Of a DNA stretch of 64,000 nucleotides, positions 1-64,000 are shown piece by piece. The notes below the pieces were generated by a model that saw nothing but the letters and a program-made list of their open reading frames with translations, did no database searches and had not been told where the DNA came from. Origin of the DNA: Oerskovia enterophila (GTDB lineage: Bacteria; Actinomycetota; Actinomycetes; Actinomycetales; Cellulomonadaceae). The DNA is taken from the NCBI RefSeq assembly GCF_001692445.1, contig NZ_MAQA01000001.1, positions 124,001 through 188,000 of the forward strand. The letters run 5' to 3'. A program made the position numbers and the translations under genes. Each line of letters opens with the position of its first letter. Positions within the stretch are counted from its first letter, which is position 1.

Positions 1-1206
1 GGCCCGGAGGCCGAGAGCCCGGCCGGTCGTGCGGCTCGGGGGAGACGGCTCACCGACGTCGACGCGCTGCGGGCCTTCGCGCTGCTGGGGATCCTCGCGG
101 TCAACGTCTGGGCTTTCGCCGACCCGTACTACGCGACGGCGAGCAGCAACCCCGCGTTCGCCGGTCCGCTCGATCACGCCGTGCGGTTCGTGGTGGCCGC
201 GCTGTTCGAGACCAAGTTCTACCTGCTGTTCTCGTTCCTCTTCGGCTACTCGTTCACGCTCCAGATGGCCTCGGCCGAGCGCGACGGCGCGTCCTTCGTG
301 GGCCGGATGCTGCGGAGGATCCTGGGGCTCGCGGTGCTGGGGGCGGTCCACGGTGTCGCGCTCTACTACGGCGAGATCCTGGTGGTGTACGCGGGGCTCG
401 CCCTCGTGCTGCTCGTGGCGCGCAACCTGGCCCCGCGACGGGCCGTGGTCCTGGGGAGCGTGCTGCTCGCGGCCGTGGGGATCCTGTGGGTCGGGCTCGG
501 AGCCCTCCAGCTCGCGTCCGGCTACCCGTCGGCTCCCGCCGGTGCAGGGGCGGGCGAGGCGCTCGCGAAGCTGGCGGCGTTCGGCGGGGAGGCGGGGGCG
601 ACGTTCGCGTTCACCGCGGGACACCGTACGGAGATCCTCGTGTCGCTCGTCCTGCTCCAGGGACCGAGCGCGCTCGCGATGTTCCTGTTCGGGCTCGCCG
701 CCGGGCGGCGCGAGCTGTTCGCTCGCGAGCTTCCGCGCAGGGCGGTCCGGTGGGTGCTGGGGCTCGGGCTCACGGCAGGGCTCGCGGGCGGGGTCTTCTA
801 CGCCTGGGCCGCGACGTACGCGCCGGGCGGAGGGATCGAGACGCTCGCGTTCGGCGTCGGGCAGCTCACCGCCCCGCTCCTGACCGCCACGTACGTCGTC
901 GGGTGCCTGGCGCTGTTCCGGCGCGCGGCGAGCGTCCGTGACGCGCTCGCCCCGGCCGGGCGCATGGCGCTCACGAACTACCTGGGTCAGTCGCTCGTGC
1001 TCGCCCTCGTCTTCACGGGCTACGGGCTGGGGCTCGTCGACCGGGTGGCGACCGTGGCGGTCGTCGGGATCGTGGCGGCGATCTTCGCGGCCCAGCTCGT
1101 GGCGAGCCGGTGGTGGCTCGGACGGCACGCGTACGGGCCCCTCGAGTGGGGGCTGCGCTGGGTCACGAACGGCCGGCGGCCACGGTGGTTCAGCGCCCGG
1201 GGCTGA
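1..1206 (+). CDS. DUF418 family membrane protein (5' truncated)
   Basis: The reading frame is open from base 1, so the true start lies outside the window. The first visible residues include DVDALRAFALLGILAVN, the conserved N-terminal helix of the DUF418 / YeiB-like family of polytopic inner-membrane proteins. Several hydrophobic segments follow (for example YLLFSFLFGYSFTLQ and VLGAVHGVALYYGEILVVYAGLALVLL). Near the C-terminus, MALTNYLGQSLVLALVFTGYG and the PLEWGLR block match the family signature. Members are thought to act in transport, but the substrate is unknown. A GC hairpin at 1267-1289 separates it from the convergent FAH-family gene. Family assignment is confident; function is not. 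Confidence 0.85.
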   Translation, partial: GPEAESPAGRAARGRRLTDVDALRAFALLGILAVNVWAFADPYYATASSNPAFAGPLDHAVRFVVAALFETKFYLLFSFLFGYSFTLQMASAERDGASFVGRMLRRILGLAVLGAVHGVALYYGEILVVYAGLALVLLVARNLAPRRAVVLGSVLLAAVGILWVGLGALQLASGYPSAPAGAGAGEALAKLAAFGGEAGATFAFTAGHRTEILVSLVLLQGPSALAMFLFGLAAGRRELFARELPRRAVRWVLGLGLTAGLAGGVFYAWAATYAPGGGIETLAFGVGQLTAPLLTATYVVGCLALFRRAASVRDALAPAGRMALTNYLGQSLVLALVFTGYGLGLVDRVATVAVVGIVAAIFAAQLVASRWWLGRHAYGPLEWGLRWVTNGRRPRWFSARG

Positions 1207-1266
1207 GGTCGGCAGCGGGCGCTGCCGGGGGCGGCTTGCCGGGCGCCCACCGTGGTGGCAGCGCGT

Positions 1267-1289
1267 GGCGGCCCCCGTCGGGGGCCGCC
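1267..1289. terminator. Bidirectional hairpin between convergent genes
   Basis: A 10-bp perfect GC stem (GGCGGCCCCC paired with GGGGGCCGCC) closes a GTC loop between the DUF418 gene (+) and the FAH-family gene (-). It has no T-tract, as is common in high-GC actinobacteria. Confidence 0.6.
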
Positions 1290-1303
1290 GCGCGGCTCGC
1301 GGC

Positions 1304-2047
1304 TCAGACGATCGGGTTGGTCAGCGTCCCGATGCCCTCGATCGTGATCGCGGAGGTCTGGCCGGGGACCACGTGCGCCGACGTGCCGGGCGACCCCGTG
1401 AGGACCACGTCGCCCGGACCGAGCGTCAGGTGCGAGGTCAGGTAGACGAGCTGCTCGACGACGTCCCACGCGAGACCCGACGTCGACGCCTCGGCCTGCG
1501 TGGCGCCGTCGACCTGGACGTCGATCGCGAGGTCCGCGACGCCCGCCACCGCGAGGTCGGTCTCGATCCAGGGGCCGAGCGGCGTGAAGCCGTCGCCGTT
1601 CTTGGACTGCGTGAACTTGTCGTCGAGCGCGCTCTGCTCGTACGCCGTGACGTCGTTGCCGACGGTCCAGCCGAGGATCACGCCGGGGACCTGCTCGGGT
1701 GTGAGGTGGCGGGCCGTGCGGGCGATGACTATCGCGAGCTCGCCCTCGACCACGACCTTGCCCGCGGCGGGGTCCAGGCGGACGGGCTCACCCGGGCCGA
1801 CCACGGTGCGCGCCGACTTGGTGAACGCCTGCGGCGGGACGAGGCGGTCTGCGGGACCGCTGTTGTGGGCCATGCCGAGCACGACGCGCGGTTCGCACGG
1901 GGCCAGGAGGCGAGCGCCGTCGACGGGGTGGGTCTCGCCCGTGCGCTCGAGCCCGGGGGAGTGGTGGTCGACGACCACGGCCCAGACGTCGCCGTCCTGG
2001 ACGACGGGGCGCGGGCCGGTGGGGGTGGCGATCCGAGCGAGTCTCAC
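1304..2047 (-). CDS. Fumarylacetoacetate hydrolase (FAH) family protein
   Basis: The product is a 247-residue enzyme of the FAH / 2-hydroxyhepta-2,4-diene-1,7-dioate isomerase superfamily. These Mg2+-dependent enzymes cleave or isomerise 3-oxo acids and are often oxaloacetate decarboxylases or acylpyruvases. Family features are VVVEGELAIVIA and GNDVTAYEQ, carrying acidic metal ligands, then the KNGDGFTPLGPW segment and the C-terminal LGPGDVVLTGSPGT motif. I chose GTG at 2047 because GGAGG (2060-2056) sits 8 bases upstream and translation begins with the usual VRLARI strand. The frame stays open far upstream, but that is antisense to kup. The gene is divergent from kup. The substrate cannot be read from the sequence. 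Confidence 0.88.
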   Translation of the reverse strand: MRLARIATPTGPRPVVQDGDVWAVVVDHHSPGLERTGETHPVDGARLLAPCEPRVVLGMAHNSGPADRLVPPQAFTKSARTVVGPGEPVRLDPAAGKVVVEGELAIVIARTARHLTPEQVPGVILGWTVGNDVTAYEQSALDDKFTQSKNGDGFTPLGPWIETDLAVAGVADLAIDVQVDGATQAEASTSGLAWDVVEQLVYLTSHLTLGPGDVVLTGSPGTSAHVVPGQTSAITIEGIGTLTNPIV

Positions 2048-2221
2048 GGTGGTCTCCTCCGTCTGCGGTGTCGGCGCGGTCGTGCCGGCTGAGCGTGAGA
2101 CTACAGGAGGTATGACGTCCGATGTGACCATCGGTGTGGCTCGCCCGACGGCCCGGCGAGACACTGGGAACGGCGGGTTCCGCGGTCTCGCGCGGCCCAC
2201 GGCGCGCGGCGAGGAGGCACC

Positions 2222-4147
2222 ATCCCACGCACGGCAGAGGGCTCGGCAGGGAATGAGCGGTCGGTCGGCGGCCTCGCGCTCGTGGGTGCCCTGGGCGTCG
2301 TCTTCGGGGACATCGGCACGTCGCCCCTGTACACGGCGGCGGCCGTCGTCACCACGGCCCGCGGGGCCGGTGTCGAGGCCGACCGGACCTTCGTCTACGG
2401 GATGACCTCGACGATCCTCTGGTCGTTGACGCTGGTCGTCAGCATCCTCTACGTCCGTCTCCTCCTCCGTGCCGACAACGACGGCGAGGGCGGCCTCCTG
2501 GCGCTGCTCGGCCTGCTCAGACGAACCCTCGGCAGAGCTCGTGACGGGCGGCGGGCAACCGTCGTGCTCACCGTGCTCGGGATGCTCGGGGCCGCGATGT
2601 TCCTCGGGGACAGCGTCATCACGCCGGCCATCTCCGTCCTGTCGGCCGTCGAGGGGCTCGAGGTCGTGGAGCCCTCGCTCGCCCGGTTCGTGGTCCCCGC
2701 AGCCCTCGTGATCCTCCTGGGTCTGTTCCTCGTCGAGCGGTTCGGTACCCGGACGATCGGGCGGTTCTTCGGACCCGTCATGGTGCTGTGGTTCGCCACC
2801 CTCGCCGCGTGCGGCGTCCGAGGGGTGGCGCAGACGCCCGAGGTCCTGGTGTCGGTCTCCCCGCACTGGGTGCTGCTCTTCTTCGTCGACCACCCCGCCG
2901 CGGCCTTCCTGTCGCTCGGTGGTGTGGTCCTGGCGGTCACCGGGGCCGAGGCCCTGTACGCGGACCTCGGGCACTTCGGCCGCCGGCCCATCGTGCGCGC
3001 CTGGGCGTTCGTCGTCTTCCCCGCCCTCGCGCTGAGCTACCTGGGTCAGGGCGGGCACATGATCGCCTCACCCGAGGCGGCGCGGAATCCGTTCTTCTCG
3101 CTGGTCCCCGCCCCGCTCACGATCCCCGTCGTCGTCCTGGCGACCCTCGCGACGATCATCGCCTCGCAGTCCGTCGTCTCGGGAGCCTTCTCGGTCGTCC
3201 ACCAGAGCGGGCGCCTGGGCGTCCTCCCGCCGTTGCGCACCGTCCACACGTCCCCCGCCAACAGCCGCCAGATCTACCTGCCCGCCGTGAACGTCCTCCT
3301 GGCTGCGACGGTCCTGCTCGTCGTCGTCACGTTCCGGTCGTCGGCCGCGCTCGCGTCCGCCTACGGCATCGCCGTGACGCTGACCATCTCGATCACCACG
3401 GTCGTGTACCTCGCCCACGGCTGGACGTCCCGACGGCGGCTCACCGGCAGCACGGTCGTCGCGGCCCCGATCCTGGTCGTCGTCCTCGTCTTCCTCGCGG
3501 CCAACCTGGCGAAGGTCGGCTCGGGAGGGTGGCTGCCCCTGACGATCGGCGCCGTCGTGTTCGTCGTCATGGTGACCTGGTGGACCGGGCAACGGCACGT
3601 CGATCGCGGACGGCTCGCCCTCGAGACGACCGTCCAGCGCGTCGAGGACGTCCTCGAGGCGCACGGGTCCGTGACCAGGACCCGCGGAACCGCGGTGTTC
3701 CTGAGCCGGCACAGCGGGGTGGTGCCCCTGGCGCTGCGATCCATGGTCGAGCAGAACCACGCGCTCCAGCGCCACGTCCTGCTCGTGAGCTGGGCGACGG
3801 CCGACCGGCCGACCGTCCCCACGAGCGAGAGGTTCCAAGTGTCGACCGCGGGCAGCGAAGGCGTGGTCCAGGTGATCGCGACGTACGGGTTCCGGGAGCG
3901 CCCCCGGATCGTCCGGCTGCTCAGCCAGGTGCAACGAGCAGCCCCCGACACCATGCGCGGCGTCGACCTCGGCACCGCGACGTACTTCGTCTCGCTCTCC
4001 GTGCCTCGCTCCAGCTACCGCTCCTCGATGCCCCGATGGTCCCAGCGGCTCTTCCTCGGCCTGTCGCGCCTGGTGCCGGACCCCGTCGAGACCCTCGACC
4101 TTCCTCGCGAACGGACGATCGTGCTCGGCCGCGACGTGCCGCTGTGA
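2222..4147 (+). CDS. kup: Kup-family low-affinity potassium transporter
   Basis: K+/H+ symporter of the KUP/HAK/KT family. The hallmark GVVFGDIGTSPLY lies near the N-terminus. About twelve hydrophobic segments follow, including the conserved TGAEALYADLGHFGRRPI and YLGQGGHMI regions, then a cytoplasmic C-terminal domain of about 150 residues ending at 4147. The start is unusual. The first canonical in-frame start is GTG 2282, but that would remove most of TM1, because NERSVGGLALVGALGVVFGD is clearly coding. No ATG, GTG or TTG occurs in frame between 2111 and 2282. GAGGAGG at 2211-2217 lies four bases before an in-frame ATC at 2222, which would give 641 residues with a family-typical N-terminus. 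I use 2222 as the inferred start; 2282 is the conservative alternative. Confidence 0.9.
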   Translation: MPRTAEGSAGNERSVGGLALVGALGVVFGDIGTSPLYTAAAVVTTARGAGVEADRTFVYGMTSTILWSLTLVVSILYVRLLLRADNDGEGGLLALLGLLRRTLGRARDGRRATVVLTVLGMLGAAMFLGDSVITPAISVLSAVEGLEVVEPSLARFVVPAALVILLGLFLVERFGTRTIGRFFGPVMVLWFATLAACGVRGVAQTPEVLVSVSPHWVLLFFVDHPAAAFLSLGGVVLAVTGAEALYADLGHFGRRPIVRAWAFVVFPALALSYLGQGGHMIASPEAARNPFFSLVPAPLTIPVVVLATLATIIASQSVVSGAFSVVHQSGRLGVLPPLRTVHTSPANSRQIYLPAVNVLLAATVLLVVVTFRSSAALASAYGIAVTLTISITTVVYLAHGWTSRRRLTGSTVVAAPILVVVLVFLAANLAKVGSGGWLPLTIGAVVFVVMVTWWTGQRHVDRGRLALETTVQRVEDVLEAHGSVTRTRGTAVFLSRHSGVVPLALRSMVEQNHALQRHVLLVSWATADRPTVPTSERFQVSTAGSEGVVQVIATYGFRERPRIVRLLSQVQRAAPDTMRGVDLGTATYFVSLSVPRSSYRSSMPRWSQRLFLGLSRLVPDPVETLDLPRERTIVLGRDVPL

Positions 4148-4269
4148 GTCGGCCGCACGCGCGCGGGGAAGATCGGCGGGATCTTGCCGATCCGAGCCGG
4201 CGGCAACGCTCCGGACGGCACGCCCGCGAGTGTCGTGCGTCACGAAGAGGCTGGTCAGGCCGTATCGGT

Positions 4270-4299
4270 TTGAGTATCCAGCGAAAACCGTTGTAGTCT
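4270..4299 (+). promoter_or_regulatory. Putative tRNA-Arg promoter
   Basis: TTGAGT (4270-4275) and TAGTCT (4294-4299) have an 18-base spacer and lie about 40 bases before the tRNA. This AT-richer stretch stands out from its surroundings. It is assigned by pattern only. Confidence 0.45.
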
Positions 4300-4336
4300 T
4301 CTCGACGGCTGCTCAAGAGAAATCACGAACAGCCGG

Positions 4337-4409
4337 GCGCCCGTAGCTCAACGGATAGAGCATCTGACTACGGATCAGAAGGTTGGGGGTTCGAATCCCT
4401 CCGGGCGCA
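4337..4409 (+). tRNA. tRNA-Arg(ACG)
   Basis: A 73-base cloverleaf. The acceptor stem GCGCCCG (4337-4343) pairs with CGGGCGC (4402-4408), followed by discriminator A at 4409. The anticodon stem TCTGA/TCAGA encloses the loop CTACGGA with anticodon ACG at 4370-4372, read ICG after A34 deamination. The T-loop is TTCGAAT. The 3' CCA is not encoded (CAG follows), as is usual in actinobacteria. Confidence 0.97.
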
Positions 4410-4414
4410 CAGAA

Positions 4415-4457
4415 CACGAAGGCCAGGAACCGCAAGGTTCCTGGCCTTCGTGCTTTT
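4415..4457 (+). terminator. tRNA-Arg terminator
   Basis: A 17-bp perfect stem (4415-4431 with 4436-4452) is capped by a GCAA tetraloop and followed by CTTTT. It is a classical rho-independent terminator, five bases after the tRNA. It may also serve the convergent GH20 gene. Confidence 0.85.
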
Positions 4458-4471
4458 CGCTGGTCTCTCGA

Positions 4472-7102
4472 TCAGCCGCAGTCCAGCGCCGGGTGGCCGG
4501 CCGTGACCTCGCTCTCGGTGCCCCCCGCCCCGCCCGTCGTGACCGTCACGGTCCCGGCGTCGATCGTCGAGGCACGGGTCGCGAAGGACTGGTGCGCGCT
4601 GGCCCCGGGGGCGACCGCGCTGAACGACTTCTTGCCGGCCGCGGTCACGACCTGGAGGTCGACCGCCACGTCACCGACGTTGACCGCACGGACGCTGATC
4701 ACAACCCTGCCGGCGACGCAGCGCGTGGTCGCGTCGACCTCGACCGTCGCGGGGGCCGGGGAGACCGCGTCCCAGAGCGCACCGACTGCGGCCCGGTCGA
4801 GGGCACCGGTGTAGACCCGCAGGTCGTCGACGTCGACGGCCGCCGCGTCGCTCGCACCCGGCCACCCCGGGGCGTTCAGGAGCCGTCCGAGCTGGGCCAG
4901 CCCGAGCGTCGCGGTACCCGGCACGGTCGAGACCTGCGTACCGTCCGCGTAGACCGTGATGGTCGCGCCGTCCGAGACCAGCGTCAGGTGCACCCACTCG
5001 TCGAGCGGGGTGGCGTACTCGGACCGATGGTCGGCGACGCCGAGCTGCGTGAACCCGACCTTGGCCGTGGCCTTGTACTGCTCGAGCTTGATCGCGGTGC
5101 GCACCCCGGACGAGGTGTCCGAGAGCAAGGCGGAGCTGCTCCTGGCGCCCGTGCGACGGACCCAGGACGCGACCGTCCACGGTCCGCTCACGGGAGCGGC
5201 GCTGAGTGCCACCCCGTCGTCCACGCCGTCGAGGCTGACCGCACCGCCCAGCTGCCCGGGGGTCCAGGTGCCGCCGTCCACCGCGGCCCGCACGCCGGTC
5301 ACGACGTCCAGGGCCGACTGTCCGCTCGTCTCGTCGAAGGTCCAGTGGTGGATCAGCTCGGGCTCCACGGGGACGACGGGCTCCCACTCGACGTCGGGCG
5401 CGCGGAACCACTCGTACCCCAGGGCGTCCCAGCGGTCGTCGTGCTGCGTGAGGCGGGAGAGGAACTCGGTGTAGTCCTTGTCCTGCGCCGGTGACCAGGC
5501 GATCTCGGCGATCGCGGGCATGCGCGGGAAGATCATGTGGTCGGTGTACTGCTCGACCGGGATGAACTGGGAGTGGCTCGTGGGCAGGCTCGTGCTCCCG
5601 CGGTAGGCCCGGTCGGCCCACAGCGAGGCCTCGACCCCCGCGACCTGCTCCTCGGTCACGACCTTGACCGTGCCGTCGGTGCTCGAGAGCTCCGTCACGG
5701 GGTCCCAGTCGTAGGCGCGTCGCAGGTTGACGAGGCCGGCCCACGAGAGGCCGTAGGCCGTCGAGGAGCTGTACTTCATGTCGGTGTAGGACCGGTCGGC
5801 CGGCGACACGACGACACGCGCCCCGGCCGCCAGGGCCGCGCGGACCTCACGGATGTCCGCGCTCTCGGCGCCCACGCCGATCTTGGGACGGTTGACGCGC
5901 CCCTCGGCCCAGTACTGGACCAGGCTGCCTGCGGGCAGGGTCGCCCCCTGTGCCCACTGGTGCCATCCGACGATCGTCTTGCCGTGCTCGGTCGCGATCT
6001 CGTTGGCCATGGCCGTGTACGCCTCGTACCAGCCCGCCGGCGGGTTGGGGACCTCGTCGCCGCCGAGGTGGATGTACTGGCCGGGGTTCTGCGCGGCGAC
6101 CGAGGAGATGACCTTCTCGAGGTAGTCGCGGATGTTCGCCGAGTTGGCCTCGGTCGCGCAGACCATCGGCAGGTTCACGTCGAACCCGTAGTACGGCGCG
6201 GTCGGCACCCCGTCGCACGTGAGGCCCGGGACGGACGCCTGTGCCGCGAGGGTGTGTCCCGGGCCGTCGATCTCGGGGACGATCTCGATGTAGCGCGAGG
6301 CCGCGTACTCGACGATCTCCGCGTAGTCCGCAGGGGTGTAGAACCACGGATCACCCGTGTTGCTGCCCGGGGCCCAGCCGCTCTGCGTCGAGGCGCCGAT
6401 CTCCGTCAGGGCGGGGAGCCCGTCGATCGCGATGCGCCAGCCCTGGTCGTCCGTGAGGTGCAGGTGCAGGGTGTTGAGCTTGTAGAGCGCGATCTGGTCG
6501 ATGTAGCGCTTGACCGCGTCGACGGGGTAGAAGCGGCGGGCGACGTCGAGCATCGCGCTGCGGTACTCGAACCGGGGCTCGTCCTCGATGACGACCGCGG
6601 GGACGACCCAGTCCGCGTCCTGCGCCTGGGTCGCCTCGACCGCTGCGGGGAGGAGCTGACGGAGCGACTGCACACCGTGGAAGAGCCCGGCCGCCGTAGG
6701 CGCGTCGATCGCGACGGCCCCCTCGGAGACGGTGAGGTCGTAGCCCTCGGGGTCCGTCGAGGCGGCGTCGGTCAGGGTGAGCGTGATGGCGCTGGTCGCG
6801 GCCGACGCGTCGGAGACCGGCAACGAGAACCCCGTGGACGGTCGGAGCAGGTCGGCGAGGTACTCGCCGACCGGCGCGGCGTCGTCGGGAGCGACGATCA
6901 CGCTCGTCGGGCCGAGCCGGAACCCGGACCCGGGCCCTCGCTCGAGGCTCACGGGCCTCGGGACGAGCGCGAGGGGTGCCTCGTCCTCGGAGGCGGAGGC
7001 GGGGGCGGCGGACGACCAGGCGGTCGTCGCCACGGCAGGACAGATCAGGGCAAGGGTCACGGCGACGGCTGCGACGCCGCGACCACGGTGCGGGATTCTC
7101 AC
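4472..7102 (-). CDS. Secreted GH20 beta-N-acetylhexosaminidase with LamG and C-terminal CG module
   Basis: Exo-acting hexosaminidase that removes terminal GlcNAc/GalNAc, by family knowledge through substrate-assisted catalysis. Order of parts: Arg-rich signal peptide with a cleavage region near APASAS; GH20 N-domain (about residues 50-175) with GYDLTVSEG; catalytic TIM barrel with YRSAMLDVARRF, HLHLTDDQGWR and the catalytic Asp-Glu in HLGGDEVP (about residue 350); a LamG / concanavalin-like domain (about 575-785) starting LIHHWTFDE; and the shared C-terminal module, with Cys in TTRCVAG and a terminal DCG. I use GTG 7102 because GAGG (7113-7110) is 7 bases from it but only one base from the alternative GTG 7108, so the protein is 876 residues. 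A TetR-type operator lies upstream at 7147-7160. The substrate may be chitin, N-glycan or peptidoglycan. Confidence 0.95.
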   Translation of the reverse strand: MRIPHRGRGVAAVAVTLALICPAVATTAWSSAAPASASEDEAPLALVPRPVSLERGPGSGFRLGPTSVIVAPDDAAPVGEYLADLLRPSTGFSLPVSDASAATSAITLTLTDAASTDPEGYDLTVSEGAVAIDAPTAAGLFHGVQSLRQLLPAAVEATQAQDADWVVPAVVIEDEPRFEYRSAMLDVARRFYPVDAVKRYIDQIALYKLNTLHLHLTDDQGWRIAIDGLPALTEIGASTQSGWAPGSNTGDPWFYTPADYAEIVEYAASRYIEIVPEIDGPGHTLAAQASVPGLTCDGVPTAPYYGFDVNLPMVCATEANSANIRDYLEKVISSVAAQNPGQYIHLGGDEVPNPPAGWYEAYTAMANEIATEHGKTIVGWHQWAQGATLPAGSLVQYWAEGRVNRPKIGVGAESADIREVRAALAAGARVVVSPADRSYTDMKYSSSTAYGLSWAGLVNLRRAYDWDPVTELSSTDGTVKVVTEEQVAGVEASLWADRAYRGSTSLPTSHSQFIPVEQYTDHMIFPRMPAIAEIAWSPAQDKDYTEFLSRLTQHDDRWDALGYEWFRAPDVEWEPVVPVEPELIHHWTFDETSGQSALDVVTGVRAAVDGGTWTPGQLGGAVSLDGVDDGVALSAAPVSGPWTVASWVRRTGARSSSALLSDTSSGVRTAIKLEQYKATAKVGFTQLGVADHRSEYATPLDEWVHLTLVSDGATITVYADGTQVSTVPGTATLGLAQLGRLLNAPGWPGASDAAAVDVDDLRVYTGALDRAAVGALWDAVSPAPATVEVDATTRCVAGRVVISVRAVNVGDVAVDLQVVTAAGKKSFSAVAPGASAHQSFATRASTIDAGTVTVTTGGAGGTESEVTAGHPALDCG

Positions 7103-7146
7103 GGGCACTCCTCATTGAGCGGTCGGGAACCCTTCGAGCCTCAGCC

Positions 7147-7160
7147 ATCCCGACCAGTAT
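7147..7160 (-). promoter_or_regulatory. Putative TetR-family operator at GH20 promoter
   Basis: The minus strand reads ATACTGGTCGGGAT, matching 12 of 14 bases of the palindrome at 11415-11428. It overlaps a CATACT that could be the -10 of the GH20 gene. It lies about 45 bases upstream of the GTG start. Confidence 0.6.
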
Positions 7161-7232
7161 GTCAATATCTGACGGATTACCAGTTCAAACAAGCATGAAA
7201 GTGCACCAAGCCTGCCGAGGGCACGGCAGAGC

Positions 7233-7312
7233 GCCCCGCCCCCGGGGAGTCGGGGGCGGGGCTGAGGACGAGGTCGGCGTCGCTGTCCGACAGAAGAACG
7301 ACGCCGACCTCG
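7233..7312 (-). terminator. Two hairpins downstream of the ThuA-fusion gene
   Basis: The first to be transcribed is a 14-bp perfect stem (7269-7282 with 7299-7312, 16-base loop). The second is a 12-bp GC stem (7233-7244 with 7251-7262). Both lie between the stop of the 1304-residue gene and the GH20 promoter, and would insulate GH20 from read-through. Confidence 0.6.
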
Positions 7313-7371
7313 ACCTCGGGTGGGGCCTCGCGCGCCTCAGGAGTGGAAGACGCGCGCGGCCTCGTGAAGCG

Positions 7372-10300
7372 TCAACCGCAGTCGACCGCCTCGTAGCCGG
7401 TCACGATCTGCGTGGTGATCGGACCGGATCCTGTGTCGCCCGTCGCGGTCACGGTGACCTCGCCGGCCGGGATGCTCGCGGCACGGGTCGCGAAGGACTG
7501 CTGGGCCGACTTCCCGGGAGCCACGCCCGCGAAGGTCTTGCGGCCGTGCGGGGTCTCGACGACGACGTCCACGGGGACGTCCTCACCGTTGACCGCCCGA
7601 ACCGTGAGCGTCGTACGCCCCGCGACGCACTTGGCGGTGACCGTCGCCGTGACGGCGAGCTCGGGCTGCTCGACATCGGGCACGTCGAGGAAGATGCCGC
7701 CGATCACGGCGTTCGGGCCCGTGGCCTTGTCGGCCTTGACCCGGACCGAGGACTCGATGCGGTAGGTGAGCCACACGCCCGCCGCGTTGTCCGCGACCGA
7801 GAACGCCGGGTAGAGGACCGAGCCGTCGGCCCGCAGGACCTGGACGTCCTGCGTCCTCGCCGTGTCGTGGCTGTTGACGTAGACCGACAGGTCGTAGGCC
7901 GAGCCCTCGGGGACCGTGACGTCGACCGCCGCCCCGGCACCGAACCAGGTCGATGCGCGACGCGCGGCGCCGTCGGGCGGGACCTGGAGCGCCGAACGCT
8001 TGGTGGTGCTCTGCTCCCACGTCCAGGCCTGCGTCCCCGTGACCGGAGCCACCGTGACGCCCTGGGGCAGCTGCGTCCCGATCTGAGGGATCGCGTAGCC
8101 CGCCGTGCCGTACTTCCCGATCCAGTCACCCTGGGTCGAGGTGTCCTGACGAGGTGCGCCCTCGGGCGGGACGCCGACGCCGGACCCGACGGCCTCGAAC
8201 ACGTCGAGCGTCATCGACCAGTTGACCCCGGGGTTCGAGCGGAAGACCAGGTAGACGTCGTGCGTCCCGGCGGGGGCGGTGATCGGCGTCGGGTCCGTCT
8301 CCTTGAACGTGAACCATCCGCCCGTGCTGTTCACGGGCGTCGTGGCCACGAGCTGACCGGTCGGCGAGCCCAGACGCATCTCGATCCGCCCGCCTCCCTC
8401 GGGACCGGCCGACACGCGGTAGCGCACGGCGTCGATCCCCTGGAAGTTCATGTCCTCGTAGCGCAGCCAGTCGTCGTCCTGGATGTCGCCGACGTACTGA
8501 CCGAGCTCGGCCGCCGCGTTGTTCTCGACCGCGACCCCCTTGACCTCGTCCCAGTAGTGCGCCTGGAAGCGCGTGGGGCGGTAGACGTTGGTCGCGCTCG
8601 TCGTGATCGGCTGGACGCCCGCGGCCCCGCCCTTGTCGGTGTAGCGCGCGTCGATGACCCAGAACGCGTCCGCCTCGAGGTGTCCCTCGTCGAGGATCGT
8701 CGAGGCCTCGCCCTCGCACGCGTTGACGGGCAGCGTGGGGTGCGCGTGCTCGTCGTGGCCCAGGGCCGGCTGGACCGTGACGTCCTTGCAGTCGATCTGG
8801 CCGTCCTCGGCGTCGGTCACCTCGACCTTCCACGGCAGGACGTCGTTCCAGCGGAAGAAGCTGCCGTTCGGCGGAGCCGTGATCGTCACGACCGGGCTCG
8901 TGTTGCCCACCACGATCGGGACCGTGGCGGTACCCGTCTTGGCGGACTCCGTCTTCTCCGTGACCGTCAGGCGCGCCTCGAAGTTGCCGTTGGTCGTGTA
9001 GACGTGGGTCGGGTTCTGCTCGGTCGAGGTGCTGCCGTCGCCGAAGTCCCAGGCGAACTCGAGCTCGTCGCCGTCACGGTCGACGGTGCCCTCGCTCGAG
9101 AACGTCACGGACAGCGGGGCGAGACCGGTCGTGACGTCGGCCGTGGCCTGGGCCGTGGGGGCCCTGCCGTCGGCCGCGTAGTCGACGCGGTACAGGCCCG
9201 AGTTGGGGTTGTCACGGCCGAAGCCGCCGCCCCACTCGAGGAGGTACAGCGCGCCGTCGGGCCCGAACTGCAGGTCGAGCGGCGAGAGGAACTGCTGGCT
9301 CGAGAGCACCGGGTTGATCGCGAGCAGCGAACCGTCCGCGGCCAGCGGGAACTCCTTGATGAAGTTGCGCCCCCACTCGAAGAACAAGGGCGTGCCGCTG
9401 AAGTACTCGGGCCACTTGCGGTCCGAGTCGAGCGCCTCGTCGAAGTGGTAGACGGGACCAGCCATGGGGGCGCCCGCACCGCTGCCGAGCTGCGGGAACT
9501 CGGCCGAGGCGCCGTACGAGTAGTAGACCTCGGCGGGGACCGACGGCGGGAGCTCGGTCAGGCCGGTGTTGTTCGGGGAGGTGTTGACCGGGTTGGCGCA
9601 GTCGAACTTCGCACCCGACGTGCTCGTCACGAAGTCGAAGTCGTTGTACGCGATGTTGTTCGCGTGGCAGTACGGCCAGCCGTAGTTCCCCGGGGCCTTG
9701 ATGGACTGCCACTCGACGTAGCCCGCGGGGCCACGGTTCGGGTTGGCGCTGCCGGCGTCGGGCCCGTAGTCGGCGAGGTAGACCGTGCCGTCGACGTCGA
9801 CCGTGAAGCGGAACGGGTTGCGGAAGCCCATCGCGTAGATCTCGGGACGGGTCTTGTCCGCGGTGTCCTCGGCCTCCGGGAAGAGGTTGCCCTCGGGGAC
9901 CGAGTAGGTGCCGTCCGGCTCGGGCGTGATGCGCAGGAGCTTGCCGCGCAGGTCGTTGCTGTTGGCCGACGTGCCCTGGGCGTCGAAGTGCGCGCGGCCC
10001 GGACGCTCGTCGATCGGGGTGTAGCCCGAGGACTCGAACGGCACCACGTCGTCGCCGACCGACAGCCACAGGTTGCCCTGGCCGTCGAAGCGCAGCGTGC
10101 CGCCCGTGTGCCCGATCTCCTTGTCGTCACGGCCGGCGGGGATCTCCAGCATCACGACCTCGGAGTCGAGCTTCATGGTGTTGCCCTCCATGGTGAAGCG
10201 GGAGAGCCGGTTGACCGAGCCGCCGTCCTGGGGGGAGTAGTAGAGGTAGACCCAGTCGTTCTGCTCGAACTGCGGGTCGAGCGCCAGGCCGAGCATGCCG

Positions 10301-11286
10301 TCCTCGCCGCCCCCGTACACGGGGATCGTCGCGGCCGTCACGGTGCTCTTGAGCTCCGGGTCGTAGATCCGGACCTGGCCGCGGACGAGCTCGGTGAAGA
10401 AGACGCGGCCGTCGCCCGCGACCGCGATGCCCCAGGGGGCCGAGGTGTTGGTGTCGAGCGGCACCTTGTCGAAGTTGTCCCATACCGTGCCGCCGCACGC
10501 TCCGGGCTCGACGCCCGCCGCGTAGCGGATGCCGCCGAGGGCGTGCTTGCGCACGTTCTCCTCGCTGTACGACGACTTGGCGTGGCCGACCGAGGTGACC
10601 CAGGTCCGGCCGCCCTCGTAGTCCGAGCACCACGTCACGGGGTGGTCGAGCATGCGTCCGGGGGTCGAGGTGGGGACGCTCGTCGGGTCGAGCTGGGCCA
10701 GGACGTGCTTGTCGCCACGGACCGACTTGGTGAAGCCGTACCACTCCTCGTTGCGCTCCCAGCGCTCGGGCAGGTCGGCGGTCGACGGGTGCTCGCGGTC
10801 GACGACGGTCATCTCGCCCGGCGTCCCGGCGGCGGAGTGCGCGGTGAACTCGGTGCCGATGAGCGCACGGTAGAACGGGAAGCCCGGCTCCATGTCGAGC
10901 GGGTTGTGCATGGCGACGACGCCGCCGCCCCCGCGCACGTACTTCTCGAAGGCCTTCTCCTCGGCCGGGTTCCAGACGTCCCCGGACGCCTGGGCCAGCA
11001 CGATCACGTCGAAGTCCGCGAGGCCCTCGTCGGTGAAGAGCGTCGAGTCGGTCGCCTGGACGACCTCGAATCCGCCCGCCGCAGCGAGCTCGTCCCACAT
11101 GGCCTTGGCCTCGGGGACCGAGTCGTGCACGAACCCGGCCGTCTCCGAGAAGATCAGCGCCTTGAACTCCGGGTTCTCGGGGTGCTCGTGCCCCTCGTGG
11201 GCGACGGCCGGCGCGGTCAGCACCCCGGCCAGTCCTGTCGACAGTGCCAGGCAGGCCGCGATGGCTGCCCCTCTGCGCGTTCTCAT
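7372..11286 (-). CDS. Secreted ThuA / PQQ-type sugar dehydrogenase / PKD / CBM fusion with CG module
   Basis: A 1304-residue secreted multidomain protein. After a signal peptide (cleavage near APAVAHE) come: a ThuA-like trehalose-utilisation domain (about 40-265: FKALIFSETAGFVHDS, GGGVVAMHNP); a glucose/sorbosone-type PQQ-dependent dehydrogenase propeller (about 270-705: GGEDGMLGLALDP, GHTGGTLRFD, YAMGFRNPFRF); a PKD domain (about 708-790, WDFGDGS); an Ig-like segment; a CBM6-like domain (about 900-1030, DDWLRYEDMNF); a jelly-roll segment of a type found near rhamnosidases (about 1045-1190); and the terminal Cys...DCG module. ATG 11286 has GGGAG 6 bases upstream. It is divergent from the sugar isomerase, with a shared operator between them. 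Oxidation of extracellular sugars or glycosides is likely, but cofactor and substrate are unproven. Confidence 0.92.
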   Translation of the reverse strand: MRTRRGAAIAACLALSTGLAGVLTAPAVAHEGHEHPENPEFKALIFSETAGFVHDSVPEAKAMWDELAAAGGFEVVQATDSTLFTDEGLADFDVIVLAQASGDVWNPAEEKAFEKYVRGGGGVVAMHNPLDMEPGFPFYRALIGTEFTAHSAAGTPGEMTVVDREHPSTADLPERWERNEEWYGFTKSVRGDKHVLAQLDPTSVPTSTPGRMLDHPVTWCSDYEGGRTWVTSVGHAKSSYSEENVRKHALGGIRYAAGVEPGACGGTVWDNFDKVPLDTNTSAPWGIAVAGDGRVFFTELVRGQVRIYDPELKSTVTAATIPVYGGGEDGMLGLALDPQFEQNDWVYLYYSPQDGGSVNRLSRFTMEGNTMKLDSEVVMLEIPAGRDDKEIGHTGGTLRFDGQGNLWLSVGDDVVPFESSGYTPIDERPGRAHFDAQGTSANSNDLRGKLLRITPEPDGTYSVPEGNLFPEAEDTADKTRPEIYAMGFRNPFRFTVDVDGTVYLADYGPDAGSANPNRGPAGYVEWQSIKAPGNYGWPYCHANNIAYNDFDFVTSTSGAKFDCANPVNTSPNNTGLTELPPSVPAEVYYSYGASAEFPQLGSGAGAPMAGPVYHFDEALDSDRKWPEYFSGTPLFFEWGRNFIKEFPLAADGSLLAINPVLSSQQFLSPLDLQFGPDGALYLLEWGGGFGRDNPNSGLYRVDYAADGRAPTAQATADVTTGLAPLSVTFSSEGTVDRDGDELEFAWDFGDGSTSTEQNPTHVYTTNGNFEARLTVTEKTESAKTGTATVPIVVGNTSPVVTITAPPNGSFFRWNDVLPWKVEVTDAEDGQIDCKDVTVQPALGHDEHAHPTLPVNACEGEASTILDEGHLEADAFWVIDARYTDKGGAAGVQPITTSATNVYRPTRFQAHYWDEVKGVAVENNAAAELGQYVGDIQDDDWLRYEDMNFQGIDAVRYRVSAGPEGGGRIEMRLGSPTGQLVATTPVNSTGGWFTFKETDPTPITAPAGTHDVYLVFRSNPGVNWSMTLDVFEAVGSGVGVPPEGAPRQDTSTQGDWIGKYGTAGYAIPQIGTQLPQGVTVAPVTGTQAWTWEQSTTKRSALQVPPDGAARRASTWFGAGAAVDVTVPEGSAYDLSVYVNSHDTARTQDVQVLRADGSVLYPAFSVADNAAGVWLTYRIESSVRVKADKATGPNAVIGGIFLDVPDVEQPELAVTATVTAKCVAGRTTLTVRAVNGEDVPVDVVVETPHGRKTFAGVAPGKSAQQSFATRAASIPAGEVTVTATGDTGSGPITTQIVTGYEAVDCG

Positions 11287-11414
11287 CTGTGCTCCCTCAT
11301 GTCCGCTCCGTTGCGTCGGGCCCCTGCGATCTGTTCATACGGCGATCTGGCAACTTTTGATCGATGGTCGTCAGAACGTGATCGTGATGCTAGTGTCAGC
11401 CGCACCACATTGCA

Positions 11415-11428
11415 ATACTGGTCAGTAT
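11415..11428. promoter_or_regulatory. Palindromic TetR-family operator, divergent promoter
   Basis: ATACTGGTCAGTAT consists of perfect 6-bp half sites (ATACTG/CAGTAT) around a GT centre. It lies 113 bases before the isomerase ATG and 129 bases before the ThuA-fusion ATG. It is the best copy of a motif repeated at 7147, 11502 and 12485. Confidence 0.7.
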
Positions 11429-11501
11429 GGTGAAGACGTGCAAGGCTGCATGGCCTGAGGGAATCTCAACGATGAGGCCCGCAGAACCGGATCTCAGACC
11501 C

Positions 11502-11515
11502 GCACCGACCAGTAC
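11502..11515 (-). promoter_or_regulatory. Second TetR-type site before sugar isomerase
   Basis: The minus strand reads GTACTGGTCGGTGC and keeps the ACTGGTC core. It lies 25 bases before the ATG at 11541, next to the RBS, so a bound repressor could block transcription or initiation. Confidence 0.5.
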
Positions 11516-11540
11516 GTTCCTATCCCGATGGAGGGGTCCC

Positions 11541-12434
11541 ATGCCACAGATCGGAATCGGTTTCCACACCGACGCCTTCAACTCCAGCCACAAGTCGTTC
11601 GAGCAGGCGTTGGCCTGGGCGCAGGAGAACGACGTCCACTACATCGAGCCGGGCGTGATCGAGGGCGCCTGCTGGATCCACGGGCTCGGCTACTTCCCGC
11701 ACATCTCGCTCCTCGAGGACCCGGCGCTGCTCCGCAAGAAGATGGAGCGGTACGGCGTCGAGTTCTCCCAGATCGACGCGGCCTACCCGCTGTCCGGTCG
11801 GGACGGGCTCACGGTCGGCGTCCCGTACGTCCAGAAGGCCATCGCCTGGGCCGCGCTCGCGGGCTCTCCCCGCGTCGCGACGACCGACGGGCTCTACAAG
11901 CCCGAGGGGCTCGAGGACCGCGAGGCCCTCGACCTCATGAAGCGCAGCTACGGCGAGATCATCCGGGTCGCCGAGGCGCACGAGGTCGTCGTGACGATCG
12001 AGGTCCACGGGTACTTCACGACCAAGGCCGACTGGCTCGCGGAGATGCTCGCGTTCTGCGGGGACTCGCCGTGGCTGCGCCTGAACCTGGACACCGGGAA
12101 CACCTTCATCGCCGGCAACGACCCGGTCCAGTTCGCCGACCGGTTCCTCGACAAGATCGACCACGTGCACATCAAGGACGTCTCGCAGTCGCTCGCCGAC
12201 TCTGTCCGTGGGGGCGCGACGGGCATCGCGATCAGCCACGTGGCAGCAGGGGACGGCGTGAACGCCGAGAACATCCGGCAGATCCTCGCGAAGCTCAGCG
12301 ACAACGGGTTCGACGGCGTCCTGAGCATCGAGTGCGAAGGGCAGGGCGGGCCGATGCTCGCGGACTCGTTGTCGTGGCTCCGCAAGGAGGTCGCGGCGGC
12401 CGGGTTCACCGAGCGCGTGCCCGCGTTCGCCTGA
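11541..12434 (+). CDS. Sugar phosphate isomerase/epimerase-like TIM-barrel protein
   Basis: A 297-residue xylose-isomerase-like TIM barrel (AP-endonuclease-2 fold). Metal-site-type motifs are TIEVHGYF, LNLDTGNTFIAGNDP, DHVHIKDV and SIECEGQGG, which supply the Glu/Asp/His ligands usual for this superfamily. Enzymes of this group isomerise or epimerise sugars, keto-sugars and inositols. ATG 11541 is preceded by GGAGGGG at 11530-11536. It is divergent from the ThuA/dehydrogenase gene and under the same operators. Together they resemble 3-keto-glycoside (trehalose thuA/thuB-like) catabolism, in which an oxidised sugar is processed by a cytosolic isomerase-like enzyme. The specific reaction is inference. 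There is no signal peptide, so it should be cytosolic. Confidence 0.88.
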   Translation: MPQIGIGFHTDAFNSSHKSFEQALAWAQENDVHYIEPGVIEGACWIHGLGYFPHISLLEDPALLRKKMERYGVEFSQIDAAYPLSGRDGLTVGVPYVQKAIAWAALAGSPRVATTDGLYKPEGLEDREALDLMKRSYGEIIRVAEAHEVVVTIEVHGYFTTKADWLAEMLAFCGDSPWLRLNLDTGNTFIAGNDPVQFADRFLDKIDHVHIKDVSQSLADSVRGGATGIAISHVAAGDGVNAENIRQILAKLSDNGFDGVLSIECEGQGGPMLADSLSWLRKEVAAAGFTERVPAFA

Positions 12435-12440
12435 GCTCCC

Positions 12441-12476
12441 CCGGTCGCGCGTCGGCAGGTGCGCGACGGGGACCGG
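12441..12476 (+). terminator. Hairpin after sugar isomerase gene
   Basis: The stem GTCGCGC/GCGCGAC (12444-12450 with 12461-12467) is extended by CCGGTC/GACCGG with small mismatches. It lies just after the TGA at 12434. Confidence 0.45.
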
Positions 12477-12484
12477 CCTGTTCA

Positions 12485-12498
12485 GTACCGACGAGTAT
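12485..12498 (-). promoter_or_regulatory. TetR autoregulatory operator
   Basis: The minus strand reads ATACTCGTCGGTAC, matching 11 of 14 bases of the 11415 palindrome. It lies between the upstream gene and the TetR RBS (AAGGAGG, 12501-12507), as expected for autoregulation. Confidence 0.6.
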
Positions 12499-12519
12499 GG
12501 AAGGAGGTAGGGTGGCGTC

Positions 12520-13146
12520 ATGCCGACGTCCTCGCCCACTGTTGCCAAGCCCGACGAGCTCGCGCTCGCAGCGTTCACGCTGTTCTCGACGCGAGGCATC
12601 GCCGGGGTCAACATGGACGCGATCGCGGCAGGCGCCGGGGTGACGAAGGGCAGCCTGTACTGGCACTACTCCTCGAAGAAGGAGGTCGTGCTCGCAGCGT
12701 GCGGGGTCTACTACCGCCAGTGGCGAGAGGCGATCACCGCCGCGACGGAGCAGTCGACCGGCGCGTTCGCGAAGGTCGAGGCCGCCGTGGAGTACTCGGT
12801 GCGCAGCTGCCTGCTGGACGATGCGAACCGAGTCTTCACGATGGAGATCGTCGCGCAGGCGCTCTACGACCAGGACGTCCGCGTGAGCTGGGCAGGCTTC
12901 CTGGACGAGGCCGAGCGGTACTTCCTGGGACTGGCCCATCGCGCGGTCGGTGCCGGAGAGCTCGAGTGCGACGACGTGGACAGCGCGGTCAGCGTGATGT
13001 TCTCCGCGATGGAGGGCATCAAGCAGATCTCGTTGTTCCGGCCGCAGTCCTGTGCGCCGGAGAGCGAGCTCCGGATCAGGGCCCAGCTCCTGTCGCTCCT
13101 CGGCACCCCCGTCCCGGGGCGTCCCGGGAAGGCCTCGAAGGCTTAG
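12520..13146 (+). CDS. TetR/AcrR family transcriptional regulator
   Basis: A 208-residue repressor. The N-terminal helix-turn-helix (about residues 12-58) reads LALAAFTLFSTRGIAGVNMD followed by AIAAGAGVTKGSLYWHYSSK, the TetR DNA-binding signature ending in the typical YxHYxSK. The all-helical ligand and dimer domain follows. AAGGAGG at 12501-12507 precedes ATG 12520. The gene lies on the same strand after the sugar isomerase, and the promoter gap carries a copy of the palindrome found at the GH20 and ThuA-fusion/isomerase promoters. I therefore infer that it represses this glycan set. The inducer is unknown, possibly a sugar or keto-sugar. A strong hairpin at 13185-13223 ends the unit. Confidence 0.93.
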   Translation: MPTSSPTVAKPDELALAAFTLFSTRGIAGVNMDAIAAGAGVTKGSLYWHYSSKKEVVLAACGVYYRQWREAITAATEQSTGAFAKVEAAVEYSVRSCLLDDANRVFTMEIVAQALYDQDVRVSWAGFLDEAERYFLGLAHRAVGAGELECDDVDSAVSVMFSAMEGIKQISLFRPQSCAPESELRIRAQLLSLLGTPVPGRPGKASKA

Positions 13147-13184
13147 CGTCCCCCCGCAGGCCCTGAGAGCCGGACCTGCACCTT

Positions 13185-13223
13185 CTCCCGGCCGGGCTCG
13201 GTGTCGAGCCCGTGGCCCGGGAG
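13185..13223 (+). terminator. Terminator after TetR gene
   Basis: Inner stem CGGGCTCG/CGAGCCCG (13193-13200 with 13205-13212, GTGT loop) is extended by CTCCCGG/CCGGGAG (13185-13191 with 13217-13223). Confidence 0.6.
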
Positions 13224-13358
13224 CACCCCCGAACACCCCGTTCGACGCGGCGTACCCGTTTCCTGCCGGGCGGCTCGCCGCTGCCGTCATCACCCCGTTC
13301 AGCACCACCGTTCAGCGCATCCATCAGACGACGACGTCTCGATCATCAGGAGCAGGAA

Positions 13359-14582
13359 ATGCGTTCTTCTCGAGTTCTCATGGCAGGGGCCGCGACCGCG
13401 GCACTGCTGTTCACCGCTGCGTGCACCACCGACGCCCCCACCGACGCGGTCCCCGAGGCGGGGAGCACGGCCTCGGAGGAGGCCGGGGCCGACGAGTCCG
13501 GTGCGAACAGCCAGTGGTTCGTGCAGGCCGACTATGAGCGCCAGCTCGCGCAGCGCTCGGCGGTCCCCGAGGGGCCGGCCGACCAGCCGTGGCTGCAGGC
13601 GATCGACCCCGAGTACGTGGACACCGCGCAGTACGCCAAGGAGGGGGGCAAGAAGCTGTGCTTCTCCAACGCCTCGCTGTCCAACCCCTGGCGTGTGACC
13701 GCCTTCATCACGATGCAGCAGCAGGTCGAGGTCCTCAAGGCCTCGGGCGAGATCTCGGAGTTCCGCGTCTCGGACGCAGCGGACGACGACAACAAGCAGA
13801 TCACCGACATCCAGGCGTTCGTCGAGGCCGGTGACTGCGACGCGATCATCATCTCGCCCTCGACCACCGCGACCCTGACCCCGGCGGTCGAGGCGGCGTG
13901 CGAGAGCGGCAAGCCCGTGATCGTGTTCGACCGCGGCGTCAACACCGACTGCATGGTCACCTACATCCACCCGATCGGTGGCTACGCCTACGGCGCCGAC
14001 GGCGCCGAGTTCCTCGTGGACAACCTCGAGCCCGGCTCCAAGGTCCTGGCGCTGCGCGTGCTGCCGGGCGTCGACGTGCTCGAGAACCGTTGGGCCGCCG
14101 CGGACAAGATCTTCTCCGACAGCGAGATCGAGGTCGTGGGCCAGGAGTTCACCGGTGGTGACGGCGCCAAGATCAAGGACATCGTGACGCAGTACCTGCA
14201 GCGCGGTGACGTGGACGGCATCTGGATGGACGCCGGCGACGGCGCCGTCGCGGCGGTCGAGGCGTTCGAGGACGCCGGCAAGCCCTACCCCGTGTTCATG
14301 GGCGAGGACGAGCTGAGCTTCCTGCGCAAGTGGCAGGAGACGGACATGACCGCGCTCGGGACGGTCTACTCGACGTTCCAGTGGCGTACGCCCGTGCTCG
14401 CGGCCCAGAAGATCTGGAACGGCGAGCAGGTCCCGGTCGAGTGGGTCCTCCCGCAGTCGCCCATCACCGAGAAGGACCTCGACAAGTACCTCGAGGCCAA
14501 CAAGGACATGCCGTCGCTGCACTACGCCAAGTTCGGTGGCGAGGACCTGCCCGGCTACCCGGAGGCCTGGTCCGACCGCTGA
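13359..14582 (+). CDS. Sugar ABC transporter substrate-binding lipoprotein (orphan)
   Basis: A 407-residue periplasmic-binding-protein type 1 (ribose/galactose-like) sugar receptor. The signal peptide ends in a lipobox-like FTAAC, giving Cys 22 for lipidation. A Ser/Glu/Ala-rich linker follows, then the two-lobe domain with LSNPWRVTAF, DAIIISPSTTATLTPAVEAA, KPVIVFDRGV and DGIWMDAGDG. ATG 13359 is chosen because AGGAG is 6 bases upstream; longer in-frame starts lack a leader. No ATPase or permease gene is adjacent: a TetR gene lies upstream and a convergent acetyltransferase downstream. It must use a transporter encoded elsewhere or act as a sensor. The ligand is not readable. Confidence 0.9.
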   Translation: MRSSRVLMAGAATAALLFTAACTTDAPTDAVPEAGSTASEEAGADESGANSQWFVQADYERQLAQRSAVPEGPADQPWLQAIDPEYVDTAQYAKEGGKKLCFSNASLSNPWRVTAFITMQQQVEVLKASGEISEFRVSDAADDDNKQITDIQAFVEAGDCDAIIISPSTTATLTPAVEAACESGKPVIVFDRGVNTDCMVTYIHPIGGYAYGADGAEFLVDNLEPGSKVLALRVLPGVDVLENRWAAADKIFSDSEIEVVGQEFTGGDGAKIKDIVTQYLQRGDVDGIWMDAGDGAVAAVEAFEDAGKPYPVFMGEDELSFLRKWQETDMTALGTVYSTFQWRTPVLAAQKIWNGEQVPVEWVLPQSPITEKDLDKYLEANKDMPSLHYAKFGGEDLPGYPEAWSDR

Positions 14583-14610
14583 GCCGTCACCTCTCGAACG
14601 GAGCACACCG

Positions 14611-14652
14611 GGCCGCCCCGTCCCTCGACCGACGTCGAGGGACGGGGCGGCC
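14611..14652. terminator. 19-bp bidirectional terminator hairpin
   Basis: A perfect 19-bp stem (14611-14629 with 14634-14652) with a CGAC loop. It separates the binding-protein gene from the convergent acetyltransferase gene. Confidence 0.8.
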
Positions 14653-14687
14653 CGCTGCGCGGCGGGTCTGGAGGGGGGCGGGCCGGA

Positions 14688-15395
14688 TCAGAGGACCGCC
14701 TGTGCGCCCGTGAGGTGGGCGGGGTCCGGATCGAGCGCGACGTCGTCTGGCGTGACCCCCACCGACCTGGCGAGCGCCTCGACGTCGCTGCCCTGCAGGA
14801 GCGGCAGCGACTCCCGGACGTGCTCGTCGTCCCAGGTCCACCACCGGGCCCGCCAGAGCAGCTTGCGCCGCAGCGCGTCGAAACGATGGCGCACCACGCG
14901 CCCGTCACCCACGACCACAGCGAAAGGAGCGACGTCCTTCGCGACGACGGCGCGCGCCCCGATGATCGCACCCACCCCGATCTGCACGCCGCCCAGGATG
15001 GTCGACTCGTACCCGGTCCAGACCTCGTGCCCCACGACGGTGTCACCGATCGGCTTCCAGGCGTCGGCCGCGCCGTCGACGAAGTTGAACCCGTACGCGG
15101 TGACCGCGTCCATGTCGTGCCCTTGGTTGCCGCCCAGCAGGAAGGTCGTCCCCGACGCGAACTGGCAGAAGTTGCCGATCACGAGCTTGTCGGTCGGGAC
15201 ACCGTGGTAGGTGGGGGAGTCGGCGAAGAGGTACCGCGCGCGGTCGGCAAAGCTCTCTCGGTGGTAGTGGCCGCTGTACCAGGAGTGTCGTCCCTCCGCG
15301 AGGATGATCCCCGCGTGGTCGAGGACCTCGGGTGAGGTGTCGAGGCGCTCGACCACGGTGAAGTCGGGGAAGAGCTCCCGTGAGGTGGTGTCCAT
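14688..15395 (-). CDS. CatB/Vat-type hexapeptide acetyltransferase
   Basis: A 235-residue left-handed beta-helix acyltransferase of the xenobiotic (CatB/Vat-like) O-acetyltransferase group, which uses acetyl-CoA. Visible family features are WYSGHYHRESFADRARYLF, KLVIGNFCQFASGTTFLLGG with the catalytic-type His in NQGHDMDAVT, and hexapeptide turns such as IGDTVVGHEVWTGYESTI and IGVGAIIGARAVVAKDV. I start at ATG 15395; a TTG at 15431 has no better ribosome site. It is convergent with the sugar-binding protein and on the same strand as the HNH gene, 76 bases downstream of that gene. The true substrate may be a small alcohol or sugar. An antibiotic-resistance role should not be assumed. Confidence 0.85.
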   Translation of the reverse strand: MDTTSRELFPDFTVVERLDTSPEVLDHAGIILAEGRHSWYSGHYHRESFADRARYLFADSPTYHGVPTDKLVIGNFCQFASGTTFLLGGNQGHDMDAVTAYGFNFVDGAADAWKPIGDTVVGHEVWTGYESTILGGVQIGVGAIIGARAVVAKDVAPFAVVVGDGRVVRHRFDALRRKLLWRARWWTWDDEHVRESLPLLQGSDVEALARSVGVTPDDVALDPDPAHLTGAQAVL

Positions 15396-15471
15396 CGGAT
15401 CAGTGCACCCGAACCGGCGCAACGGCGGCAAGGCAATTGAGGAGGCGTGCGGCGGCGCGCCGATCCTCAGG

Positions 15472-16989
15472 TCACCACCAGGCTCGCTTGAACCCTGCGG
15501 CCTCGGCCTCCTTGCGGTTGTCGAAGCACACGTCGGCCGCGACCTCCTTGAAGTTCCACTCCTCGCCCCGCACGTAGTAGACGTTCGTGGCGCCGTCGGT
15601 CGGGCGGACGTACAGCCCCTTGACCTTGCAGTCCTCCGGGACGGGCTTCGGGGTCGGAGCCGGAGTCGGCGTCACGGGTGGCGCGGGCTCGGCCGCCACG
15701 GGCGGCGCCTCGGGCGTCGGCGTCGGCGTCGGGCTGGGCGTGGGCCTGGGCTTGACCGGTGCGGGGACGACGGGGTCGCGAGGCGGGGGGAGCGTCGACC
15801 CGGTGGGGAGCGGTTCGTCGGGGCACGTCGAGAGGACCGCGACCATGGCGGCCTGCTCGGCGGCCGAGACCCGCAGGCCGTACGTGTACTTGACCGCGAC
15901 CTGGCGGGCGACGTAGGCGCACCGGAAGGACTCGGCCGGCGGGAGCCAGGCCGATGCGCTCCCATCACCCTTCTGCTGGTTGAGCGTGCCGTCGACGACC
16001 AGGAGGTTGAGCGGGTCGTTGGCGAAAGCCTCGCGGCGCGGCACGTCCCACGACTGTGCGCCGTGGCGCCAGGCGTCGGTCAGGGGCACGACGTGGTCCA
16101 CCTGGACCGCGCCGGACGACAGGGGGCCGCGCTCGAACGCGACGTCCTTGCCGCTGTACGGGTCGCTCAGGAGCCCGGTCATGACCACGCAGTCTCGCGT
16201 CCCGGGCTTGAACGAGACCCCGGACAGGGACCGCGCGAGCGCGTCGTTGCGAGTGTCGCAGCCGTTGCCGTCGGTGTCCGCGAAGCGTGTGCCGAACGCG
16301 TCGGACGAGTACCCGGCGACGGGGTTCGGCTCGCCGACCTCGAGGAGCGCGACTGTCGCGAGAGCGCTCTGCGACGGTGCCGCCGCCGTCACGGTCGCGA
16401 TGTCGAGGGCCGCGAGCTCGAGGACGGCCGAGTTCGCGACCTCGATGTAGTCCGGGGTGCTGTCCTCGGGCGCCTCGTCGACGGGCGTCGGGGCGGTCGA
16501 CGGCTTGGCGACCACGGCCGGCGGTGCCGGGTCTTCACCCTGCCCGGCGAGGGCCGCGGCACTGCCGGTGACCGCGACGACCAGCACGGCAGCCCCGACC
16601 CAGAGCGCGGGCTTGGAGAGAAGACCCCGCTGCGGGGCGGGCCGACGCGCTCGGGTGCGCTGCGCCGTCGGGCCGGACGGGTGCGGGCCCGCGGGAGGTC
16701 CCGACCTCACGGTTCCCGCCGGCGGCGGCGGCACGGGGGGCAGCGCGCGCACCGAGGAGGCCGGCGCATACGTCGCGGGCTGCTCCTCGATCGATGGCCT
16801 GACCTCGGCGAACGGGGTCGCGGGCTGGTCCGCGCGGGGGAGCGCTGCGCCCACTCCGAGAGGCAGGCGCTGCGTGCTCGCGGGCAGGGCCGTGGGGCGC
16901 GTGTGCTGGGACCAGCGGTCGCCGTCGAACCACCGCTCGGTGCCGGCGGCCGAAGGATCCGGGTACCACCCGGGAGCGGTGCGACCCAT
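15472..16989 (-). CDS. DUF2510 / TM / HNH (DUF1524-like) nuclease with C-terminal Excalibur-like domain
   Basis: A 505-residue protein with an unusual layout. The N-terminal DUF2510 motif (APGWYPDPS...RWFDGDRWSQHTR, residues 5-35) precedes a Pro/Ala-rich linker and one transmembrane segment (about 125-145, ALWVGAAVLVVAVTGSAAALAG). An exported HNH-family nuclease domain (about 185-390) carries DTDGNGCDTRNDAL and the metal/His motif VQVDHVVPLTDAWRHGA, then DPLNLLVV and the LNQQKGD segment. A Pro/Thr repeat linker leads to a Cys-containing tail (EDCKVKGLYVRP...VCFDNRKEAEAAGF). ATG 16989 has AGGAGG four bases upstream. DUF1524/GmrSD-like extracellular nucleases in actinobacteria often have this core. 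A role in DNA scavenging or competition is speculation. Confidence 0.88.
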   Translation of the reverse strand: MGRTAPGWYPDPSAAGTERWFDGDRWSQHTRPTALPASTQRLPLGVGAALPRADQPATPFAEVRPSIEEQPATYAPASSVRALPPVPPPPAGTVRSGPPAGPHPSGPTAQRTRARRPAPQRGLLSKPALWVGAAVLVVAVTGSAAALAGQGEDPAPPAVVAKPSTAPTPVDEAPEDSTPDYIEVANSAVLELAALDIATVTAAAPSQSALATVALLEVGEPNPVAGYSSDAFGTRFADTDGNGCDTRNDALARSLSGVSFKPGTRDCVVMTGLLSDPYSGKDVAFERGPLSSGAVQVDHVVPLTDAWRHGAQSWDVPRREAFANDPLNLLVVDGTLNQQKGDGSASAWLPPAESFRCAYVARQVAVKYTYGLRVSAAEQAAMVAVLSTCPDEPLPTGSTLPPPRDPVVPAPVKPRPTPSPTPTPTPEAPPVAAEPAPPVTPTPAPTPKPVPEDCKVKGLYVRPTDGATNVYYVRGEEWNFKEVAADVCFDNRKEAEAAGFKRAWW

Positions 16990-17157
16990 CAGGCCTCCTG
17001 CTGCTCTGGCCGCCTGCGAGCAACCCTCCGGCGGCGTCCTGGACCGGCAGGGCGATCGAAGATTAGCCGAGGGTGGAGCACGGCGACGAATCCGTCCGGC
17101 CCGACGGCGGAGCGCGCCCCGGTGGTCGTCTCGCCCCGGTCGCACGGGCACCGGTGC

Positions 17158-17526
17158 TCAGGCCGTGGCCGACACCTGGACGGGGCCGCGCGGCGAGGCC
17201 ACCGGATCCGGTGCCAGCAGGTACCTGCGGAGCGTGGCGAGCATCCGGTCGACCTTCTCGACGTCGGCCGAGTACCGCACGCGCCGTCCCTGGCGAGCCT
17301 CGCGCGGTTGGTCGGCGCGGACCAGGCCGTGCCGTTCGAGCCGACCCAGGACGTGCAGGACGGACTGCTGGTGGGCCCCCGTCGCGAGGGCGAGCTGACC
17401 GCTCATGAGACCGCCGTGGGTCGTGAGCTGCCGCAGCACGGCGCGGGTCAACGGGCTTGTGAGCTCGTCGATGACGGACTGGACCGCGTCGTTCTCCGGG
17501 TCGGGGACGTAGGCGTAGCGCGACAT
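17158..17526 (-). CDS. Small winged-helix (ArsR/MarR-like) regulator
   Basis: A 122-residue probable DNA-binding protein. The core reads SPLTRAVLRQLTTHGGLMSGQLA, then ALATGAHQQSVLHVLGRLERHGLV and a basic wing REARQGRRVRYSAD, typical of ArsR/HTH_20 winged helices. No cysteine metal-binding motif is visible. ATG 17526 is preceded by GAGGAGA. It lies 67 bases downstream of the CBM32-protein stop on the same strand, so it may be the last gene of the GH92 unit or have its own promoter. Its target is unknown. Confidence 0.8.
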   Translation of the reverse strand: MSRYAYVPDPENDAVQSVIDELTSPLTRAVLRQLTTHGGLMSGQLALATGAHQQSVLHVLGRLERHGLVRADQPREARQGRRVRYSADVEKVDRMLATLRRYLLAPDPVASPRGPVQVSATA

Positions 17527-17593
17527 GGACTTCTCCTCGGGGTGGGGCCGCCGCGCCGCCCGGGGGGACGGGCGACGCGGCGGCGGCGATGGG

Positions 17594-20500
17594 CTACCCG
17601 CAGGCGGCCGGCTGGAAGGGGGACTCGACGACGGTGGTGCCGCCGCCTGACCCCGTGGCGGTGGTCTCGACGATCCCGGTGGCGTCACCGGCCTCGCGGA
17701 CCCGGAAGGTCTGCGACGCGGACCGTCCCGGTGCGACCCCGACGAACGTCTTGGTGCCCACGGGCGTCCGGACGACCACGTCGAGCGGGACCTGCTCGCC
17801 GTTCACGACGCGGACGGACAGGTACTGGACCCCGGCCGTGCACTTCGTGGTGACCGTCGTGCCGATCGACAGGTCGGTCGCGAGCCCGGGGTCCGCGGCG
17901 CCCGGCGCGAGGGCCTGGAGGCTCGAGAGCCCCGGCCCGCCGGCAGCCCACCCGTCGACGGTCAGGGCGACGTAGCGCGTGGTGGCTCCGACGTCGAGCG
18001 AGCCGCGGCCGGAACCACCCTCGATCCGGCCGACGTCCGTGAACGTCAGACCGTCGTCGCTGACCGAGACCGTGGCCGCCGGGGCGTCCCCGTCCCAGCG
18101 CGTGACGACCCGGCCGACCTCCTGCGCGGCGCCGAGGTCGGTGACCATGCGTCCCGTGGCAGAACCCGGCGACCAGGCGGTCGACGGGTCGCCGTCGACC
18201 GCGAGCGACGGCGACGTCATGCCCGAGGGGAGCACCGAGGCCGGGAACGTGAGGGTGCTCAGGGCGTGGTCCGCCACGGGGAACGGGGTCGCTCCCCGGA
18301 AGCGGAGCGTGGCGGGCGTCGCCGTGCCCGGGACCGCGACCTCGCGGGCGTCGCCCGTCTCGGCGTTGCGGACGACGAGCGAGACGGGGGCCGCCGAGGT
18401 GAGGACCACGGTGCGTGCGTCGGTGACGTCGGCGTCGAACGACCCGGTGACCTGCGAGACGTCGAGCGTCGCACGGGGTGCCAGGACGACCGCGCTGCCG
18501 GCCGGGACGCTCACCTCGACCTGGGACCCGGCAGCCGTCACACGCTGCCTGCCCGGGTACAGGGCCGCCGTCGAGCCGTCGTGGGCCACGGTGACCGTCG
18601 TGGTGACCGGCGCACCGGTGAGGTTGAAGACCGACAGGTAGCCGTCCAGACCGCTCACGAGCGTCCCGGGCGAGCTGCTCGTCGGGACGGCGCGCGCGGC
18701 CTGCTGCGCGGTCGTCGCCGCGTCGCCGACCACGGCCTCGACGAGCCGGGGGCCCGTCGCACCGTCGGCCAGGCGCACGACGTGCTTGGCGTCGCCCGAG
18801 CGCGAGACGGTGACCGGGGCGTCCGTGCCGCGGACCACGAACCCGCCCTTGCCCTCGATGTTGATCCAGCCGCCCTGCGAGCGCAGGACCTCGTTGCCCT
18901 TCTCCTCGTGCCGCCCGGCGTCGTGCCAGGTCGTGCCGTCGGTCGAGGTCTGGATCACGTACACGTCTCCGGCCGACGCCTCCCAGCCCAGCTCGACCCG
19001 GGACACGTCCTGGACGGTGCCGAGGTCGATCTGCACCCAGGAGTCGGGCCGGGTGCGGTCCGTGCGCGAGACGGCCCAGCGGGTGTCGGCCTTGCCGTCG
19101 GTGACCGCGGTCGCGGGCTTGCCGTCGTCGGCGCTCGACGCGGTGGCGGGCCTGCCCGCCGCGAGGTTCGTCGACCCCTGCGGGCCGAACGCGCGCAGGT
19201 GGTAGAGCGAGTACCCGTAGTCGGCGTTGCCGCGGACGCCCTGCATCCGGACGAAGCGCGCGGGGGCGGGGGAGGACCCGTCCGCCGCCGTGAGGTCCAC
19301 GGTGTCGAGGCGCGCGACGTTGGCGTCCTGGGCCGACTTCCCGTACCGGGTCGCGACGGTCCAGGTCGTGCCGTCGAGCGAGGTCTCCACGGTGTACTCG
19401 GCGCCGGCCGAGGCCTCCCACGCCAGGCGCACAGAGGCCAGGGTCCGCACCTCGCCCAGGTCCACCTGGACCCACGAGTCGGGGCGGGTGCGGTCGGTCT
19501 TGGAGACCGCCCACCGCGTCGTGGGGCTGCCGTCCGTGACGCGTGCGGCCGTGCGGCCGCCCTCGGCGTCCTGGCTCGACGCGGTCGCGGGCTTCTTCGC
19601 GGCCAGGTCGGCCGCCCCGTCCGGGCCGTAGGCGTGGAACGCGTACATCGAGTACCCGTAGGTCGCGTTGCCGCGGATGCCCTTCATCCGGACGTAGCGG
19701 GCCTGGACCTGGTCGAACGGCAGGTCGTCGACGCGCGCCGCGTTGGCGTCGGCCGGGTCCGGGGCCGGGACGACGGGGTTGGCCGCGGTGACCTCTCCGT
19801 CGGACGTCGTGTAGGTGCGCGACCCGTCGAGCCCGTTGTACCCGCCCATGTCGAGGTTGCGGACCGTCACGGTCCCGTCGGTGGGACCCGCGCCCGTCGA
19901 GGCGTAGATCGCAGACCCCGTCGGGAGCGTCACCTGGCCCGCGTACCCGTCCCCGATCCGGAAGACCGAGGCGGTCCCGTCGAACCCGTCCCTGGCAGCG
20001 GTCGAGACGTCGACCGACCGGGCGCTCACCTGGGCCGATGCGTTCGGGTAGAGGAAGGGCGAGCTGCCCGAGAGGTGGAAGAGCCACGAGTCCTGCTCGG
20101 GGACCCAGGGGAACTTGACGAAGCCCTGGCGGCTGACCGCGCCGGCCCAGGCGTTCGCGGACTGCTGGACGACCAGGCCCGGGCCCGCGCCGAAGTCACG
20201 GACTCCCGCGAGGCGCTCGAAGAGCTCGTCGGAAGGGGTCGGGACGACCGGACCCTCGGGGGACTCGGCGCTCGCGACGTGCAGGAGGTAGGAGATCGCG
20301 ATCTCGGCGCGCGCCTCGGGCTCGTACTTGGCCTCGCCCGAGAACTTCGTCAGGCGGTAGACCGGCGCGTACATCTGGTAGTCCGCGAGAGCGTCCGCGA
20401 GGCTCGCCTCGGCGCGCGCCGCGTCAGGGTCACGCAGAACCTGACCGAGGAACGCCACGGGCAGCACGTCGCGGCCGTAGAGGAACTCGCGGTCGTTGAC

Positions 20501-21592
20501 CATGGGCATGAACGGCTCGCCCTGCTCCGACATGACGAGCTGGATGGACCGCCACAGCTCCGCGGAGTTGGGCTGCTCGAGCAGGATCTCCGGGATCGGC
20601 TCGCCGGCCAGGAGGAAGTGGATCGCGTTGCGCGCCCCCGAGCGCCACACGTCCGACTGGTAGTGCGGCCCGAACGACCCGTGGTTCTCCACGATGTAGG
20701 TGTCGTAGATGTTCTGCATCGTGTTGTCCGAGACAGGAGCACCCGCCACGACCGCGGGGTTGTTCTTGTCGGCCGTCGGCTGGCCCGCGGCGTTGCGCCC
20801 CCAGGTCGCGAGCTGGTCGGCCCAGCGGCCGGCGTCGGGGTCGTCGGGCGCCCAGGCGAGGCCCGGTGCGAGGGCCTGCGTGTAGACGCCGACCTCCTCC
20901 TGCGCGGTGTCGCCCTTGTACCCGCCCGTGGGCCAGTGGGCGTTCCAGCCACCCGACAGCGGGTCCTGGGCGAAGTTCAGGTCGGCCGCGTAGCGCGACT
21001 GCTCGGTCGCGATCGTCGTGAGGTTCGCACGCGTCGTCGCGTCGAGGTCGTCCCACAGGAGGCGGCCCGCGGCGAGGAAGTACGACTGGAAGGTCGACTC
21101 CCAGAACAGCTTGCGCCCCCAGGTGCCCTGGGGGTTCACGAGGCGGTTCGACGCCGCGTAGTGCGTGATCGTCGAGAGCGTGTGCGCCTTGAGGTCCTCG
21201 CGCGAGATGCCGGCGAGCTCGGCGTCGTACTCGCCCTGGGTCACGAGCACGGCGTTGCCGAGCACGACGGCGAAGTTCATGTCCTTGAGCTGGTAGACGC
21301 CTGCGGCAGGGTCGTAGACCGACTCGACCCAGCGGGTGTGGCGCAGCAGCGCCTCGTAGTACTTGGCGGCCGTCTCGTCGGGGGCGCCGTAGGCCGGGGC
21401 CGTGGTCGCGGTGCTCGCGCCGGCGGTCGCGGGCACCCCGGTCGCGGATGCCGTGGTCGAGAGGCCCGCGAGGAGGAGCGAGCCCGAGGTCAGGGCGACG
21501 ACGGCGGTCCGGAGCGCGCGTCGACCGGGTCGGCGCGAGGGCCGTGGCTCGGGAGCGCGGTCCGCCCGGGGACGGAGGGGCGTGCGGTGCAT
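17594..21592 (-). CDS. Secreted helical-domain / triple CBM32 protein with CG module, putative glycan-active enzyme
   Basis: A 1332-residue secreted protein (Arg-rich signal peptide ending near STTASATG). The first roughly 600 residues are helical and Trp/Tyr-rich (RKLFWESTFQSYFLAAGRL, GSFGPHYQSDVWRSGARNAIHFL), suggesting an (alpha/alpha) barrel such as polysaccharide lyases and some GH families use. I cannot name a family. F5/8-type C (CBM32-like) repeats follow at about 662-793 and 795-920, sharing RTRPDSWVQ and DLG, plus a third discoidin-like block near 1120-1225 (LAVDGDPSTAWSPG). The terminal module has Cys in TTKCTAG and ends AACG. ATG 21592 has AGGAAG upstream; ATG 21625 in the same frame lacks one. 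It lies 85 bases downstream of GH92 and is probably co-transcribed with it. Confidence 0.85.
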   Translation of the reverse strand: MHRTPLRPRADRAPEPRPSRRPGRRALRTAVVALTSGSLLLAGLSTTASATGVPATAGASTATTAPAYGAPDETAAKYYEALLRHTRWVESVYDPAAGVYQLKDMNFAVVLGNAVLVTQGEYDAELAGISREDLKAHTLSTITHYAASNRLVNPQGTWGRKLFWESTFQSYFLAAGRLLWDDLDATTRANLTTIATEQSRYAADLNFAQDPLSGGWNAHWPTGGYKGDTAQEEVGVYTQALAPGLAWAPDDPDAGRWADQLATWGRNAAGQPTADKNNPAVVAGAPVSDNTMQNIYDTYIVENHGSFGPHYQSDVWRSGARNAIHFLLAGEPIPEILLEQPNSAELWRSIQLVMSEQGEPFMPMVNDREFLYGRDVLPVAFLGQVLRDPDAARAEASLADALADYQMYAPVYRLTKFSGEAKYEPEARAEIAISYLLHVASAESPEGPVVPTPSDELFERLAGVRDFGAGPGLVVQQSANAWAGAVSRQGFVKFPWVPEQDSWLFHLSGSSPFLYPNASAQVSARSVDVSTAARDGFDGTASVFRIGDGYAGQVTLPTGSAIYASTGAGPTDGTVTVRNLDMGGYNGLDGSRTYTTSDGEVTAANPVVPAPDPADANAARVDDLPFDQVQARYVRMKGIRGNATYGYSMYAFHAYGPDGAADLAAKKPATASSQDAEGGRTAARVTDGSPTTRWAVSKTDRTRPDSWVQVDLGEVRTLASVRLAWEASAGAEYTVETSLDGTTWTVATRYGKSAQDANVARLDTVDLTAADGSSPAPARFVRMQGVRGNADYGYSLYHLRAFGPQGSTNLAAGRPATASSADDGKPATAVTDGKADTRWAVSRTDRTRPDSWVQIDLGTVQDVSRVELGWEASAGDVYVIQTSTDGTTWHDAGRHEEKGNEVLRSQGGWINIEGKGGFVVRGTDAPVTVSRSGDAKHVVRLADGATGPRLVEAVVGDAATTAQQAARAVPTSSSPGTLVSGLDGYLSVFNLTGAPVTTTVTVAHDGSTAALYPGRQRVTAAGSQVEVSVPAGSAVVLAPRATLDVSQVTGSFDADVTDARTVVLTSAAPVSLVVRNAETGDAREVAVPGTATPATLRFRGATPFPVADHALSTLTFPASVLPSGMTSPSLAVDGDPSTAWSPGSATGRMVTDLGAAQEVGRVVTRWDGDAPAATVSVSDDGLTFTDVGRIEGGSGRGSLDVGATTRYVALTVDGWAAGGPGLSSLQALAPGAADPGLATDLSIGTTVTTKCTAGVQYLSVRVVNGEQVPLDVVVRTPVGTKTFVGVAPGRSASQTFRVREAGDATGIVETTATGSGGGTTVVESPFQPAACG

Positions 21593-21677
21593 GGTCGGCT
21601 GCTTCCTGCGTCGTCGTCGACGCATCGGAGGGGTGGAGCCCGGGGGCGGGAGGGCGGTCCCGCCCCGAGGGTCGTGC

Positions 21678-24600
21678 TCACTGTCCGCAGGTCACCGCCG
21701 CGTGCTCGACGTCGGTGACGGTCTCGCGCACGTCCTGCGCGTCGCTCGGCCGCGCGGTCACGGTGACGCTCCCGGCCTCGACGTCGGCGGACCGGGTCGA
21801 GAAGGTCTGCGCGGCGGACCTGCCGGGGGCGACCTGCGAGAAGGTCTTGGTGCCCCACGCCGTCGCCACGACGACGTCGAGGGGGACCGAGTCGTCGTTG
21901 ACCACGCGGACCACGACGGCCCCGGTCCGGCCCGTGCACTGCGCCCTGGCGCTCGCGACGACCTCGACCCCCCGGTCGACGATCGGCTCGGAGGTGCCGA
22001 CCGCGAACAGGTGCATCACGCCCTTGTCGGTCCCCTGCGGCAGGATCACCGACTCGATGGTGCGGGCCGGGTCGACCGACACCGGCACCGTCCCGAAGAC
22101 CTTGGCCTGGGTCGTGTCCTTGGTGCCGTTGGCCTTGTTGCGACCCGTCGTGGTCACGACCGAGACGTTGCCGAACTGGTAGGTGGTCCCCGGGGTCCAG
22201 TCCGTCAGCTCGACCTGGACGTCCTGCCGGGTGCCGTCGGTGTAGACGACCGTCGCCGTGCCCTTGGCCGGCCCGTTGGTGGCCAGGCCGAGGAACGAGA
22301 TCTTCTCGACCCGGACGCCCATCGGGACGCTCTGGCCGTGGGGGATCCAGTTGTCGGGCGCACCCGGCGCGGCATCCGGCCAGGTGTAGGTGACTCCCGT
22401 CGTGCCCAGGGGGAGGCGAGCGCCGGGAGTCGCGCCGGCCGCGGCGAGGTCAGCGCGGGACAGGGTGTTGTCGGACGCGTCGATCGAACCCGTCGCGCCC
22501 TTGCCGTCCGTCGTCGTGCCGATGTTGTTGAAGACGTCGCTCCCGTCGGTGAACGACGGCGGGACGTCGGCCTTCCCGGTGCCCCAGGTGCCCGGGGTCG
22601 AGCGCATGGTGAGGTCGAGCGTGCCGCCCTGCTGGGTGAAGGACTCCGGGAGCCACGAGGCCGAGGACGTGACGCCGTCGACCCGGAGCGAGTCCACGTA
22701 GCGTGACCCGCTCGACGCTCCGGGCGCCGTGAGCGAGATGACCCGGGGCGCACCGTCGGCGACCCGGCTCGTGATGGTGACCTGGTCGAACGCGGGCGAG
22801 GACACGAGCAGCTCGGCGCGGCCGAAGATCGCCGGGTAGAGGCCGAGGTTGGACCAGACGAACCACGACGAGAGCGAGCCCAGGTCGTCGTTGCCGGGAA
22901 CGCCCGTGGGAGCGGTCGTGAAGAGCTCGGCCCGCGCCCGGTCCAGCGCGTCCGTCGTCTTCGCGGGCTGCTGGAGCCAGTGGTAGACCCAGGGCGTCGA
23001 GGTGCTGGGCTGGTTGCTCATGTAGGCGTACGGAGTGTTGTAGACGCCTGCGTCGAGCCGCGTGAGGTGCTTGTCGAGATCGGCCGTGACCTTCTCCACC
23101 CCGCCACGCTTGGCGATGAGGGTGCTCATGTTCTGCGGGACGGCCCAGCCGTACTGGTAGCCGGTCGCCTGGTCGAACTGGTTGCCCCGCTCACCGAGGT
23201 TGAACCCGCGGTCGAAGCCGTTGCGACCGCGGGGACGGATCTCGCGGGTGACCGGGTCGAAGACGTTCTGCCAGTTCTGTGCGCGCTGCATGAACCGGTC
23301 GTACGCTGCGTCGTCACCCAGACGCTGGGCGAGCTGGGCGATCGAGAAGTCGTTGGTCGCGTACTCGAGCGTCGTCGAGGTCGAGACGGCGTTCTTCGCG
23401 TTCTCGACGAACCCGAGGCCCGCGAACTGGTACCCGTTGTCGCGCTTGTTCCGCGCGGGGTCGAGAGGCAGGGCCTGCGAGGAGACGAGGTGCGCGAGCG
23501 CCGCCTCGCGGTCGTAGTCGGTGCTGCCGAACGCGTCGATGACCGAGAGGACGGTCGGCAGGGAGTCTCCGCTCATCTTCTGCTGCGCCACGCCGAGGTG
23601 CGGCCAGTTGGGCCAGTAGCCCGACTGGCCCACCAGGTCGACGATCGACTGGTTGATGTCGGACGCGACGTCGGGGAAGAGCATCGCGACGAGCTGTGCC
23701 TGGCCGCGGTACATGTCCCAGCCGGAGTACGTCGCGTAGTGGTGACGCCCGGGTTCCACCTGGCGGACCGTGCCGTCGTAGCCGAAGTACTCGCCGTTGA
23801 CGTCGTCGTAGGTGTTCGGGTGCAGCAGCGAGTGGTAGAGCGCCGTGTAGAGGGTCACCTGCTCGGCCTCGGTGCCCCCCGCGACGTCGATCGTGCTCAG
23901 GGCGTCGCGCCAGGTGGTCTCCGCCGAGGTGCGCGCCTCGTCGAACGTCACGTGGCCCGCCTCCGTGGCGGCGTTCTCCGCGGCGTTCTCGATGCTCACG
24001 TAGGACAGGCCTGCCTTGACCGTGACCTCGGCCCCGTCGGGGAAGGTCACGAAGACGCCCGCACCGTGCCGCTTCTGTGCGGACGCGCTGGTCGAGCCGA
24101 CCGTGACGTCCCCGCCGGTCCAGGTGCCGGACGAGACGATCGGCTGGTCGAACGTCGCCGAGTAGTACGCCTTGTAGCGCCCGCCGCCCTCGCAGACCGG
24201 TGCGGTCTCGACCCAGCCGGAGATCGTGCTGCCCTCGATGGTCACCCCGCTGCCGAAGACGCTGTTGTTCGAACCCGTGGTGTTGAAGATCAGGGTCGAC
24301 GAGTCGGCGTCCGCGGGGAAGTCGAAGCGGCTGATCGCGGTGCGGGTCGTCGCGGTGAGCTCGGTGGACACGCCGTTCGCGAGGTCGACCGAGTAGTACC
24401 CGGGTTCGCCGACCTCGTCCGCGTGGTCGAACGCGAGGTAGTACGGCTTGATGTCGGCGCCGGGGGAGGACGGGAGAGCGCCCTGGGCGGTGAGGGGGCC
24501 CGCGTAGGGCAGGACGGGAAAGTCGAACGCGCCGTTGCGGTTGACGCATCCCGTCCCGGACAGGCGGTTCATGCCGAACCCGCGGATCTTGTCGGCGCTG

Positions 24601-24920
24601 TACTCGTAGCCGCCACGCATGTCGCCGTCGCGGCTGCGGAAGGTCGTGGGGCTCGACTGCACCATGCCGAAGGGCACCGTCGCGCCGGGCCAGGTGTTGC
24701 CGTACGCCGCGTTCCCCTTGTTCTGGGAGAAGTCCTCGGCGGTACCGATCCAGGGATCGACGGCAGCGAAGGGGTCCAGGTTCACGAGGTCGGCGCCGGC
24801 GACGGGCTGGGCCGTGGCGGTGCTCGGGGTCGTGAGGCCGAGGCCTGTGACGAGGGCCGCCGCCGCGACCAGCGCGGGCAGACGGCCGCGGGTGCGGGAG
24901 GGGGAGGCTGGGACGGGCAA
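21678..24920 (-). CDS. Secreted GH92 alpha-mannosidase-family enzyme with Gln at the acid position (putative phosphomannose-uncapping type)
   Basis: An exported GH92 enzyme of 1080 residues; the family is Ca2+-dependent and inverting. After the signal peptide come the N-domain (VDPWIGT, NTWPGATVPFGMVQ), barrel motifs YSGWDMYRGQ and TLEYATNDFSIAQLAQ, and the base region GNDDLGSLSSWFVW (Asp 679). Where classical GH92s have Glu (in E-G-N-x-x-Q-Y, BT3990 Glu533) this protein has Gln 584 (DQATGYQYGW). The characterised Cellulosimicrobium mannose-1-phospho-6-mannose hydrolase is reported to have the same change. A beta-sandwich accessory domain follows (about 790-985), then the shared C-terminal module (ARAQCTG...VTCGQ). 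I use TTG 24920, because GAGAGGA (24935-24929) is 8 bases upstream; GTG 24950 has no ribosome site. It is divergent from lacI. Confidence 0.93.
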   Translation of the reverse strand: MPVPASPSRTRGRLPALVAAAALVTGLGLTTPSTATAQPVAGADLVNLDPFAAVDPWIGTAEDFSQNKGNAAYGNTWPGATVPFGMVQSSPTTFRSRDGDMRGGYEYSADKIRGFGMNRLSGTGCVNRNGAFDFPVLPYAGPLTAQGALPSSPGADIKPYYLAFDHADEVGEPGYYSVDLANGVSTELTATTRTAISRFDFPADADSSTLIFNTTGSNNSVFGSGVTIEGSTISGWVETAPVCEGGGRYKAYYSATFDQPIVSSGTWTGGDVTVGSTSASAQKRHGAGVFVTFPDGAEVTVKAGLSYVSIENAAENAATEAGHVTFDEARTSAETTWRDALSTIDVAGGTEAEQVTLYTALYHSLLHPNTYDDVNGEYFGYDGTVRQVEPGRHHYATYSGWDMYRGQAQLVAMLFPDVASDINQSIVDLVGQSGYWPNWPHLGVAQQKMSGDSLPTVLSVIDAFGSTDYDREAALAHLVSSQALPLDPARNKRDNGYQFAGLGFVENAKNAVSTSTTLEYATNDFSIAQLAQRLGDDAAYDRFMQRAQNWQNVFDPVTREIRPRGRNGFDRGFNLGERGNQFDQATGYQYGWAVPQNMSTLIAKRGGVEKVTADLDKHLTRLDAGVYNTPYAYMSNQPSTSTPWVYHWLQQPAKTTDALDRARAELFTTAPTGVPGNDDLGSLSSWFVWSNLGLYPAIFGRAELLVSSPAFDQVTITSRVADGAPRVISLTAPGASSGSRYVDSLRVDGVTSSASWLPESFTQQGGTLDLTMRSTPGTWGTGKADVPPSFTDGSDVFNNIGTTTDGKGATGSIDASDNTLSRADLAAAGATPGARLPLGTTGVTYTWPDAAPGAPDNWIPHGQSVPMGVRVEKISFLGLATNGPAKGTATVVYTDGTRQDVQVELTDWTPGTTYQFGNVSVVTTTGRNKANGTKDTTQAKVFGTVPVSVDPARTIESVILPQGTDKGVMHLFAVGTSEPIVDRGVEVVASARAQCTGRTGAVVVRVVNDDSVPLDVVVATAWGTKTFSQVAPGRSAAQTFSTRSADVEAGSVTVTARPSDAQDVRETVTDVEHAAVTCGQ

Positions 24921-25261
24921 GGGACGTGTCCTCTCGGGGGTGCTGCCCACCCCGGGGCGCGCCCGGGAGCGGCGTCGCGCGTGGGGTGCGCGGCGCCGTC
25001 GGGCAGGTTCGGGGGTGAGGCAGGTGGTGCGAGGGTCGGGCGGGTGTCGGGTCTGTCGCCGCGGGTTGGGCGGCGGGCTGGTCCGCTGTCCTGTCTGTGT
25101 GCTCGTCTCGACTTGACAGCGCTGTCATGGTCGGGTGTACTCACCCTATACACACCGGGGTCGTCCTGACCAGCCCCTCGTTGCGACGAGTCGGTCAGGT
25201 GGCGCTCCGGGCCGGGACGCGCTGGGGTGTGGAAGAATCCCCGCCAGTCAATCGTGCGGGG
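24921..25261. other. Divergent GH92 / lacI regulatory region
   Basis: No coding signal. It holds the leaders of the divergent GH92 and lacI genes, the LacI operator at 25114-25127, and an AT-richer patch (TATACA, 25147-25152) that may belong to a promoter. GC-rich short repeats fill 24951-25080. Confidence 0.6.
25114..25127. promoter_or_regulatory. LacI-family operator 1 (lacI/GH92)
   Basis: The perfect 14-bp palindrome TGACAGCGCTGTCA. It overlaps a -35-like TTGACA (25113-25118) for the rightward lacI gene and lies upstream of the leftward GH92 unit. The CG-centred shape is typical of LacI/GalR operators. Confidence 0.85.
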
Positions 25262-26338
25262 GTGGATGTGGTGGCCAAGGACGGCCGAGCTGCACGCGGT
25301 GGAGGTCGACCGACCCTCGCCGCGGTGGCCGAGGCCGCAGGAGTGAGTCTCAAGACCGCCTCCCGCGTGCTCAACAACGAACCCAGCGTCTCCGAGTCGA
25401 CCCGGCTCAAGGTCCGTGCAGCGGCCGACGCGCTCGGCTTCCGTCGCAACGCCGTGGCGGCCGACCTCGCGCGCGGAGGCGTCTCGCGGCTCGTCGGCTT
25501 CGTCACCGGTGACATCGCCAACCCGTTCTACTCGGACCTCGCGAGCGGGATCGAGCGCGAGCTGCGCAAGCACGGGCTCCAGCTCATCACGGCGAGCTCC
25601 GACGAGGACGTGGACCGTGAGCGCGAGCTGATCGACGCGCTCATCGAGCGCCGCGTCGCGGCTCTCTTCATCGCCCCGACGGCCGACGACCACTCGTACC
25701 TGCGTTCCGAGCTCGCCGACGGCGTGCCGATCGTCTTCCTCGACCGCCCGCCGGGCGGGATCGACGCTGACACCGTGGTGCTCGACAACCGGGCCGGGGC
25801 CGCGGCCGCCGCGCGCCACCTCGTCGACCAGGGGCACCGCAGGATCGCGCTCGCGGGGGACCTCCCGCGGCTCTGGACGTTCCGCGAGCGTCGTGAGGGC
25901 TTCGTCAACGCCTTGCGGGACGCAGGCATCGGCGACCCCGAGCGCTACGTGCGCGACGGGCTGCACGACGCCGAGACGGCACGTGTCGCGGTCGAGGAGC
26001 TGCTGGCGCTCGACGAGCCGCCCACCGCGATCCTGACGGCCAACAACAAGATCACCCAGGGGGCGCTCCGGGCGCTGCACCCCGCGGCTCGTGGGGCGCG
26101 GCGCGACGTCGCCCTCGTCGGGTTCGACGACTTCGAGCTAGCGGACATCCTCCAGGTCAGCGTCGTCGGCTACGAGGTCTCCGCGATGGGCCAGGAGGCC
26201 GCGCGGCTCGCTGTGGCGCGCATCGAGTCGCCCGGGGAGCCTGCGCACCTGCGTGTCGTGCCCACGGTCCTCATCGCGCGCGGGTCGGGCGAGATCGCCC
26301 TGGCGGCGCCCCTGGAGGGCGTGCCGGCAGTCGGCTGA
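25262..26338 (+). CDS. LacI-family transcriptional repressor
   Basis: A 358-residue regulator. The N-terminal HTH is RPTLAAVAEAAGVSLKTASR followed by VLNNEPSVSESTRLKVRAAA and the hinge helix ADALGFRRNAVAADLARG, a canonical LacI/GalR head. The periplasmic-binding-protein-like effector domain follows (GFVTGDIANPFYSDLASGI, VVLDNRAGAAAAARHLVDQG, VALVGFDDFELADIL). Three in-frame GTGs (25262, 25268, 25271) are possible starts; the ribosome site is weak, and I give the most upstream. Its own promoter carries the 14-bp palindrome also found before the ABC transporter and the second GH92 gene. It is therefore inferred to repress mannan use, with a sugar (mannose or mannobiose?) as inducer. Confidence 0.94.
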   Translation: MDVVAKDGRAARGGGRPTLAAVAEAAGVSLKTASRVLNNEPSVSESTRLKVRAAADALGFRRNAVAADLARGGVSRLVGFVTGDIANPFYSDLASGIERELRKHGLQLITASSDEDVDRERELIDALIERRVAALFIAPTADDHSYLRSELADGVPIVFLDRPPGGIDADTVVLDNRAGAAAAARHLVDQGHRRIALAGDLPRLWTFRERREGFVNALRDAGIGDPERYVRDGLHDAETARVAVEELLALDEPPTAILTANNKITQGALRALHPAARGARRDVALVGFDDFELADILQVSVVGYEVSAMGQEAARLAVARIESPGEPAHLRVVPTVLIARGSGEIALAAPLEGVPAVG

Positions 26339-26556
26339 GGCGCACCCGTCGGCGGTGACGTCTCGATCCTCGGGCGCCCGTGCGACCCGTGCTCCCGCAG
26401 GGCGCCGCGTCCGCGCGGTGCTGCGGCGCCGCCCCGCGGCACCGCTGCCCTGCCCGCTCCCGTGCCCGACGGTGCCTGCTCCCGTGCCCGCCGGTGCCTG
26501 CTCCCGCGGCGCATTCACGCCCAGGTGCCCGGTGGAGGTCGTGCCCGGCGGTGTCG

Positions 26557-26583
26557 GCTGAGCGGGACTGGGTCCCGCTCAGC
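26557..26583 (+). terminator. Putative lacI terminator
   Basis: A 12-bp perfect stem (GCTGAGCGGGAC with GTCCCGCTCAGC) and a TGG loop. It lacks a T-tract and lies 219 bases after the lacI stop. Confidence 0.5.
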
Positions 26584-26782
26584 GCAACGTGGATTCGATC
26601 AGCGCAACCCGTGCTGTCGGGAGTCAGGGGCGCCACCGGGTGATCCGCGGAGCCTGCCCTGGCGCCACTCCGGCCGTGAGGAACCGCGGGATGTCGGGGT
26701 TCGTGGGGGAGGCCGCTTTGTCGCCGTCGTCCTCTTCGGGGCGCCCTGAGGTCTCCCCCAGGTAACGATTCGGCGCAGCTCT

Positions 26783-26812
26783 TTGACAAGTGGCGTCGGG
26801 CCGCCGTACGTT
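26783..26812 (+). promoter_or_regulatory. ABC transporter promoter
   Basis: TTGACA (26783-26788) and TACGTT (26807-26812) with an 18-base spacer. The LacI operator begins 13 bases after the -10, covering the expected start site. Confidence 0.7.
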
Positions 26813-26824
26813 CGTCCTGTTCCT

Positions 26825-26838
26825 GACAGCGCTGTCAA
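26825..26838. promoter_or_regulatory. LacI-family operator 2 (ABC transporter)
   Basis: TGACAGCGCTGTCA, identical to the palindrome at 25114. It sits immediately downstream of the -10, 18 bases before the start codon of the binding-protein gene. Confidence 0.88.
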
Positions 26839-26855
26839 CACGAAAGTAGGATCCC

Positions 26856-28145
26856 ATGCGTAACGGATTGCGTGTCGCTGGGGCACTGGTGGGCACCGCT
26901 GCCCTCCTGGCCCTCGCAGCTTGCAGCGGAGACACCGGCAACGACTCGACCGAAGGTGGCACGGACGCCGCCTCGGGCGGCAACGTCGAGGTCTTCACCT
27001 GGTGGGCAGCCGGTTCGGAGAAGGCAGGGCTCGACGCCCTCGTCACCGTCTTCGACGAGCAGCACCCCGACTTCACCTTCGAGAACGGCGCGGTCGCCGG
27101 CGGTGCCGGTTCGGCCGCGAAGGACCTCCTCCAGACCCGCCTCCAGGCCAACGACCCGCCGGACACGTTCCAGGCGCACGCCGGCAAGGAGCTCACGGAC
27201 TACATCGACGCCGCGCAGCTCGAGGACATCTCGGACCTGTACGACGAGTACGGCGTCAAGGACGTCTTCCCCGCGGACCTGATCGACCTCCTCACGGTGG
27301 ACGGCAAGATCTACTCGATGCCCTCCAACATCCACCGCTCCAACATGGTCTGGGCCAACCCTGCCGTGCTGACGGAGGCGGGCCTCGACCCGGCCGCCAC
27401 GTACGAGACCATGGACGACTGGTTCGTCGCCCTCGACGCCGTCAAGGCCACGGGCAAGACCCCGCTCTCGGTCGCCACGACGTGGACCCAGGTCAACCTG
27501 CTCGAGACGGTCCTCATGGCCGACCTGGGCGCCGAGGCATACAACGGCCTGTGGGACGGTTCGACCGACTGGGAGAGCCCCGAGGTCACGGCTGCTCTCG
27601 AGGACTTCGAGAAGCTCATGAGCTACACCAACACCGACCGTGACGGTCTGGACTGGCCCGAGGCGACGCAGCTCGTCATGGACGGCCAGGCAGCGTTCAA
27701 CGTCATGGGCGACTGGGCCGTGGCGGCGTTCGAAGAGGCCGGCAAGACCGCCGGCACCGACTTCACGTACTTCCCGGTCCCCGGGACGGACGGCATGTTC
27801 GGCTTCCTCGCCGACTCGTTCACGCTCCCCGTGGGTGCCAAGAACGCCGACGGCGCCAAGGCCTGGATCGAGACCGTGTCCAGCCTCGAGGGCCAGACCG
27901 CCTTCAACAAGGCCAAGGGCTCCATCCCGGCCCGTACCGACGCGAACCCTGCTGACTTCTCCGAGTACCAGCAGACCGCCATCACGTCCTTCGCGGACGA
28001 CACGATCGTCCCGTCGCTCGCTCACGGTGCGGCTGCCTCGATCGCCGTCCTGAACGGCATCTCGGACGCGACGAGCAAGTTCACCTCCGGTGCCTCCGAC
28101 CTCGCGCAGTACCAGGCCGACCTGGCCGCCGCTGCCGCCGAGTAA
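26856..28145 (+). CDS. Carbohydrate ABC transporter substrate-binding lipoprotein
   Basis: A 429-residue family-1 extracellular solute-binding protein (CUT1 type). The signal peptide ends in the lipobox LLALAAC, with Cys 23 as lipid anchor. A Gly/Thr/Ser linker leads to the bilobal domain with FTWWAAGSEKAGLDALVTVF, QVNLLETVLMADLG, GQAAFNVMGDWAVAAFEEAG and PVPGTDGMFGFLADSF. ATG 26856 follows the 26825 operator and an AGTAGGA ribosome site. Two permease genes follow after a 17-bp hairpin. No ATPase gene is present, so a shared MsiK-type ATPase elsewhere presumably powers it, which is normal for actinobacterial CUT1 systems. The ligand is inferred as mannose or manno-oligosaccharide from neighbours. 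Confidence 0.94.
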   Translation: MRNGLRVAGALVGTAALLALAACSGDTGNDSTEGGTDAASGGNVEVFTWWAAGSEKAGLDALVTVFDEQHPDFTFENGAVAGGAGSAAKDLLQTRLQANDPPDTFQAHAGKELTDYIDAAQLEDISDLYDEYGVKDVFPADLIDLLTVDGKIYSMPSNIHRSNMVWANPAVLTEAGLDPAATYETMDDWFVALDAVKATGKTPLSVATTWTQVNLLETVLMADLGAEAYNGLWDGSTDWESPEVTAALEDFEKLMSYTNTDRDGLDWPEATQLVMDGQAAFNVMGDWAVAAFEEAGKTAGTDFTYFPVPGTDGMFGFLADSFTLPVGAKNADGAKAWIETVSSLEGQTAFNKAKGSIPARTDANPADFSEYQQTAITSFADDTIVPSLAHGAAASIAVLNGISDATSKFTSGASDLAQYQADLAAAAAE

Positions 28146-28172
28146 GGACGCCCGACCCGGCCGACCGGGGTC

Positions 28173-28210
28173 GCCCGTCGCGGAGCTGCTCGCGCAGCTC
28201 CGCGACGGGC
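28173..28210 (+). promoter_or_regulatory. Intercistronic hairpin between binding protein and permease genes
   Basis: A 17-bp perfect stem (28173-28189 with 28194-28210) with a TCGC loop and no T-tract. It sits 27 bases after the binding-protein stop and 131 before the permease start. As in malE-malF type operons, it probably stabilises the 5' mRNA or attenuates read-through, so that the binding protein exceeds the permeases. Confidence 0.75.
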
Positions 28211-28340
28211 CCCGGACGGTCCGCCCCACCCCGCCGTACCCGCAGCTCGTTTCCACCGCACCGTCCCCGGCAGGGCCCCGTCGCACCTCTGTGCGCCGTG
28301 AGAGCCGTCGGGAGGTGCCCACACCTTGGGAGGATCACCG

Positions 28341-29246
28341 GTGATCCAGTCCGCTCGACGATGGGGCCCGCCACTGCTCCTCGTCGCCCCGTCACTGATC
28401 TTGGTGGGGGTCTTCGTCTACGGCCTCATCGGGATCAACTTCGCCACCTCGACCACTGACATGCACAAGGCTGCGCAGTCCACGGGGCAGGCCCCGGTCA
28501 CGCGGGTCGGCCTCCAGAACTACCTCGACCTGCTCGCGAGCCCGGAGTTCCAGCACTCGCTGATGAACCTCCTGATCTACACCGTGGTCTTCCTGGTCGG
28601 CACCATGGTCGTCGGCTTCGTCTGGGCCTGGCTCCTCGACAAGCCCATCAAGGGCGAGGGCTTCTTCCGCGCCGTCTACCTCTTCCCCATGGCGGTCTCG
28701 TTCGTCGCCTCGGGTGTCGTGTGGCGCTGGCTCCTCAACTCCAACCAGGACGAGAAGGCGAGCGGGCTCAACCGGCTGTTCCAGATGATCGGTCTGGACG
28801 CGCTCCAGAACAACTGGTGGAACAACGTCACGTTCGGCATCGCGGCGATCGCGATCCCCGCGATCTGGCAGCTCTCCGGCTACGTCATGGCGCTCTTCCT
28901 CGCCGGGTTCCGGGGCATCCCCGAGGAGCTGCGCGAGGCGGCCCGCATCGACGGCGCCAACGAGTGGAAGCTCTACCGCTACGTGCTGTTCCCGCAGCTC
29001 ACGCCGATCGCCCTCTCGGCCCTCATCATCGTGGGCCACATGTCCCTCAAGGCGTTCGACCTCATCATGTCGATCTCCAAGCCCTCGAACTACCAGACCA
29101 AGGTTCCGGCCGTCGACATGTACGTCTTCAAGTCCAGCTTCGACTACGCGAACGCCGCGGCCGTCGGTGCGATCCTGCTGGTCATCGTGGCCTTCGTGAT
29201 CGTGCCCTACCTGATCTCCCTGAACCGCAAGGAGAAGATCCGATGA
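28341..29246 (+). CDS. Sugar ABC transporter permease (MalF-like)
   Basis: A 301-residue CUT1 inner-membrane permease. Six hydrophobic segments are visible (for example LLLVAPSLILVGVFVYGLIGI and LIYTVVFLVGTMVVGFVWAWLL). The cytoplasmic ATPase-docking loop is ELREAARIDGANEWKLYRYV, the EAA motif. GTG 28341 is chosen because GGGAGG (28328-28333) is 7 bases upstream; an in-frame TTG at 28326 overlaps that ribosome site. The stop overlaps the next start as ATGA (29243-29246), so the two permeases are translationally coupled and form a heterodimer. Confidence 0.93.
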   Translation: MIQSARRWGPPLLLVAPSLILVGVFVYGLIGINFATSTTDMHKAAQSTGQAPVTRVGLQNYLDLLASPEFQHSLMNLLIYTVVFLVGTMVVGFVWAWLLDKPIKGEGFFRAVYLFPMAVSFVASGVVWRWLLNSNQDEKASGLNRLFQMIGLDALQNNWWNNVTFGIAAIAIPAIWQLSGYVMALFLAGFRGIPEELREAARIDGANEWKLYRYVLFPQLTPIALSALIIVGHMSLKAFDLIMSISKPSNYQTKVPAVDMYVFKSSFDYANAAAVGAILLVIVAFVIVPYLISLNRKEKIR

Positions 29247-30157
29247 CCGCCGTCGCCACGCCCGTCGAGGCGCAGACCCCCGGCTCGGGATCGGGCTCCG
29301 GAGCGGCAGGCTCGCGCCGGCAAAAGAAGCCCGTCCAGCGCTTCTCCGTGGGGCGCACGCTCCGCTACGCGATCCTCATCCTGTTCGTGCTGATCGTCCT
29401 CGTGCCCGTCTACGTCCTGTTCGTGACGAGCTTCAAGGGGGCGGGCGACGCGGCCCCGAGCCGCGCGTGGAACCTTCCCCAGGTGTGGACCACGGAGAAC
29501 TGGCAGGCGGCCTGGACCGCGCTGTCTCCGGCGATCCTGCGCACGCTGCAGATGGTGATCCCCTCGGCGATCATCGCGGCGTTCCTCGGGTCGCTCAACG
29601 GGTTCGTGCTCTCGCGCTGGACCTTCCGCGGGGCGAACCTCGTCTTCACGCTCATCCTGTTCGGCATGTTCATCCCGTACCAGGCGGTGATCATCCCGCT
29701 CAACCAGCTGGTCCAGGACCTCAACCTGCCGAGCGGCATCCCCACGCTGATCCTGCTGCACGTGATCTACGGCCTGCCGATCACGACCCTGATCTTCCGC
29801 AACTACTACCAGACCGTCCCGAACGAGCTCATCGAGGCCGCCCGCGTCGACGGCGCGGGCATGCTGCGCACGTACTGGTCGATCGTCCTGCCGATCTCGA
29901 TCCCGAGCTTCGTGGTCGTGCTCATCTGGCAGTTCACCTCGGCGTGGAACGACTTCCTCTTCGCGGTGTTCTTCTCCTCGAGCCAGAACGGCCCGGTCAC
30001 GCTCGCGCTCAACAACCTCGCGAACGGTGCCCTGCTCCAGAACTACGGCGTCTCGATGGCGGGGGCCCTGTTCGCCTCGCTCCCGACGCTCATCGTCTAC
30101 ATCCTGCTCGGCAAGTACTTCATGGGCGGCCTCATGTCCGGCTCCGTGAAGGGCTGA
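29243..30157 (+). CDS. Sugar ABC transporter permease (MalG-like)
   Basis: A 304-residue second permease of the CUT1 importer. A basic, Gly/Ser-rich N-terminal tail precedes TM1 (YAILILFVLIVLVPVYVLFV). Further segments and the EAA loop ELIEAARVDGAGMLRTYW follow, with the conserved C-terminal GKYFMGGLMSGSVKG. The start is fixed by the four-base overlap with the upstream permease. A long terminator-like hairpin at 30163-30207 follows the stop, so the downstream GH92 gene is likely expressed mainly from its own operator-bearing promoter. Confidence 0.94.
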   Translation: MTAVATPVEAQTPGSGSGSGAAGSRRQKKPVQRFSVGRTLRYAILILFVLIVLVPVYVLFVTSFKGAGDAAPSRAWNLPQVWTTENWQAAWTALSPAILRTLQMVIPSAIIAAFLGSLNGFVLSRWTFRGANLVFTLILFGMFIPYQAVIIPLNQLVQDLNLPSGIPTLILLHVIYGLPITTLIFRNYYQTVPNELIEAARVDGAGMLRTYWSIVLPISIPSFVVVLIWQFTSAWNDFLFAVFFSSSQNGPVTLALNNLANGALLQNYGVSMAGALFASLPTLIVYILLGKYFMGGLMSGSVKG

Positions 30158-30162
30158 CGCCT

Positions 30163-30207
30163 GGCTGCCGGTCCGTCCCGGGGAACCCCCGGGGCGGACC
30201 GGCAGCC
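30163..30207 (+). terminator. ABC transporter operon terminator
   Basis: A 21-bp stem with one T-G wobble (30163-30183 with 30187-30207) and an AAC loop, six bases after the permease stop. A second hairpin (30261-30294, 12-bp stem plus inner CTTCT/GAAGG) follows before the next promoter. Confidence 0.75.
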
Positions 30208-30311
30208 GCGCCGAGCCCCAGACTTCCGGTGTCCGACGCTGTGCACCGGGGAACGGCGCTCCCTCGTCGACCTTCTGAGAAGGGTCGACGAGGGAGTTGC
30301 TTGCACCAACT

Positions 30312-30324
30312 TGACAGCGCTGTC
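30312..30324. promoter_or_regulatory. LacI-family operator 3 (second GH92)
   Basis: TGACAGCGCTGTC matches 13 of 14 bases of the perfect palindrome and overlaps a -35-like TTGACA at 30311-30316. It lies 120 bases before the start codon of the 1822-residue GH92 gene, giving it independent LacI control. Confidence 0.82.
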
Positions 30325-30443
30325 GGCTTCCCGGGGGGACGGGAGGCCGAGACCCGCGGACCACCACCCGGTGGCCCGCACCGCACGGAAGAAGACCCCG
30401 CTGCACCAACTGTGGCCGGAACGATCGAAGGAGATCGCACGAC

Positions 30444-33400
30444 ATGAGCTGGTACCCACCCACGCACGAACGCCCGACGGCGGATGCGCCGTCGGGCAGC
30501 AAGCCCACCTCTCCCGGCACACCCGCGGGCAAGGGCCGGCGCCGCATCGCGGGCGTCCTCGCGGCCGGCCTCGCCCTGCCCATGCTCCCGCTCGGCGTCG
30601 GGACGGCCTCGGCCGCACCCGAGCCCGGCGACTTCTCGACGTCGTTCGAGACCGGTGACGCCGCCGCTCTCGACACGACCGTCGCCCAGCGCGACGGCGC
30701 GCCCTGGCAGTCCAACGTCACCGGACCCGTCAGCACGCTGCCCGGCAGCGCGCTCGGCAAGCTCGCGGGCGTGACCGCGAGCGGCGAGAACCTCCCCAAC
30801 GAGGGCGCGGCCAAGCTCGCCGACGACAACTCGGGCACCAAGTGGCTCACCCGGACCACGACCGGCTGGGTCGCCTACGCGTTCACCGAGCCCGTGCGGA
30901 TCACGGGCTACTCGATGACGTCGGGCGACGACGCCGAGGGGCGCGACCCCAAGAGCTGGACCCTGGAGGGGTCCACGGACGGCACCACGTGGGTCCCGCT
31001 CGACCAGCGGACCAACGAGGACTTCCCCCAGCGCAAGCAGGCCCGGGTCTTCGAGGTCACGACGCCCGGCACCTACCAGCACTACCGCCTCAACGTCACC
31101 GCGAACTCGGGCGAGCCGCTCCTCCAGCTCGCGGACTGGAACCTCTCGACCGACCTGAACGCTGCGCCCGCGCAGACGCCCATGGTCACCAAGGTCGGTG
31201 CCGGCCCGTCGAGCGGCCCGACCATCAAGACCAACGTCGGCTTCACGGGCACCAAGGCCCTGCGCTACGCGGGCAGCCAGCTCGCCGACGGGCCGTCGAG
31301 CGCGACCAACATCCTGTACGACGACGTCGACGTCGCCGTGGGCGAGGACACGCGCCTGAGCTACACGATCTTCCCCGAGCTCCTCAACGACCTCGCGTAC
31401 CCCTCGACGTACGCGTCGGTCGACGTGCGGTTCACCGACGGGACGTACCTGTCCGAGCTCGGCGCGCGCGACCAGCACGACACCCCGTTCTCGCCCGAGG
31501 GCCAGGGCACGGGCAAGATCCTCTACGCCAACCAGTGGAACTCCATCCAGGTGGACCTGGGCGGCGTCGCGACCGGCAAGACGGTCGACGAGGTCCTGCT
31601 CGGCTACGACAACCCCACGGGCAAGGCCGGCACGCGCTTCCAGGGCTGGGTCGACGACATCGCGTTCACCGCGAGCCCCGAGCGGATCGACGGGTCGAGC
31701 CTGACCAACTACGTCGACACGCGCCGCGGCACGTTCGCGACCGGCGGGTTCTCGCGCGGCAACAACATCCCCGCGTCCGCGGTGCCCAACGGCTTCAACT
31801 TCTGGACGCCCATGACCGACGCGGCGTCCCAGAGCTGGCTCTACGCGTACCAGCAGCAGAACAACGCGAACAACAAGCCTCAGCTCCAGGGCATCGGGGT
31901 CTCGCACGAGCCCAGCCCCTGGATGGGTGACCGCAACCAGCTCGCGTTCCTGCCCGCGGCCGGCGGCGGCACGCCCAACGCCACGCTCGGCACGCGCGCG
32001 CTCGAGTTCACGCACGACGACGAGACCGCGCAGCCCGACTACTACGGCGTGAGGTTCACCAACGGCATCCAGGCCGAGGTGACCCCGACCGACCACGGCG
32101 CGGTGCTCCGCTTCTCCTACGCGACCGACCAGGGCCAGGTCCTCGTCGACAGCGTGAGCGGCGACGCCAAGCTGGCCTACGACGCCGCGAGCGGCACGCT
32201 CTCCGGCTGGGTCGACGGCGGCAGCGGACTCTCGGCCGGACGCTCGCGCATGTTCATCTCCGGGACGTTCGACCGCCTGCCCAGCGCGGTCGGGACGGCC
32301 GCTGGCAACCGCGCCAACGCCCGGTTCGCGACGTTCGACACCTCGTCGGACAAGACCGTCGAGCTCCGCGTGGCCACGTCCTTCATCAGCCAGGCGCAGG
32401 CCCGCAAGAACCTCGACCTCGAGGTCACGGGCAGGTCCTTCGAGGACGTGCGCTCCGCGGCGCAGTCCGCCTGGAACGACCGACTGAAGGTCGTCGAGGT
32501 CGAGGGCGCCAACGAGGACAAGCTCACGACGCTCTACTCCAACCTCTACCGCCTCAACCTCTACCCCAACTCGCAGTTCGAGAACACGGGCACGGCCGAG
32601 GCGCCGAAGTTCCAGTACGCGAGCCCCGTCGCCGCCAAGACCGGCAGCGCGAGCGACACCACGACGAACGCCAAGATCGTCGACGGCAAGATCTACGTCA
32701 ACAACGGCTTCTGGGACACCTACCGCACGGCCTGGCCCGCCTACTCGCTCCTGTACCCGGAGCTGGCGGCCGAGCTCGTCGACGGGTTCGTCCAGCAGTA
32801 CCGTGACGGCGGCTGGGTCGCCCGCTGGTCCTCCCCGGGCTACGCGGACCTCATGACCGGCACCAGCTCGGACGTGGCCTTCGCCGACGCGTACCTCAAG
32901 GGCGTCCCGCTCGTGGACCCGCTCGCGACGTACGACGCCGCGCTCAAGAACGCGACCGTCCTGCCGCCGAACAACGCCGTGGGCCGCAAGGGCCTCGACA
33001 CGTCGCAGTTCCTCGGCTACACCCAGGCGTCCACGCACGAGTCCGTGTCGTGGGGCCTCGAAGGGCTCATCAACGACTTCGGTATCGGCAACATGGCCGC
33101 GGCCCTCGCCGAGGACCCCGCCACGCCCGACGAGCGCCGCGAGCAGCTGCGCGAGGAGTCCGAGTACTTCCTCGAGCGTGCGACGCACTACGTCAACCTG
33201 TTCGACCCGGCCACGGGCTTCTTCCAGGGCCGCAACGCCGACGGGACGTTCGAGAAGTCGCCCGAGACGTTCAACCCCGAGGACTGGGGCGGTCCCTTCA
33301 CCGAGACCAGCGGCTGGAACTTCGCGTTCCACGCCCCCCAGGACGGTCAGGGCCTCGCCAACCTCTACGGCGGTCAGGACGGCCTCGAGGCCAAGCTCGA

Positions 33401-35912
33401 CCTGTTCTTCAGCACCCCGGAGAAGGCCCCCAACGGCGGCATCCACGAGCGTCTCGAGGCACGTGACGTCCGCATGGGCCAGTGGGGCATGAGCAACCAG
33501 GTCTCGCACCACATCCCCTACCTCTACGACGCGGCCGGCGCCCCGTCCAAGGCGCAGGAGAAGGTCCGCGAGTCGCTGCGCCGTCTGTTCGTGGGCAGCG
33601 ACATCGGCCAGGGCTACCCCGGCGACGAGGACAACGGCGAGATGTCGTCGTGGTGGATCCTGTCCTCGCTCGGCATCTACCCCTTGCAGGTCGGCTCGGA
33701 GGAGTACGCGATCGGCTCGCCGCAGTTCACCAAGGCGACCGTGCACCTCGAGAGCGGCGACCTGGTCGTCAACGCCCCGCAGAACAGCGTCGACAACGTC
33801 TACGTCCAGTCGCTCACGGTCGACGGCGAGGCCCACACCTCGACGTCGATCAAGCACTCCGACCTGGTCGGCGGGACCACGCTCGACTTCGAGATGGGCC
33901 CCGAGCCCTCCGCGTGGGGCACGGGCGAGGACGACGCACCGCCGTCCTTGACCACCGGTGACGAGGCGCCCGAGTCCGACACGGACGTGACGACGTCGGG
34001 CCTGGGGACGGTGACCGTCTCCGACGGCACGCCGGCCGCCCAGCTCGCGTCGCTCACCGACAACACGTCACAGACCCGCACGACCTTCACGACGGGCACG
34101 CCCGTCGTCACCTGGAAGGCCGCAGGCCTCCAGCCGACGGTCACGTCCTACACCCTGACCTCGGGCGTGACCGGCACGGCCGCACCCAAGGCCTGGAAGG
34201 TCGAGGGCTCGAACGACGGCCAGACCTGGACGACGCTCGACGAGCGCACCGACCAGCAGTTCCGCTGGGCAGTCCAGACGCGGCCGTTCACGCTCGCCGA
34301 GCCCGCCGCGTACTCGCAGTACCGCGTGGCGATCACGGCGACCTCGGGCGAGGGGGCGCTCGCGCTCGCCGAGCTCGAGCTGCTCGCCGACCCCAAGGCC
34401 TCGACCGGCGCCGAGCTCACGCTCACGGCCGGCCAGGACGTGGCGACCACGACCGGCACCGAGGTCAAGGCGTCGCTCGCGACGCTCGTCGGGGTCACGC
34501 CCGAGGAGGTCGCCGCAGGCGACGTCTCCACGACCGTGACCTTCGGGGACGGCAGCGAGCCCGCCACCGGGATCCTCACCAAGGTCCAGCTCGGCGGGTA
34601 CACCGTCACCGCACCGCACACCTTCGCCGCACCGGGCGTCTACCCGGTCACGGTCACGGTCACGCGCGGCGACAAGACCGTCACGGCCTCGCTCGACGTG
34701 TCCGTCGAGCTGGTCCGGGAGGGCTCGCTCCTCGCGGCCTACGACAACGTGTGCATCGGCGACGTCGGGACCACGTTCGGCAGCTGCGACGGCCAGGGCG
34801 TGTTCTTCGACCGGGCCCAGCTCGCGGCGAAGGGCTTCGTGCAGGGCCAGCGCGGCACGGTGCCGGGCACGGACCTCGCGTTCGACGTCCCGGCAGTCCC
34901 GGTGGCGCAGCCCGACAACGCGACGGGCGACGGCCAGACCATCGAGATCGACGTCCCCGCGGACGCCGAGCAGCTCTCGGTGATCGGCACGGGCACGGAG
35001 AAGAACCAGGTGGCCTCCGGGACGCTGACGTTCGACGACGGCTCGTCGCAGCCCATCGACCTGAGCTTCGGCGACTGGTCGGGCGCTGCCCGCAACCCGG
35101 TGTACGGCAACATCCCCGTCGCGGTGACCGACCACCGCCTGCGCGGTGGCAGCCCGCAGACCGGCACCCCCGCCGCGATCTTCGCGACGGCGCCTGTCAC
35201 GCTCCCCGAGGGCAAGCGGCCCGTGAGCCTCACGCTCCCGGACCAGCCGGGGTCGCTCTCGAGCGACGGACGCATCCACGTCTTCACGGTCGCCTCCGAC
35301 GGAACCCCGGTGGAGCACGCTCCGCTGGTCGTCGAGGCGGCTGCGGGCGTGAGCGTCGCGGCCGGTGCCTCGCTCGAGGCGACGCTCGCCACCGTGACCG
35401 GTGGACGCGCGACGGCCGGTTCGCCGCTGCGGGCGGCGATCACGTGGGGCGACGGCAGCGACGTGACCCCCGGGACGGTCGTCCCGGGTGACGTCGCCGG
35501 CACGGTCAAGGGTGCGCACACCTACGCGCAGCCCGGGACCTACACCGCCTACGTGACCGTCGACGACGGGTACGCGAGCAAGAGCACCCCCGTGACCGTC
35601 ACGGTCACCGAGGCCGCTCCGACGCTCGACGTCGCGACGACCGTCAAGACGCAGTGCACGGCCAAGAAGGTCACGCTGTCCGTCACCGCGGTCAACGGGG
35701 AGTCCTTCCCCGTGACGATCAAGGTCGTCACCCCGTTCGGCACCAAGACGTTCACGAACGTCGGGTCGGGCAAGAGCGCGCACCAGTCGTTCGCGACGCG
35801 TGCGGGCTCGATCGAGGCGGGCACCGCGACGGTGACCGCCACGGCGACGGTCGACGGTGAGGAGGTCGTCGTCACCAGCGAGGTCGCCTACGGTGCGGCC
35901 ACCTGCGGCTAG
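30444..35912 (+). CDS. Secreted multidomain GH92 alpha-mannosidase with CG module
   Basis: A giant exported enzyme of 1822 residues. Its Arg-rich leader has a cleavage region near ASAAPEP. Order: discoidin-like domain (about 85-230, YSMTSGDD); LamG-like sandwich (about 240-415); GH92 N-domain and barrel (about 420-1180). Visible are NNGFWDTYRTAWPAYSLLYP, SHEPSPWMG, the probable acid Glu 954 in FTETSGWNFAFHAPQD, and the base region GDEDNGEMSSWW (Asp 1061/1063). This acid-base spacing is close to characterised GH92s. Then come a second discoidin-like domain, two PKD-like segments (HTFAAPGVYPVTV, HTYAQPGTYTAYV) around a beta-sandwich similar to one in the other GH92, and the terminal module (KTQCTAK...AATCG). 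It should remove terminal alpha-mannose. ATG 30444 follows AAGGAG. Confidence 0.94.
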   Translation: MSWYPPTHERPTADAPSGSKPTSPGTPAGKGRRRIAGVLAAGLALPMLPLGVGTASAAPEPGDFSTSFETGDAAALDTTVAQRDGAPWQSNVTGPVSTLPGSALGKLAGVTASGENLPNEGAAKLADDNSGTKWLTRTTTGWVAYAFTEPVRITGYSMTSGDDAEGRDPKSWTLEGSTDGTTWVPLDQRTNEDFPQRKQARVFEVTTPGTYQHYRLNVTANSGEPLLQLADWNLSTDLNAAPAQTPMVTKVGAGPSSGPTIKTNVGFTGTKALRYAGSQLADGPSSATNILYDDVDVAVGEDTRLSYTIFPELLNDLAYPSTYASVDVRFTDGTYLSELGARDQHDTPFSPEGQGTGKILYANQWNSIQVDLGGVATGKTVDEVLLGYDNPTGKAGTRFQGWVDDIAFTASPERIDGSSLTNYVDTRRGTFATGGFSRGNNIPASAVPNGFNFWTPMTDAASQSWLYAYQQQNNANNKPQLQGIGVSHEPSPWMGDRNQLAFLPAAGGGTPNATLGTRALEFTHDDETAQPDYYGVRFTNGIQAEVTPTDHGAVLRFSYATDQGQVLVDSVSGDAKLAYDAASGTLSGWVDGGSGLSAGRSRMFISGTFDRLPSAVGTAAGNRANARFATFDTSSDKTVELRVATSFISQAQARKNLDLEVTGRSFEDVRSAAQSAWNDRLKVVEVEGANEDKLTTLYSNLYRLNLYPNSQFENTGTAEAPKFQYASPVAAKTGSASDTTTNAKIVDGKIYVNNGFWDTYRTAWPAYSLLYPELAAELVDGFVQQYRDGGWVARWSSPGYADLMTGTSSDVAFADAYLKGVPLVDPLATYDAALKNATVLPPNNAVGRKGLDTSQFLGYTQASTHESVSWGLEGLINDFGIGNMAAALAEDPATPDERREQLREESEYFLERATHYVNLFDPATGFFQGRNADGTFEKSPETFNPEDWGGPFTETSGWNFAFHAPQDGQGLANLYGGQDGLEAKLDLFFSTPEKAPNGGIHERLEARDVRMGQWGMSNQVSHHIPYLYDAAGAPSKAQEKVRESLRRLFVGSDIGQGYPGDEDNGEMSSWWILSSLGIYPLQVGSEEYAIGSPQFTKATVHLESGDLVVNAPQNSVDNVYVQSLTVDGEAHTSTSIKHSDLVGGTTLDFEMGPEPSAWGTGEDDAPPSLTTGDEAPESDTDVTTSGLGTVTVSDGTPAAQLASLTDNTSQTRTTFTTGTPVVTWKAAGLQPTVTSYTLTSGVTGTAAPKAWKVEGSNDGQTWTTLDERTDQQFRWAVQTRPFTLAEPAAYSQYRVAITATSGEGALALAELELLADPKASTGAELTLTAGQDVATTTGTEVKASLATLVGVTPEEVAAGDVSTTVTFGDGSEPATGILTKVQLGGYTVTAPHTFAAPGVYPVTVTVTRGDKTVTASLDVSVELVREGSLLAAYDNVCIGDVGTTFGSCDGQGVFFDRAQLAAKGFVQGQRGTVPGTDLAFDVPAVPVAQPDNATGDGQTIEIDVPADAEQLSVIGTGTEKNQVASGTLTFDDGSSQPIDLSFGDWSGAARNPVYGNIPVAVTDHRLRGGSPQTGTPAAIFATAPVTLPEGKRPVSLTLPDQPGSLSSDGRIHVFTVASDGTPVEHAPLVVEAAAGVSVAAGASLEATLATVTGGRATAGSPLRAAITWGDGSDVTPGTVVPGDVAGTVKGAHTYAQPGTYTAYVTVDDGYASKSTPVTVTVTEAAPTLDVATTVKTQCTAKKVTLSVTAVNGESFPVTIKVVTPFGTKTFTNVGSGKSAHQSFATRAGSIEAGTATVTATATVDGEEVVVTSEVAYGAATCG

Positions 35913-35930
35913 CCGCAGAAGTACCTGAGC

Positions 35931-35968
35931 GGGTGCCCTGCCGCCGGACGTCCGGCGGCTGGGCACCC
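35931..35968 (+). terminator. Hairpin between GH92 and AGE genes
   Basis: The outer stem GGGTGCCC/GGGCACCC encloses the 18-base palindrome CCGCCGGACGTCCGGCGG. It starts 18 bases after the GH92 stop and 43 before the AGE start. With no other promoter evident it may be partial, lowering AGE expression rather than ending transcription. Confidence 0.55.
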
Positions 35969-36010
35969 ACCCGGGGGAACATCATTGACAGGTACGAGGA
36001 ACGGGGAACC

Positions 36011-37258
36011 ATGACCACCAGGGACGACGCAGCCGGAGCACCGGACGCTGCCACGTGGCGCCGGAGCCAGCTCGACGGGCTGCTCACCTTCGCGGAGGCG
36101 TCGCTGGGAGCGGACGGCGGGGCGCGCTGGCTCGACGACAAGGGCGCGCCGGACCCCCGCGAGCCCGTGCACACGTGGATCACGGCGCGCATGGCGCACA
36201 TGTACTCGCTCGGCTCCCTGCTGGGCGTCCCGGGTGCGGACGAGCACGCCGACCTGGCGCTCGAGGGCCTGCGGACCTACCTCGCCGACCCCGTGGACGG
36301 CGGCTGGTTCGCCTCGCGAGGGCCGGGGGACGCGGTGGACGACACCAAGAGCGCCTACGCGCACGCGTTCGTGGTCCTCGCCGCCGCGAGCGGGACGGTG
36401 GCCGAGCGGCCGGGCGCGCGCGAGCTGCTGGACCTCGCCCTCCGGATCCTGGAGCAGGAGTTCTGGGAGGCGGAGCAGATGCTGTGCGACGAGTGGGACC
36501 GCGCCTGGACGACCTGCGCTCCTTATCGTGGTGCGAACGCGAACATGCACGGGGTCGAGGCGATGCTCGCGGCGCACTCGGCGACCGGCGACCCGCTCTG
36601 GCTCGCTCACGCGACGGCCGTCGCCGACCGGGTCGTCGCGGTGGCCGCCGAGTGGGAGTGGCGCGTGGTCGAACACTTCGACGAGTCCTGGAACCCCGAG
36701 CCCGAGCTCAACGCCGAGCGCCCCAACGACCAGTTCAAGCCCTACGGCTCGACCCCGGGGCACGGCTTCGAGTGGGCGCGGCTGCTGGTGCAGCTCGACG
36801 CTGCGAGCGACTCGGCGGGCGCGGGCGCGTCCGCGGGCATCCCGGGACCGCACCTCGAGGCGGCCCGCCACCTGTTCGACCGGGCGCTCGCCGACGGCTG
36901 GGACCCGGACGAGGGCGGGTTCGTCTACACCGTCAACTGGCACGGCCGCCCCATCGAGCGGCGTCGCTTCCACTGGGTCGCGGCCGAGGCGATCGGTGCG
37001 GCCGAGGTGCTCGCCAAGGCCACGGGGGAGGAGCGGTACGCGCGGCTCGCCCAGGAGTGGTGGGCGTACGCGCAGGCTCACCTGGTCGACGTCGAGCACG
37101 GCTCGTGGCACCACGAGCTCGACGTCCACAACCGCCCGTCGGGCGTCGTGTGGGACGGCAAGCCCGACATCTACCACGCGGGGCAGACCCTGCTCCTGGC
37201 CGACGTGCCCGTGACGGGGAGCCTCGCGGAGTCGGTCAAGGCTGCCGTCTCGCGCTGA
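36011..37258 (+). CDS. AGE-family epimerase/isomerase (probable D-mannose isomerase)
   Basis: A 415-residue (alpha/alpha)6-barrel enzyme of the N-acylglucosamine 2-epimerase family. Conserved blocks are HTWITARMAHMYSLG, DDTKSAYAHAFVVLAAAS, NANMHGVEAMLAA, STPGHGFEWARLL, RRFHWVAAEAIGAAEVL and KPDIYHAGQTLLLAD. The catalytic His pair falls at about residues 251 and 389, close to the reported His 248/383 of E. coli YihS. Such enzymes convert mannose to fructose or epimerise at C2. It has no signal peptide, so it is cytosolic. It lies directly after a secreted alpha-mannosidase and a sugar importer in a LacI-controlled cluster, so mannose isomerase (mannose to fructose) is the best-supported role. 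ATG 36011 follows a G-rich leader. Confidence 0.92.
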   Translation: MTTRDDAAGAPDAATWRRSQLDGLLTFAEASLGADGGARWLDDKGAPDPREPVHTWITARMAHMYSLGSLLGVPGADEHADLALEGLRTYLADPVDGGWFASRGPGDAVDDTKSAYAHAFVVLAAASGTVAERPGARELLDLALRILEQEFWEAEQMLCDEWDRAWTTCAPYRGANANMHGVEAMLAAHSATGDPLWLAHATAVADRVVAVAAEWEWRVVEHFDESWNPEPELNAERPNDQFKPYGSTPGHGFEWARLLVQLDAASDSAGAGASAGIPGPHLEAARHLFDRALADGWDPDEGGFVYTVNWHGRPIERRRFHWVAAEAIGAAEVLAKATGEERYARLAQEWWAYAQAHLVDVEHGSWHHELDVHNRPSGVVWDGKPDIYHAGQTLLLADVPVTGSLAESVKAAVSR

Positions 37259-37285
37259 GCCTCCTGCCGGCCTCCGCCGGGTGCG

Positions 37286-37326
37286 GAGCCCGTGCGCGGC
37301 ACGCCGGGCGCGTCGCGCACGGGCTC
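37286..37326. terminator. Bidirectional terminator between AGE gene and mod operon
   Basis: A 13-bp perfect stem (37286-37298 with 37314-37326) in the 73-base gap between convergent genes. Confidence 0.7.
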
Positions 37327-37331
37327 GGCAC

Positions 37332-39593
37332 TCAGCGCGTGCCGTAGATCTGCACCTCGGCCGCCTTGACGGCGAACCACACGCGCTCGCCCGGGGCGAG
37401 GCGCAGGTCGGCGACCGAGCGGGGGGTCAGGTCGGCGGCCAGGTGCCCGACGGCGTCACGCACCTCGCGCGGACCCGGCACCTCGCCCCAGGCCCGGAAG
37501 AGCTGCCCGTGCGGCTCGATCGAGGTGATGGTCACCGCGAAGGCGTTCCGCGGGCTGCCCGACGGCGCCTCACGGTGGATGGCGACCGCGCGGGGCTCGA
37601 ACACCGCGACCGCGGGATCGCCGGGGACCAGGTCGGCCGCGTCGGCGACGACGCCCGCGACCGTGAGCGCCGGTCCGAGGCCCAGGTGGCCGGTGCCGGT
37701 GCCGCCGCGGGGCGCGGTGTCCTGGGCCGGGCTCGTGGTGACGGTCGGACCGCCGACGGACCCGTCGCCGGTCGTGAGCAGCAGCCCGCCGTCGTCGGTC
37801 GCGACGCCCGCGAGGAGGTTGATGCCCGCGAGGCGCGCCGCGAAGCGGGACCGGGGACGGGTCAGGACCTCGCGCGCCGGGCCGTCCTCCACGACCCGGC
37901 CCTCCTCGAGCACGACCGCCCGGTCGGCGAGCAGGAGGACGTCGAGCAGGTCGTGCGTCACGAGCAGCGTCGTGCGCGGAGCGGCGCGCTGCGCGTCGTG
38001 CAGGACCCGGCGCACCTGCTGCGCGACCCCGACGTCGAGCGAGGCCAGCGGCTCGTCGAGCAGCAGGACGCGCGGGTCGGTCGCGAGCGCTCGCGTGATC
38101 GAGACCCGCTGGGCCTGGCCACCCGAGAGCGCGCCGGGGCGACGAGCCGCGAGCGGTCCGGCACCGAGCCCGTCGAGGCGTTCACGGGCGTCGGCCCGTG
38201 CGGCACGGCGGGGCACACGCCGAGCCCGTAGGCCGAACGCGACGTTGTCCGCCGCGTCGAGGTGCCCGAACAGCAGCGGCCGCTGGGTCAGCCAGCCGAC
38301 CCCGCGGCGGCGCGGCGGGACCGAGAGGCCGCGCGAGGTGTCGGTCAGGACCTCGCCGTCGACCGTGACGCGGAGCTCGTCGGGCGGGGACCCCGGCGCG
38401 GGTGCGTTCGTCCGCGAGCCGGGAGCGGCGCCGTCGGGCAGGGAGCGCCGCGCGCGGCGGGATCCCGCGCGACGCGGGTGGTGCGCGCGGTGGGGGAGCA
38501 GGCCCGTGACGGCCTGGAGGACGGTCGACTTCCCAGCGCCGTTGGGCCCGAGGATCGCGACGACCTGGCCGGGCTCGACCGTGAGGTCGAGGTCGACGCC
38601 GCGTTCGGCGAGGCGCACGCGCACGCCGAGGGTGACGGGCTCGCCCGCCACGGGGGTCGCGCCCGGCTGCCGGGGGTGACCGGGCCGGTCGTCGTCGCCG
38701 GGACGCTCGTCGGCTTCGATGAGCCCCCGGTCACGCGCGGCGCCCCGGTCGCCGTCGAGCCCCCGGTCGTCCTCGGCGGACGGTCCCGCCTCCCGGACGC
38801 GAGACTCCGTGCTCCCGAACGGCCCGCCGTGCACGGCCGCCGTGACGACCACGGCCACGACCACGAGCAGGAGCGAGAGCGCTACCGCTGCGTCGGGGTC
38901 GGCGCTGCGCTGCAGGTAGATCTCGAGCGGCAGGGTCTGCGTGACGCCCTGGAGCGCCCCGGCGAACGTGATGGTCGCGCCGAACTCCCCGAGGGCGCGC
39001 GCGAACGCGAGCACCGCCCCGGACACGAGCCCGGGAAGGACGAGCGGCAGGGTCACGCGGCGGAGCACGGTCGTGGGGGAGGCGCCGAGCGTCGCGGCGA
39101 CCTCCTCGTAGCGCGCGTCGTGGGTCCGCAGCGACCCTTCGAGGCTCAGCACGAGGAACGGCAGCGCGACGAAGGTCTGCGCCATGACCACCGCGGTGGT
39201 CGTGAACGCGATCTCGATCCCCAGGACGGACAGGTGCTGGCCGATCAGCCCGCGCCGCCCGAACGTGTAGAGCAGCGCGATCCCTCCCACGACGGGCGGC
39301 AGGACGAGGGGGAGCAGCACGAGCGCACGGGCCACGCGCTGCCCGGGGAACGTGGTCCGTGCGAGGACCAGGGCCATGGGCGCGCCGAGCAGCACGCAGC
39401 ACACGGTCGCGACGAGCGAGGTCCGCACCGAGAGCCACAGGGCGTCGGTCGCGGTGGGCGAGGTGAGCAGGTCCCAGATCCCGCCGAGCCCCCCGGACAC
39501 GTCGAGGCGCGCGACCATCGCGACCACGGGCACGACGACGAACAGGGCGCCGAGCAGCGCGGGCGCGAGCACCCAGCGCGGCAGGCCGCGCAT
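37332..39593 (-). CDS. Molybdate ABC transporter ModB-ModC fusion (permease + ATPase)
   Basis: A 753-residue fusion of two usually separate subunits. ModB permease (residues 1-255) has TM segments and the docking loop [21 protein letters not shown] with [16 protein letters not shown] charged Asp/Arg-rich linker (about 256-300) leads to a ModC ATPase (about 305-620): Walker [10 protein letters not shown]-loop TQRPLLFGH, signature [15 protein letters not shown], Walker [13 protein letters not shown], switch VTHDLLD. A C-terminal Mop/TOBE-like domain ends [17 protein letters not shown]. An insertion of about 50 residues, rich in Arg and Pro, lies between Walker A and the Q-loop. It imports molybdate (or tungstate) delivered by ModA, whose gene lies just upstream. 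It is the last gene of the unit. Confidence 0.92.
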
Positions 39594-39684
39594 CAGCCGG
39601 CCCTCCTGTGCGTCCGGACGAGGCGGCGGCCCCGGGCGCGCCCGAGGATCGACCCGAGCCCGGTCCCGTCCCCGCGTCCTGGCC

Positions 39685-40545
39685 TCACGGTGCCCCGAAG
39701 CCCGCCTTCGCGAGCGCGGCCTGGCCGACGGGTCCGGTCACGAGGTCGAGCCACTCCTGTGCCAGTGCGGCGTCCGCGGCGCCCGACGTCACGGCGATCG
39801 GGTAGGTGTTGACGACGGTCCTGGTCTCGGGCACGTCGATCACCTCGACGTCGTCGCCCGCGAGGGTCGCGTCGGTCACGTAGACGATCCCGGCGTCGGC
39901 CTCCCCGGCGGTGACCTTGGCGAGGACGTCGGTCACGCTCGCCTCCTCGCTCACGCGGTGGACGGTGGTGCCGGCAGCGGCCTCGACCTTGGCGGTCGCG
40001 GACCCGCAGGGCACCTCGGCCGCGCACACGACGACCTTGAGGTCCTCGCGCGACAGGTCGGCGAACGACGTGACGCCGCCGGGGTTCCCGGCGGGGACGA
40101 CGACCGTGAGCGTGTTGGTCGCGAACACCACGGGGTCGGCCGCGTCCCCGCCCTCGACGACGCGGTCCATGTTCTTGGTGTCGGCCGAGGCGAACACGTC
40201 GCCGGGACTGCCGGCGAGGAGCTGGTCGGCGAGGTCGGCCGACCCGGCGAACGACAGGGCGACGCTCACGCCGTCGTGCTCGGTCTCGAAGCCCTCGGCG
40301 AGCTCGGCGAACACGTCGCGCAGCGACGCGGCGGCGAGCACCGTGAGGGTCTGCTCCTCGACGGCCGCGTCCGACGGCGGGGTGGCGCCGACGGCGGGGG
40401 CCTCGCTGCCCGACGACGTCCCGCACGCTGCGAGGGCGGCTGCCAGCAGGGCGGTGGTCGCCACGGCGAGCGCACGCCTCGTGGCTCGCCGGCGGGGTGC
40501 GGCGGACGACCGCGCGGTCCGGGGAGCGGGGGTGGTGCGGTTCAC
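39685..40545 (-). CDS. modA: Molybdate-binding lipoprotein ModA
   Basis: A 286-residue periplasmic molybdate receptor. The signal peptide ends in the lipobox LAAC ([14 protein letters not shown]). The mature part has [48 protein letters not shown]-type blocks split by loops, and [15 protein letters not shown], matching ModA/WtpA. GTG 40545 is chosen because AGGAGG lies 6 bases upstream and the codon overlaps the stop of the Mop-domain regulator (GTGA). The ModB-ModC fusion begins 91 bases downstream. Confidence 0.94.
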
Positions 40546-40949
40546 GCGATGCCTCCTGGCGTCTCGACGATCACGGTGGTGGCCTTGACGACGGCGACCG
40601 CGAGGCTGCCGGGCTCGAGCCCGAGCTCGCGCACGGCCTCGGTGCTCATGAGCGACACGACGCGCTGCCCGCCGCACAGCATCTCGACCTGGGACATGAC
40701 GGTGTCGCTCACGACGTGGGTCACGATCCCGACGAACCGGTTCCGGGCCGAGCGGGCCACCCCCGAGGGGTCGCTCGTGGGCGACTGGGCGTTCTGGGTC
40801 GCGAAGCGCGCGAGCTGCGCGCCGTCGACGACCTTGCGCCCGGAGTCGTCGAGGGTGACGTCGAGGTCGCCGGCGTCGACCCAGCGGCGGACGGTGTCGT
40901 CGCTGACACCGAGCAGGTCGGCGGCTTCGCGAATCCGATAGTGCGGCAT
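40542..40949 (-). CDS. HTH + Mop-domain molybdate-responsive protein
   Basis: A 135-residue protein. The N-terminal MerR/excisionase-like HTH is HYRIREAADLLGVSDDTVRR, followed by WVDAGDLDV. The C-terminal Mop domain (about 65-132: RNRFVGIVTHVVSD, VEMLCGGQRVVSLMSTEAV, VAVVKATTVIVE) binds molybdate in homologues. It is first in the mod unit, overlapping modA by four bases, so it probably senses molybdate and regulates uptake or buffers the oxyanion. ATG 40949 has no Shine-Dalgarno. A CACTAT (-10-like, 40965-40960) places the transcript start almost at the codon, suggesting leaderless translation. ATG 40961 is an alternative. Confidence 0.88.
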   Translation of the reverse strand: MPHYRIREAADLLGVSDDTVRRWVDAGDLDVTLDDSGRKVVDGAQLARFATQNAQSPTSDPSGVARSARNRFVGIVTHVVSDTVMSQVEMLCGGQRVVSLMSTEAVRELGLEPGSLAVAVVKATTVIVETPGGIA

Positions 40950-41104
40950 GAGAGCGAGCATAGTGCCGCAGATGCGGAAACGATGCGACACGATGTCACG
41001 ATACGAACGGGTTGGCGGTGATATGCCTGATTCCGCGGGTCGTGCGTGGCATGCTCCGAGTGGCGTGCGGGGCGCGCGTCGAAGAACCGGGAGGAGAACT
41101 TGTC

Positions 41105-41290
41105 GTGAGTCGATACTGGAGCTCGTTGGGCCTGGTCGTGATCGGTGTGATCTGGGCCGCCGGAGGGGCAGTCACGGCGATCGCGGGAGGCGACGAACCT
41201 GGGTCGCCGATGCTCTGGGTCGCGCTCGGTGTGGTCGCGGTCGTCGCCGGCGTCGCGAGCTACGTGGTGCGTGCTCGGCGCGACGCCTGA
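41105..41290 (+). CDS. Small two-TM membrane protein, unknown function
   Basis: A 61-residue protein made almost entirely of two hydrophobic helices (SLGLVVIGVIWAAGGAVTAIAG and MLWVALGVVAVVAGVASYVV), separated by a short polar GDEPGSP loop and ending in RARRDA. GTG 41105 is supported by GGGAGGAG 8 bases upstream. Longer in-frame starts give an uncharacteristic Arg/Cys-rich extension. No family is recognised. It is followed by the 17-bp hairpin that also faces tRNA-Gly. Confidence 0.75.
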   Translation: MSRYWSSLGLVVIGVIWAAGGAVTAIAGGDEPGSPMLWVALGVVAVVAGVASYVVRARRDA

Positions 41291-41313
41291 CGAACCCTCA
41301 CGCCTCAGGGACG

Positions 41314-41350
41314 CGAGAGGCCCCGCACCGTATCGGTGCGGGGCCTCTCG
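41314..41350. terminator. 17-bp bidirectional terminator (tRNA-Gly / small ORF)
   Basis: A perfect 17-bp stem (41314-41330 with 41334-41350) and TAT loop. It sits six bases beyond the tRNA 3' end on the minus strand and 24 bases after the small membrane gene on the plus strand. Confidence 0.8.
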
Positions 41351-41355
41351 AGCGG

Positions 41356-41426
41356 AGCGGATGACGGGAATCGAACCCGCGCTATCAGCTTGGGAAGCTG
41401 AAGTTCTACCATTGAACTACATCCGC
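41356..41426 (-). tRNA. tRNA-Gly(CCC)
   Basis: A 71-base cloverleaf on the minus strand. Acceptor GCGGATG (41426-41420) pairs with CATCCGC (41363-41357), with discriminator T at 41356. The anticodon loop TTCCCAA has CCC (complement of 41394-41392), and the T-loop is TTCGATT. The 3' CCA is not encoded (CCG follows the discriminator). Confidence 0.96.
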
Positions 41427-41562
41427 ATGACGTGGAACCCTGCAGCTCGCAGGCCGTCTCCGGCCGGTGCGAACCGGTCAGGAACCGGCGTGCGTCCACG
41501 ATCATACCCAACACGGGCCATGATGCCAGCATCCGAGCCTGCACTACGCCTGAGGAGGCGCC

Positions 41563-42204
41563 TTGTCCGAGAACCCGTACCAGCAGCAGCCCACTGATCC
41601 TGCGGCTGGAGCGGACCCGTACGCGGCGCAGCAGCCCACGTACGGCCAGCCGGCCCAGCCCGGCTACGGCACGCCCGCAGGTTCGCCCACGGCCCCGGGG
41701 GTGCAGGGCTACCCGCCGGTCGACCCGTCTGCGGGCCAGCAGGGCGGCTACGGCGAGCAGCCCGGCTACGGGTACGCCGCTCCGGCAGACCCCTACGGCC
41801 AGCAGGCCCAGCCCGGCTACGGTGCCCCCGCGGACCCGTACGGCCAGCAGCCCGGCTACGGGTACGCCGCTCCGGCAGACCCGTACGGCCAGCAGGGCCA
41901 GCCGGGCTACCAGCAGCCCTACGGCGCGTACGGTGCCCAGCAGACCGGCTACTACGAGGACCCGAACGCCAAGTCGCGGCTCGCGGCGGGTCTGCTCGGC
42001 ATCTTCCTGGGCAGCCTCGGGATCCACCGGTTCTACCTGGGGTACACCGGGATCGGCGTGACCATGCTGCTCATCTCGGTGCTGTCGCTGGGGATGCTCA
42101 GCTGGGCCGTCGCCATCTGGGGGCTCGTCGAGGGCATCCTCTACCTGACGTCCAAGACGGGGCAGTACGCGGTCGACTCGACGGGTCGCCCGCTGCGCAG
42201 CTGA
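41563..42204 (+). CDS. TM2-domain protein with Tyr/Gln/Pro/Gly repeat N-terminus
   Basis: A 213-residue protein. Residues 1-130 are low-complexity, with repeats of the type QPGYGYAAPADPYGQQ. At DNA level a 90-base unit occurs twice in tandem (41758-41847 and 41848-41937). The C-terminus is a TM2 domain: basic KSRLAAGLLGIFLGSLGIHRFYLGYTGIG, then a second helix and WGLVEGILYL. TTG 41563 is supported by GAGGAGG at 41552-41558. TM2 proteins with disordered Pro/Gln/Tyr leaders are frequent in actinobacteria. The role is unknown, and a membrane-tethered scaffold or condensate-forming segment is only a guess. Confidence 0.88.
   Translation: MSENPYQQQPTDPAAGADPYAAQQPTYGQPAQPGYGTPAGSPTAPGVQGYPPVDPSAGQQGGYGEQPGYGYAAPADPYGQQAQPGYGAPADPYGQQPGYGYAAPADPYGQQGQPGYQQPYGAYGAQQTGYYEDPNAKSRLAAGLLGIFLGSLGIHRFYLGYTGIGVTMLLISVLSLGMLSWAVAIWGLVEGILYLTSKTGQYAVDSTGRPLRS
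41758..41937 (+). repeat. Tandem 90-bp repeat inside TM2 gene
   Basis: Two 90-base units with a few mismatches encode 30-residue periods of QPGYG/APADPYGQQ. The first 35 bases are identical between copies, consistent with recent slippage or duplication in frame. Confidence 0.8.
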
Positions 42205-42219
42205 CGCAACCGGCTCCGC

Positions 42220-42295
42220 GCGAGTCGGACCCGAGGCAGGTCAGGCAGGGTGGCCGAGCCCACCTGACCCACCTACCTCGGGACCGGCGCCTCGG
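42220..42295 (+). terminator. Imperfect hairpin after TM2 gene
   Basis: CCCGAGG-C-AGGT and ACCT-A-CCTCGGG arms flank an imperfect interior in the TM2-dcd gap. It could fold as a long interrupted stem. The rest of the gap up to 42405 shows no clear feature. Confidence 0.35.
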
Positions 42296-42405
42296 GACAC
42301 CGGCTCACGCCCGGCTCGCGGGGGCCGCCGAGGCCGAGGCCGTGCTCCCGCAGGCCTCCCCGGACCGCCTCCCGGCGGTGACCCGGCGCGGAGTACCGTT
42401 GCCCC

Positions 42406-42981
42406 GTGCTCCTCTCCGACCGCGACATCACTGCCGAGATCGACGCCCAGCGGGTCCGCCTCGACCCCTACGACCCCGCGATGCTCCAGCCGTCGAGCAT
42501 CGACGTGCGCCTGGACAAGTTCTTCCGGTTGTTCGACAACCACAAGTACCCGTTCATCGACCCGTCGACGGACCAGCCGGACCTGACGCGCCTCGTCGAG
42601 GTCGAGCCGGGCGAGCCGTTCATCCTGCACCCGGGCGAGTTCGTCCTGGGCGCCACCTACGAGCAGGTCTCCCTTCCCGACGACGTCGCAGCCCGCCTCG
42701 AGGGCAAGTCCTCCCTGGGGCGCCTCGGGCTCCTCACCCACTCGACCGCCGGCTTCATCGACCCCGGGTTCAGCGGCCACGTGACGCTCGAGCTGAGCAA
42801 CGTCGCGACGCTCCCCATCACGCTGTGGCCCGGGATGAAGATCGGCCAGCTGTGCTTCTTCCGGCTGTCGTCGGCGTCGGAGCACCCGTACGGCTCGTCG
42901 ATCTATGGTTCTCGGTACCAGGGTCAGCGGGGCCCGACGGCCTCGCGCTCCTGGCAGAACTTCCACCGCACCGACGTGTGA
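42406..42981 (+). CDS. dcd: dCTP deaminase (probably bifunctional deaminase/dUTPase type)
   Basis: A 191-residue enzyme that deaminates dCTP to dUTP, the start of dTTP supply. Actinobacterial relatives also hydrolyse dUTP to dUMP. The trimeric dUTPase-like fold shows [29 protein letters not shown], the nucleotide-binding [22 protein letters not shown] with the catalytic-type Glu before it ([11 protein letters not shown]), and [13 protein letters not shown]. The length is typical. GTG 42406 begins translation directly at the conserved MLLSD. A hypothetical gene follows on the same strand. Confidence 0.97.
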
Positions 42982-43046
42982 TCCCCAGCCGGCTCACCCG
43001 AGCCCGCCAGATCGGACGTTCTCACCGCAGAGAGGCTGACACCACC

Positions 43047-44138
43047 GTGTCCCAGGCGCCCAGCTCGACCCTCCAACCGTTCCCTGCGTCGTCGGCGCAG
43101 GGCCACCAGGCGCGGCACCTGCTCGCGCTGCCGGGGGACGTCGAGATCGACGAGGTCGAGACCCTCGCCGTGTCCAGGTTCGCCGGGGCGCGGTGGGACG
43201 TGGCGCCGTCGGGCACGGATCCCCTGACCCCGGCGCCCCGCACGGCCAAACCGGGCGAACCCGGGGTCCTGCGCACCTCGCGCCACTCGACGCTCACGGG
43301 ACCGTACTCGCCGTGGTCGGCGGACGGCGCCAACCCGGGCCTGCCGCCCGGCACGGCGCAGGTGTACGACGTCGTGTGCCCGCGCGAGCGCGGCGACGTC
43401 CCGTTCCCCGGTGGTGGGGACCGTGACGGCGTCGGGCGAGCTTTCCCCGCGGGCCTGCCCACGCGCGAGGAGGAGCGCGTCATCGCGTGGCTCGTCGAGG
43501 TCGCGCGCCGCCTGGGTGGCTCCATCCGGGTGGACGCGGGCAACCCGGCCGCGCCCGCGGTCGTGCTCACCCCGGACCCGGGCGTCGCGGTCGACATGTC
43601 GGTGTTCTCGGACGTGTGGCTCGACCCGGAGGCCGCGCTGTCGGTCGTCTCGACCGTCCACCCGCGCGTGGTGCTCGCGACCGAGGGGCGCTCGTACGGT
43701 GGCCCGCCCCAGGGCATCGGCGAGCTGCCGCTGTACCGGGGCGAGAAGATGGACCCCGAGCTGCGGCGCGCGCTGCACGCCCAGGCCGACGACATCGACA
43801 TCGCCGCACTGACGAGCGGCAAGGTGCTCGACGGCTACGGCCTGATCCTCGACATGGGGGTCGACGGCCTGGTGGCCGTGGAGATCGGCGGCGAGGAGCA
43901 GCTCCCGCTCCTGCTGCGCAACCTCCCGTGGGCCTCGCAGGGCGCTGTCGCCTACCGGTTGCGCTGGGAGCCGCGCGACCTGGTCGAGGCACAGATGGAG
44001 TCGCCGTCGTTCGAGCTGAAGATCGCGCGCAAGCGTGCGGCCGAGCTCATCGCGACCGTGACGCGGGCGCTCTACGCCGCGGTCGGTGGCGAGATCGCCG
44101 ACGAGGCCGACTTCCTCGTGGACCCGCAGGACATCTGA
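43047..44138 (+). CDS. Conserved hypothetical protein (actinobacterial)
   Basis: A 363-residue soluble protein with no signal peptide or membrane segment and no family I recognise. Sequence landmarks are HLLALPGDVEIDEVETLAVSRFAG near the start, SRHSTLTGPYSPWSADG, LPTREEERVIAWLVEVARRLGGS, VDMSVFSDVWLDPEAALSVV and a C-terminal helix-rich part (FELKIARKRAAELIATVTRAL). The start GTG 43047 follows GAGAGG at about 43030 and opens with SQAPSSTL. It sits 65 bases after dcd and may be co-transcribed. Codon use is like its neighbours, so I take it as a real gene. Confidence 0.8.
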   Translation: MSQAPSSTLQPFPASSAQGHQARHLLALPGDVEIDEVETLAVSRFAGARWDVAPSGTDPLTPAPRTAKPGEPGVLRTSRHSTLTGPYSPWSADGANPGLPPGTAQVYDVVCPRERGDVPFPGGGDRDGVGRAFPAGLPTREEERVIAWLVEVARRLGGSIRVDAGNPAAPAVVLTPDPGVAVDMSVFSDVWLDPEAALSVVSTVHPRVVLATEGRSYGGPPQGIGELPLYRGEKMDPELRRALHAQADDIDIAALTSGKVLDGYGLILDMGVDGLVAVEIGGEEQLPLLLRNLPWASQGAVAYRLRWEPRDLVEAQMESPSFELKIARKRAAELIATVTRALYAAVGGEIADEADFLVDPQDI

Positions 44139-44266
44139 GCGACGGGTGCGGGCCGGCCGGCGGCCCGCACCCGGCCTCGGGAGGCCGGAGCGTGGTTGCG
44201 CTCCCAGAGGCCCGCGAATACTCTGTGCCGAGTAGTCGAAGACGGGCGAGAACGGGCGAGGCGGAC

Positions 44267-44902
44267 ATGGTTGACGACGCAGCGTCCGGCGACGCCGCCA
44301 CAATACGGCGCCGCGCGAACGCCCTGGCGCTCGCGGTCCTCGCGCAGCTCGCGGAGCGGCCCATGCACCCGTACGAGATCGCCCGCACGCTCAAGGACCG
44401 CCGCAAGGACGAGTCCGTGCGGCTCAACTACGGCTCGCTCTACTCGGTCATCACGGCGCTCGTGCGCGACGGGCTCATCGAGCCCGCGGGCACCGAGCAG
44501 GACGGGAACCGCCCGCAGCGCACCGTCTACCGGTTGACCGGGGCGGGGCGGACCGAGGTCGACGACTGGATGCGCGCCCTGCTGGGCGCGCCCGTCAAGG
44601 AGTACCCGCAGTTCATGGCGGCGCTCAGCTTCCTCCCGCTGCTGGCGCCCGACGACGTCGCGGACCTCCTGCGCACCCGTCTCGTCGCGCTGCGGGTCAA
44701 GGTCCGCCGGATCGAGGACGACCTGGAGGACCTGGAGCACACCGACGGGGCGCGAGGCGAGACGTCCGAGCTCGCGGTCGCGGGCTCGCGGTACGAGCTC
44801 GCGATCCTGCGCGCCGAGCTCGCGTACGCCGACGTGCTGGTGCGACGCATCGCCGACGGGACCCTCGGGGGGATCGAGGCGTGGCGGGCGGCCGTCCGCT
44901 GA
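44267..44902 (+). CDS. PadR-family transcriptional regulator
   Basis: A 211-residue regulator. The winged-helix domain (about 15-95) reads LALAVLAQLAERPMHPYEIA, then LNYGSLYSVITALVRDGLIEP and RTVYRLTGAGRTEVDDWMR, the PadR signature. A C-terminal coiled-coil (about 140-210, VKVRRIEDDLEDLEH) serves dimerisation, as in the Vir-like PadR group. ATG 44267 is used. It lies 256 bases upstream of the mrp operon on the same strand and could regulate it or an efflux system elsewhere. No operator is evident. Confidence 0.92.
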   Translation: MVDDAASGDAATIRRRANALALAVLAQLAERPMHPYEIARTLKDRRKDESVRLNYGSLYSVITALVRDGLIEPAGTEQDGNRPQRTVYRLTGAGRTEVDDWMRALLGAPVKEYPQFMAALSFLPLLAPDDVADLLRTRLVALRVKVRRIEDDLEDLEHTDGARGETSELAVAGSRYELAILRAELAYADVLVRRIADGTLGGIEAWRAAVR

Positions 44903-45157
44903 CGCCCTCCGGAGGCGCCGTCGGCTCGCCGCGTCGTGGTCCGCTCGTGTGTTCCCGCTGAACCTGTGACATCACCCACCGATCCTCGGGGCGCCGAGTG
45001 GTCACCAGGGCCTCGTTGAACGGTAAAATACCTACCGGACCCGGTGTGTCTCCGGGCCGTCCTCTGCATGCGCGCTGTCGCGTCGTCCTGGTCGGTCCTG
45101 ACGGCAGCCCCTGGTCCACGTTCTCGCCCACCCGCCCCCGACCAGGACGGAGCGGAC
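44903..45157 (+). promoter_or_regulatory. mrp operon leader region
   Basis: A 255-base gap with no gene. An AT-rich island at 45021-45034 (GGTAAAATACC, partly palindromic) contains TAAAAT as a possible -10 for the mrp operon, with GC-rich sequence on both sides. The 120-base leader to GTG 45158 holds no motif I can name. Confidence 0.45.
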
Positions 45158-48100
45158 GTGCTCTATCTGCTCGTTGCGCATCTGGCAATGGCACTCGGCG
45201 CGCCCGCACTCGTGTCGGTGCTGGGCCGCAAGGCGTTCTTGGTGATGGCTCTCGCGCCCGCCTCCGCCGCTGTCTACGCCCTCAGCTGGACCACACGCGT
45301 CATGGACGGCGTGCACCCCACCGAGGTCACCCAGTGGGTGCCCGGGCTGGGGCTCGAGCTCGCCTTCCGCATGGACACCCTGTCCTGGCTCATGCTGCTG
45401 CTCGTCGGCGGCGTCGGGGCCCTGGTCCTCGTCTACTGCTCGGCCTACTTCTCTCCCACCGCGTCCGGCCTCGGGCGCTTCGGCGCCGTGCTCACGGCGT
45501 TCGCGGGGGCCATGGTCGGCCTGGTCACGGCCGACGACATGCTGCTCCTGTTCATCTTCTGGGAGCTCACGACCGTCTTCTCCTACCTGCTGATCGGCCA
45601 CTACGCCGACCGCAAGGCTAGCCGGCGTGCCGCGATGCAGGCCATCATCGTCACGACCGCAGGCGGTCTGGCGATGCTCGTGGGTGTCGTGATCCTGGGG
45701 GTCCAGGGCGGCACCTTCCGCCTCTCGGAGATCATCGCGGACCCTCCGACGGGCGGGGCCGTGACTGCCGCGACCGTGTGCCTGCTGGCCGGGGCGGCGA
45801 GCAAGGCCGCGCTCATCCCGCTGCACTTCTGGCTCCCCGCAGCCATGGCCGCTCCCACCCCGGTCAGCGCCTACCTGCACGCCGCGGCCATGGTCAAGGC
45901 TGGCGTCTACCTCGTGGCGCGGTTCGCCCCCGCCTACTCCGACACCACGGTCTGGCGCACGATCGTCATCGTCCTGGGTGTGGGCACGCTGCTCGTGGGC
46001 GGCTACCGCGCGCTGCGCCAGCACGACCTCAAGCTCGTCCTGGCGTTCGGCACCGTGAGCCAGCTCGGCCTGATCGTCCTGCTCGTCGGGCTCGGGACGC
46101 GGTCCGCCGCTCTCGCGGGCCTGGCGATGATCGGCGCGCACGCCATGTTCAAGGCCTCGCTCTTCCTCGTGGTCGGCGTGGTCGACGCCGCGACGGGCAC
46201 CCGCGACCTGCGCCGGCTGACGGGCGTCGGGCGCGCGCTGCCGCTGACCGCGCTCGCGGGCGGCCTCGCGACCGCGTCCATGATCGGCCTGCCCCCGCTC
46301 GCGGGCTACGTCGCCAAGGAGGCCGCGCTCGAGGCGCTCCTGCACGGCGAGGGACCCACCTGGGTCGACGCCGTGGTGCTGATCGGCGTCGTCGTGGGCT
46401 CGATGTTCACGGTCGCCTACGGCGCCCGCTTCTTCTGGGGCGCGTTCGCGACCAAGAAGCACGTCGCGGCGGCCGTGGCCCGGGCCAACGAGCACGTCCG
46501 CCTCAACGCGACCGGCAAGCAGCTCGTCGCCCAGCGCGGCGCGGGGCTCCCGCTGCCCGACGAGGCACCGATCGACCCGGCCCGCATCCACCGCCAGCCC
46601 GTGCTCCTCGTGTGGCCTGCGCTCGTCCTGGCGCTGCTCGGCCTCGCGGCCGCGCTCGTCCCGCACTTCGGCGAGAACCTGCTCGCGCCCTACGCCGACA
46701 CCTACCCGACCGGCGAGCCCGGGCACCTGACGCTCTGGGCCGGGTTCACGCCGGCCCTGGGGCTCACGGTCCTGATCCTCGCCGTCGGCGCGCTGCTGTT
46801 CTGGCAGCGCAAGGCCGTCGAGCGGTTCCAGGCCTCGCTCTGGACCGGCCCGGAGGCCGACCGCACCTACCGCCGGATCATGCGCCGCCTCGACGACGTC
46901 GCCGCCGACGTCACCGCGGTCACGCAGCGTGGTTCGCTGCCGTTCTACCTCGGCGCGATCCTCGTCGTGCTCGTCGTCGGGCCCGGCCTCCTGATGTTCA
47001 TCGGCGGGCAGTGGCCCGAGCAGGTCAAGGCGTGGGACCGCCCAGCGCAGATCGCCGCGGTCGCGGCCATCTGCGTCGCGTCCGTCCTCGCGGCCCGCTC
47101 ACGCCGTCGCCTCAAGGCCGTGATCCTCGTGGGCATCGCGGGCTACGGCAACGCCATGCTGTTCCTGCTGCACGGCGCCCCGGACCTCGCGCTCACGCAG
47201 GTCCTCGTCGAGACCATCACCCTCGTGGTCATGGTCCTGGTGCTCCGCAGGCTCCCTCCGTACTTCTCCAACCGGCCGCTCGCGACGTCGCGCTGGGTGC
47301 GGCTCGTCCTGGGCGTCGCGGTGGGCGTGGTCATGATGGGCTTCGCCCTCACGGTCCCGCTCGCCCGCGTGGCCAGCCCCATCTCGCTCGACTTCCCGGC
47401 CGAGGCGTTCATCCACGGGTACGGCAAGAACATCGTCAACGTGACCCTCGTGGACATCCGCGCCTGGGACACCATGGGCGAGATCTCGGTGCTGCTCGTC
47501 GCGGCGACCGGTGTCGCGTCCCTGGTCTTCCTGCGGACCCGCAGCGGCGAGATCCTGCGCGAGCGCAACGCGACGTCGTCGGGCGCCGCGACCCCCGGGA
47601 TCTGGGCCAACGAGGAGGACCCGGGCGCCGCGCTGCGCCGCCGAGGCGTCGACGAGGCGACCGCGCAGGGCAAGCAGCCGCGCATGCTCGTGTGGCTGAG
47701 CGCGGGGCGCACGCTCGCCCCGCAGCGACGCTCGGTCATCTTCGAGGTCGTCACGCGCGTGCTCTTCCACTCGATGATCGTGTTCGCGATCTTCCTGCTC
47801 TTCTCGGGGCACAACGCCCCCGGTGGCGGCTTCGCGGCCGGGCTCGTGGTCGGGATCGCGCTGATCGTTCGCTACCTTGCGGGCGGACGCTACGAGCTCG
47901 GCGAGGCCGCTCCGGTCCACCCCGGTCTGCTGCTGGGCACGGGGCTGTTCCTGTCCGTCGGGGTCGGGTTGATCGGCCTGATCATGGGCGGGAGCGTGCT
48001 GCAGAGCGTCGCGATCGACCTGACCCTCCCGCTCGTCGGGACGATCCACCTGGTCACGTCGCTGTTCTTCGACATCGGGGTGTTCCTCGTGGTCGTCGGC

Positions 48101-48226
48101 CTGGTCCTCGACATCCTGCGCACGCTCGGTGCCGAGATCGACCGGCACGGCGAGGCCGCGGCCCGGGAGGACGCGGGCCCCATGGAAGCGATGGAACCGG
48201 ACCAGATCGGAGGGGGGCGACGATGA
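45158..48226 (+). CDS. mrpA: Mrp Na+/H+ antiporter subunit A fused to MrpB domain
   Basis: A 1022-residue polytopic subunit. The NuoL/MrpA antiporter-like part (about 1-780) has SWLMLLLVGGVGALVLVYC, LFIFWELTTVFSYLLIGHY, AAMAAPTPVSAYLHAAAMVKAGVYL and KASLFLVVGVVDAATGTRD. The C-terminal part (about 855-1010: FEVVTRVLFHSMIVFAIFLLFSGHN, PGGGFAAGLVVGIALIVRYLAGG) is an MrpB domain, explaining why no separate mrpB exists. GTG 45158 has GGAG 5 bases upstream and opens directly on TM1. The next gene overlaps by four bases (ATGA). The complex exports Na+ for H+ and supports alkali and salt tolerance. Confidence 0.95.
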   Translation: MLYLLVAHLAMALGAPALVSVLGRKAFLVMALAPASAAVYALSWTTRVMDGVHPTEVTQWVPGLGLELAFRMDTLSWLMLLLVGGVGALVLVYCSAYFSPTASGLGRFGAVLTAFAGAMVGLVTADDMLLLFIFWELTTVFSYLLIGHYADRKASRRAAMQAIIVTTAGGLAMLVGVVILGVQGGTFRLSEIIADPPTGGAVTAATVCLLAGAASKAALIPLHFWLPAAMAAPTPVSAYLHAAAMVKAGVYLVARFAPAYSDTTVWRTIVIVLGVGTLLVGGYRALRQHDLKLVLAFGTVSQLGLIVLLVGLGTRSAALAGLAMIGAHAMFKASLFLVVGVVDAATGTRDLRRLTGVGRALPLTALAGGLATASMIGLPPLAGYVAKEAALEALLHGEGPTWVDAVVLIGVVVGSMFTVAYGARFFWGAFATKKHVAAAVARANEHVRLNATGKQLVAQRGAGLPLPDEAPIDPARIHRQPVLLVWPALVLALLGLAAALVPHFGENLLAPYADTYPTGEPGHLTLWAGFTPALGLTVLILAVGALLFWQRKAVERFQASLWTGPEADRTYRRIMRRLDDVAADVTAVTQRGSLPFYLGAILVVLVVGPGLLMFIGGQWPEQVKAWDRPAQIAAVAAICVASVLAARSRRRLKAVILVGIAGYGNAMLFLLHGAPDLALTQVLVETITLVVMVLVLRRLPPYFSNRPLATSRWVRLVLGVAVGVVMMGFALTVPLARVASPISLDFPAEAFIHGYGKNIVNVTLVDIRAWDTMGEISVLLVAATGVASLVFLRTRSGEILRERNATSSGAATPGIWANEEDPGAALRRRGVDEATAQGKQPRMLVWLSAGRTLAPQRRSVIFEVVTRVLFHSMIVFAIFLLFSGHNAPGGGFAAGLVVGIALIVRYLAGGRYELGEAAPVHPGLLLGTGLFLSVGVGLIGLIMGGSVLQSVAIDLTLPLVGTIHLVTSLFFDIGVFLVVVGLVLDILRTLGAEIDRHGEAAAREDAGPMEAMEPDQIGGGRR

Positions 48227-48870
48227 ACCCGACGAACCACCTGCTCGCGCCGCTCCTGCTGCCGGCAGCCGACATCGACCCCGCAGAGGTCGCGCGGACC
48301 ACCGACAGCATCGACATGACCCCGAGCCTCGTCCTGGTCCTGGCGATCGGCGTCCTGTTCGCCACGGGTGTCTACCTGCTCCTCGAGCGCAGCCTGACGC
48401 GCGTGCTCATCGGCTTCATCCTCATCGGCAACGGCGCGAACCTCATGTTCCTCGTCGCCGGAGGGCGGGCCGGGGGCGCACCGATCATCGGGAAGACCGA
48501 GCCGGCCCAGATGAGCGACCCGCTCGTCCAGGCCATGGTCCTGACCGCGATCGTCATCACCCTGGGCCTCACGGCCTTCGTGCTCGCCATGGCCTACCGG
48601 TCGTGGCAGCTGCACGGCCACGACGAGGTGCAGGACGACCTCGAGGACCGCCGCGTCGCGCGCCACGCCGCGCGCAACGCCCCGGCGTTCGAGGACAGCG
48701 ACACCGAGGAGAGCGGAGCCACCCTGGACGACGAGGCCGCCGAGGTCTACGACGAGACCGACGGCGACGGGGACGGGGAGACCGACGCGCGCGACGGGAA
48801 CCGTCCTGGGCCGGACAAGGCGGCACGCAGACAGGGCCGACCGGGCACCGGAGGAGGTGAGGGCCGATGA
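48223..48870 (+). CDS. mrpC: Mrp antiporter subunit C with acidic tail
   Basis: A 215-residue NuoK-like subunit. Three transmembrane helices lie within about residues 33-130 (LVLVLAIGVLFATGVYLLLE, VLIGFILIGNGANLMFLVAGG, AMVLTAIVITLGLTAFVLAMAYRSW). A tail of about 80 residues follows that is unusual for the family, rich in Asp/Glu (EDSDTEESGATLDDEAAEVYDETDGD split by few others) and ending in a basic KAARRQGR patch. Usual MrpC proteins are about 110-130 residues, so the acidic extension is notable. It overlaps mrpA and mrpD by four bases each. The ribosome site is GGAGGGG. Confidence 0.95.
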   Translation: MNPTNHLLAPLLLPAADIDPAEVARTTDSIDMTPSLVLVLAIGVLFATGVYLLLERSLTRVLIGFILIGNGANLMFLVAGGRAGGAPIIGKTEPAQMSDPLVQAMVLTAIVITLGLTAFVLAMAYRSWQLHGHDEVQDDLEDRRVARHAARNAPAFEDSDTEESGATLDDEAAEVYDETDGDGDGETDARDGNRPGPDKAARRQGRPGTGGGEGR

Positions 48871-50441
48871 CCTTCCCCTACAGCTTCGCGACCCTCGTCC
48901 CGCTGCCCGTCGTCCTGCCGCTCTTCGCGGCGGGCCTCGCGCTCGCGCTGTGGCGTCACCCGCGCGCCCAGCACATCATCTCGGTCGCCGCGCTGACGCT
49001 GGTCCTGGCCGCGTCGATCGGGCTGCTCATCGGCGCCGACAGCGGCCCCATCGTGGTCGACGTCGGGGAGTGGGCCGCGCCCGTCGGCATCGACCTGGTC
49101 GCGGACCGGCTCTCTGCGCTCATGCTCACGGTCTCGAGCTTCGTGCTGCTGTGCGTCCTGCTCTACTCGCTGGGGCAGGGCGTGGCCGACGGGCACGACA
49201 AGGCCCCCGTCTCGATCTACCACCCGACCTACCTGGTCCTGGCCGCGGGCGTCGCCAACGCGTTCCTCTCGGGCGACCTGTTCAACCTGTACGTGGGCTT
49301 CGAGATCCTGCTCGCCGCGTCCTACGTCCTGCTGACGCTCGGCGGGACGGGTGAGCGCATCCGCGCCGGGTCCATCTACGTGGTCGTCGCGCTCCTCTCG
49401 TCGGTCATCTTCCTCGTCGCTATCGCGCTGACCTATGCCGCGACGGGCACGGTCAACCTGGCCCAGCTCGCCGAGAGGCTCCCGGACGTGGACCCTGGGG
49501 TCCGCATGACGCTGCAGCTCCTGCTGCTGCTCGCGTTCGGGATCAAGGCGGCGATCTTCCCGCTCTCGGCCTGGCTCCCCGACTCGTACCCGACGGCGCC
49601 CGCCCCGGTCACGGCGGTGTTCGCGGGGCTGCTCACCAAGGTCGGCGTCTACGCGATCATCCGCACCCAGACGCTCCTGTTCCCCGACAACCGCCTCGAC
49701 ACCGTGCTCATGTGGCTCGCGCTGCTGACCATGGTGATCGGGATCCTGGGCGCCGTGGCGCAGAACGACATCAAACGTCTGCTGTCGTTCACCCTGGTCA
49801 GCCACATCGGCTACATGATCTTCGGCATCGCGATGGCGTCCGAGGCCGGGATGGCGGCGTCGATCTTCTACGTCGTGCACCACATCACCGTCCAGACGAC
49901 GCTGTTCCTCGTCGTCGGGCTCATCGAGCGGCGGGGCGGATCCACGTCGCTCGACAAGCTGGGCGGCCTCGCGAGGATCGCGCCGGGGCTCGCGATCCTG
50001 TTCTTCGTCCCCGCGATGAACCTCGCGGGCATCCCGCCGCTGTCCGGGTTCCTCGGCAAGGTCGGCCTCCTCCAGGAGGGCGTCGCCCAGGGCACGCCGC
50101 TCACGTGGGCGCTCGTCGTGGGCAGCGTCGTGACCTCGCTCCTGACGCTCTACGCGATCGTCAAGGCGTGGAACAAGGCGTTCTGGCAGACGGCACCGGT
50201 CGAGCTCCCGTCGACGGGCACCCCGCGAGGCATGGTCGGGCCCACGACGGCGCTCGTCGCGTTCGGTCTGGCCCTCACGTTCGCCGCGGGCCCGCTCTAC
50301 TCGTACGCCGAGCGCGCCGCAGGGAATCTCATGCAGCCCTCGACGTACGTCGACGCGGTGTTCCCCGACGACTCGGGGCGTGGGCAGGGAGTGTCGAGCG
50401 ACCTCGTCGAGGAAGAGCAGCAGGGAGGTGAGGACTCATGA
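48867..50441 (+). CDS. mrpD: Mrp antiporter subunit D
   Basis: A 524-residue NuoN/NuoM-like proton-translocating subunit with about 14 hydrophobic helices. Conserved segments are NLYVGFEILLAASYVLLTLGG (with the conserved Glu), AAIFPLSAWLPDSYPTAPAPVTAVFAGLLTKVGVYAI (ion-path Lys), LSFTLVSHIGYMIFGIA and GIPPLSGFLGKVGLLQEG. It is coupled to both neighbours by ATGA overlaps. Confidence 0.96.
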   Translation: MTFPYSFATLVPLPVVLPLFAAGLALALWRHPRAQHIISVAALTLVLAASIGLLIGADSGPIVVDVGEWAAPVGIDLVADRLSALMLTVSSFVLLCVLLYSLGQGVADGHDKAPVSIYHPTYLVLAAGVANAFLSGDLFNLYVGFEILLAASYVLLTLGGTGERIRAGSIYVVVALLSSVIFLVAIALTYAATGTVNLAQLAERLPDVDPGVRMTLQLLLLLAFGIKAAIFPLSAWLPDSYPTAPAPVTAVFAGLLTKVGVYAIIRTQTLLFPDNRLDTVLMWLALLTMVIGILGAVAQNDIKRLLSFTLVSHIGYMIFGIAMASEAGMAASIFYVVHHITVQTTLFLVVGLIERRGGSTSLDKLGGLARIAPGLAILFFVPAMNLAGIPPLSGFLGKVGLLQEGVAQGTPLTWALVVGSVVTSLLTLYAIVKAWNKAFWQTAPVELPSTGTPRGMVGPTTALVAFGLALTFAAGPLYSYAERAAGNLMQPSTYVDAVFPDDSGRGQGVSSDLVEEEQQGGEDS

Positions 50442-51118
50442 GCCTGCACCGTCGGAGAGGACCGCTCGCGGGCGGCTGGTTCGGCCGGCTCACCGCGCAG
50501 TGGCGGACCGTGGCCTGGCTGACGGTCGTGTGGGTCATGCTCTGGGGCGACCTCTCGTGGGGCAACGTCATCGCGGGCGTGATCATCGCGAGCCTGCTCA
50601 TCACCTTCATGCCGCTGCCGTCGATCGCGACGAGCGGGACGGTCCGTCCTTGGCCCCTGCTCGTGCTGGTCTCCCGGTTCGTCGCCGACCTCGTGGTCGC
50701 CTCGTTCCAGGTCAGCATGCAGGCCTTCCGCTTCCACCACACCCCGCACGGGGCCGTGGTCGGGGTCAGGCTCCGCAACCCCTCGGACATCTACATGACC
50801 ATCACGGCCGAGCTCAGCTCGCTCGTGCCCGGGTCGCTCGTCATCGAGGCGCACCGGCTCACGGGCATGCTCTACCTGCACGTGCTCGACCTCGACGCCG
50901 CGGGCGGTGCCGACAAGGTCCGCCAGGACACGCTCGACCTCGAGGCGCGTGTGCTCCGCGCGTTCGCGTCCAACGAGGAGCTCAAGGCCGCCGGGCTGTA
51001 CCACCACCCGGGTGAGCCGTCCGTGCCCGCTGGAGCGTCGCCGTCGGGCACGCGCGGGGCGGACGACGCTGCGCGCCGGACCGATCGGCGTACCGACCGA
51101 CGGGAGGGGAAGCGATGA
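50438..51118 (+). CDS. mrpE: Mrp antiporter subunit E
   Basis: A 226-residue subunit of the MnhE family. Two N-terminal hydrophobic helices (VAWLTVVWVMLWGDLSWGNVIAGVIIASLLITF, adjacent) precede WPLLVLVSRFVADLVVASFQVSMQAF and a cytoplasmic domain with ITAELSSLVPGSLVIE and MLYLHVLDLD typical of MrpE. A charged, Arg-rich tail extends beyond the family core. The start at 50438 overlaps mrpD. Confidence 0.95.
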   Translation: MSLHRRRGPLAGGWFGRLTAQWRTVAWLTVVWVMLWGDLSWGNVIAGVIIASLLITFMPLPSIATSGTVRPWPLLVLVSRFVADLVVASFQVSMQAFRFHHTPHGAVVGVRLRNPSDIYMTITAELSSLVPGSLVIEAHRLTGMLYLHVLDLDAAGGADKVRQDTLDLEARVLRAFASNEELKAAGLYHHPGEPSVPAGASPSGTRGADDAARRTDRRTDRREGKR

Positions 51119-51570
51119 TCGTCGTCGTCCTGATCTGCGCCGTGCTCCTCGCCTCGGCCGCGACGCTCGCCGTCGTGCGTGCCGAGAAGGGGCCGTCGAT
51201 GCTCGACCGCACCATCGCGCTCGACGTCTTCACGACCACGCTCGTCGGCACCATCGCGCTCGAGGCCGCCTGGTCGCGGCGCACCGAGACCATCCCGATC
51301 CTCGTCGTGCTCTCGCTCGTGGGCTTCGTCGGGTCCGTGACCATCGCGCGCTTCGCGTCGGTCGAGCCCGAGGGCGAGCGGCGCATCAAGACCCGCGAGG
51401 AGATCGCGGCCGAGGAGGCCGAGCGGCTCGCGGCCGAGGACGACGAACGCGACATGGCTGCCGACCCCGAGCACGGCGCGGAGCACGAGCCCGACGATCT
51501 CGCGGAGGCAGAGCCCGCCGCCGCCCCCGAGGTCGACGGCACGACCGGACCCGAGGAGGCACGCTCATGA
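51115..51570 (+). CDS. mrpF: Mrp antiporter subunit F
   Basis: A 151-residue MnhF-family subunit. Three helices lie in the first roughly 85 residues (VVVLICAVLLASAATLAVVRAEKGPSMLDRTIALDVFTTTLVGTIAL, then IPILVVLSLVGFVGSVTIARF). The GPSMLDR motif is the MrpF hallmark. A Glu/Asp/Ala-rich tail of about 60 residues follows, parallel to those on MrpC and MrpG. It overlaps mrpE and mrpG by four bases each. Confidence 0.95.
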   Translation: MIVVVLICAVLLASAATLAVVRAEKGPSMLDRTIALDVFTTTLVGTIALEAAWSRRTETIPILVVLSLVGFVGSVTIARFASVEPEGERRIKTREEIAAEEAERLAAEDDERDMAADPEHGAEHEPDDLAEAEPAAAPEVDGTTGPEEARS

Positions 51571-51995
51571 GCTGGACCGTGGTGGCCGACGTCCTGGCCG
51601 GGGTCTTCCTGCTGTGCGGGGCGTTCCTCGCGTTCGCCGCGGGCGTGGGCGTCGTGCGGTTCCCGGACCTGCTCGCGCGCATGCACGCCGCGACCAAGCC
51701 GCAGGTGCTGGGCCTGATCCTCGTGCTCATCGCGCTCGCGCTGCGGATCCGCAGCTGGTCCGCCGTGGGCATGCTCGTGCTCGTCGTGATCTTCCAGCTC
51801 ATGACGTCGCCCGTCGCGGCGCACATGGTCGGGCGCGCGGGCTACCGGACCGGGAAGGTGCGTCCGGACCTGCTGGTGCTCGACGACCTCACGGCCGACC
51901 AGGAGGCCGCAGACCGGGAGAAGGTCGAGGCCGACCGGGACGCGGCGCAGGCCGCGACCGACGCCGAGGGTGACGGGGACACCCGCCGGGGGTGA
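51567..51995 (+). CDS. mrpG: Mrp antiporter subunit G
   Basis: A 142-residue MnhG-family subunit. The conserved N-terminal helices (LAGVFLLCGAFLAFAAGVGVVRFPDLLARMHAATKP) contain the RFPDxxxRMHAATK signature, followed by LGLILVLIALALRI and a TSPVAAHMVGRAGYRTG block. A charged Asp/Glu-rich tail ends the protein. It is the last gene of the mrpA(B)CDEFG operon. A CDF transporter gene starts 66 bases downstream. Confidence 0.95.
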   Translation: MSWTVVADVLAGVFLLCGAFLAFAAGVGVVRFPDLLARMHAATKPQVLGLILVLIALALRIRSWSAVGMLVLVVIFQLMTSPVAAHMVGRAGYRTGKVRPDLLVLDDLTADQEAADREKVEADRDAAQAATDAEGDGDTRRG

Positions 51996-52061
51996 CGGGG
52001 ACGCGCGCCGAGGGTGACCTGTCCCCGCGCGCCTCGCGGGGTCCGGTGATAGACCCGCTAC

Positions 52062-53072
52062 ATGACCTCGTCGTCCCAGCCGCCCTCGACCACCCCCGTC
52101 GCCGACAGCCCCCGGGTCGTCAAGACCGAGGAGCACGCCGAGAGCGCGCTCACGGTGATCGTCGCGTTCGGCGCGAACCTGCTCATCGCGGTCGCCAAGT
52201 CGGGCGCCGCGGTGATCACGGGCTCGGCCTCGATGGTCGCGGAGGCCGTGCATTCCTGGGCCGACACGGGCAACGAGGTGTTCCTCCTGCTCGCGAACAA
52301 GCGGTCGCGCAAGCCCGCGGACCACGACCACCCGCTGGGGTTCGGGCGCGAGGCGTACGTGTGGTCCATGTTCGCGGCGCTCGGGCTGTTCGCCGTGGGC
52401 GCGGGGGTCTCGATCACGCACGGCATCCAGGAGCTCGTGCACCCTGAGCCTGCCGACGACTTCGGGATCGCGTACGCGGTGCTCGGTGTGGCGTTCGTGC
52501 TCGAGGGGGTCTCGTTCCTGCAGGCGAACCGACAGGCGCGCAAGGAGGCGAAGGCGGCCGAGCGAGACCTGCTCCAGCACGTCCTGGTCACGTCCGACCC
52601 GACGCTGCGGGCCGTGTTCGCGGAGGACGCCGCGGCCCTCATGGGACTCGTGGTCGCGTTCGTGGGCATCTTCCTCCACCAGGTCACGGGGTCGCCCGTC
52701 CCGGACGCGATCGGCTCGATCGTGGTCGGCCTGATCCTCGGGGTCATCTCGTGGATCCTGATCGACCGCAACCGGCGCTTCCTCGTGGGCGAGCCCGCGG
52801 GGGCCGCGACGCGCGACGCCGCGCTGCGCGAGCTGCTGGCCGACCCCGAGGTCGACCGGGTGACCTACCTGCGTCTCGAGTACGTGGGTCCGCGCTCGCT
52901 CTACCTGGTCGCGAGCGTCGACCTCGTGGGGGACGACGACGAGCACGTGGTCGCCGAGCGCATCGACGCGCTCGAGCGTCGGGCGACCGCTGCGCCCGTG
53001 ATCGCGGGGGCCGTGATCTCGGTGTCCCCGGCGAGCGAGCGTTCGCTCGTGCCGTCGGACGAGCCGGGATAG
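52062..53072 (+). CDS. Cation diffusion facilitator (CDF) family transporter
   Basis: A 336-residue metal/H+ antiporter of the CDF group. Six hydrophobic segments are visible. The TM2 metal site HSWAD (AEAVHSWADTGNEVFLL) matches the HxxxD signature, with HDHPLGFGREAYVWSM after it, and a second acidic site EDAAALMGLVVAFVG in the TM5 region. The soluble C-terminal domain (about 245-320) has DPEVDRVTYLRLEYVG and SVDLVGDDDEHVVAERIDA. It resembles the ZnT9-like branch by this pattern. Zn2+, Fe2+ or Mn2+ export is likely, but the metal is not determinable. It is convergent with the alpha/beta hydrolase, only 25 bases away. Confidence 0.92.
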   Translation: MTSSSQPPSTTPVADSPRVVKTEEHAESALTVIVAFGANLLIAVAKSGAAVITGSASMVAEAVHSWADTGNEVFLLLANKRSRKPADHDHPLGFGREAYVWSMFAALGLFAVGAGVSITHGIQELVHPEPADDFGIAYAVLGVAFVLEGVSFLQANRQARKEAKAAERDLLQHVLVTSDPTLRAVFAEDAAALMGLVVAFVGIFLHQVTGSPVPDAIGSIVVGLILGVISWILIDRNRRFLVGEPAGAATRDAALRELLADPEVDRVTYLRLEYVGPRSLYLVASVDLVGDDDEHVVAERIDALERRATAAPVIAGAVISVSPASERSLVPSDEPG

Positions 53073-53097
53073 CGCGGGTAGCGCGCGGCGCGCCTCG

Positions 53098-54057
53098 TCA
53101 ACCGGGCAGCCGCTCGTCGAGCCAGCCGAACACCTCGTCGAGGAACGCGCTGCGCGCCGGCTCGGGGGACAGGACCAGGTCGTGCGCGCCGCCCTCGATC
53201 TCCACGAGCGTCACGTCGTCGCCGAGCCCGGGGGCGCGGTCCTTGATGTGCTGGACGTCCAGGACGCTGTCCGTGGTGATGACCTCGGGGTGCCAGCCCT
53301 TGTTCGGGCCGGACCGTGTCGAGGTCAGGACGAGCACGGGGCACCCGATGCGCAGCCCACGAGCGATCTGCGCGTGCCCGCGACGGATCTCGCGCAGCCA
53401 GCCGGCGCGGACGGGGAAGCCCTCGTGGGGCTTCCAGCCCAGCTCGTAGTCCCACTCGCCTCCGGTTCCGGCGTGCAGCGCCTGCCCATAGGCGTCGTCG
53501 AGCGACCCGACCTTCAGGCGAGGGGCGAAGCGCCCGACGACGTCGATCACCCGGGTGGAGACCACGCGGTCGAACCAGCTCGAGTTGAGGTCGAACCACG
53601 GGCTGTTGAGGACGAGCGCGGCGATCCTGCCCGGTCGTGCGTTGGCCCACAGGCTCGTGACGAGACCGCCCGTCGAGTGCCCCACGACGACGAGCTCGTC
53701 GTGGCCCTCGGCACGGATCGTGGCGGCCGCGGCGTCGAGGTCCTGGGCGTAGACGCTCAGGTCGTCGACCATGTTGGGGTCCTTGCCCGCCTCGGTCCAG
53801 TGCGCGAGCGAGCGGCCGTAGCCCCGCAGGTCGATCGCGTAGAACGCGTAGCCGTGGTCCTCGAAAGCGTCCCCGAGGTGGTCCTGGAAGAAGTAGTCGA
53901 CGAACCCGTGGACGTACAGCACGGCCCGACGGCGGCGCTCACCTCCCGCGGGAGGCGTCGCTTTGCGGACGAGCGTCGCGGTGTCGCCGTCGGGGAGGTC
54001 GAGCGTGCGGGCGACCCACTCGGGGCCGAGGACGTCCTGGTGCCAGCCGTTCGTCAT
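53098..54057 (-). CDS. Alpha/beta hydrolase (lysophospholipase-like serine hydrolase)
   Basis: A 319-residue cytosolic alpha/beta-hydrolase. Visible elements are AVLYVHGFVDYFFQDHLG (oxyanion strand), YAFYAIDLRGYGRSL, the nucleophile elbow VVVGHSTGGLVTSLWANA (Ser in GHSTGG), a late Asp in PVLVLTSTRSG/ITTDSVLDVQHIKD and the catalytic-type His in EIEGGAHDLVLS. The pattern fits the lysophospholipase / monoacylglycerol lipase group (Hydrolase_4). ATG 54057 has a weak leader. A 17-bp hairpin upstream (54127-54167) isolates it from the preceding minus-strand gene. The substrate is unknown. Confidence 0.9.
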   Translation of the reverse strand: MTNGWHQDVLGPEWVARTLDLPDGDTATLVRKATPPAGGERRRRAVLYVHGFVDYFFQDHLGDAFEDHGYAFYAIDLRGYGRSLAHWTEAGKDPNMVDDLSVYAQDLDAAAATIRAEGHDELVVVGHSTGGLVTSLWANARPGRIAALVLNSPWFDLNSSWFDRVVSTRVIDVVGRFAPRLKVGSLDDAYGQALHAGTGGEWDYELGWKPHEGFPVRAGWLREIRRGHAQIARGLRIGCPVLVLTSTRSGPNKGWHPEVITTDSVLDVQHIKDRAPGLGDDVTLVEIEGGAHDLVLSPEPARSAFLDEVFGWLDERLPG

Positions 54058-54126
54058 GGTGCAGCCCTTCGCCCGCGTACTCGGGCGGTATCGCGGTGCC
54101 GCCATTGTGCCCCTTGCGGGGTGCCC

Positions 54127-54167
54127 TGTCAGGACGAGCGAGGAGGCGTGCCTCGCTCGTCCTGACA
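54127..54167 (-). terminator. 17-bp terminator hairpin
   Basis: A perfect stem (54127-54143 with 54151-54167) and 7-base loop, between the proline-rich membrane protein gene and the hydrolase gene, both on the minus strand. Confidence 0.75.
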
Positions 54168-54272
54168 GCCCCTTCCGGGGGCTGCCCTCGGTCGGTACGA
54201 CCGGGTTCGCGCGGTCGCTCCCGCCTCGCGAGCGGGAGCTTCCCACCCTGCTCGCCGGACGGGAGCCGCGGA

Positions 54273-54950
54273 TCAGGCGGGTGGTGCGGGGCTCGCGGGC
54301 GGAGCCGGAGGAGCAGCAGGCGCCGCGGGCGGTGCCGGGCGCAGGTCCTCGCGCAGGCGCGTGGTCTCGTCGAGCTCGGAGTCGTCGGCCTGCTCGGTCC
54401 AGGGCTCGGTGACCTCGGCCGTCCAGGTCTGCGCGGGCTGCGGGTGGGCGGGCGGCGGCGCGTACTGTGCCGGCGCCTCCGGCTGTGCGACCGGTGCGAC
54501 CGGTGCGGCCGGCGGGACCGCGGAGGCGGGCGCGTCGGGAACCTGCGGGGCCGGCGCGTGCGGCGGCGCGAACTGCTGCCCGGCGGCCGGCGCAGGCGGT
54601 CCGGGCGGGGCCGGCGGGGTCTGCTGCGGTGCGTACTGGTCGACCGGGACGGCCTGGACCCCGGCCCCGACCGTGTGCGGAGACTGCGCCGGGTAGTGCG
54701 CCGGGACCGGTTCGGCGCCCGGGGCGGAGGCCGCCGGGTCCGGAGCGCCGAAGGGCTGACCGGGCTGCCCCGGGTACGCCGGCTGCCCGGGGTACGGAGG
54801 CTGTGCCGGGTACCCCTCGACGGGGGCGCCGTGCCCGTACGGCTGGGCGACCGGTGCCTTGCGGGGGCGCAGGAGCAGCCAGGTGACGAGCCCGATGACG
54901 ACGAGCCCGAGGAGCACGATCACCACGATCGCGACGAGTGCGAGGTTCAC
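54273..54950 (-). CDS. Membrane-anchored proline/alanine-rich protein
   Basis: A 225-residue protein. One N-terminal transmembrane helix (NLALVAIVVIVLLGLVVIGLVTWLLL) is followed by basic RPRK, so the long remainder is predicted cytoplasmic. The rest is disordered Pro/Ala/Gln/Tyr-rich sequence with repeats such as YPGQPAYPGQPGQPFGAP. An acidic patch (EQADDSELDETTRLREDL) precedes a Pro/Ala tail. GTG 54950 opens directly on the helix. No catalytic domain is recognised. It is divergent from clpB. Composition resembles the TM2 protein leader, but the two are not obviously homologous. Confidence 0.8.
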   Translation of the reverse strand: MNLALVAIVVIVLLGLVVIGLVTWLLLRPRKAPVAQPYGHGAPVEGYPAQPPYPGQPAYPGQPGQPFGAPDPAASAPGAEPVPAHYPAQSPHTVGAGVQAVPVDQYAPQQTPPAPPGPPAPAAGQQFAPPHAPAPQVPDAPASAVPPAAPVAPVAQPEAPAQYAPPPAHPQPAQTWTAEVTEPWTEQADDSELDETTRLREDLRPAPPAAPAAPPAPPASPAPPA

Positions 54951-55162
54951 AGGGCACCCCCGGCGGGGAGGTCGGAGGAGAGCTGCTCTCCCGGGTGGGC
55001 CGGCGCCGTCGTGCGGTCGCCGCGGTCCGGTGCGAGGGTGGCGGAAGGTTCGAGCCGTCGTGTAGTCACGCCCCCAGCATCCCGTGGATCGCGGGACGAG
55101 AAAAGGGGAACCACCGGCTGGTACGGCAGCCGTCCGACGCAGTTGCCGACATGACGGACAGA

Positions 55163-55183
55163 CTTGAGTGGAATACGCTCAAG
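55163..55183. promoter_or_regulatory. HAIR operator (HspR-binding) upstream of clpB
   Basis: CTTGAGT-N7-GCTCAAG matches the HAIR consensus CTTGAGT-N7-ACTCAAG in 13 of 14 arm bases. In Streptomyces and mycobacteria HspR binds HAIR to repress dnaK and clpB. The site lies 52 bases before the clpB ATG, placing clpB under HspR heat-shock control. No hspR gene is in the window. Confidence 0.9.
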
Positions 55184-55235
55184 TTTGGTCGCGTTGATCC
55201 AGGTAGACCCAGACCCCAGAAGTACCGGAGACCCC

Positions 55236-57854
<2,619 letters not shown>

Positions 57855-57925
57855 CGGCCCGGTGAGGTGCGTGCTGTCGGGCGGGGGGATCCTCCTGCCC
57901 GACGGCGTCGCTCGCCTCGTGCGTG

Positions 57926-57957
57926 GAAGGCCCGGTCCCGGGAGGGGCCGGGCCTTC
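57926..57957 (+). terminator. clpB terminator
   Basis: A 10-bp stem GAAGGCCCGG/CCGGGCCTTC around a 12-base GC-rich loop, 72 bases after the clpB stop. Confidence 0.6.
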
Positions 57958-58038
57958 GTGCGTGCGCAGCCTGGTCTCGCTCTCACGGAACGGGCATACT
58001 GGACGATCAGCCCACGTTCCCTCGACGGAAGGTCATTC

Positions 58039-59142
58039 GTGCTGCCGGACTCTCCCGTGCCCGACCACCTTCCGCAGACTCGCGCCGCCCGCCGCCGCGC
58101 CCAGGAGATCGCGTCCTCGCCGTCGCGCGCGGCCAGGCGTCGGCGCCGTGCCGAGGCCGTCCGGCACGCGCGCCCCGGCGCCGAGGTGCGTCGCGCGAGC
58201 GCGCTGCCCCAGGTCATGGTGGTCACGCTCGGCCTCGTGGGCGGTCTGCTCGCGGTCCCGGCCGCCCAGGAGCTCGACGGCGAGGGGCCGGGCCTCGAAC
58301 CGATCGGAGCGCGCTGGGACGCCGCGCTCGGGCGGGACGCCGACCGCGCCAGCCGGAGCGACGGCCCCCGCGGAGCGGTCCTCGCCGAGGCGGAGTCCGC
58401 TGCGCAGGCCCCTGCGGCGCCGACGGTCGGGCGACCGGGCGGGGGAGCCGGGGCTCCGCCGGAGACGACCCCCGCGCCCGACCCTGCGCCGACCACCGAG
58501 GGCGCGCCCGAGGCGCCGGCCCCGACCGGCCCGCCGCAGCTCGGCGCGACCGGACCCGAGGTCCAGGCGATCCAGGAGCGGCTGCAGGTGCACGGGGCCA
58601 CGGTCCTGGCCGACGGCGAGTTCGGTGCGGGGACCGACCGCGCGCTGCGCACGTTCCAGGCGGCGCGCGGCCTCGAGCCCGACGGCGTGGCCGGTGCGGC
58701 GACCCGGGCCGCGCTGCTCGCCGACCCCACCACCTCGACGGGCGGAGCCGGCTCGACCGGGGGAGCGCCGTCGTCGGGCACCGGGGACATGGCCGCGGTG
58801 CTGAGCCTCGTCAACGCTCAGCGCACGGCCGCGAGCTGCCCGGCGCTGCGGGCCGACGACCGGCTCGCCCGCGCCGCGACGCTGCACGCGCAGGACATGG
58901 TCGACCAGGGGTACTTCAGCCACACGAGCCTCGACGGGCGGACGTTCGGCGACCGCGTGACCGCTCAGGGGTACGCGCGACCCGGCGGTGAGAACATCGC
59001 CGCGGGCCAGCAGACCGCCCAGGCCGTGGTCGACGCGTGGATGGCGTCCGAGGGGCACCGTGCGAACATCCTCAACTGCGACTTCACCGCGATGGGGATC
59101 GGGCGCGTGGGCAACACCTGGGTGCAGGTCTTCGGGTACTGA
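58039..59142 (+). CDS. Exported PG-binding + CAP (SCP) domain protein
   Basis: A 367-residue protein. An Arg-rich cytoplasmic leader (about 1-55) precedes one transmembrane or signal helix (ASALPQVMVVTLGLVGGLLAVPAA). A Pro/Ala-rich linker leads to a peptidoglycan-binding type-1 repeat (about 172-232: GATGPEVQAIQERLQ, FGAGTDRALRTFQAARGLEPDGVAG). A C-terminal CAP/SCP domain (about 250-367) has VLSLVNAQRTAASCPAL, AATLHAQDMVDQGYFSHTS and the His motif SEGHRANIL, ending WVQVFGY. GTG 58039 has GGAAGG 6 bases upstream. The wall-binding domain suggests it is held at the cell wall. CAP-domain catalysis is unsettled. Confidence 0.9.
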   Translation: MLPDSPVPDHLPQTRAARRRAQEIASSPSRAARRRRRAEAVRHARPGAEVRRASALPQVMVVTLGLVGGLLAVPAAQELDGEGPGLEPIGARWDAALGRDADRASRSDGPRGAVLAEAESAAQAPAAPTVGRPGGGAGAPPETTPAPDPAPTTEGAPEAPAPTGPPQLGATGPEVQAIQERLQVHGATVLADGEFGAGTDRALRTFQAARGLEPDGVAGAATRAALLADPTTSTGGAGSTGGAPSSGTGDMAAVLSLVNAQRTAASCPALRADDRLARAATLHAQDMVDQGYFSHTSLDGRTFGDRVTAQGYARPGGENIAAGQQTAQAVVDAWMASEGHRANILNCDFTAMGIGRVGNTWVQVFGY

Positions 59143-59209
59143 GGACGCCCGGAAGGTCCGAGGTGTCCGCTTGCCGGGCGTGCCGGCGCGCGCCGCGACA
59201 TACTCAGGT

Positions 59210-60193
59210 GTGAACCCGTCCCACGAAGCAACGCCCGAGCCCGCCGCCCAGCAACGTCTCGACCACGCACCGCTCCGTTCCGCGGTCATCGTCAACCCGA
59301 ACCGGGTCGAGGGGCTCGACGAGCTCCGCCGGACCATCGAGGCCCAGCTCGCCGACGCGGGCTGGCCCGCCCCCGCCTGGCTCGAGACGACCGCCGAGGA
59401 CCCCGGCACCGGCCAGGCCCGGCAGGCCGTCGAGGACGGCGCCGAGGTCGTGTTCGTGAGCGGCGGCGACGGCACCGTGCGCGCCTGCATCGAAGGGCTC
59501 GTCGGGACCGAGGCGGCGCTCGCGGTCCTGCCCGGCGGCACGGGCAACCTCCTCGCGACCAACCTCGGTATCCCGCCCAGCCCGGAGGACGGTATCCGCC
59601 TCGCGCTCGACCGCGGGCGCCGCGCCGTCGACATCGGCGAGGTCGACGGGCAGGCGTTCGCCGTCATGGCGGGCATGGGGCTCGACGCCGCGATGATGGA
59701 GGACGCGCCGACGGCGCTCAAGGCCAAGGCTGGTGCGCTCGCGTACGTCGTCTCCGCGTTCAAGCACCTCGCCGACGACGAGATGAAGGTCGAGGTGCGC
59801 GTCGACGACCGGCCGGTGCTGCGCCGTCGTGCACGCAGCGTGCTCGTCGGGAACGTCGGCAAGCTCCAGGCGGGCGTCAACCTGCTGCCCGACGCGGTGC
59901 CCGACAACGGGCAGATGGACGTCGCGATCCTCGCGCCCCGCAACCTGGGCCACTGGGTCCAGCTCCTCGTCGGAGTGCTGCGAGGGCGCAAGCGCGTCCC
60001 CAACATGGAGGTGCTGCGCGGGTCACGGATCTCCGTGATCTCCGACCGGCCGCAGCCACGCCAGCTCGACGGCGACGTGATCGAGCCGTCGAAGAAGCTC
60101 GAGGTCAGCGTCCGTGCCGGGGCGCTGTGGGTGTGCGTCTACCAGCCCGACACCTCCGACGACATCGCGGAGGGCGCGCCGGCGGACGGGTGA
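59210..60193 (+). CDS. Diacylglycerol/lipid kinase family protein
   Basis: A 327-residue DAGK_cat-domain enzyme (LCB5/YegS/DgkB type) that phosphorylates a lipid with ATP. Motifs are AVIVNPNRVEG near the N-terminus, the nucleotide loop VVFVSGGDGTVRACIEGL (GGDGT near residue 85), AVLPGGTGNLLATNLGIP, MAGMGLDAAMMEDA, and the C-terminal LDGDVIEPSKKLEVSV. GTG 59210 is inferred from the frame. CATACT at 59199-59204 would put the transcript start at the codon, so it may be leaderless. A 23-bp inverted repeat follows the stop. The physiological lipid is not defined. Confidence 0.92.
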   Translation: MNPSHEATPEPAAQQRLDHAPLRSAVIVNPNRVEGLDELRRTIEAQLADAGWPAPAWLETTAEDPGTGQARQAVEDGAEVVFVSGGDGTVRACIEGLVGTEAALAVLPGGTGNLLATNLGIPPSPEDGIRLALDRGRRAVDIGEVDGQAFAVMAGMGLDAAMMEDAPTALKAKAGALAYVVSAFKHLADDEMKVEVRVDDRPVLRRRARSVLVGNVGKLQAGVNLLPDAVPDNGQMDVAILAPRNLGHWVQLLVGVLRGRKRVPNMEVLRGSRISVISDRPQPRQLDGDVIEPSKKLEVSVRAGALWVCVYQPDTSDDIAEGAPADG

Positions 60194-60205
60194 TCCGTGG
60201 CCGGT

Positions 60206-60264
60206 CGTGAGTGCGGAGCTCTTGCGCGACACGCCCGGCGTTTCGCGCAAGAGCTCCGCACTCA
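60206..60264. terminator. 23-bp perfect inverted repeat after lipid kinase gene
   Basis: The arms 60206-60228 and 60242-60264 are perfectly complementary around a 13-base loop. It lies 13 bases after the kinase stop and about 110 bases before the TPP riboswitch. It is probably a terminator that keeps kinase transcripts from entering thiC; a small mobile repeat is the alternative. Confidence 0.65.
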
Positions 60265-60323
60265 CGGGCAAGCGCCGAACGCGGGACGGTCGCGCCGACG
60301 CCCGGCGCCGTGCGCTACGGTGA

Positions 60324-62274
<1,951 letters not shown>

Positions 62275-62289
62275 CGGCCAGGGAGCGGC

Positions 62290-62949
62290 TCAGCGCGACG
62301 GTGCCGCGATCCCGTGCTCGTACGCCCACACCACGAGCTGGACGCGGTCGCGCATGCCCGTCTTGGTCATGATGCGGCTCAGGTGCGACTTCACGGTGCT
62401 CGCCTCGAGGTAGAGCGTCGCCGCGATCTCGGCGTTCGACTGCCCCCGGCACAGCAGCGCCAGGATGTCGTGCTCGCGCGAGGTGAGCAGGCCCGAGGCG
62501 ACCTCGTCGGGCGCGGCGGGAGACCGCCGTCGGGCGAACTCGTCGATCACGCGCCGCGTGAGCGTCTGGTCGACGAGACCCTCGCCCGACGCCACGCGCC
62601 GCACCGCGTCGACCAGCACGTCGGGCTCGGCGTCCTTGAGCAGGAACCCGCTCGCCCCGGCCTCCAGGGCGCCGAACACGTAGTCGTCCAGGTCGAACGT
62701 GCTCACCACGAGCACCGGGACCGGGTCGACGACGCCCGGTCCCGCGAGCGCGCGCGTCGCCGTGATGCCGTCCCCGCCGGGCATGCGGACGTCCATGCAC
62801 ACGACGTCGGGGCGCTCGCGGCGCGCGACGCGCACGGCGTCCGTGCCGTTCGCCGCCTCGCCCACGACCTCGAAGCCCTCGCTCTCGAGGATCACGGTGA
62901 AGCCTGCGCGGACGACGGCCTGGTCGTCGACCAGCACCACTCGGGTCAT
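62290..62949 (-). CDS. NarL/LuxR-type response regulator
   Basis: A 219-residue two-component regulator. The receiver domain (1-120) has [14 protein letters not shown] (acidic pocket), the phospho-acceptor Asp in [26 protein letters not shown] and the Lys in [10 protein letters not shown]. The LuxR HTH (about 150-212) reads [20 protein letters not shown] then [23 protein letters not shown] 62949 with AGGAGG upstream overlaps the sensor kinase stop as ATGA, so the pair is translationally coupled. Targets are unknown. Confidence 0.95.
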
Positions 62950-64000
62950 GGGGCCTCCTGCCCGACGGCGGAGCCCGGCTCGTCCGAGGACGTCGCCGAG
63001 CGCTCGGGGATGGTGGGGGTGGGAGCGGCGGCTTCGGCCGCTGCGGGCCGGGGGACCGAGAGCCGGACCCGCCAGCCGTCGCCCGGGACCGAGCCCGCGC
63101 TGAGCTTCCCGCCGACGAGGGTCGCGCGCTCGGTCATGCCGATGAGGCCGTGCCCGGGCGCGGCCTGGGCGACGGCCGTCGCGCTGGTCGACCTGTCGGA
63201 CACCGCAGCGGCCGCCGGGGCACCGTGCCCGTCGCGCGCATCGAGGTCACGGCCCGCGCTCCGACCGGTCCGGCCGCCCGAGATCGCCGCGACCGGCAAC
63301 CTGTTGGTCACCGTGAGGACGAGCGCGGCCTGCTGGTAGTCGGTCACGACCTCGATCGCGCGCCCCGGGGCGTGGCGGCGCGCGTTGCTCAGCGCCTCCT
63401 GGAGCACGCGGTACACCGTGAGCTGGACGGCGGGGGAGAGCCCGAACGGCGAGCCTCGACGGACGTCACGCACCTCGGCCCCTGCGCTGCGTGCGAGGTC
63501 GAGCAGCTCGCCCGCGTCGTCGAGCGTGGGCTGCGGTGCGGCCGGGGCCTCCTCGCCCGGTTCGCCGGGACCGGCCTGCGACGAGCTGCGCAGGATGCCG
63601 ACGACCAGGCGCAGGTTGTCGAGCGTCTCGCGCCCCTGGGTGCGGATCCAGCGCATCGACTCCTTGGCGCGCTCGGGGTCGCGGTCGACCAGGCGCTCGG
63701 CCGCGGCCGCCTGGACGACGATCCCCGACAGGTGGTGCGCGGCGACGTCGTGCAGCTCGCGGGCCATGCGGCCGCGCTCCTCCAGGACGGCCTGCGCCGC
63801 GAGCATGTCGCGCTCGCGCTCGGCCTGGGCCACGCGCCCCTGGAGCTGGGCGAACAGCTCGCGGCGCGTGCCGACGTACGCACCCACGAGCGCCGAGGCC
63901 ACGTAGGTCAGGAGCGCTGACGCGAGGCCGCCCCAGACCTGGACCGCGACCGGCGCGGGACCCGTCGAGGTGATCGGCACGGGCCCGCCGAGCACGAAGC
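62946..64000 (-). CDS. Sensor histidine kinase (HisKA_3 type), N-terminus cut by window end
   Basis: At least 349 residues are visible, and the frame continues past base 64000. A transmembrane helix ([17 protein letters not shown]) precedes a coiled-coil and the HisKA_3 dimerisation domain with the phospho-acceptor His in [17 protein letters not shown]. The ATPase part has a conserved N-box-like [19 protein letters not shown] and [19 protein letters not shown] long Ala/Gly/Ser-rich insertion (near [14 protein letters not shown]) separates these blocks, and a Pro/Ala-rich tail ends the protein. It is the partner of the adjacent response regulator; the signal is unknown because the sensor region is mostly missing. 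Confidence 0.93.

Follow-up and report, generated by a model that had tools for sequence, protein, structure and literature searches.

ATC is a very rare start codon, and IF3 rejects all start codons except AUG, GUG and UUG. The infC gene of Myxococcus xanthus (dsg) reportedly starts with AUC, and pcnB of E. coli is said to start with AUU. According to Feeney et al. 2017 (PMC5472188), experimental characterisation covers few non-canonical starts in bacteria, and gene finders misplace such starts; infC starts with ATC in Streptomyces, and IF3 autoregulates through the non-canonical start of infC. The paper also proves that sigR of Streptomyces starts with GTC; this start has an extended ribosome-binding site (AGGAGGTG), is kept across the genus and is repressed by IF3 (PMC5472188).

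A comparable arrangement was suspected in the window (the whole stretch of 64,000 nucleotides analysed here, from genome G000, whose assembly amounts to 4.65 Mb in 114 contigs). A first-pass annotation had singled out a potassium transporter gene, kup, in which GAGGAGG at 2211-2217 lies four bases before an in-frame ATC. The features of the locus are the following.

1304-2047, minus strand: hydrolase-family gene, divergent, upstream of kup, resembling fumarylacetoacetate-hydrolase-type families
2096..2098, plus strand: in-frame TGA closing the kup frame upstream
2211..2217, plus strand: GAGGAGG, Shine-Dalgarno sequence; GGAGG kept in 4/4 copies
2222..2224, plus strand: ATC, probable start codon; sole start-like codon among 61, ATC in 4/4 copies
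2282..2284, plus strand: GTG, first in frame, rival start; GTC in G002 and G005
2222..4147, plus strand: kup-family K+ transporter gene, 641 codons plus stop; PF02705 and PF22776; dN/dS 0.16-0.19
4145-4147, plus strand: kup stop codon, in frame with ATC 2222 and GTG 2282
4337-4410: tRNA-Arg downstream of kup

Both the positions and the frame of the Shine-Dalgarno sequence and ATC 2222 were verified: four bases separate GAGGAGG from the ATC, and GTG 2282 follows in the same frame 20 codons later. The absence of any in-frame ATG, GTG or TTG, reported back to 2111, is true even farther, to the TGA at 2096-2098; no usable ATG, GTG or TTG is present in frame in the window between this stop and GTG 2282, and among the 61 codons of 2099-2281 ATC 2222 is the only representative of ATG, GTG, TTG, CTG, ATT, ATA and ATC. 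A start at this ATC would give, as had been proposed, a Kup of normal length, being located 24 codons before GVVFGDIG (28 in G002, which carries a 4-codon insertion); in proteobacterial Kup loci whose ATG is clear, that codon lies 19-24 codons before the motif. The encoded protein matches PF02705 (K_trans, 535.9 bits) and PF22776 (101.3 bits), both above the Pfam cut-off of 24.8 each, and so displays the membrane domain and the C-terminal domain by which Pfam recognises Kup/HAK/KT potassium transporters; its scores fall short of the NCBIfam equivalog cut-offs (NF008015, 562.4 vs 883 bits; TIGR00794, 482.9 vs 539.6 bits). It is a member of the Kup/HAK/KT family, outside the strict NCBIfam equivalog.

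The infC gene, the textbook case of a non-canonical start, was used as a control in the same organisms. It harbors ATC at its start in all seven genomes of the genus, with a stop four codons before, and ATC is found at the same start position in 36 of the 36 family loci read, a set outside which the G229 infC lies. Ten of the 36 have a stop no more than 11 codons ahead of the conserved motif, and a farther canonical start is possible in the rest. The infC ATC (L086, L089 and other family loci) mostly lies behind AGGAG and a six-base spacer, compared with which the four-base spacer of kup is short. The two genes share an ATC behind a Shine-Dalgarno sequence, in the same genus and family; however, infC encodes an initiation factor and controls itself, whereas the product of kup is a membrane transporter, and no tie between this gene and IF3 is known. 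E. coli pcnB, also a non-infC gene said to have a weak AUH start, differs in codon, gene and phylum. The nearest precedent for the kup start is Streptomyces sigR, an actinobacterial non-infC gene with a conserved non-canonical start; it differs by its codon (GTC, not ATC), by encoding a sigma factor and by being both proven at the bench and repressed by IF3, whereas the case for kup is a comparative one (PMC5472188). An ATC start of kup is named in no title or abstract opening among the matches listed.

Matches to kup were found in 3/7 genomes of the genus and 25/221 of the family, and are absent from the other four genus genomes. Besides the window, the close copies (at least 74% identity) are those of G002, G005 and G229, to which the comparison was confined; it leaves aside the more remote Kup loci L006, L007, L033, L037, L038 and L042, whose starts are unclear, and the 45-50% relatives. 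Over a tested stretch of 1000 bases the G229 copy agrees with L011, from Sanguibacter gelidistatuariae, a relative at 82% identity. The G005 copy (L061, about 5585-6609) consists of two pieces: an internal deletion has removed about 290 codons, and the frame is broken; because this copy is broken and four of the seven genus genomes have no match, kup may have been lost repeatedly in the genus.

Comparison of the upstream region in close relatives, a check put forward in the first-pass annotation, revealed the Shine-Dalgarno sequence plus ATC in the three other genomes. GGAGG-N4-ATC is present at the same place in all four close copies (window, G002, the broken G005 and G229/S. gelidistatuariae), a near-cognate codon being therefore conserved at a fixed distance from the Shine-Dalgarno sequence in 4/4 copies. 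From the Shine-Dalgarno sequence to the ATC, 10/14 alignment columns are invariant in the four copies, against 38/111 upstream (Fisher p 0.009, for an interval chosen post hoc), 8/15 just after and 18/54 from there to the GTG. Among the 33 in-frame codons compared at fixed distance (-36 to +60), only the GGA of the Shine-Dalgarno sequence and the ATC are identical in all four, a comparison spoiled beyond about +18 by a 12-base insertion in G002. No canonical start within 60 codons of GVVFGDIG is common to the four copies: the in-frame canonical codons in this range are GTG -4 only in the window, ATG -39 and GTG -21 in G002, ATG -59 and GTG -55 and -45 in G005, and GTG -20, -18, -7 and -4 in G229. 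Counting against the ATC, an ATG 11 codons before it and a GTG 7 codons after it could serve in G002.

The kup region of G002 and G005 is collinear with that of the window, with the tRNA-Arg adjoining, and in G229 the gene lies elsewhere, adjoining a tRNA-Thr. Similarity by blastn between the window and G229 is restricted to 2209-4143, from the Shine-Dalgarno sequence to the end of the gene. Since the unit shared with G229 at another locus begins at the Shine-Dalgarno sequence, this supports the view that Shine-Dalgarno sequence and ATC would belong to kup as one unit, independent of the locus. Whole-gene dN/dS was 0.16 between the window and G002 (dN 0.080, dS 0.51), 0.18 between the window and G229 (dN 0.115, dS 0.65) and 0.19 between G002 and G229 (dN 0.122, dS 0.65); the three intact copies, which are the only intact kup lineages compared, are under purifying selection and, judging from these values, very likely functional.

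As a control, the 231,784 bases of contig C1, a 5% sample of the genome that holds the window, were compared with about 260 kb of G002 for other frames lacking a canonical start. Among 123 non-overlapping conserved frames that passed the filters, 36 had no ATG, GTG or TTG up to 12 codons into their conserved part. Judged by their G + C shape, 26 of these, kup included, are coding and ten are non-coding (position 1 below position 2). Of the coding-shaped frames, 17 have a Shine-Dalgarno-like word ahead of their first canonical codon and nine, among which is kup, lack one. When the leaders of the other eight were read by eye, only the frame at C1 62426 had an in-frame ATC before that codon, with no GGAGG-type word. 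These eight frames are perhaps leaderless, and kup is, by eye, the sole case of a Shine-Dalgarno sequence followed by ATC in this 5% sample of the genome. A frame at 28460, flagged in a noisier version of the scan based on the window only, was an artefact.

It is highly probable that Kup translation starts at AUC 2222 and that kup is a real, conserved AUC-start gene: the four copies preserve the Shine-Dalgarno sequence and ATC together, they have no canonical start in common, the intact ones are under purifying selection, and infC offers a parallel. Translation from GTG 2282, which would make Kup 20 residues shorter and leave the ATC unused, is very unlikely, even if this GTG is the first canonical codon in the kup frame. 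The earlier claim that similarity begins well before 2282 holds for NF008015, whose match begins at residue 12, but not for Pfam K_trans, whose match begins at residue 21, exactly the codon at 2282; a start there would cost little of the Pfam domain, and domain similarity alone is compatible with it. Residues 2-20 are also weakly constrained (pN 0.28-0.36, pS 0.33-0.42), which suits a variable cytoplasmic tail, is weak evidence of coding and counts against the ATC. However, the counterpart of GTG 2282 is GTC in G002 and G005 (GTG in G229), no Shine-Dalgarno-like word precedes it, and the conserved GAGGAGG, 64 bases upstream, would be purposeless.

The chance is slimmer that a longer protein begins upstream at another unusual codon and that the ATC encodes one of its internal Ile residues: in the window the open frame extends over 41 codons ahead of the ATC, but ATG, GTG, TTG, CTG, ATT and ATA are all absent from them, the G002 frame is closed by a stop 18 codons upstream of the ATC, and the upstream DNA is not common to G229. 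Similarly improbable is an upstream ORF starting at ATG 2112 and feeding ribosomes into kup through frameshift or reinitiation. The block around GGAGGTATGACGTCCGATGTGA is indeed kept in the window, G002 and G005, but the motif is missing from G229, the ATG comes a mere one base after GGAGG, the peptides diverge after MTSDV, and the phase to the ATC is 2 in the window and G002 and 0 in G005; a frameshift from the upstream ORF into kup was rejected on the basis of this phase. There is hardly any probability left that the window was missequenced or misassembled, or that its kup has decayed, despite the deletion and frame break in G005 and the four genus genomes with no kup match. The first-pass annotation regarded a sequencing correction as the result that would overturn its reading, but the identical ATC occurs in three other genomes, two of them in single-contig assemblies, so that the window is very unlikely to be in error here; moreover, the 641 codons are uninterrupted and dN/dS is low.

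With Kup translation starting at AUC 2222, the strong GAGGAGG Shine-Dalgarno sequence would position this codon on the ribosome, where it would probably be decoded by initiator fMet-tRNA. Because IF3 rejects starts other than AUG, GUG and UUG, its discrimination against AUC would result in low Kup synthesis, rising when IF3 activity falls, and the AUC start would throttle synthesis of this K+ transporter. This suggests that Kup output is held low by start-codon proofreading. The predicted folds show a largely base-paired ATC in three leaders out of four (unpaired probability 0.13 in the window, 0.29 in G002, 0.54 in G005 and 0.04 in G229), and such pairing may further reduce output, or merely reflect GC-rich RNA. 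A more speculative and rather doubtful idea is that the AUC start couples K+ uptake to translation, Kup synthesis, like that of infC, tracking the free balance between IF3 and 30S subunits; the start-codon check that governs IF3 levels would then also govern the import of an ion needed by ribosomes. If a transporter gene has a conserved AUC start, control sensitive to IF3 would reach further than infC and sigR, and kup represents a clean test case for which the genus's own infC serves as an internal control.

Some other features are present in the leader DNA between the hydrolase gene and kup. A block at 2097-2127, around GACTACAGGAGGTATGACGTCCGATGTGA, is near-identical in the window, G002 and G005 and absent in G229; it contains an ATG one base after GGAGG, plus ATG-TGA, and is perhaps a promoter or operator. 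A promoter and terminator scan of 1990-2300 recognised nothing. A riboswitch ahead of kup was considered and dropped, the two Rfam matches obtained for 1900-2500 being far below their cut-offs; at gathering level, the Rfam matches in the whole window were limited to two tRNAs and one TPP riboswitch. The TPP riboswitch lies at 60371-60480 on the plus strand (64 bits vs a cut-off of 54.3). Finally, the kup genes of other family members (L035, L037, L040, L041, L043 and L044) have a GTG or ATG soon after a CACGAT motif, with no evident Shine-Dalgarno sequence, and their transcripts are perhaps leaderless.

Follow-up and report, generated by a model that had tools for sequence, protein, structure and literature searches.

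Which promoters does the TetR-family protein encoded in this locus of the soil actinobacterium Oerskovia enterophila control, and does its regulon reach the neighbouring gene for a secreted hexosaminidase? For the window, that is, the whole 64-kb stretch of DNA analysed here, the first-pass annotation had described a palindrome recurring at four places within promoter gaps, one of them directly before the tetR gene, and had read it as defining a small regulon that joins hexosaminidase activity with sugar oxidation and isomerisation. The features of the locus are as follows.

4472..7108, minus strand: secreted GH20 beta-N-acetylhexosaminidase with GH20b, GH20, LamG_3 and an unnamed C-terminal domain (Pfam: GH20 4e-71, GH20b 2e-26, Laminin_G_3 2e-15)
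7137..7142, minus strand: weak candidate -10 (GAGGCT) of the GH20 promoter; aligns with CAGGAT of the Cellulosimicrobium orthologue
7147..7160, minus strand: predicted operator O-GH20, ATACTGGTCGGGAT(GG), in the spacer immediately after the -35
7160..7165, minus strand: -35 (TTGACA) of the GH20 promoter
7200..7330, minus strand: two long G+C hairpins between the ThuA gene and GH20 (MFE -93.2 kcal/mol, z -7.0)
7372..11286, minus strand: secreted ThuA-GSDH-PKD-CBM6 fusion of 1304 aa, its GSDH part quinoprotein sugar dehydrogenase-like (Pfam: ThuA 1e-58, GSDH 5e-33, also PKD_4 and CBM_6)
11387..11392, minus strand: -10 (TAGCAT) of the ThuA-fusion promoter
11410..11415, minus strand: -35 (TTGCAA) of the ThuA-fusion promoter; its first base is the operator's last base
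11415..11428, no strand: central predicted operator O-ThuA/isomerase, ATACTGGTCAGTAT, a near-perfect inverted repeat
11502..11515, no strand: secondary, one-sided operator-like site (GCACCGACCAGTAC), 25 bp before the isomerase ATG
11541..12434, plus strand: TIM-barrel (AP_endonuc_2) sugar isomerase/epimerase-like protein of 297 aa (Pfam 2e-29; weak IolE-like match, under cutoff)
12485..12498, no strand: predicted tetR operator, GTACCGACGAGTAT(GG), between the -35 region and the -10 of tetR
12508..12513, plus strand: -10 (TAGGGT) of tetR, 6 nt before the ATG
12520..13146, plus strand: TetR-family repressor of 208 aa (TetR_N 2e-14)
13356..14582, plus strand: lone CUT2-type sugar-binding lipoprotein downstream of tetR (Peripla_BP_4 1e-30)

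Inverted repeats in the promoter gaps

All four sequences are present in the window where they had been described, and all four are intergenic. The site at 7147-7160 is located between the ThuA stop and the GH20 start (7109-7371), the divergent ThuA/isomerase gap (11287-11540) contains both 11415-11428 and 11502-11515, and the site at 12485-12498 sits in the isomerase/tetR gap (12435-12519), hence directly before tetR as claimed. The operator consensus is an inverted repeat, RTACY-N4-RGTAY, nearly always with GG on one side. The 'minus' strand labels of the earlier description carry little meaning for such a two-fold symmetric operator. The site at 11502 has a single good half only (GACCAGTAC).

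Allowing up to 3 mismatches, ATACTGGTCAGTAT has 4 matches in the window against 0.39 expected, a number attained by none of 100 shuffles; these matches represent three sites, one being counted on both strands, and the site at 11502 falls beyond the 3-mismatch limit. We then scanned the 64 kb with a symmetric matrix trained on operators from species other than that of the window, taken from the ThuA/isomerase and tetR gaps of O. rustica, a second Oerskovia, Cellulosimicrobium, Agromyces, Nakamurella, Microbacterium and an Opitutales MAG. The four sites occupy ranks 1-4, with scores of 27.1 (11415), 17.7 (7147), 17.5 (12485) and 11.5 (11502), and the next best position scores 8.1. This test is independent for the GH20 site, because that site is without an orthologue in the training set; the set does include related-species orthologues of the tetR and 11502 sites, as well as sites identical to the central one at 11415. 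Under a first-order model, 0.016 sites scoring at least 17.4 are expected per 64 kb and, at the composition of the gap, about 0.0001 in the GH20 gap. We thus confirm that the four sites are real and far above chance expectation.

The matrix was applied to the 64-kb window, and genome-wide specificity is taken from pattern searches of the 4.65-Mb genome (114 contigs), whose outcome favours the earlier reading. The asymmetric pattern RTACYGRYCRGKATGG has 2 exact matches in the genome, namely the ThuA operator and the GH20 site; relaxed patterns gave 162 matches, mostly G+C-rich, and were uninformative. The pattern RTACYNNNNRGTAYGG occurs 3-4 times per genome in three Oerskovia that carry the TetR, two of these occurrences being at the locus. 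No locus site is present in the four Oerskovia that lack the TetR, which have only one shared and one odd match to RTACYNNNNRGTAYGG; the locus operators are thus present with the regulator and absent without it. A candidate fifth site, ATACTGGCCGGTACGG, before a peptide ABC binding-protein gene, was rejected. All seven Oerskovia have it, the four TetR-less ones among them, so it is independent of this regulator, and good matches need not all be TetR sites.

Conservation of the predicted operators and their regulator

Comparison of orthologous promoters bears out the proposed operators, which recur in ThuA/isomerase gaps and tetR promoters across genera. Sites are found in the divergent ThuA/isomerase gap and before tetR in Oerskovia, Cellulosimicrobium, Agromyces and Nakamurella, and in the isomerase and tetR promoters in Microbacterium, where the ThuA fusion is absent from the locus. 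The central operator is kept beside ThuA in 10 loci of 4 genera and before the isomerase in Microbacterium. Throughout the ten loci, the operator and the ThuA-fusion -35 (TTGCAA, or TTGACG or TTGCGA in relatives) overlap by one T, which ends the former and begins the latter; TAGCAT (TAGCGT or TACCAT in two) follows after 17-18 bp. The tetR site also keeps its position in relatives: most loci have a TAnnnT -10 located 9-14 bp downstream of it. As this -10 is just 6-8 nt from the likely start codon in most relatives, tetR is probably leaderless, with an operator that would span its -35 and spacer. The tetR sites of Cellulosimicrobium are GTACC/GGTAC versions with low matrix scores of about 8 or less. 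The 11502-type site, which is the same in two other Oerskovia and degenerate in Cellulosimicrobium and Agromyces, reads as a weak, Oerskovia-specific element; Microbacterium has a second site (matrix score 17.7). In the Opitutales MAG, CCATACTAGTCAGTATG precedes a tetR gene whose product is 50% identical to the TetR of the window, and a further site, ATACTGTATAGTATG, extends over the likely start of the gene that follows, which by its sequence encodes a Gfo/Idh-like oxidoreductase. For a more distant TetR homologue in another MAG the matrix found no recognisable operator; that homologue adjoins ThuA, Gfo/Idh, GH95 and TIM-barrel genes. A predicted operator set linking the ThuA-dehydrogenase fusion, the isomerase and tetR is strongly supported.

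These three genes form the conserved core of the locus, which O. rustica, the nearest named relative to have it, shares, with isomerases 82-97% identical in relatives. Of 221 genomes of the family, the 6 with the TetR are also the 6 with the isomerase (3 Oerskovia, 3 Cellulosimicrobium). A CUT2-type sugar-binding protein gene follows tetR in Cellulosimicrobium and another Oerskovia as well, and in the window the matrix scan found no operator of its own for this gene. The Microbacterium homologue lies upstream, together with two permease-type genes, a sequence reading as a CUT2 ATPase and two more TIM-barrel isomerase-like genes. The cluster looks like one for the uptake and oxidative or isomerising processing of a sugar or glycoside.

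The regulator has a TetR_N domain (PF00440, 1.6e-14; 53.8 bits against a cutoff of 24), and the whole chain is modelled by AlphaFold as the all-helical TetR fold (pLDDT 90; Z 20.5 over 190 aligned residues, 2.4 A, to 4ich_B). Its own promoter and the orthologous promoters contain the inverted repeat. The best fold matches, at Z of about 20, are only 12-26% identical, and many TetR proteins have a similar Z, giving no pointer to a ligand. Within the recognition-helix region, GVTKGSLYWH is unchanged among 12 homologues, the most divergent at 36% identity, in keeping with an operator conserved all the way to the Opitutales MAG. Membership of the ScbR/gamma-butyrolactone receptor family (NF041196) was rejected; it is the best NCBIfam match (E 2e-13), but its 50.8 bits are below the cutoff of 150, and the protein belongs to no NCBIfam equivalog tested. 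We found no relative in a plasmid collection and no further close TetR among 396 sampled genomes of the order.

The GH20 promoter

The proposed union of hexosaminidase with sugar oxidation and isomerisation holds for tetR, the ThuA fusion and the isomerase, and fails for GH20 as a defining member, which adjoins the other genes in the window species only and is absent from the locus in every relative examined. Its start codon is likely the GTG at 7102, which GAGGAG precedes. The two hairpins upstream are probable transcription terminators, and because such stable structures separate the ThuA stop from the GH20 promoter, GH20 is probably its own transcription unit.

Among the 221 genomes of the family there is one close GH20 orthologue (67%), in a Cellulosimicrobium, at more than 1 Mb from its tetR. 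The two GH20 promoters have a common upstream block ending in GTCAGATATTGACA, so that the -35 is kept, and the spacer after TTGACA reads TACTGGTCGGGATGG in Oerskovia versus GTTTGCCGAGGTGG in Cellulosimicrobium. The Cellulosimicrobium spacer contains no operator, and no position around the gene scores above 1.4. Paralogous GH20 genes elsewhere (53% and 39%) are likewise without an operator. Since GH20 is absent at the locus elsewhere and its orthologue is without the operator, the gene looks newly recruited. From this one pairwise comparison we infer that GH20 became a neighbour and that its promoter spacer turned into an operator; its membership is plausible as a recent, lineage-specific addition, specific to this species.

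The regulon may instead consist of tetR, the ThuA fusion and the isomerase, with the GH20 site a chance or non-functional resemblance, which we think unlikely, though far from negligible. The absence of GH20 from the locus in relatives and the operator-free orthologue would agree with this, as would the weak -10 and the imperfect half-site, in which one key base breaks the symmetry (GGAT for GTAT). However, a match of such score is hardly expected in this gap under the composition model, the site is the same as the ThuA operator of two other Oerskovia at 15 of 16 bases, and it is positioned in the promoter spacer. Another reading would assign the site to the GlcNAc regulators DasR/NagR, GntR-family proteins whose dre consensus, ACTGGTCTAGACCAGT, contains the half-site ACTGGTC. 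This heptamer is common to dre and the GH20 site, GH20 is a typical DasR target, and dre-like sites occur in the genome near the genes for a PTS enzyme I and a CUT1 sugar-binding protein. We nevertheless rejected a dre origin and hold it to be very improbable, as AYTGGTCTAGACCART has no match within 3 mismatches in the window, GH20 promoter included, and the site fits dre at 10 of 16 positions versus 15 of 16 for the TetR operator. That all the repeats arose by chance in promoter DNA richer in A+T, for which one could cite the G+C content of 58-71% in the site-bearing gaps against 72% for the window, has a vanishingly small probability, being contradicted by the gap-composition model, by the cross-genus conservation and by the co-occurrence with the TetR.

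Proposed regulation and its relation to known systems

Very probably, the sites are operators of the TetR encoded at 12520-13146, which would repress its own and the ThuA/isomerase promoters, and that of GH20 in the window species, until released by a small-molecule ligand. The analysis shows the sites, their conservation, their placement relative to conserved promoter elements, their co-occurrence with this TetR and the restriction of GH20 to this species, whereas binding, repression over activation, effector, substrate and transcript boundaries are inferred. A TetR dimer would bind RTACY-N4-RGTAY(GG), spanning the -35 to just before the -10 of its own promoter and so causing autorepression; in the divergent gap it would abut the -35 of the ThuA-dehydrogenase promoter, near the isomerase promoter; and at GH20 it would occupy the spacer between -35 and -10. 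The most plausible effector is a sugar, or an oxidised-sugar intermediate, that the cluster makes or imports, and release by this small molecule would turn on the secreted ThuA-quinoprotein dehydrogenase, the cytoplasmic TIM-barrel isomerase, the regulator with the downstream sugar-binding protein and, in the window species only, the secreted GH20 hexosaminidase.

The operator geometries fit steric repression, and the ThuA operator, centred near -42, would also allow activation. TetR could accordingly activate the ThuA promoter while repressing its own gene, an arrangement suggested by the abutment of operator and -35 in 10 loci, as at class II activator sites. We consider this rather improbable, given that most TetR-family members repress, that the tetR and GH20 sites are placed in promoter spacers, and that the ThuA -35 and -10 elements are fair without help. 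Points that speak against repression of the whole set by TetR include this activator-compatible position, the asymmetric GH20 site without an orthologue, the poor GH20 -10 and the weakness of the 11502 site.

TetR, QacR, AcrR and RutR are autoregulated TetR-family repressors with divergent targets, and the protein described here resembles them in its TetR_N helix-turn-helix, its helical fold and an inverted-repeat operator over its own and a divergent promoter; it differs in that its predicted targets are oxidative and isomerising sugar enzymes, not efflux or lipid genes. With DasR/NagR the system shares the ACTGGTC half-site and a GH20 target, but the protein family and operator layout are different. 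Rhizobial ThuA/ThuB are trehalose-utilisation genes, and the ThuA domain (PF06283) is common to both systems; here, however, the ThuA domain is part of a secreted fusion that also comprises a quinoprotein-type dehydrogenase, PKD and CBM6, and tetR adjoins. The literature searched contained neither the operator core TACTGGTCAGTA or its complement nor anything combining ThuA, TetR and an operator, and a search for 3-keto-glucal and the ThuA-dehydrogenase-PKD fusion found nothing. A new local TetR regulon, ordinary in kind, is well supported by the sequence comparisons, and its interest would lie in the recruitment of the GH20 promoter and in an operator that recurs across phyla.

Tentatively, and as a possibility that we would not rate as probable, the genes of oxidative sugar processing in different phyla (those for ThuA, for Gfo/Idh or quinoprotein dehydrogenases and for TIM-barrel isomerases) may be under the control of a TetR subfamily whose operator hardly varies and whose ligand is perhaps an oxidised (keto-) sugar, and the Oerskovia of the window may present a regulon caught growing, through a relocated GH20 whose spacer has changed to an operator. 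For an undescribed TetR subfamily at poorly understood ThuA/sugar-dehydrogenase/isomerase clusters, the analysis predicts both the operator and the targets, and the inducing sugar should therefore be findable by a reporter screen. The pair of GH20 promoters, one with and one without the operator, would offer a clean test case for how a gene joins a regulon.

TetR homologues in distant genomes and conserved cysteines

The Opitutales MAG locus encodes a TetR homologue that is 50% identical to the TetR protein of the window, with two predicted operators:

9945-9958, perfect operator 5' of tetR
10608-10621, second operator, where an oxidoreductase gene begins

The product of this oxidoreductase gene looks like a Gfo/Idh protein that is Tat-exported. 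In another MAG (L051, 1772-4799), a more distant TetR homologue is followed by ThuA and Gfo/Idh genes; the contig is labelled Nealsonbacteria, its gene content looks more like that of a planctomycete or similar, and it has probably been mis-binned. In the window TetR protein (12520-13146), C61 and C97 are two cysteines that none of the 12 homologues has replaced; they may have a ligand, metal or redox role.

Other sites and genes

One operator-like site lies elsewhere in the Oerskovia genome:

Contig C14, 10146-10161, CCGTACCGGCCAGTAT, 5' of a peptide ABC binding-protein gene

This site is kept in all Oerskovia, and also in Cellulosimicrobium, with or without this TetR, and in Cellulosimicrobium ychF adjoins the binding-protein gene. 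Dre-like sites near the genes for PTS enzyme I and a CUT1 sugar-binding protein suggest a separate, putative GlcNAc regulon of the DasR/NagR type in this genome. The window also holds an acetyltransferase gene:

14688-15431 (-), acetyltransferase of the hexapeptide kind, most similar to the type B chloramphenicol acetyltransferases (168.8 bits against the CatB model, under its 350-bit cutoff)

A C-terminal domain common to the ThuA fusion and GH20

Both proteins close with the same domain of about 95 aa, running from CVAG to DCG, for which Pfam gave no match:

7375-7671 (-), C-terminal domain of the ThuA fusion
4475-4744 (-), C-terminal domain of the GH20 protein

A search of the genome returned 30 matches, almost all of which lie within long open frames, and a phosphodiesterase-like protein adjoining ThuA in Cellulosimicrobium likewise terminates in this domain, which may be a common secretion, anchoring or binding domain.

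What the first reader, a model, noticed from the sequence alone, without database searches (positions are those of the whole stretch)
21678..24920. GH92 with Gln in place of the catalytic acid: candidate mannose-1-phospho-6-mannose uncapping enzyme
Classical GH92 enzymes have Glu in an E-G-N-x-x-Q-Y motif (BT3990 Glu533). Here the aligned residue is Gln 584 in DQATGYQYGW, while the base region GNDDLG (Asp 679) is intact. The neighbouring GH92 keeps Glu 954 (FTETSGWNF). The Cellulosimicrobium enzyme that hydrolyses Man-alpha-1-phospho-6-Man is reported to carry this Glu-to-Gln change, since a phosphate leaving group needs no acid. The locus may thus attack yeast phosphomannan with a division of labour between its two GH92s.
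Basis: partly seen in the sequence, partly recalled or inferred. Interest (0 to 1): 0.74.

Follow-up and report, generated by a model that had tools for sequence, protein, structure and literature searches.

The report
Phosphomannan-uncapping GH92 mannosidase, second lineage
A secreted soil-bacterium enzyme, related to ordinary mannose-clipping enzymes, has lost the acid residue that cuts normal sugar links and gained positively charged ones beside the cut; its relatives are physically fused to phosphatases, so it most likely strips phosphate-linked mannose off fungal cell-wall sugars, a step used in making lysosomal drugs and known to us from only one other enzyme lineage.

Summary
The gene (21678-24920, minus strand) encodes a secreted GH92 whose Gln584 sits at the catalytic-acid position (BT3990 Glu533); the base Asp679 and the -1 site are kept; the neighbouring GH92 keeps Glu954. 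Gln is no sequencing accident: it is invariant in a 47-member actinobacterial clade. New evidence: 24 of 47 clade members carry a phosphatase domain in the same polypeptide (purple-acid type, or the unrelated PAP2 fold at either end), against 0 of 133 Glu-type GH92s; and residue 448, which with the acid frames the scissile bond, is Lys/Arg in 46 of 47 against 0 of 180. Best reading: an alpha-mannosyl-1-phosphodiester hydrolase that uncaps mannosylphosphate, followed by a phosphatase (fused elsewhere; a separate gene in this genome). Activity itself is untested. A third Gln clade lacks the Lys/Arg and the phosphatase.

The parts
21678..24920 (-). Q-type GH92 gene (P0001, 1080 aa, secreted): signal region, GH92 N and catalytic domains (aa 54-773), ~190-aa accessory region, ~100-aa C-terminal domain shared with neighbours
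23169..23171 (-). codon of Gln584, at the position of the catalytic acid (BT3990 Glu533)
22884..22886 (-). codon of Asp679, conserved catalytic base (BT3990 Asp644)
23577..23579 (-). codon of Lys448: Lys/Arg in 46 of 47 clade members, 0 of 180 Glu-type; aligns with BT3990 Cys393 at the -1/+1 boundary
24564..24566 (-). codon of Arg119: Arg in 47 of 47, His in 164 of 180 Glu-type (BT3130 also has Arg)
17594..21625 (-). P0002, downstream on the same strand (52-bp gap): ~600-aa N-terminal region of unknown family plus three CBM32/F5_F8 domains
25097..26338 (+). LacI-family regulator
26856..28145 (+). sugar ABC transporter binding protein
28326..29246 (+). sugar ABC permease 1 (permease 2 follows in the frame ending at 30157)
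30444..35912 (+). P0003, second GH92 with Glu954, NnGH92-like alpha-1,2-mannosidase with CBM32 and PKD domains

Best explanation
The protein is a secreted, calcium-dependent, inverting GH92 exo-hydrolase of alpha-mannosyl-1-phosphodiesters, most likely the Man-alpha-1-P-6-Man caps of fungal mannan and high-mannose glycans. Shown by sequence: fold, Gln584 at the acid position, intact base Asp679 and -1 site, clade-wide Lys/Arg448 and Arg119. Inferred: Lys448 and Arg119 bind the phosphate of the leaving group, which departs without protonation, so no general acid is needed; water activated by Asp679 attacks C1 and mannose is released, leaving mannose-6-phosphate on the glycan. A purple-acid or PAP2 phosphatase then removes the phosphate; in many relatives it is part of the same polypeptide, while this genome has a purple-acid phosphatase of the same subtype as a separate gene near two other GH92s. 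The neighbouring alpha-1,2-mannosidase P0003 can then trim the uncapped chain, and the ABC transporter may import the sugar. Calcium dependence and inversion are taken from the family, not tested.
For: Gln invariant in 47 clade members and Glu in 180 other GH92s. CcMan5, reported to cleave the mannosyl phosphodiester (PMC5930347; PMC9246025), has Gln536 at the same place. 24 of 47 clade members are fused to phosphatases of two unrelated folds, with metal-ligand motifs (GNH[ED], GHDH) or PAP2 motifs (KX6RP, PSGH, RX5HXXXD) intact in nearly all complete domains; 0 of 133 Glu-type ORFs are; Fisher p 7e-7 after thinning at 80% identity. Lys/Arg448 in 46 of 47 against 0 of 180, at the residue that with the acid marks the -1/+1 boundary (PMC5930347). 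A CcMan5 orthologue locus carries a purple-acid phosphatase gene too (L135), and it groups with phosphatases fused to this clade. The own-genome phosphatase is 51% identical to those fused to Streptomyces orthologues.
Against: No activity was measured. The window protein itself has no phosphatase domain and none was found in the window; 23 of 47 clade members are unfused and no phosphatase of these kinds was seen near those checked. The Lys/Arg signature is not the one in CcMan5, whose alignment there is gapped. BT3130, a Glu-type mannosidase, also has Arg at 119. Coordinates of the model were not available, so distances to the substrate were not measured. The fusion test treats related proteins as separate, though the fusion types are scattered over all three branches of the clade.
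Confidence: 0.83

Rival explanations
1. It hydrolyses alpha-mannosyl-1-phosphodiesters, but of another polymer than fungal mannan, for example a mannosyl-phosphate repeat polymer of a bacterial or protozoan surface, or free alpha-mannose-1-phosphate esters.
For: The evidence speaks to the bond, not to what lies beyond the phosphate; clade members lie in varied neighbourhoods.
Against: The window locus also holds an NnGH92-like alpha-1,2-mannosidase, and NnGH92 acts on yeast mannan (PMC10167667); one Streptomyces relative lies beside GH64 and GH16-type glucanase genes of fungal wall attack (L172).
Confidence: 0.1
2. A catalytically dead GH92 that has become a mannose- or mannosylphosphate-binding module guiding the phosphatase or the CBMs.
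For: Glu-to-Gln is a usual way to cripple these enzymes (PMC10167667; E494Q complex 7fe2); NCBIfam model 'lectin' NF035929 matches below its cut-off; many members are fused to an active-looking phosphatase.
Against: The base Asp679 is kept in all 46 members that cover it, and 59 of 67 columns conserved in Glu-type enzymes are kept; a pseudoenzyme would be expected to lose the base. CcMan5 is active with Gln (PMC9246025).
Confidence: 0.05
3. An ordinary alpha-mannosidase using a different acid or working slowly without one.
For: Four acidic positions are specific to the clade: 462, 506, 623 and 665.
Against: None of the four lies in the acid loop, and residue 583 beside Gln584 is Asn in 20 of 47; the Lys/Arg448 and phosphatase links would be unexplained.
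Confidence: 0.02

Closest known systems
CcMan5 (CcGH92_5) of Cellulosimicrobium cellulans, PDB 2xsg/4aq0
   Same: GH92 fold (Z 40), Gln at the acid position (Gln536), base Asp kept; an orthologue locus holds a purple-acid phosphatase gene.
   Different: 27% identity; separate origin of the Gln (p-AU 9e-5); lacks the K/R-M-x-G segment and Arg119; no phosphatase domain seen in the CcMan5-type ORF scanned with Pfam (L135).
BT3990, BT3130, BT3965 of Bacteroides thetaiotaomicron (GH92 alpha-mannosidases)
   Same: Fold, -1 site, base Asp; BT3130 is the nearest solved structure (Z 48.5, 31% identity).
   Different: They have Glu as acid and Cys at the place of Lys448; the BT3990 +1 residues Trp88, His584 and Glu585 have no counterpart.
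NnGH92 of Neobacillus novalis (7nsn)
   Same: Multidomain secreted GH92; close relative of the neighbouring P0003 (1326 bits).
   Different: Glu-type alpha-1,2-mannosidase; P0001 is only distantly related (179 bits).
Secreted purple-acid phosphatases (PF16656+PF00149) and PAP2 phosphatases (PF01569)
   Same: Fused to or encoded with Q-clade GH92s in relatives.
   Different: Not part of the window protein; in this genome the purple-acid phosphatase is a separate gene on another contig.

Membership tests
Glycoside hydrolase family 92 | GH92 N-terminal and catalytic domains above the Pfam cut-offs | tested here: met
   190 and 409 bits against cut-offs of 34.5 and 24.6
Glycoside hydrolase family 92 | two-domain GH92 fold | tested here: met
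   model pLDDT 94.2; the solved GH92s listed at Z 39-48, next fold at Z 15
Glycoside hydrolase family 92 | catalytic base Asp in the G[ND][DE]D.G motif | tested here: met
   Asp679 in GNDDLG
Glycoside hydrolase family 92 | Glu as general acid (usual, not defining: the accepted member CcMan5 lacks it) | tested here: not met
   Gln584
CcMan5 orthologous group | common descent of the Gln lineage with CcMan5 | tested here: not met
   clade with CcMan5 rejected, p-AU 8.7e-5; 27% identity
CcMan5 orthologous group | Gln at the acid position | tested here: met
   Gln584 / Gln536
Mannosyl-1-phosphodiester alpha-1,P-mannosidase (activity) | hydrolysis of Man-alpha-1-P-6-Man | not testable with these tools
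   needs purified protein and substrate
GH92 alpha-1,2-mannosidase of BT3990 type | +1 triad Trp88, His584, Glu585 | tested here: not met
   Gly124 and gaps at these columns in all 47 members

The most novel reading that the evidence does not exclude
A second, independently evolved lineage of phosphomannan-uncapping GH92 enzymes, marked by Gln at the acid position plus a Lys/Arg facing the scissile bond, is spread through many actinobacterial genera and repeatedly forms single-chain two-step enzymes in which a GH92 removes the mannose and a fused phosphatase (two unrelated folds) removes the uncovered phosphate.
Probability: 0.75. Interest if true: 0.8.

Novelty: new variant of a known kind. 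Interest (0 to 1): 0.74.

Why it matters
Only one GH92 lineage was known to me to cleave mannosyl phosphodiesters (CcMan5, used to make mannose-6-phosphate glycans on yeast-produced lysosomal enzymes). A separate lineage with a different predicted phosphate site gives dozens of new candidate uncapping enzymes and natural controls for how GH92 switches from glycosides to phosphodiesters. The phosphatase fusions suggest how soil actinobacteria remove the charged caps of fungal mannan, and give a sequence rule (Gln584 plus Lys/Arg448) for annotating GH92s now called plain alpha-1,2-mannosidases.

Tried and rejected
(1) P0001 as a CcMan5 orthologue: rejected by trees and AU tests. (2) Asp583 as substitute acid: the position is Asn, Glu, Asp or His in the clade. 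(3) Gln alone as a sufficient marker: a third Gln clade (L013, L156, L159, L163-165) keeps His119 and Val448 and has no fusion. (4) Mutual exclusion of the two Gln lineages: 15 and 28 of 222 family genomes, 3 shared, about what chance gives among the 126 genomes with any GH92; no claim made. (5) A phosphatase gene inside the window: none found by Pfam among the proteins scanned. (6) Function of P0002: the model is poor (pLDDT 37.5) and the PDB gives only matches to its carbohydrate-binding end. (7) Two P0002 genome searches failed by machine error and were replaced. (8) Literature: no paper in the held library was found to join GH92 with purple acid phosphatase or metallophosphoesterase in this sense (titles only looked at); the library lacks most subscription papers, so this does not prove novelty. 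The original CcMan5 paper was not available and is cited through two others.

Full report
What is there. The gene at 21678-24920 lies on the minus strand and encodes a 1080-residue secreted protein with the two GH92 domains, a further ~190-residue region and a ~100-residue C-terminal domain shared with its neighbours. A GAGAGGA motif stands before the TTG start. The next gene on the same strand, 52 bp downstream, is P0002 (unknown N-terminal region plus CBM32s). Divergent from them are a LacI regulator, a sugar ABC transporter and the second GH92, P0003. The genome (4.65 Mb) has five GH92s. Its family includes Oerskovia, Sanguibacter and Cellulomonas (identified here by matching contig lengths); its own genus was not identified.

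The acid. Gln584 aligns with BT3990 Glu533 in pairwise alignments with PDB sequences and in multiple alignments. The model of the catalytic part is confident (pLDDT 94.2) and superposes on the solved GH92s. The base Asp679 is present, and 59 of the 67 columns conserved in at least 90% of 180 Glu-type sequences are kept in the clade. The other four GH92s of this genome have Glu. In BT3990 the acid's Ala and Gln variants lose much activity on alpha-1,2-mannobiose (PMC10167667), so the natural Gln implies another kind of substrate.

CcMan5. But P0001 is 27% identical to it, and closer to Glu-type enzymes. A tree with the acid column masked gives three separate Gln clades; one clade of all Gln sequences is rejected (p-AU 4e-5), as is P0001's clade joined with CcMan5 (p-AU 9e-5). 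The change has therefore most likely happened at least three times.

The phosphatase link. Scanning whole proteins of the clade showed fused phosphatases: purple-acid type (PF16656 + PF00149) C-terminal in loci L124, L125, L127 and L128, a PAP2 domain N-terminal in L131 (Cellulomonas sp. HZM), and PAP2 C-terminal in L180 and L220 (Actinomyces polynesiensis, Ancrocorticia populi). A scan of public genomes extended this, by a model built from these domains, to Streptomyces, Microbacterium, Mycetocola, Nocardioides and a Micrococcaceae genome. In all, 24 of 47 clade members are fused. Among Glu-type GH92 ORFs none of 81 and none of a further 52 are. With near-copies thinned the table is 11 of 18 against 0 of 33, Fisher p 7e-7. 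The fused phosphatases keep metal-binding or PAP2 catalytic motifs in nearly all complete domains. Two purple-acid subtypes and two PAP2 arrangements, spread over all three branches of the clade, point to repeated gain or exchange. The window's subclade is unfused, but the genome holds a separate secreted purple-acid phosphatase about 3-5 kb from two other GH92s, 51% identical to the domains fused in Streptomyces and grouping with them. A CcMan5 orthologue locus also holds such a phosphatase gene (L135). Two independent Gln lineages are thus linked to the same second activity.

The phosphate site. The residue aligned with BT3990 Cys393 is Lys or Arg in 46 of 47 clade members (one gap) and never in 180 Glu-type sequences. 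Thompson et al. state that this Cys and the acid mark, with the glycosidic atom, the boundary of the -1 and +1 subsites (PMC5930347). Both residues that frame the bond to be cut have thus changed together: an acid to an amide and a neutral residue to a cation. Arg119 (47 of 47) replaces a His kept in 164 of 180, though BT3130 also has Arg there. Arg566 and Arg605 are further candidates whose position in the site I could not measure.

Mechanism. Shown: conserved fold, base and -1 site, Gln, cationic substitutions, association with phosphatases. Inferred: the phosphate leaves without a general acid, held by Lys448 and Arg119; mannose is released with inversion; the uncovered phosphomonoester is removed by a phosphatase; P0003 then trims alpha-1,2-mannose. 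P0003 matches NnGH92 at 1326 bits and keeps Glu954. That the natural substrate is fungal mannosylphosphate rests on the company of P0003 and known CcMan5 chemistry (PMC9246025), not on a test.

What is known and what is new. The activity is known from CcMan5. New, as far as the tools reach, are the separate lineage, its cationic signature, and the GH92-phosphatase fusions; the paper library is partial, so the fusions may have been noted elsewhere.

Noticed in passing
window 19502-21400 (-): N-terminal ~600 residues of P0002 match no Pfam, NCBIfam or PDB family but are 66-97% conserved in 12 related genomes; possibly a new carbohydrate-active enzyme family of mannan loci.
   Followed up: partly
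window 21681-21974 (-), also C-termini of P0002 and P0003: A ~100-residue C-terminal domain without Pfam match recurs many times in each genome of this genus, on large ORFs; role unknown.
   Followed up: no
L156, L159, L163, L164, L165, L013: A third GH92 clade with Gln at the acid position (FAQGTSATYTW) but with Val at the Lys448 position, His at 119 and no phosphatase fusion; its substrate is unclear.
   Followed up: partly
L271:3500-5800 and L272:9118-11856: Genomes of a CcMan5-bearing genus carry a PAP2-type phosphatase gene next to tandem Glu-type GH92s.
   Followed up: partly
L209 and L140: In a Phytoactinopolyspora genome (probably the same record twice) the Q-type GH92 and its phosphatase are split over overlapping frames, either frameshifts or assembly errors.
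   Followed up: no
window 7372-11286 (-): A ThuA plus glucose/sorbosone dehydrogenase plus PKD plus CBM6 protein, beside a GH20 hexosaminidase (4472-7108).
   Followed up: no
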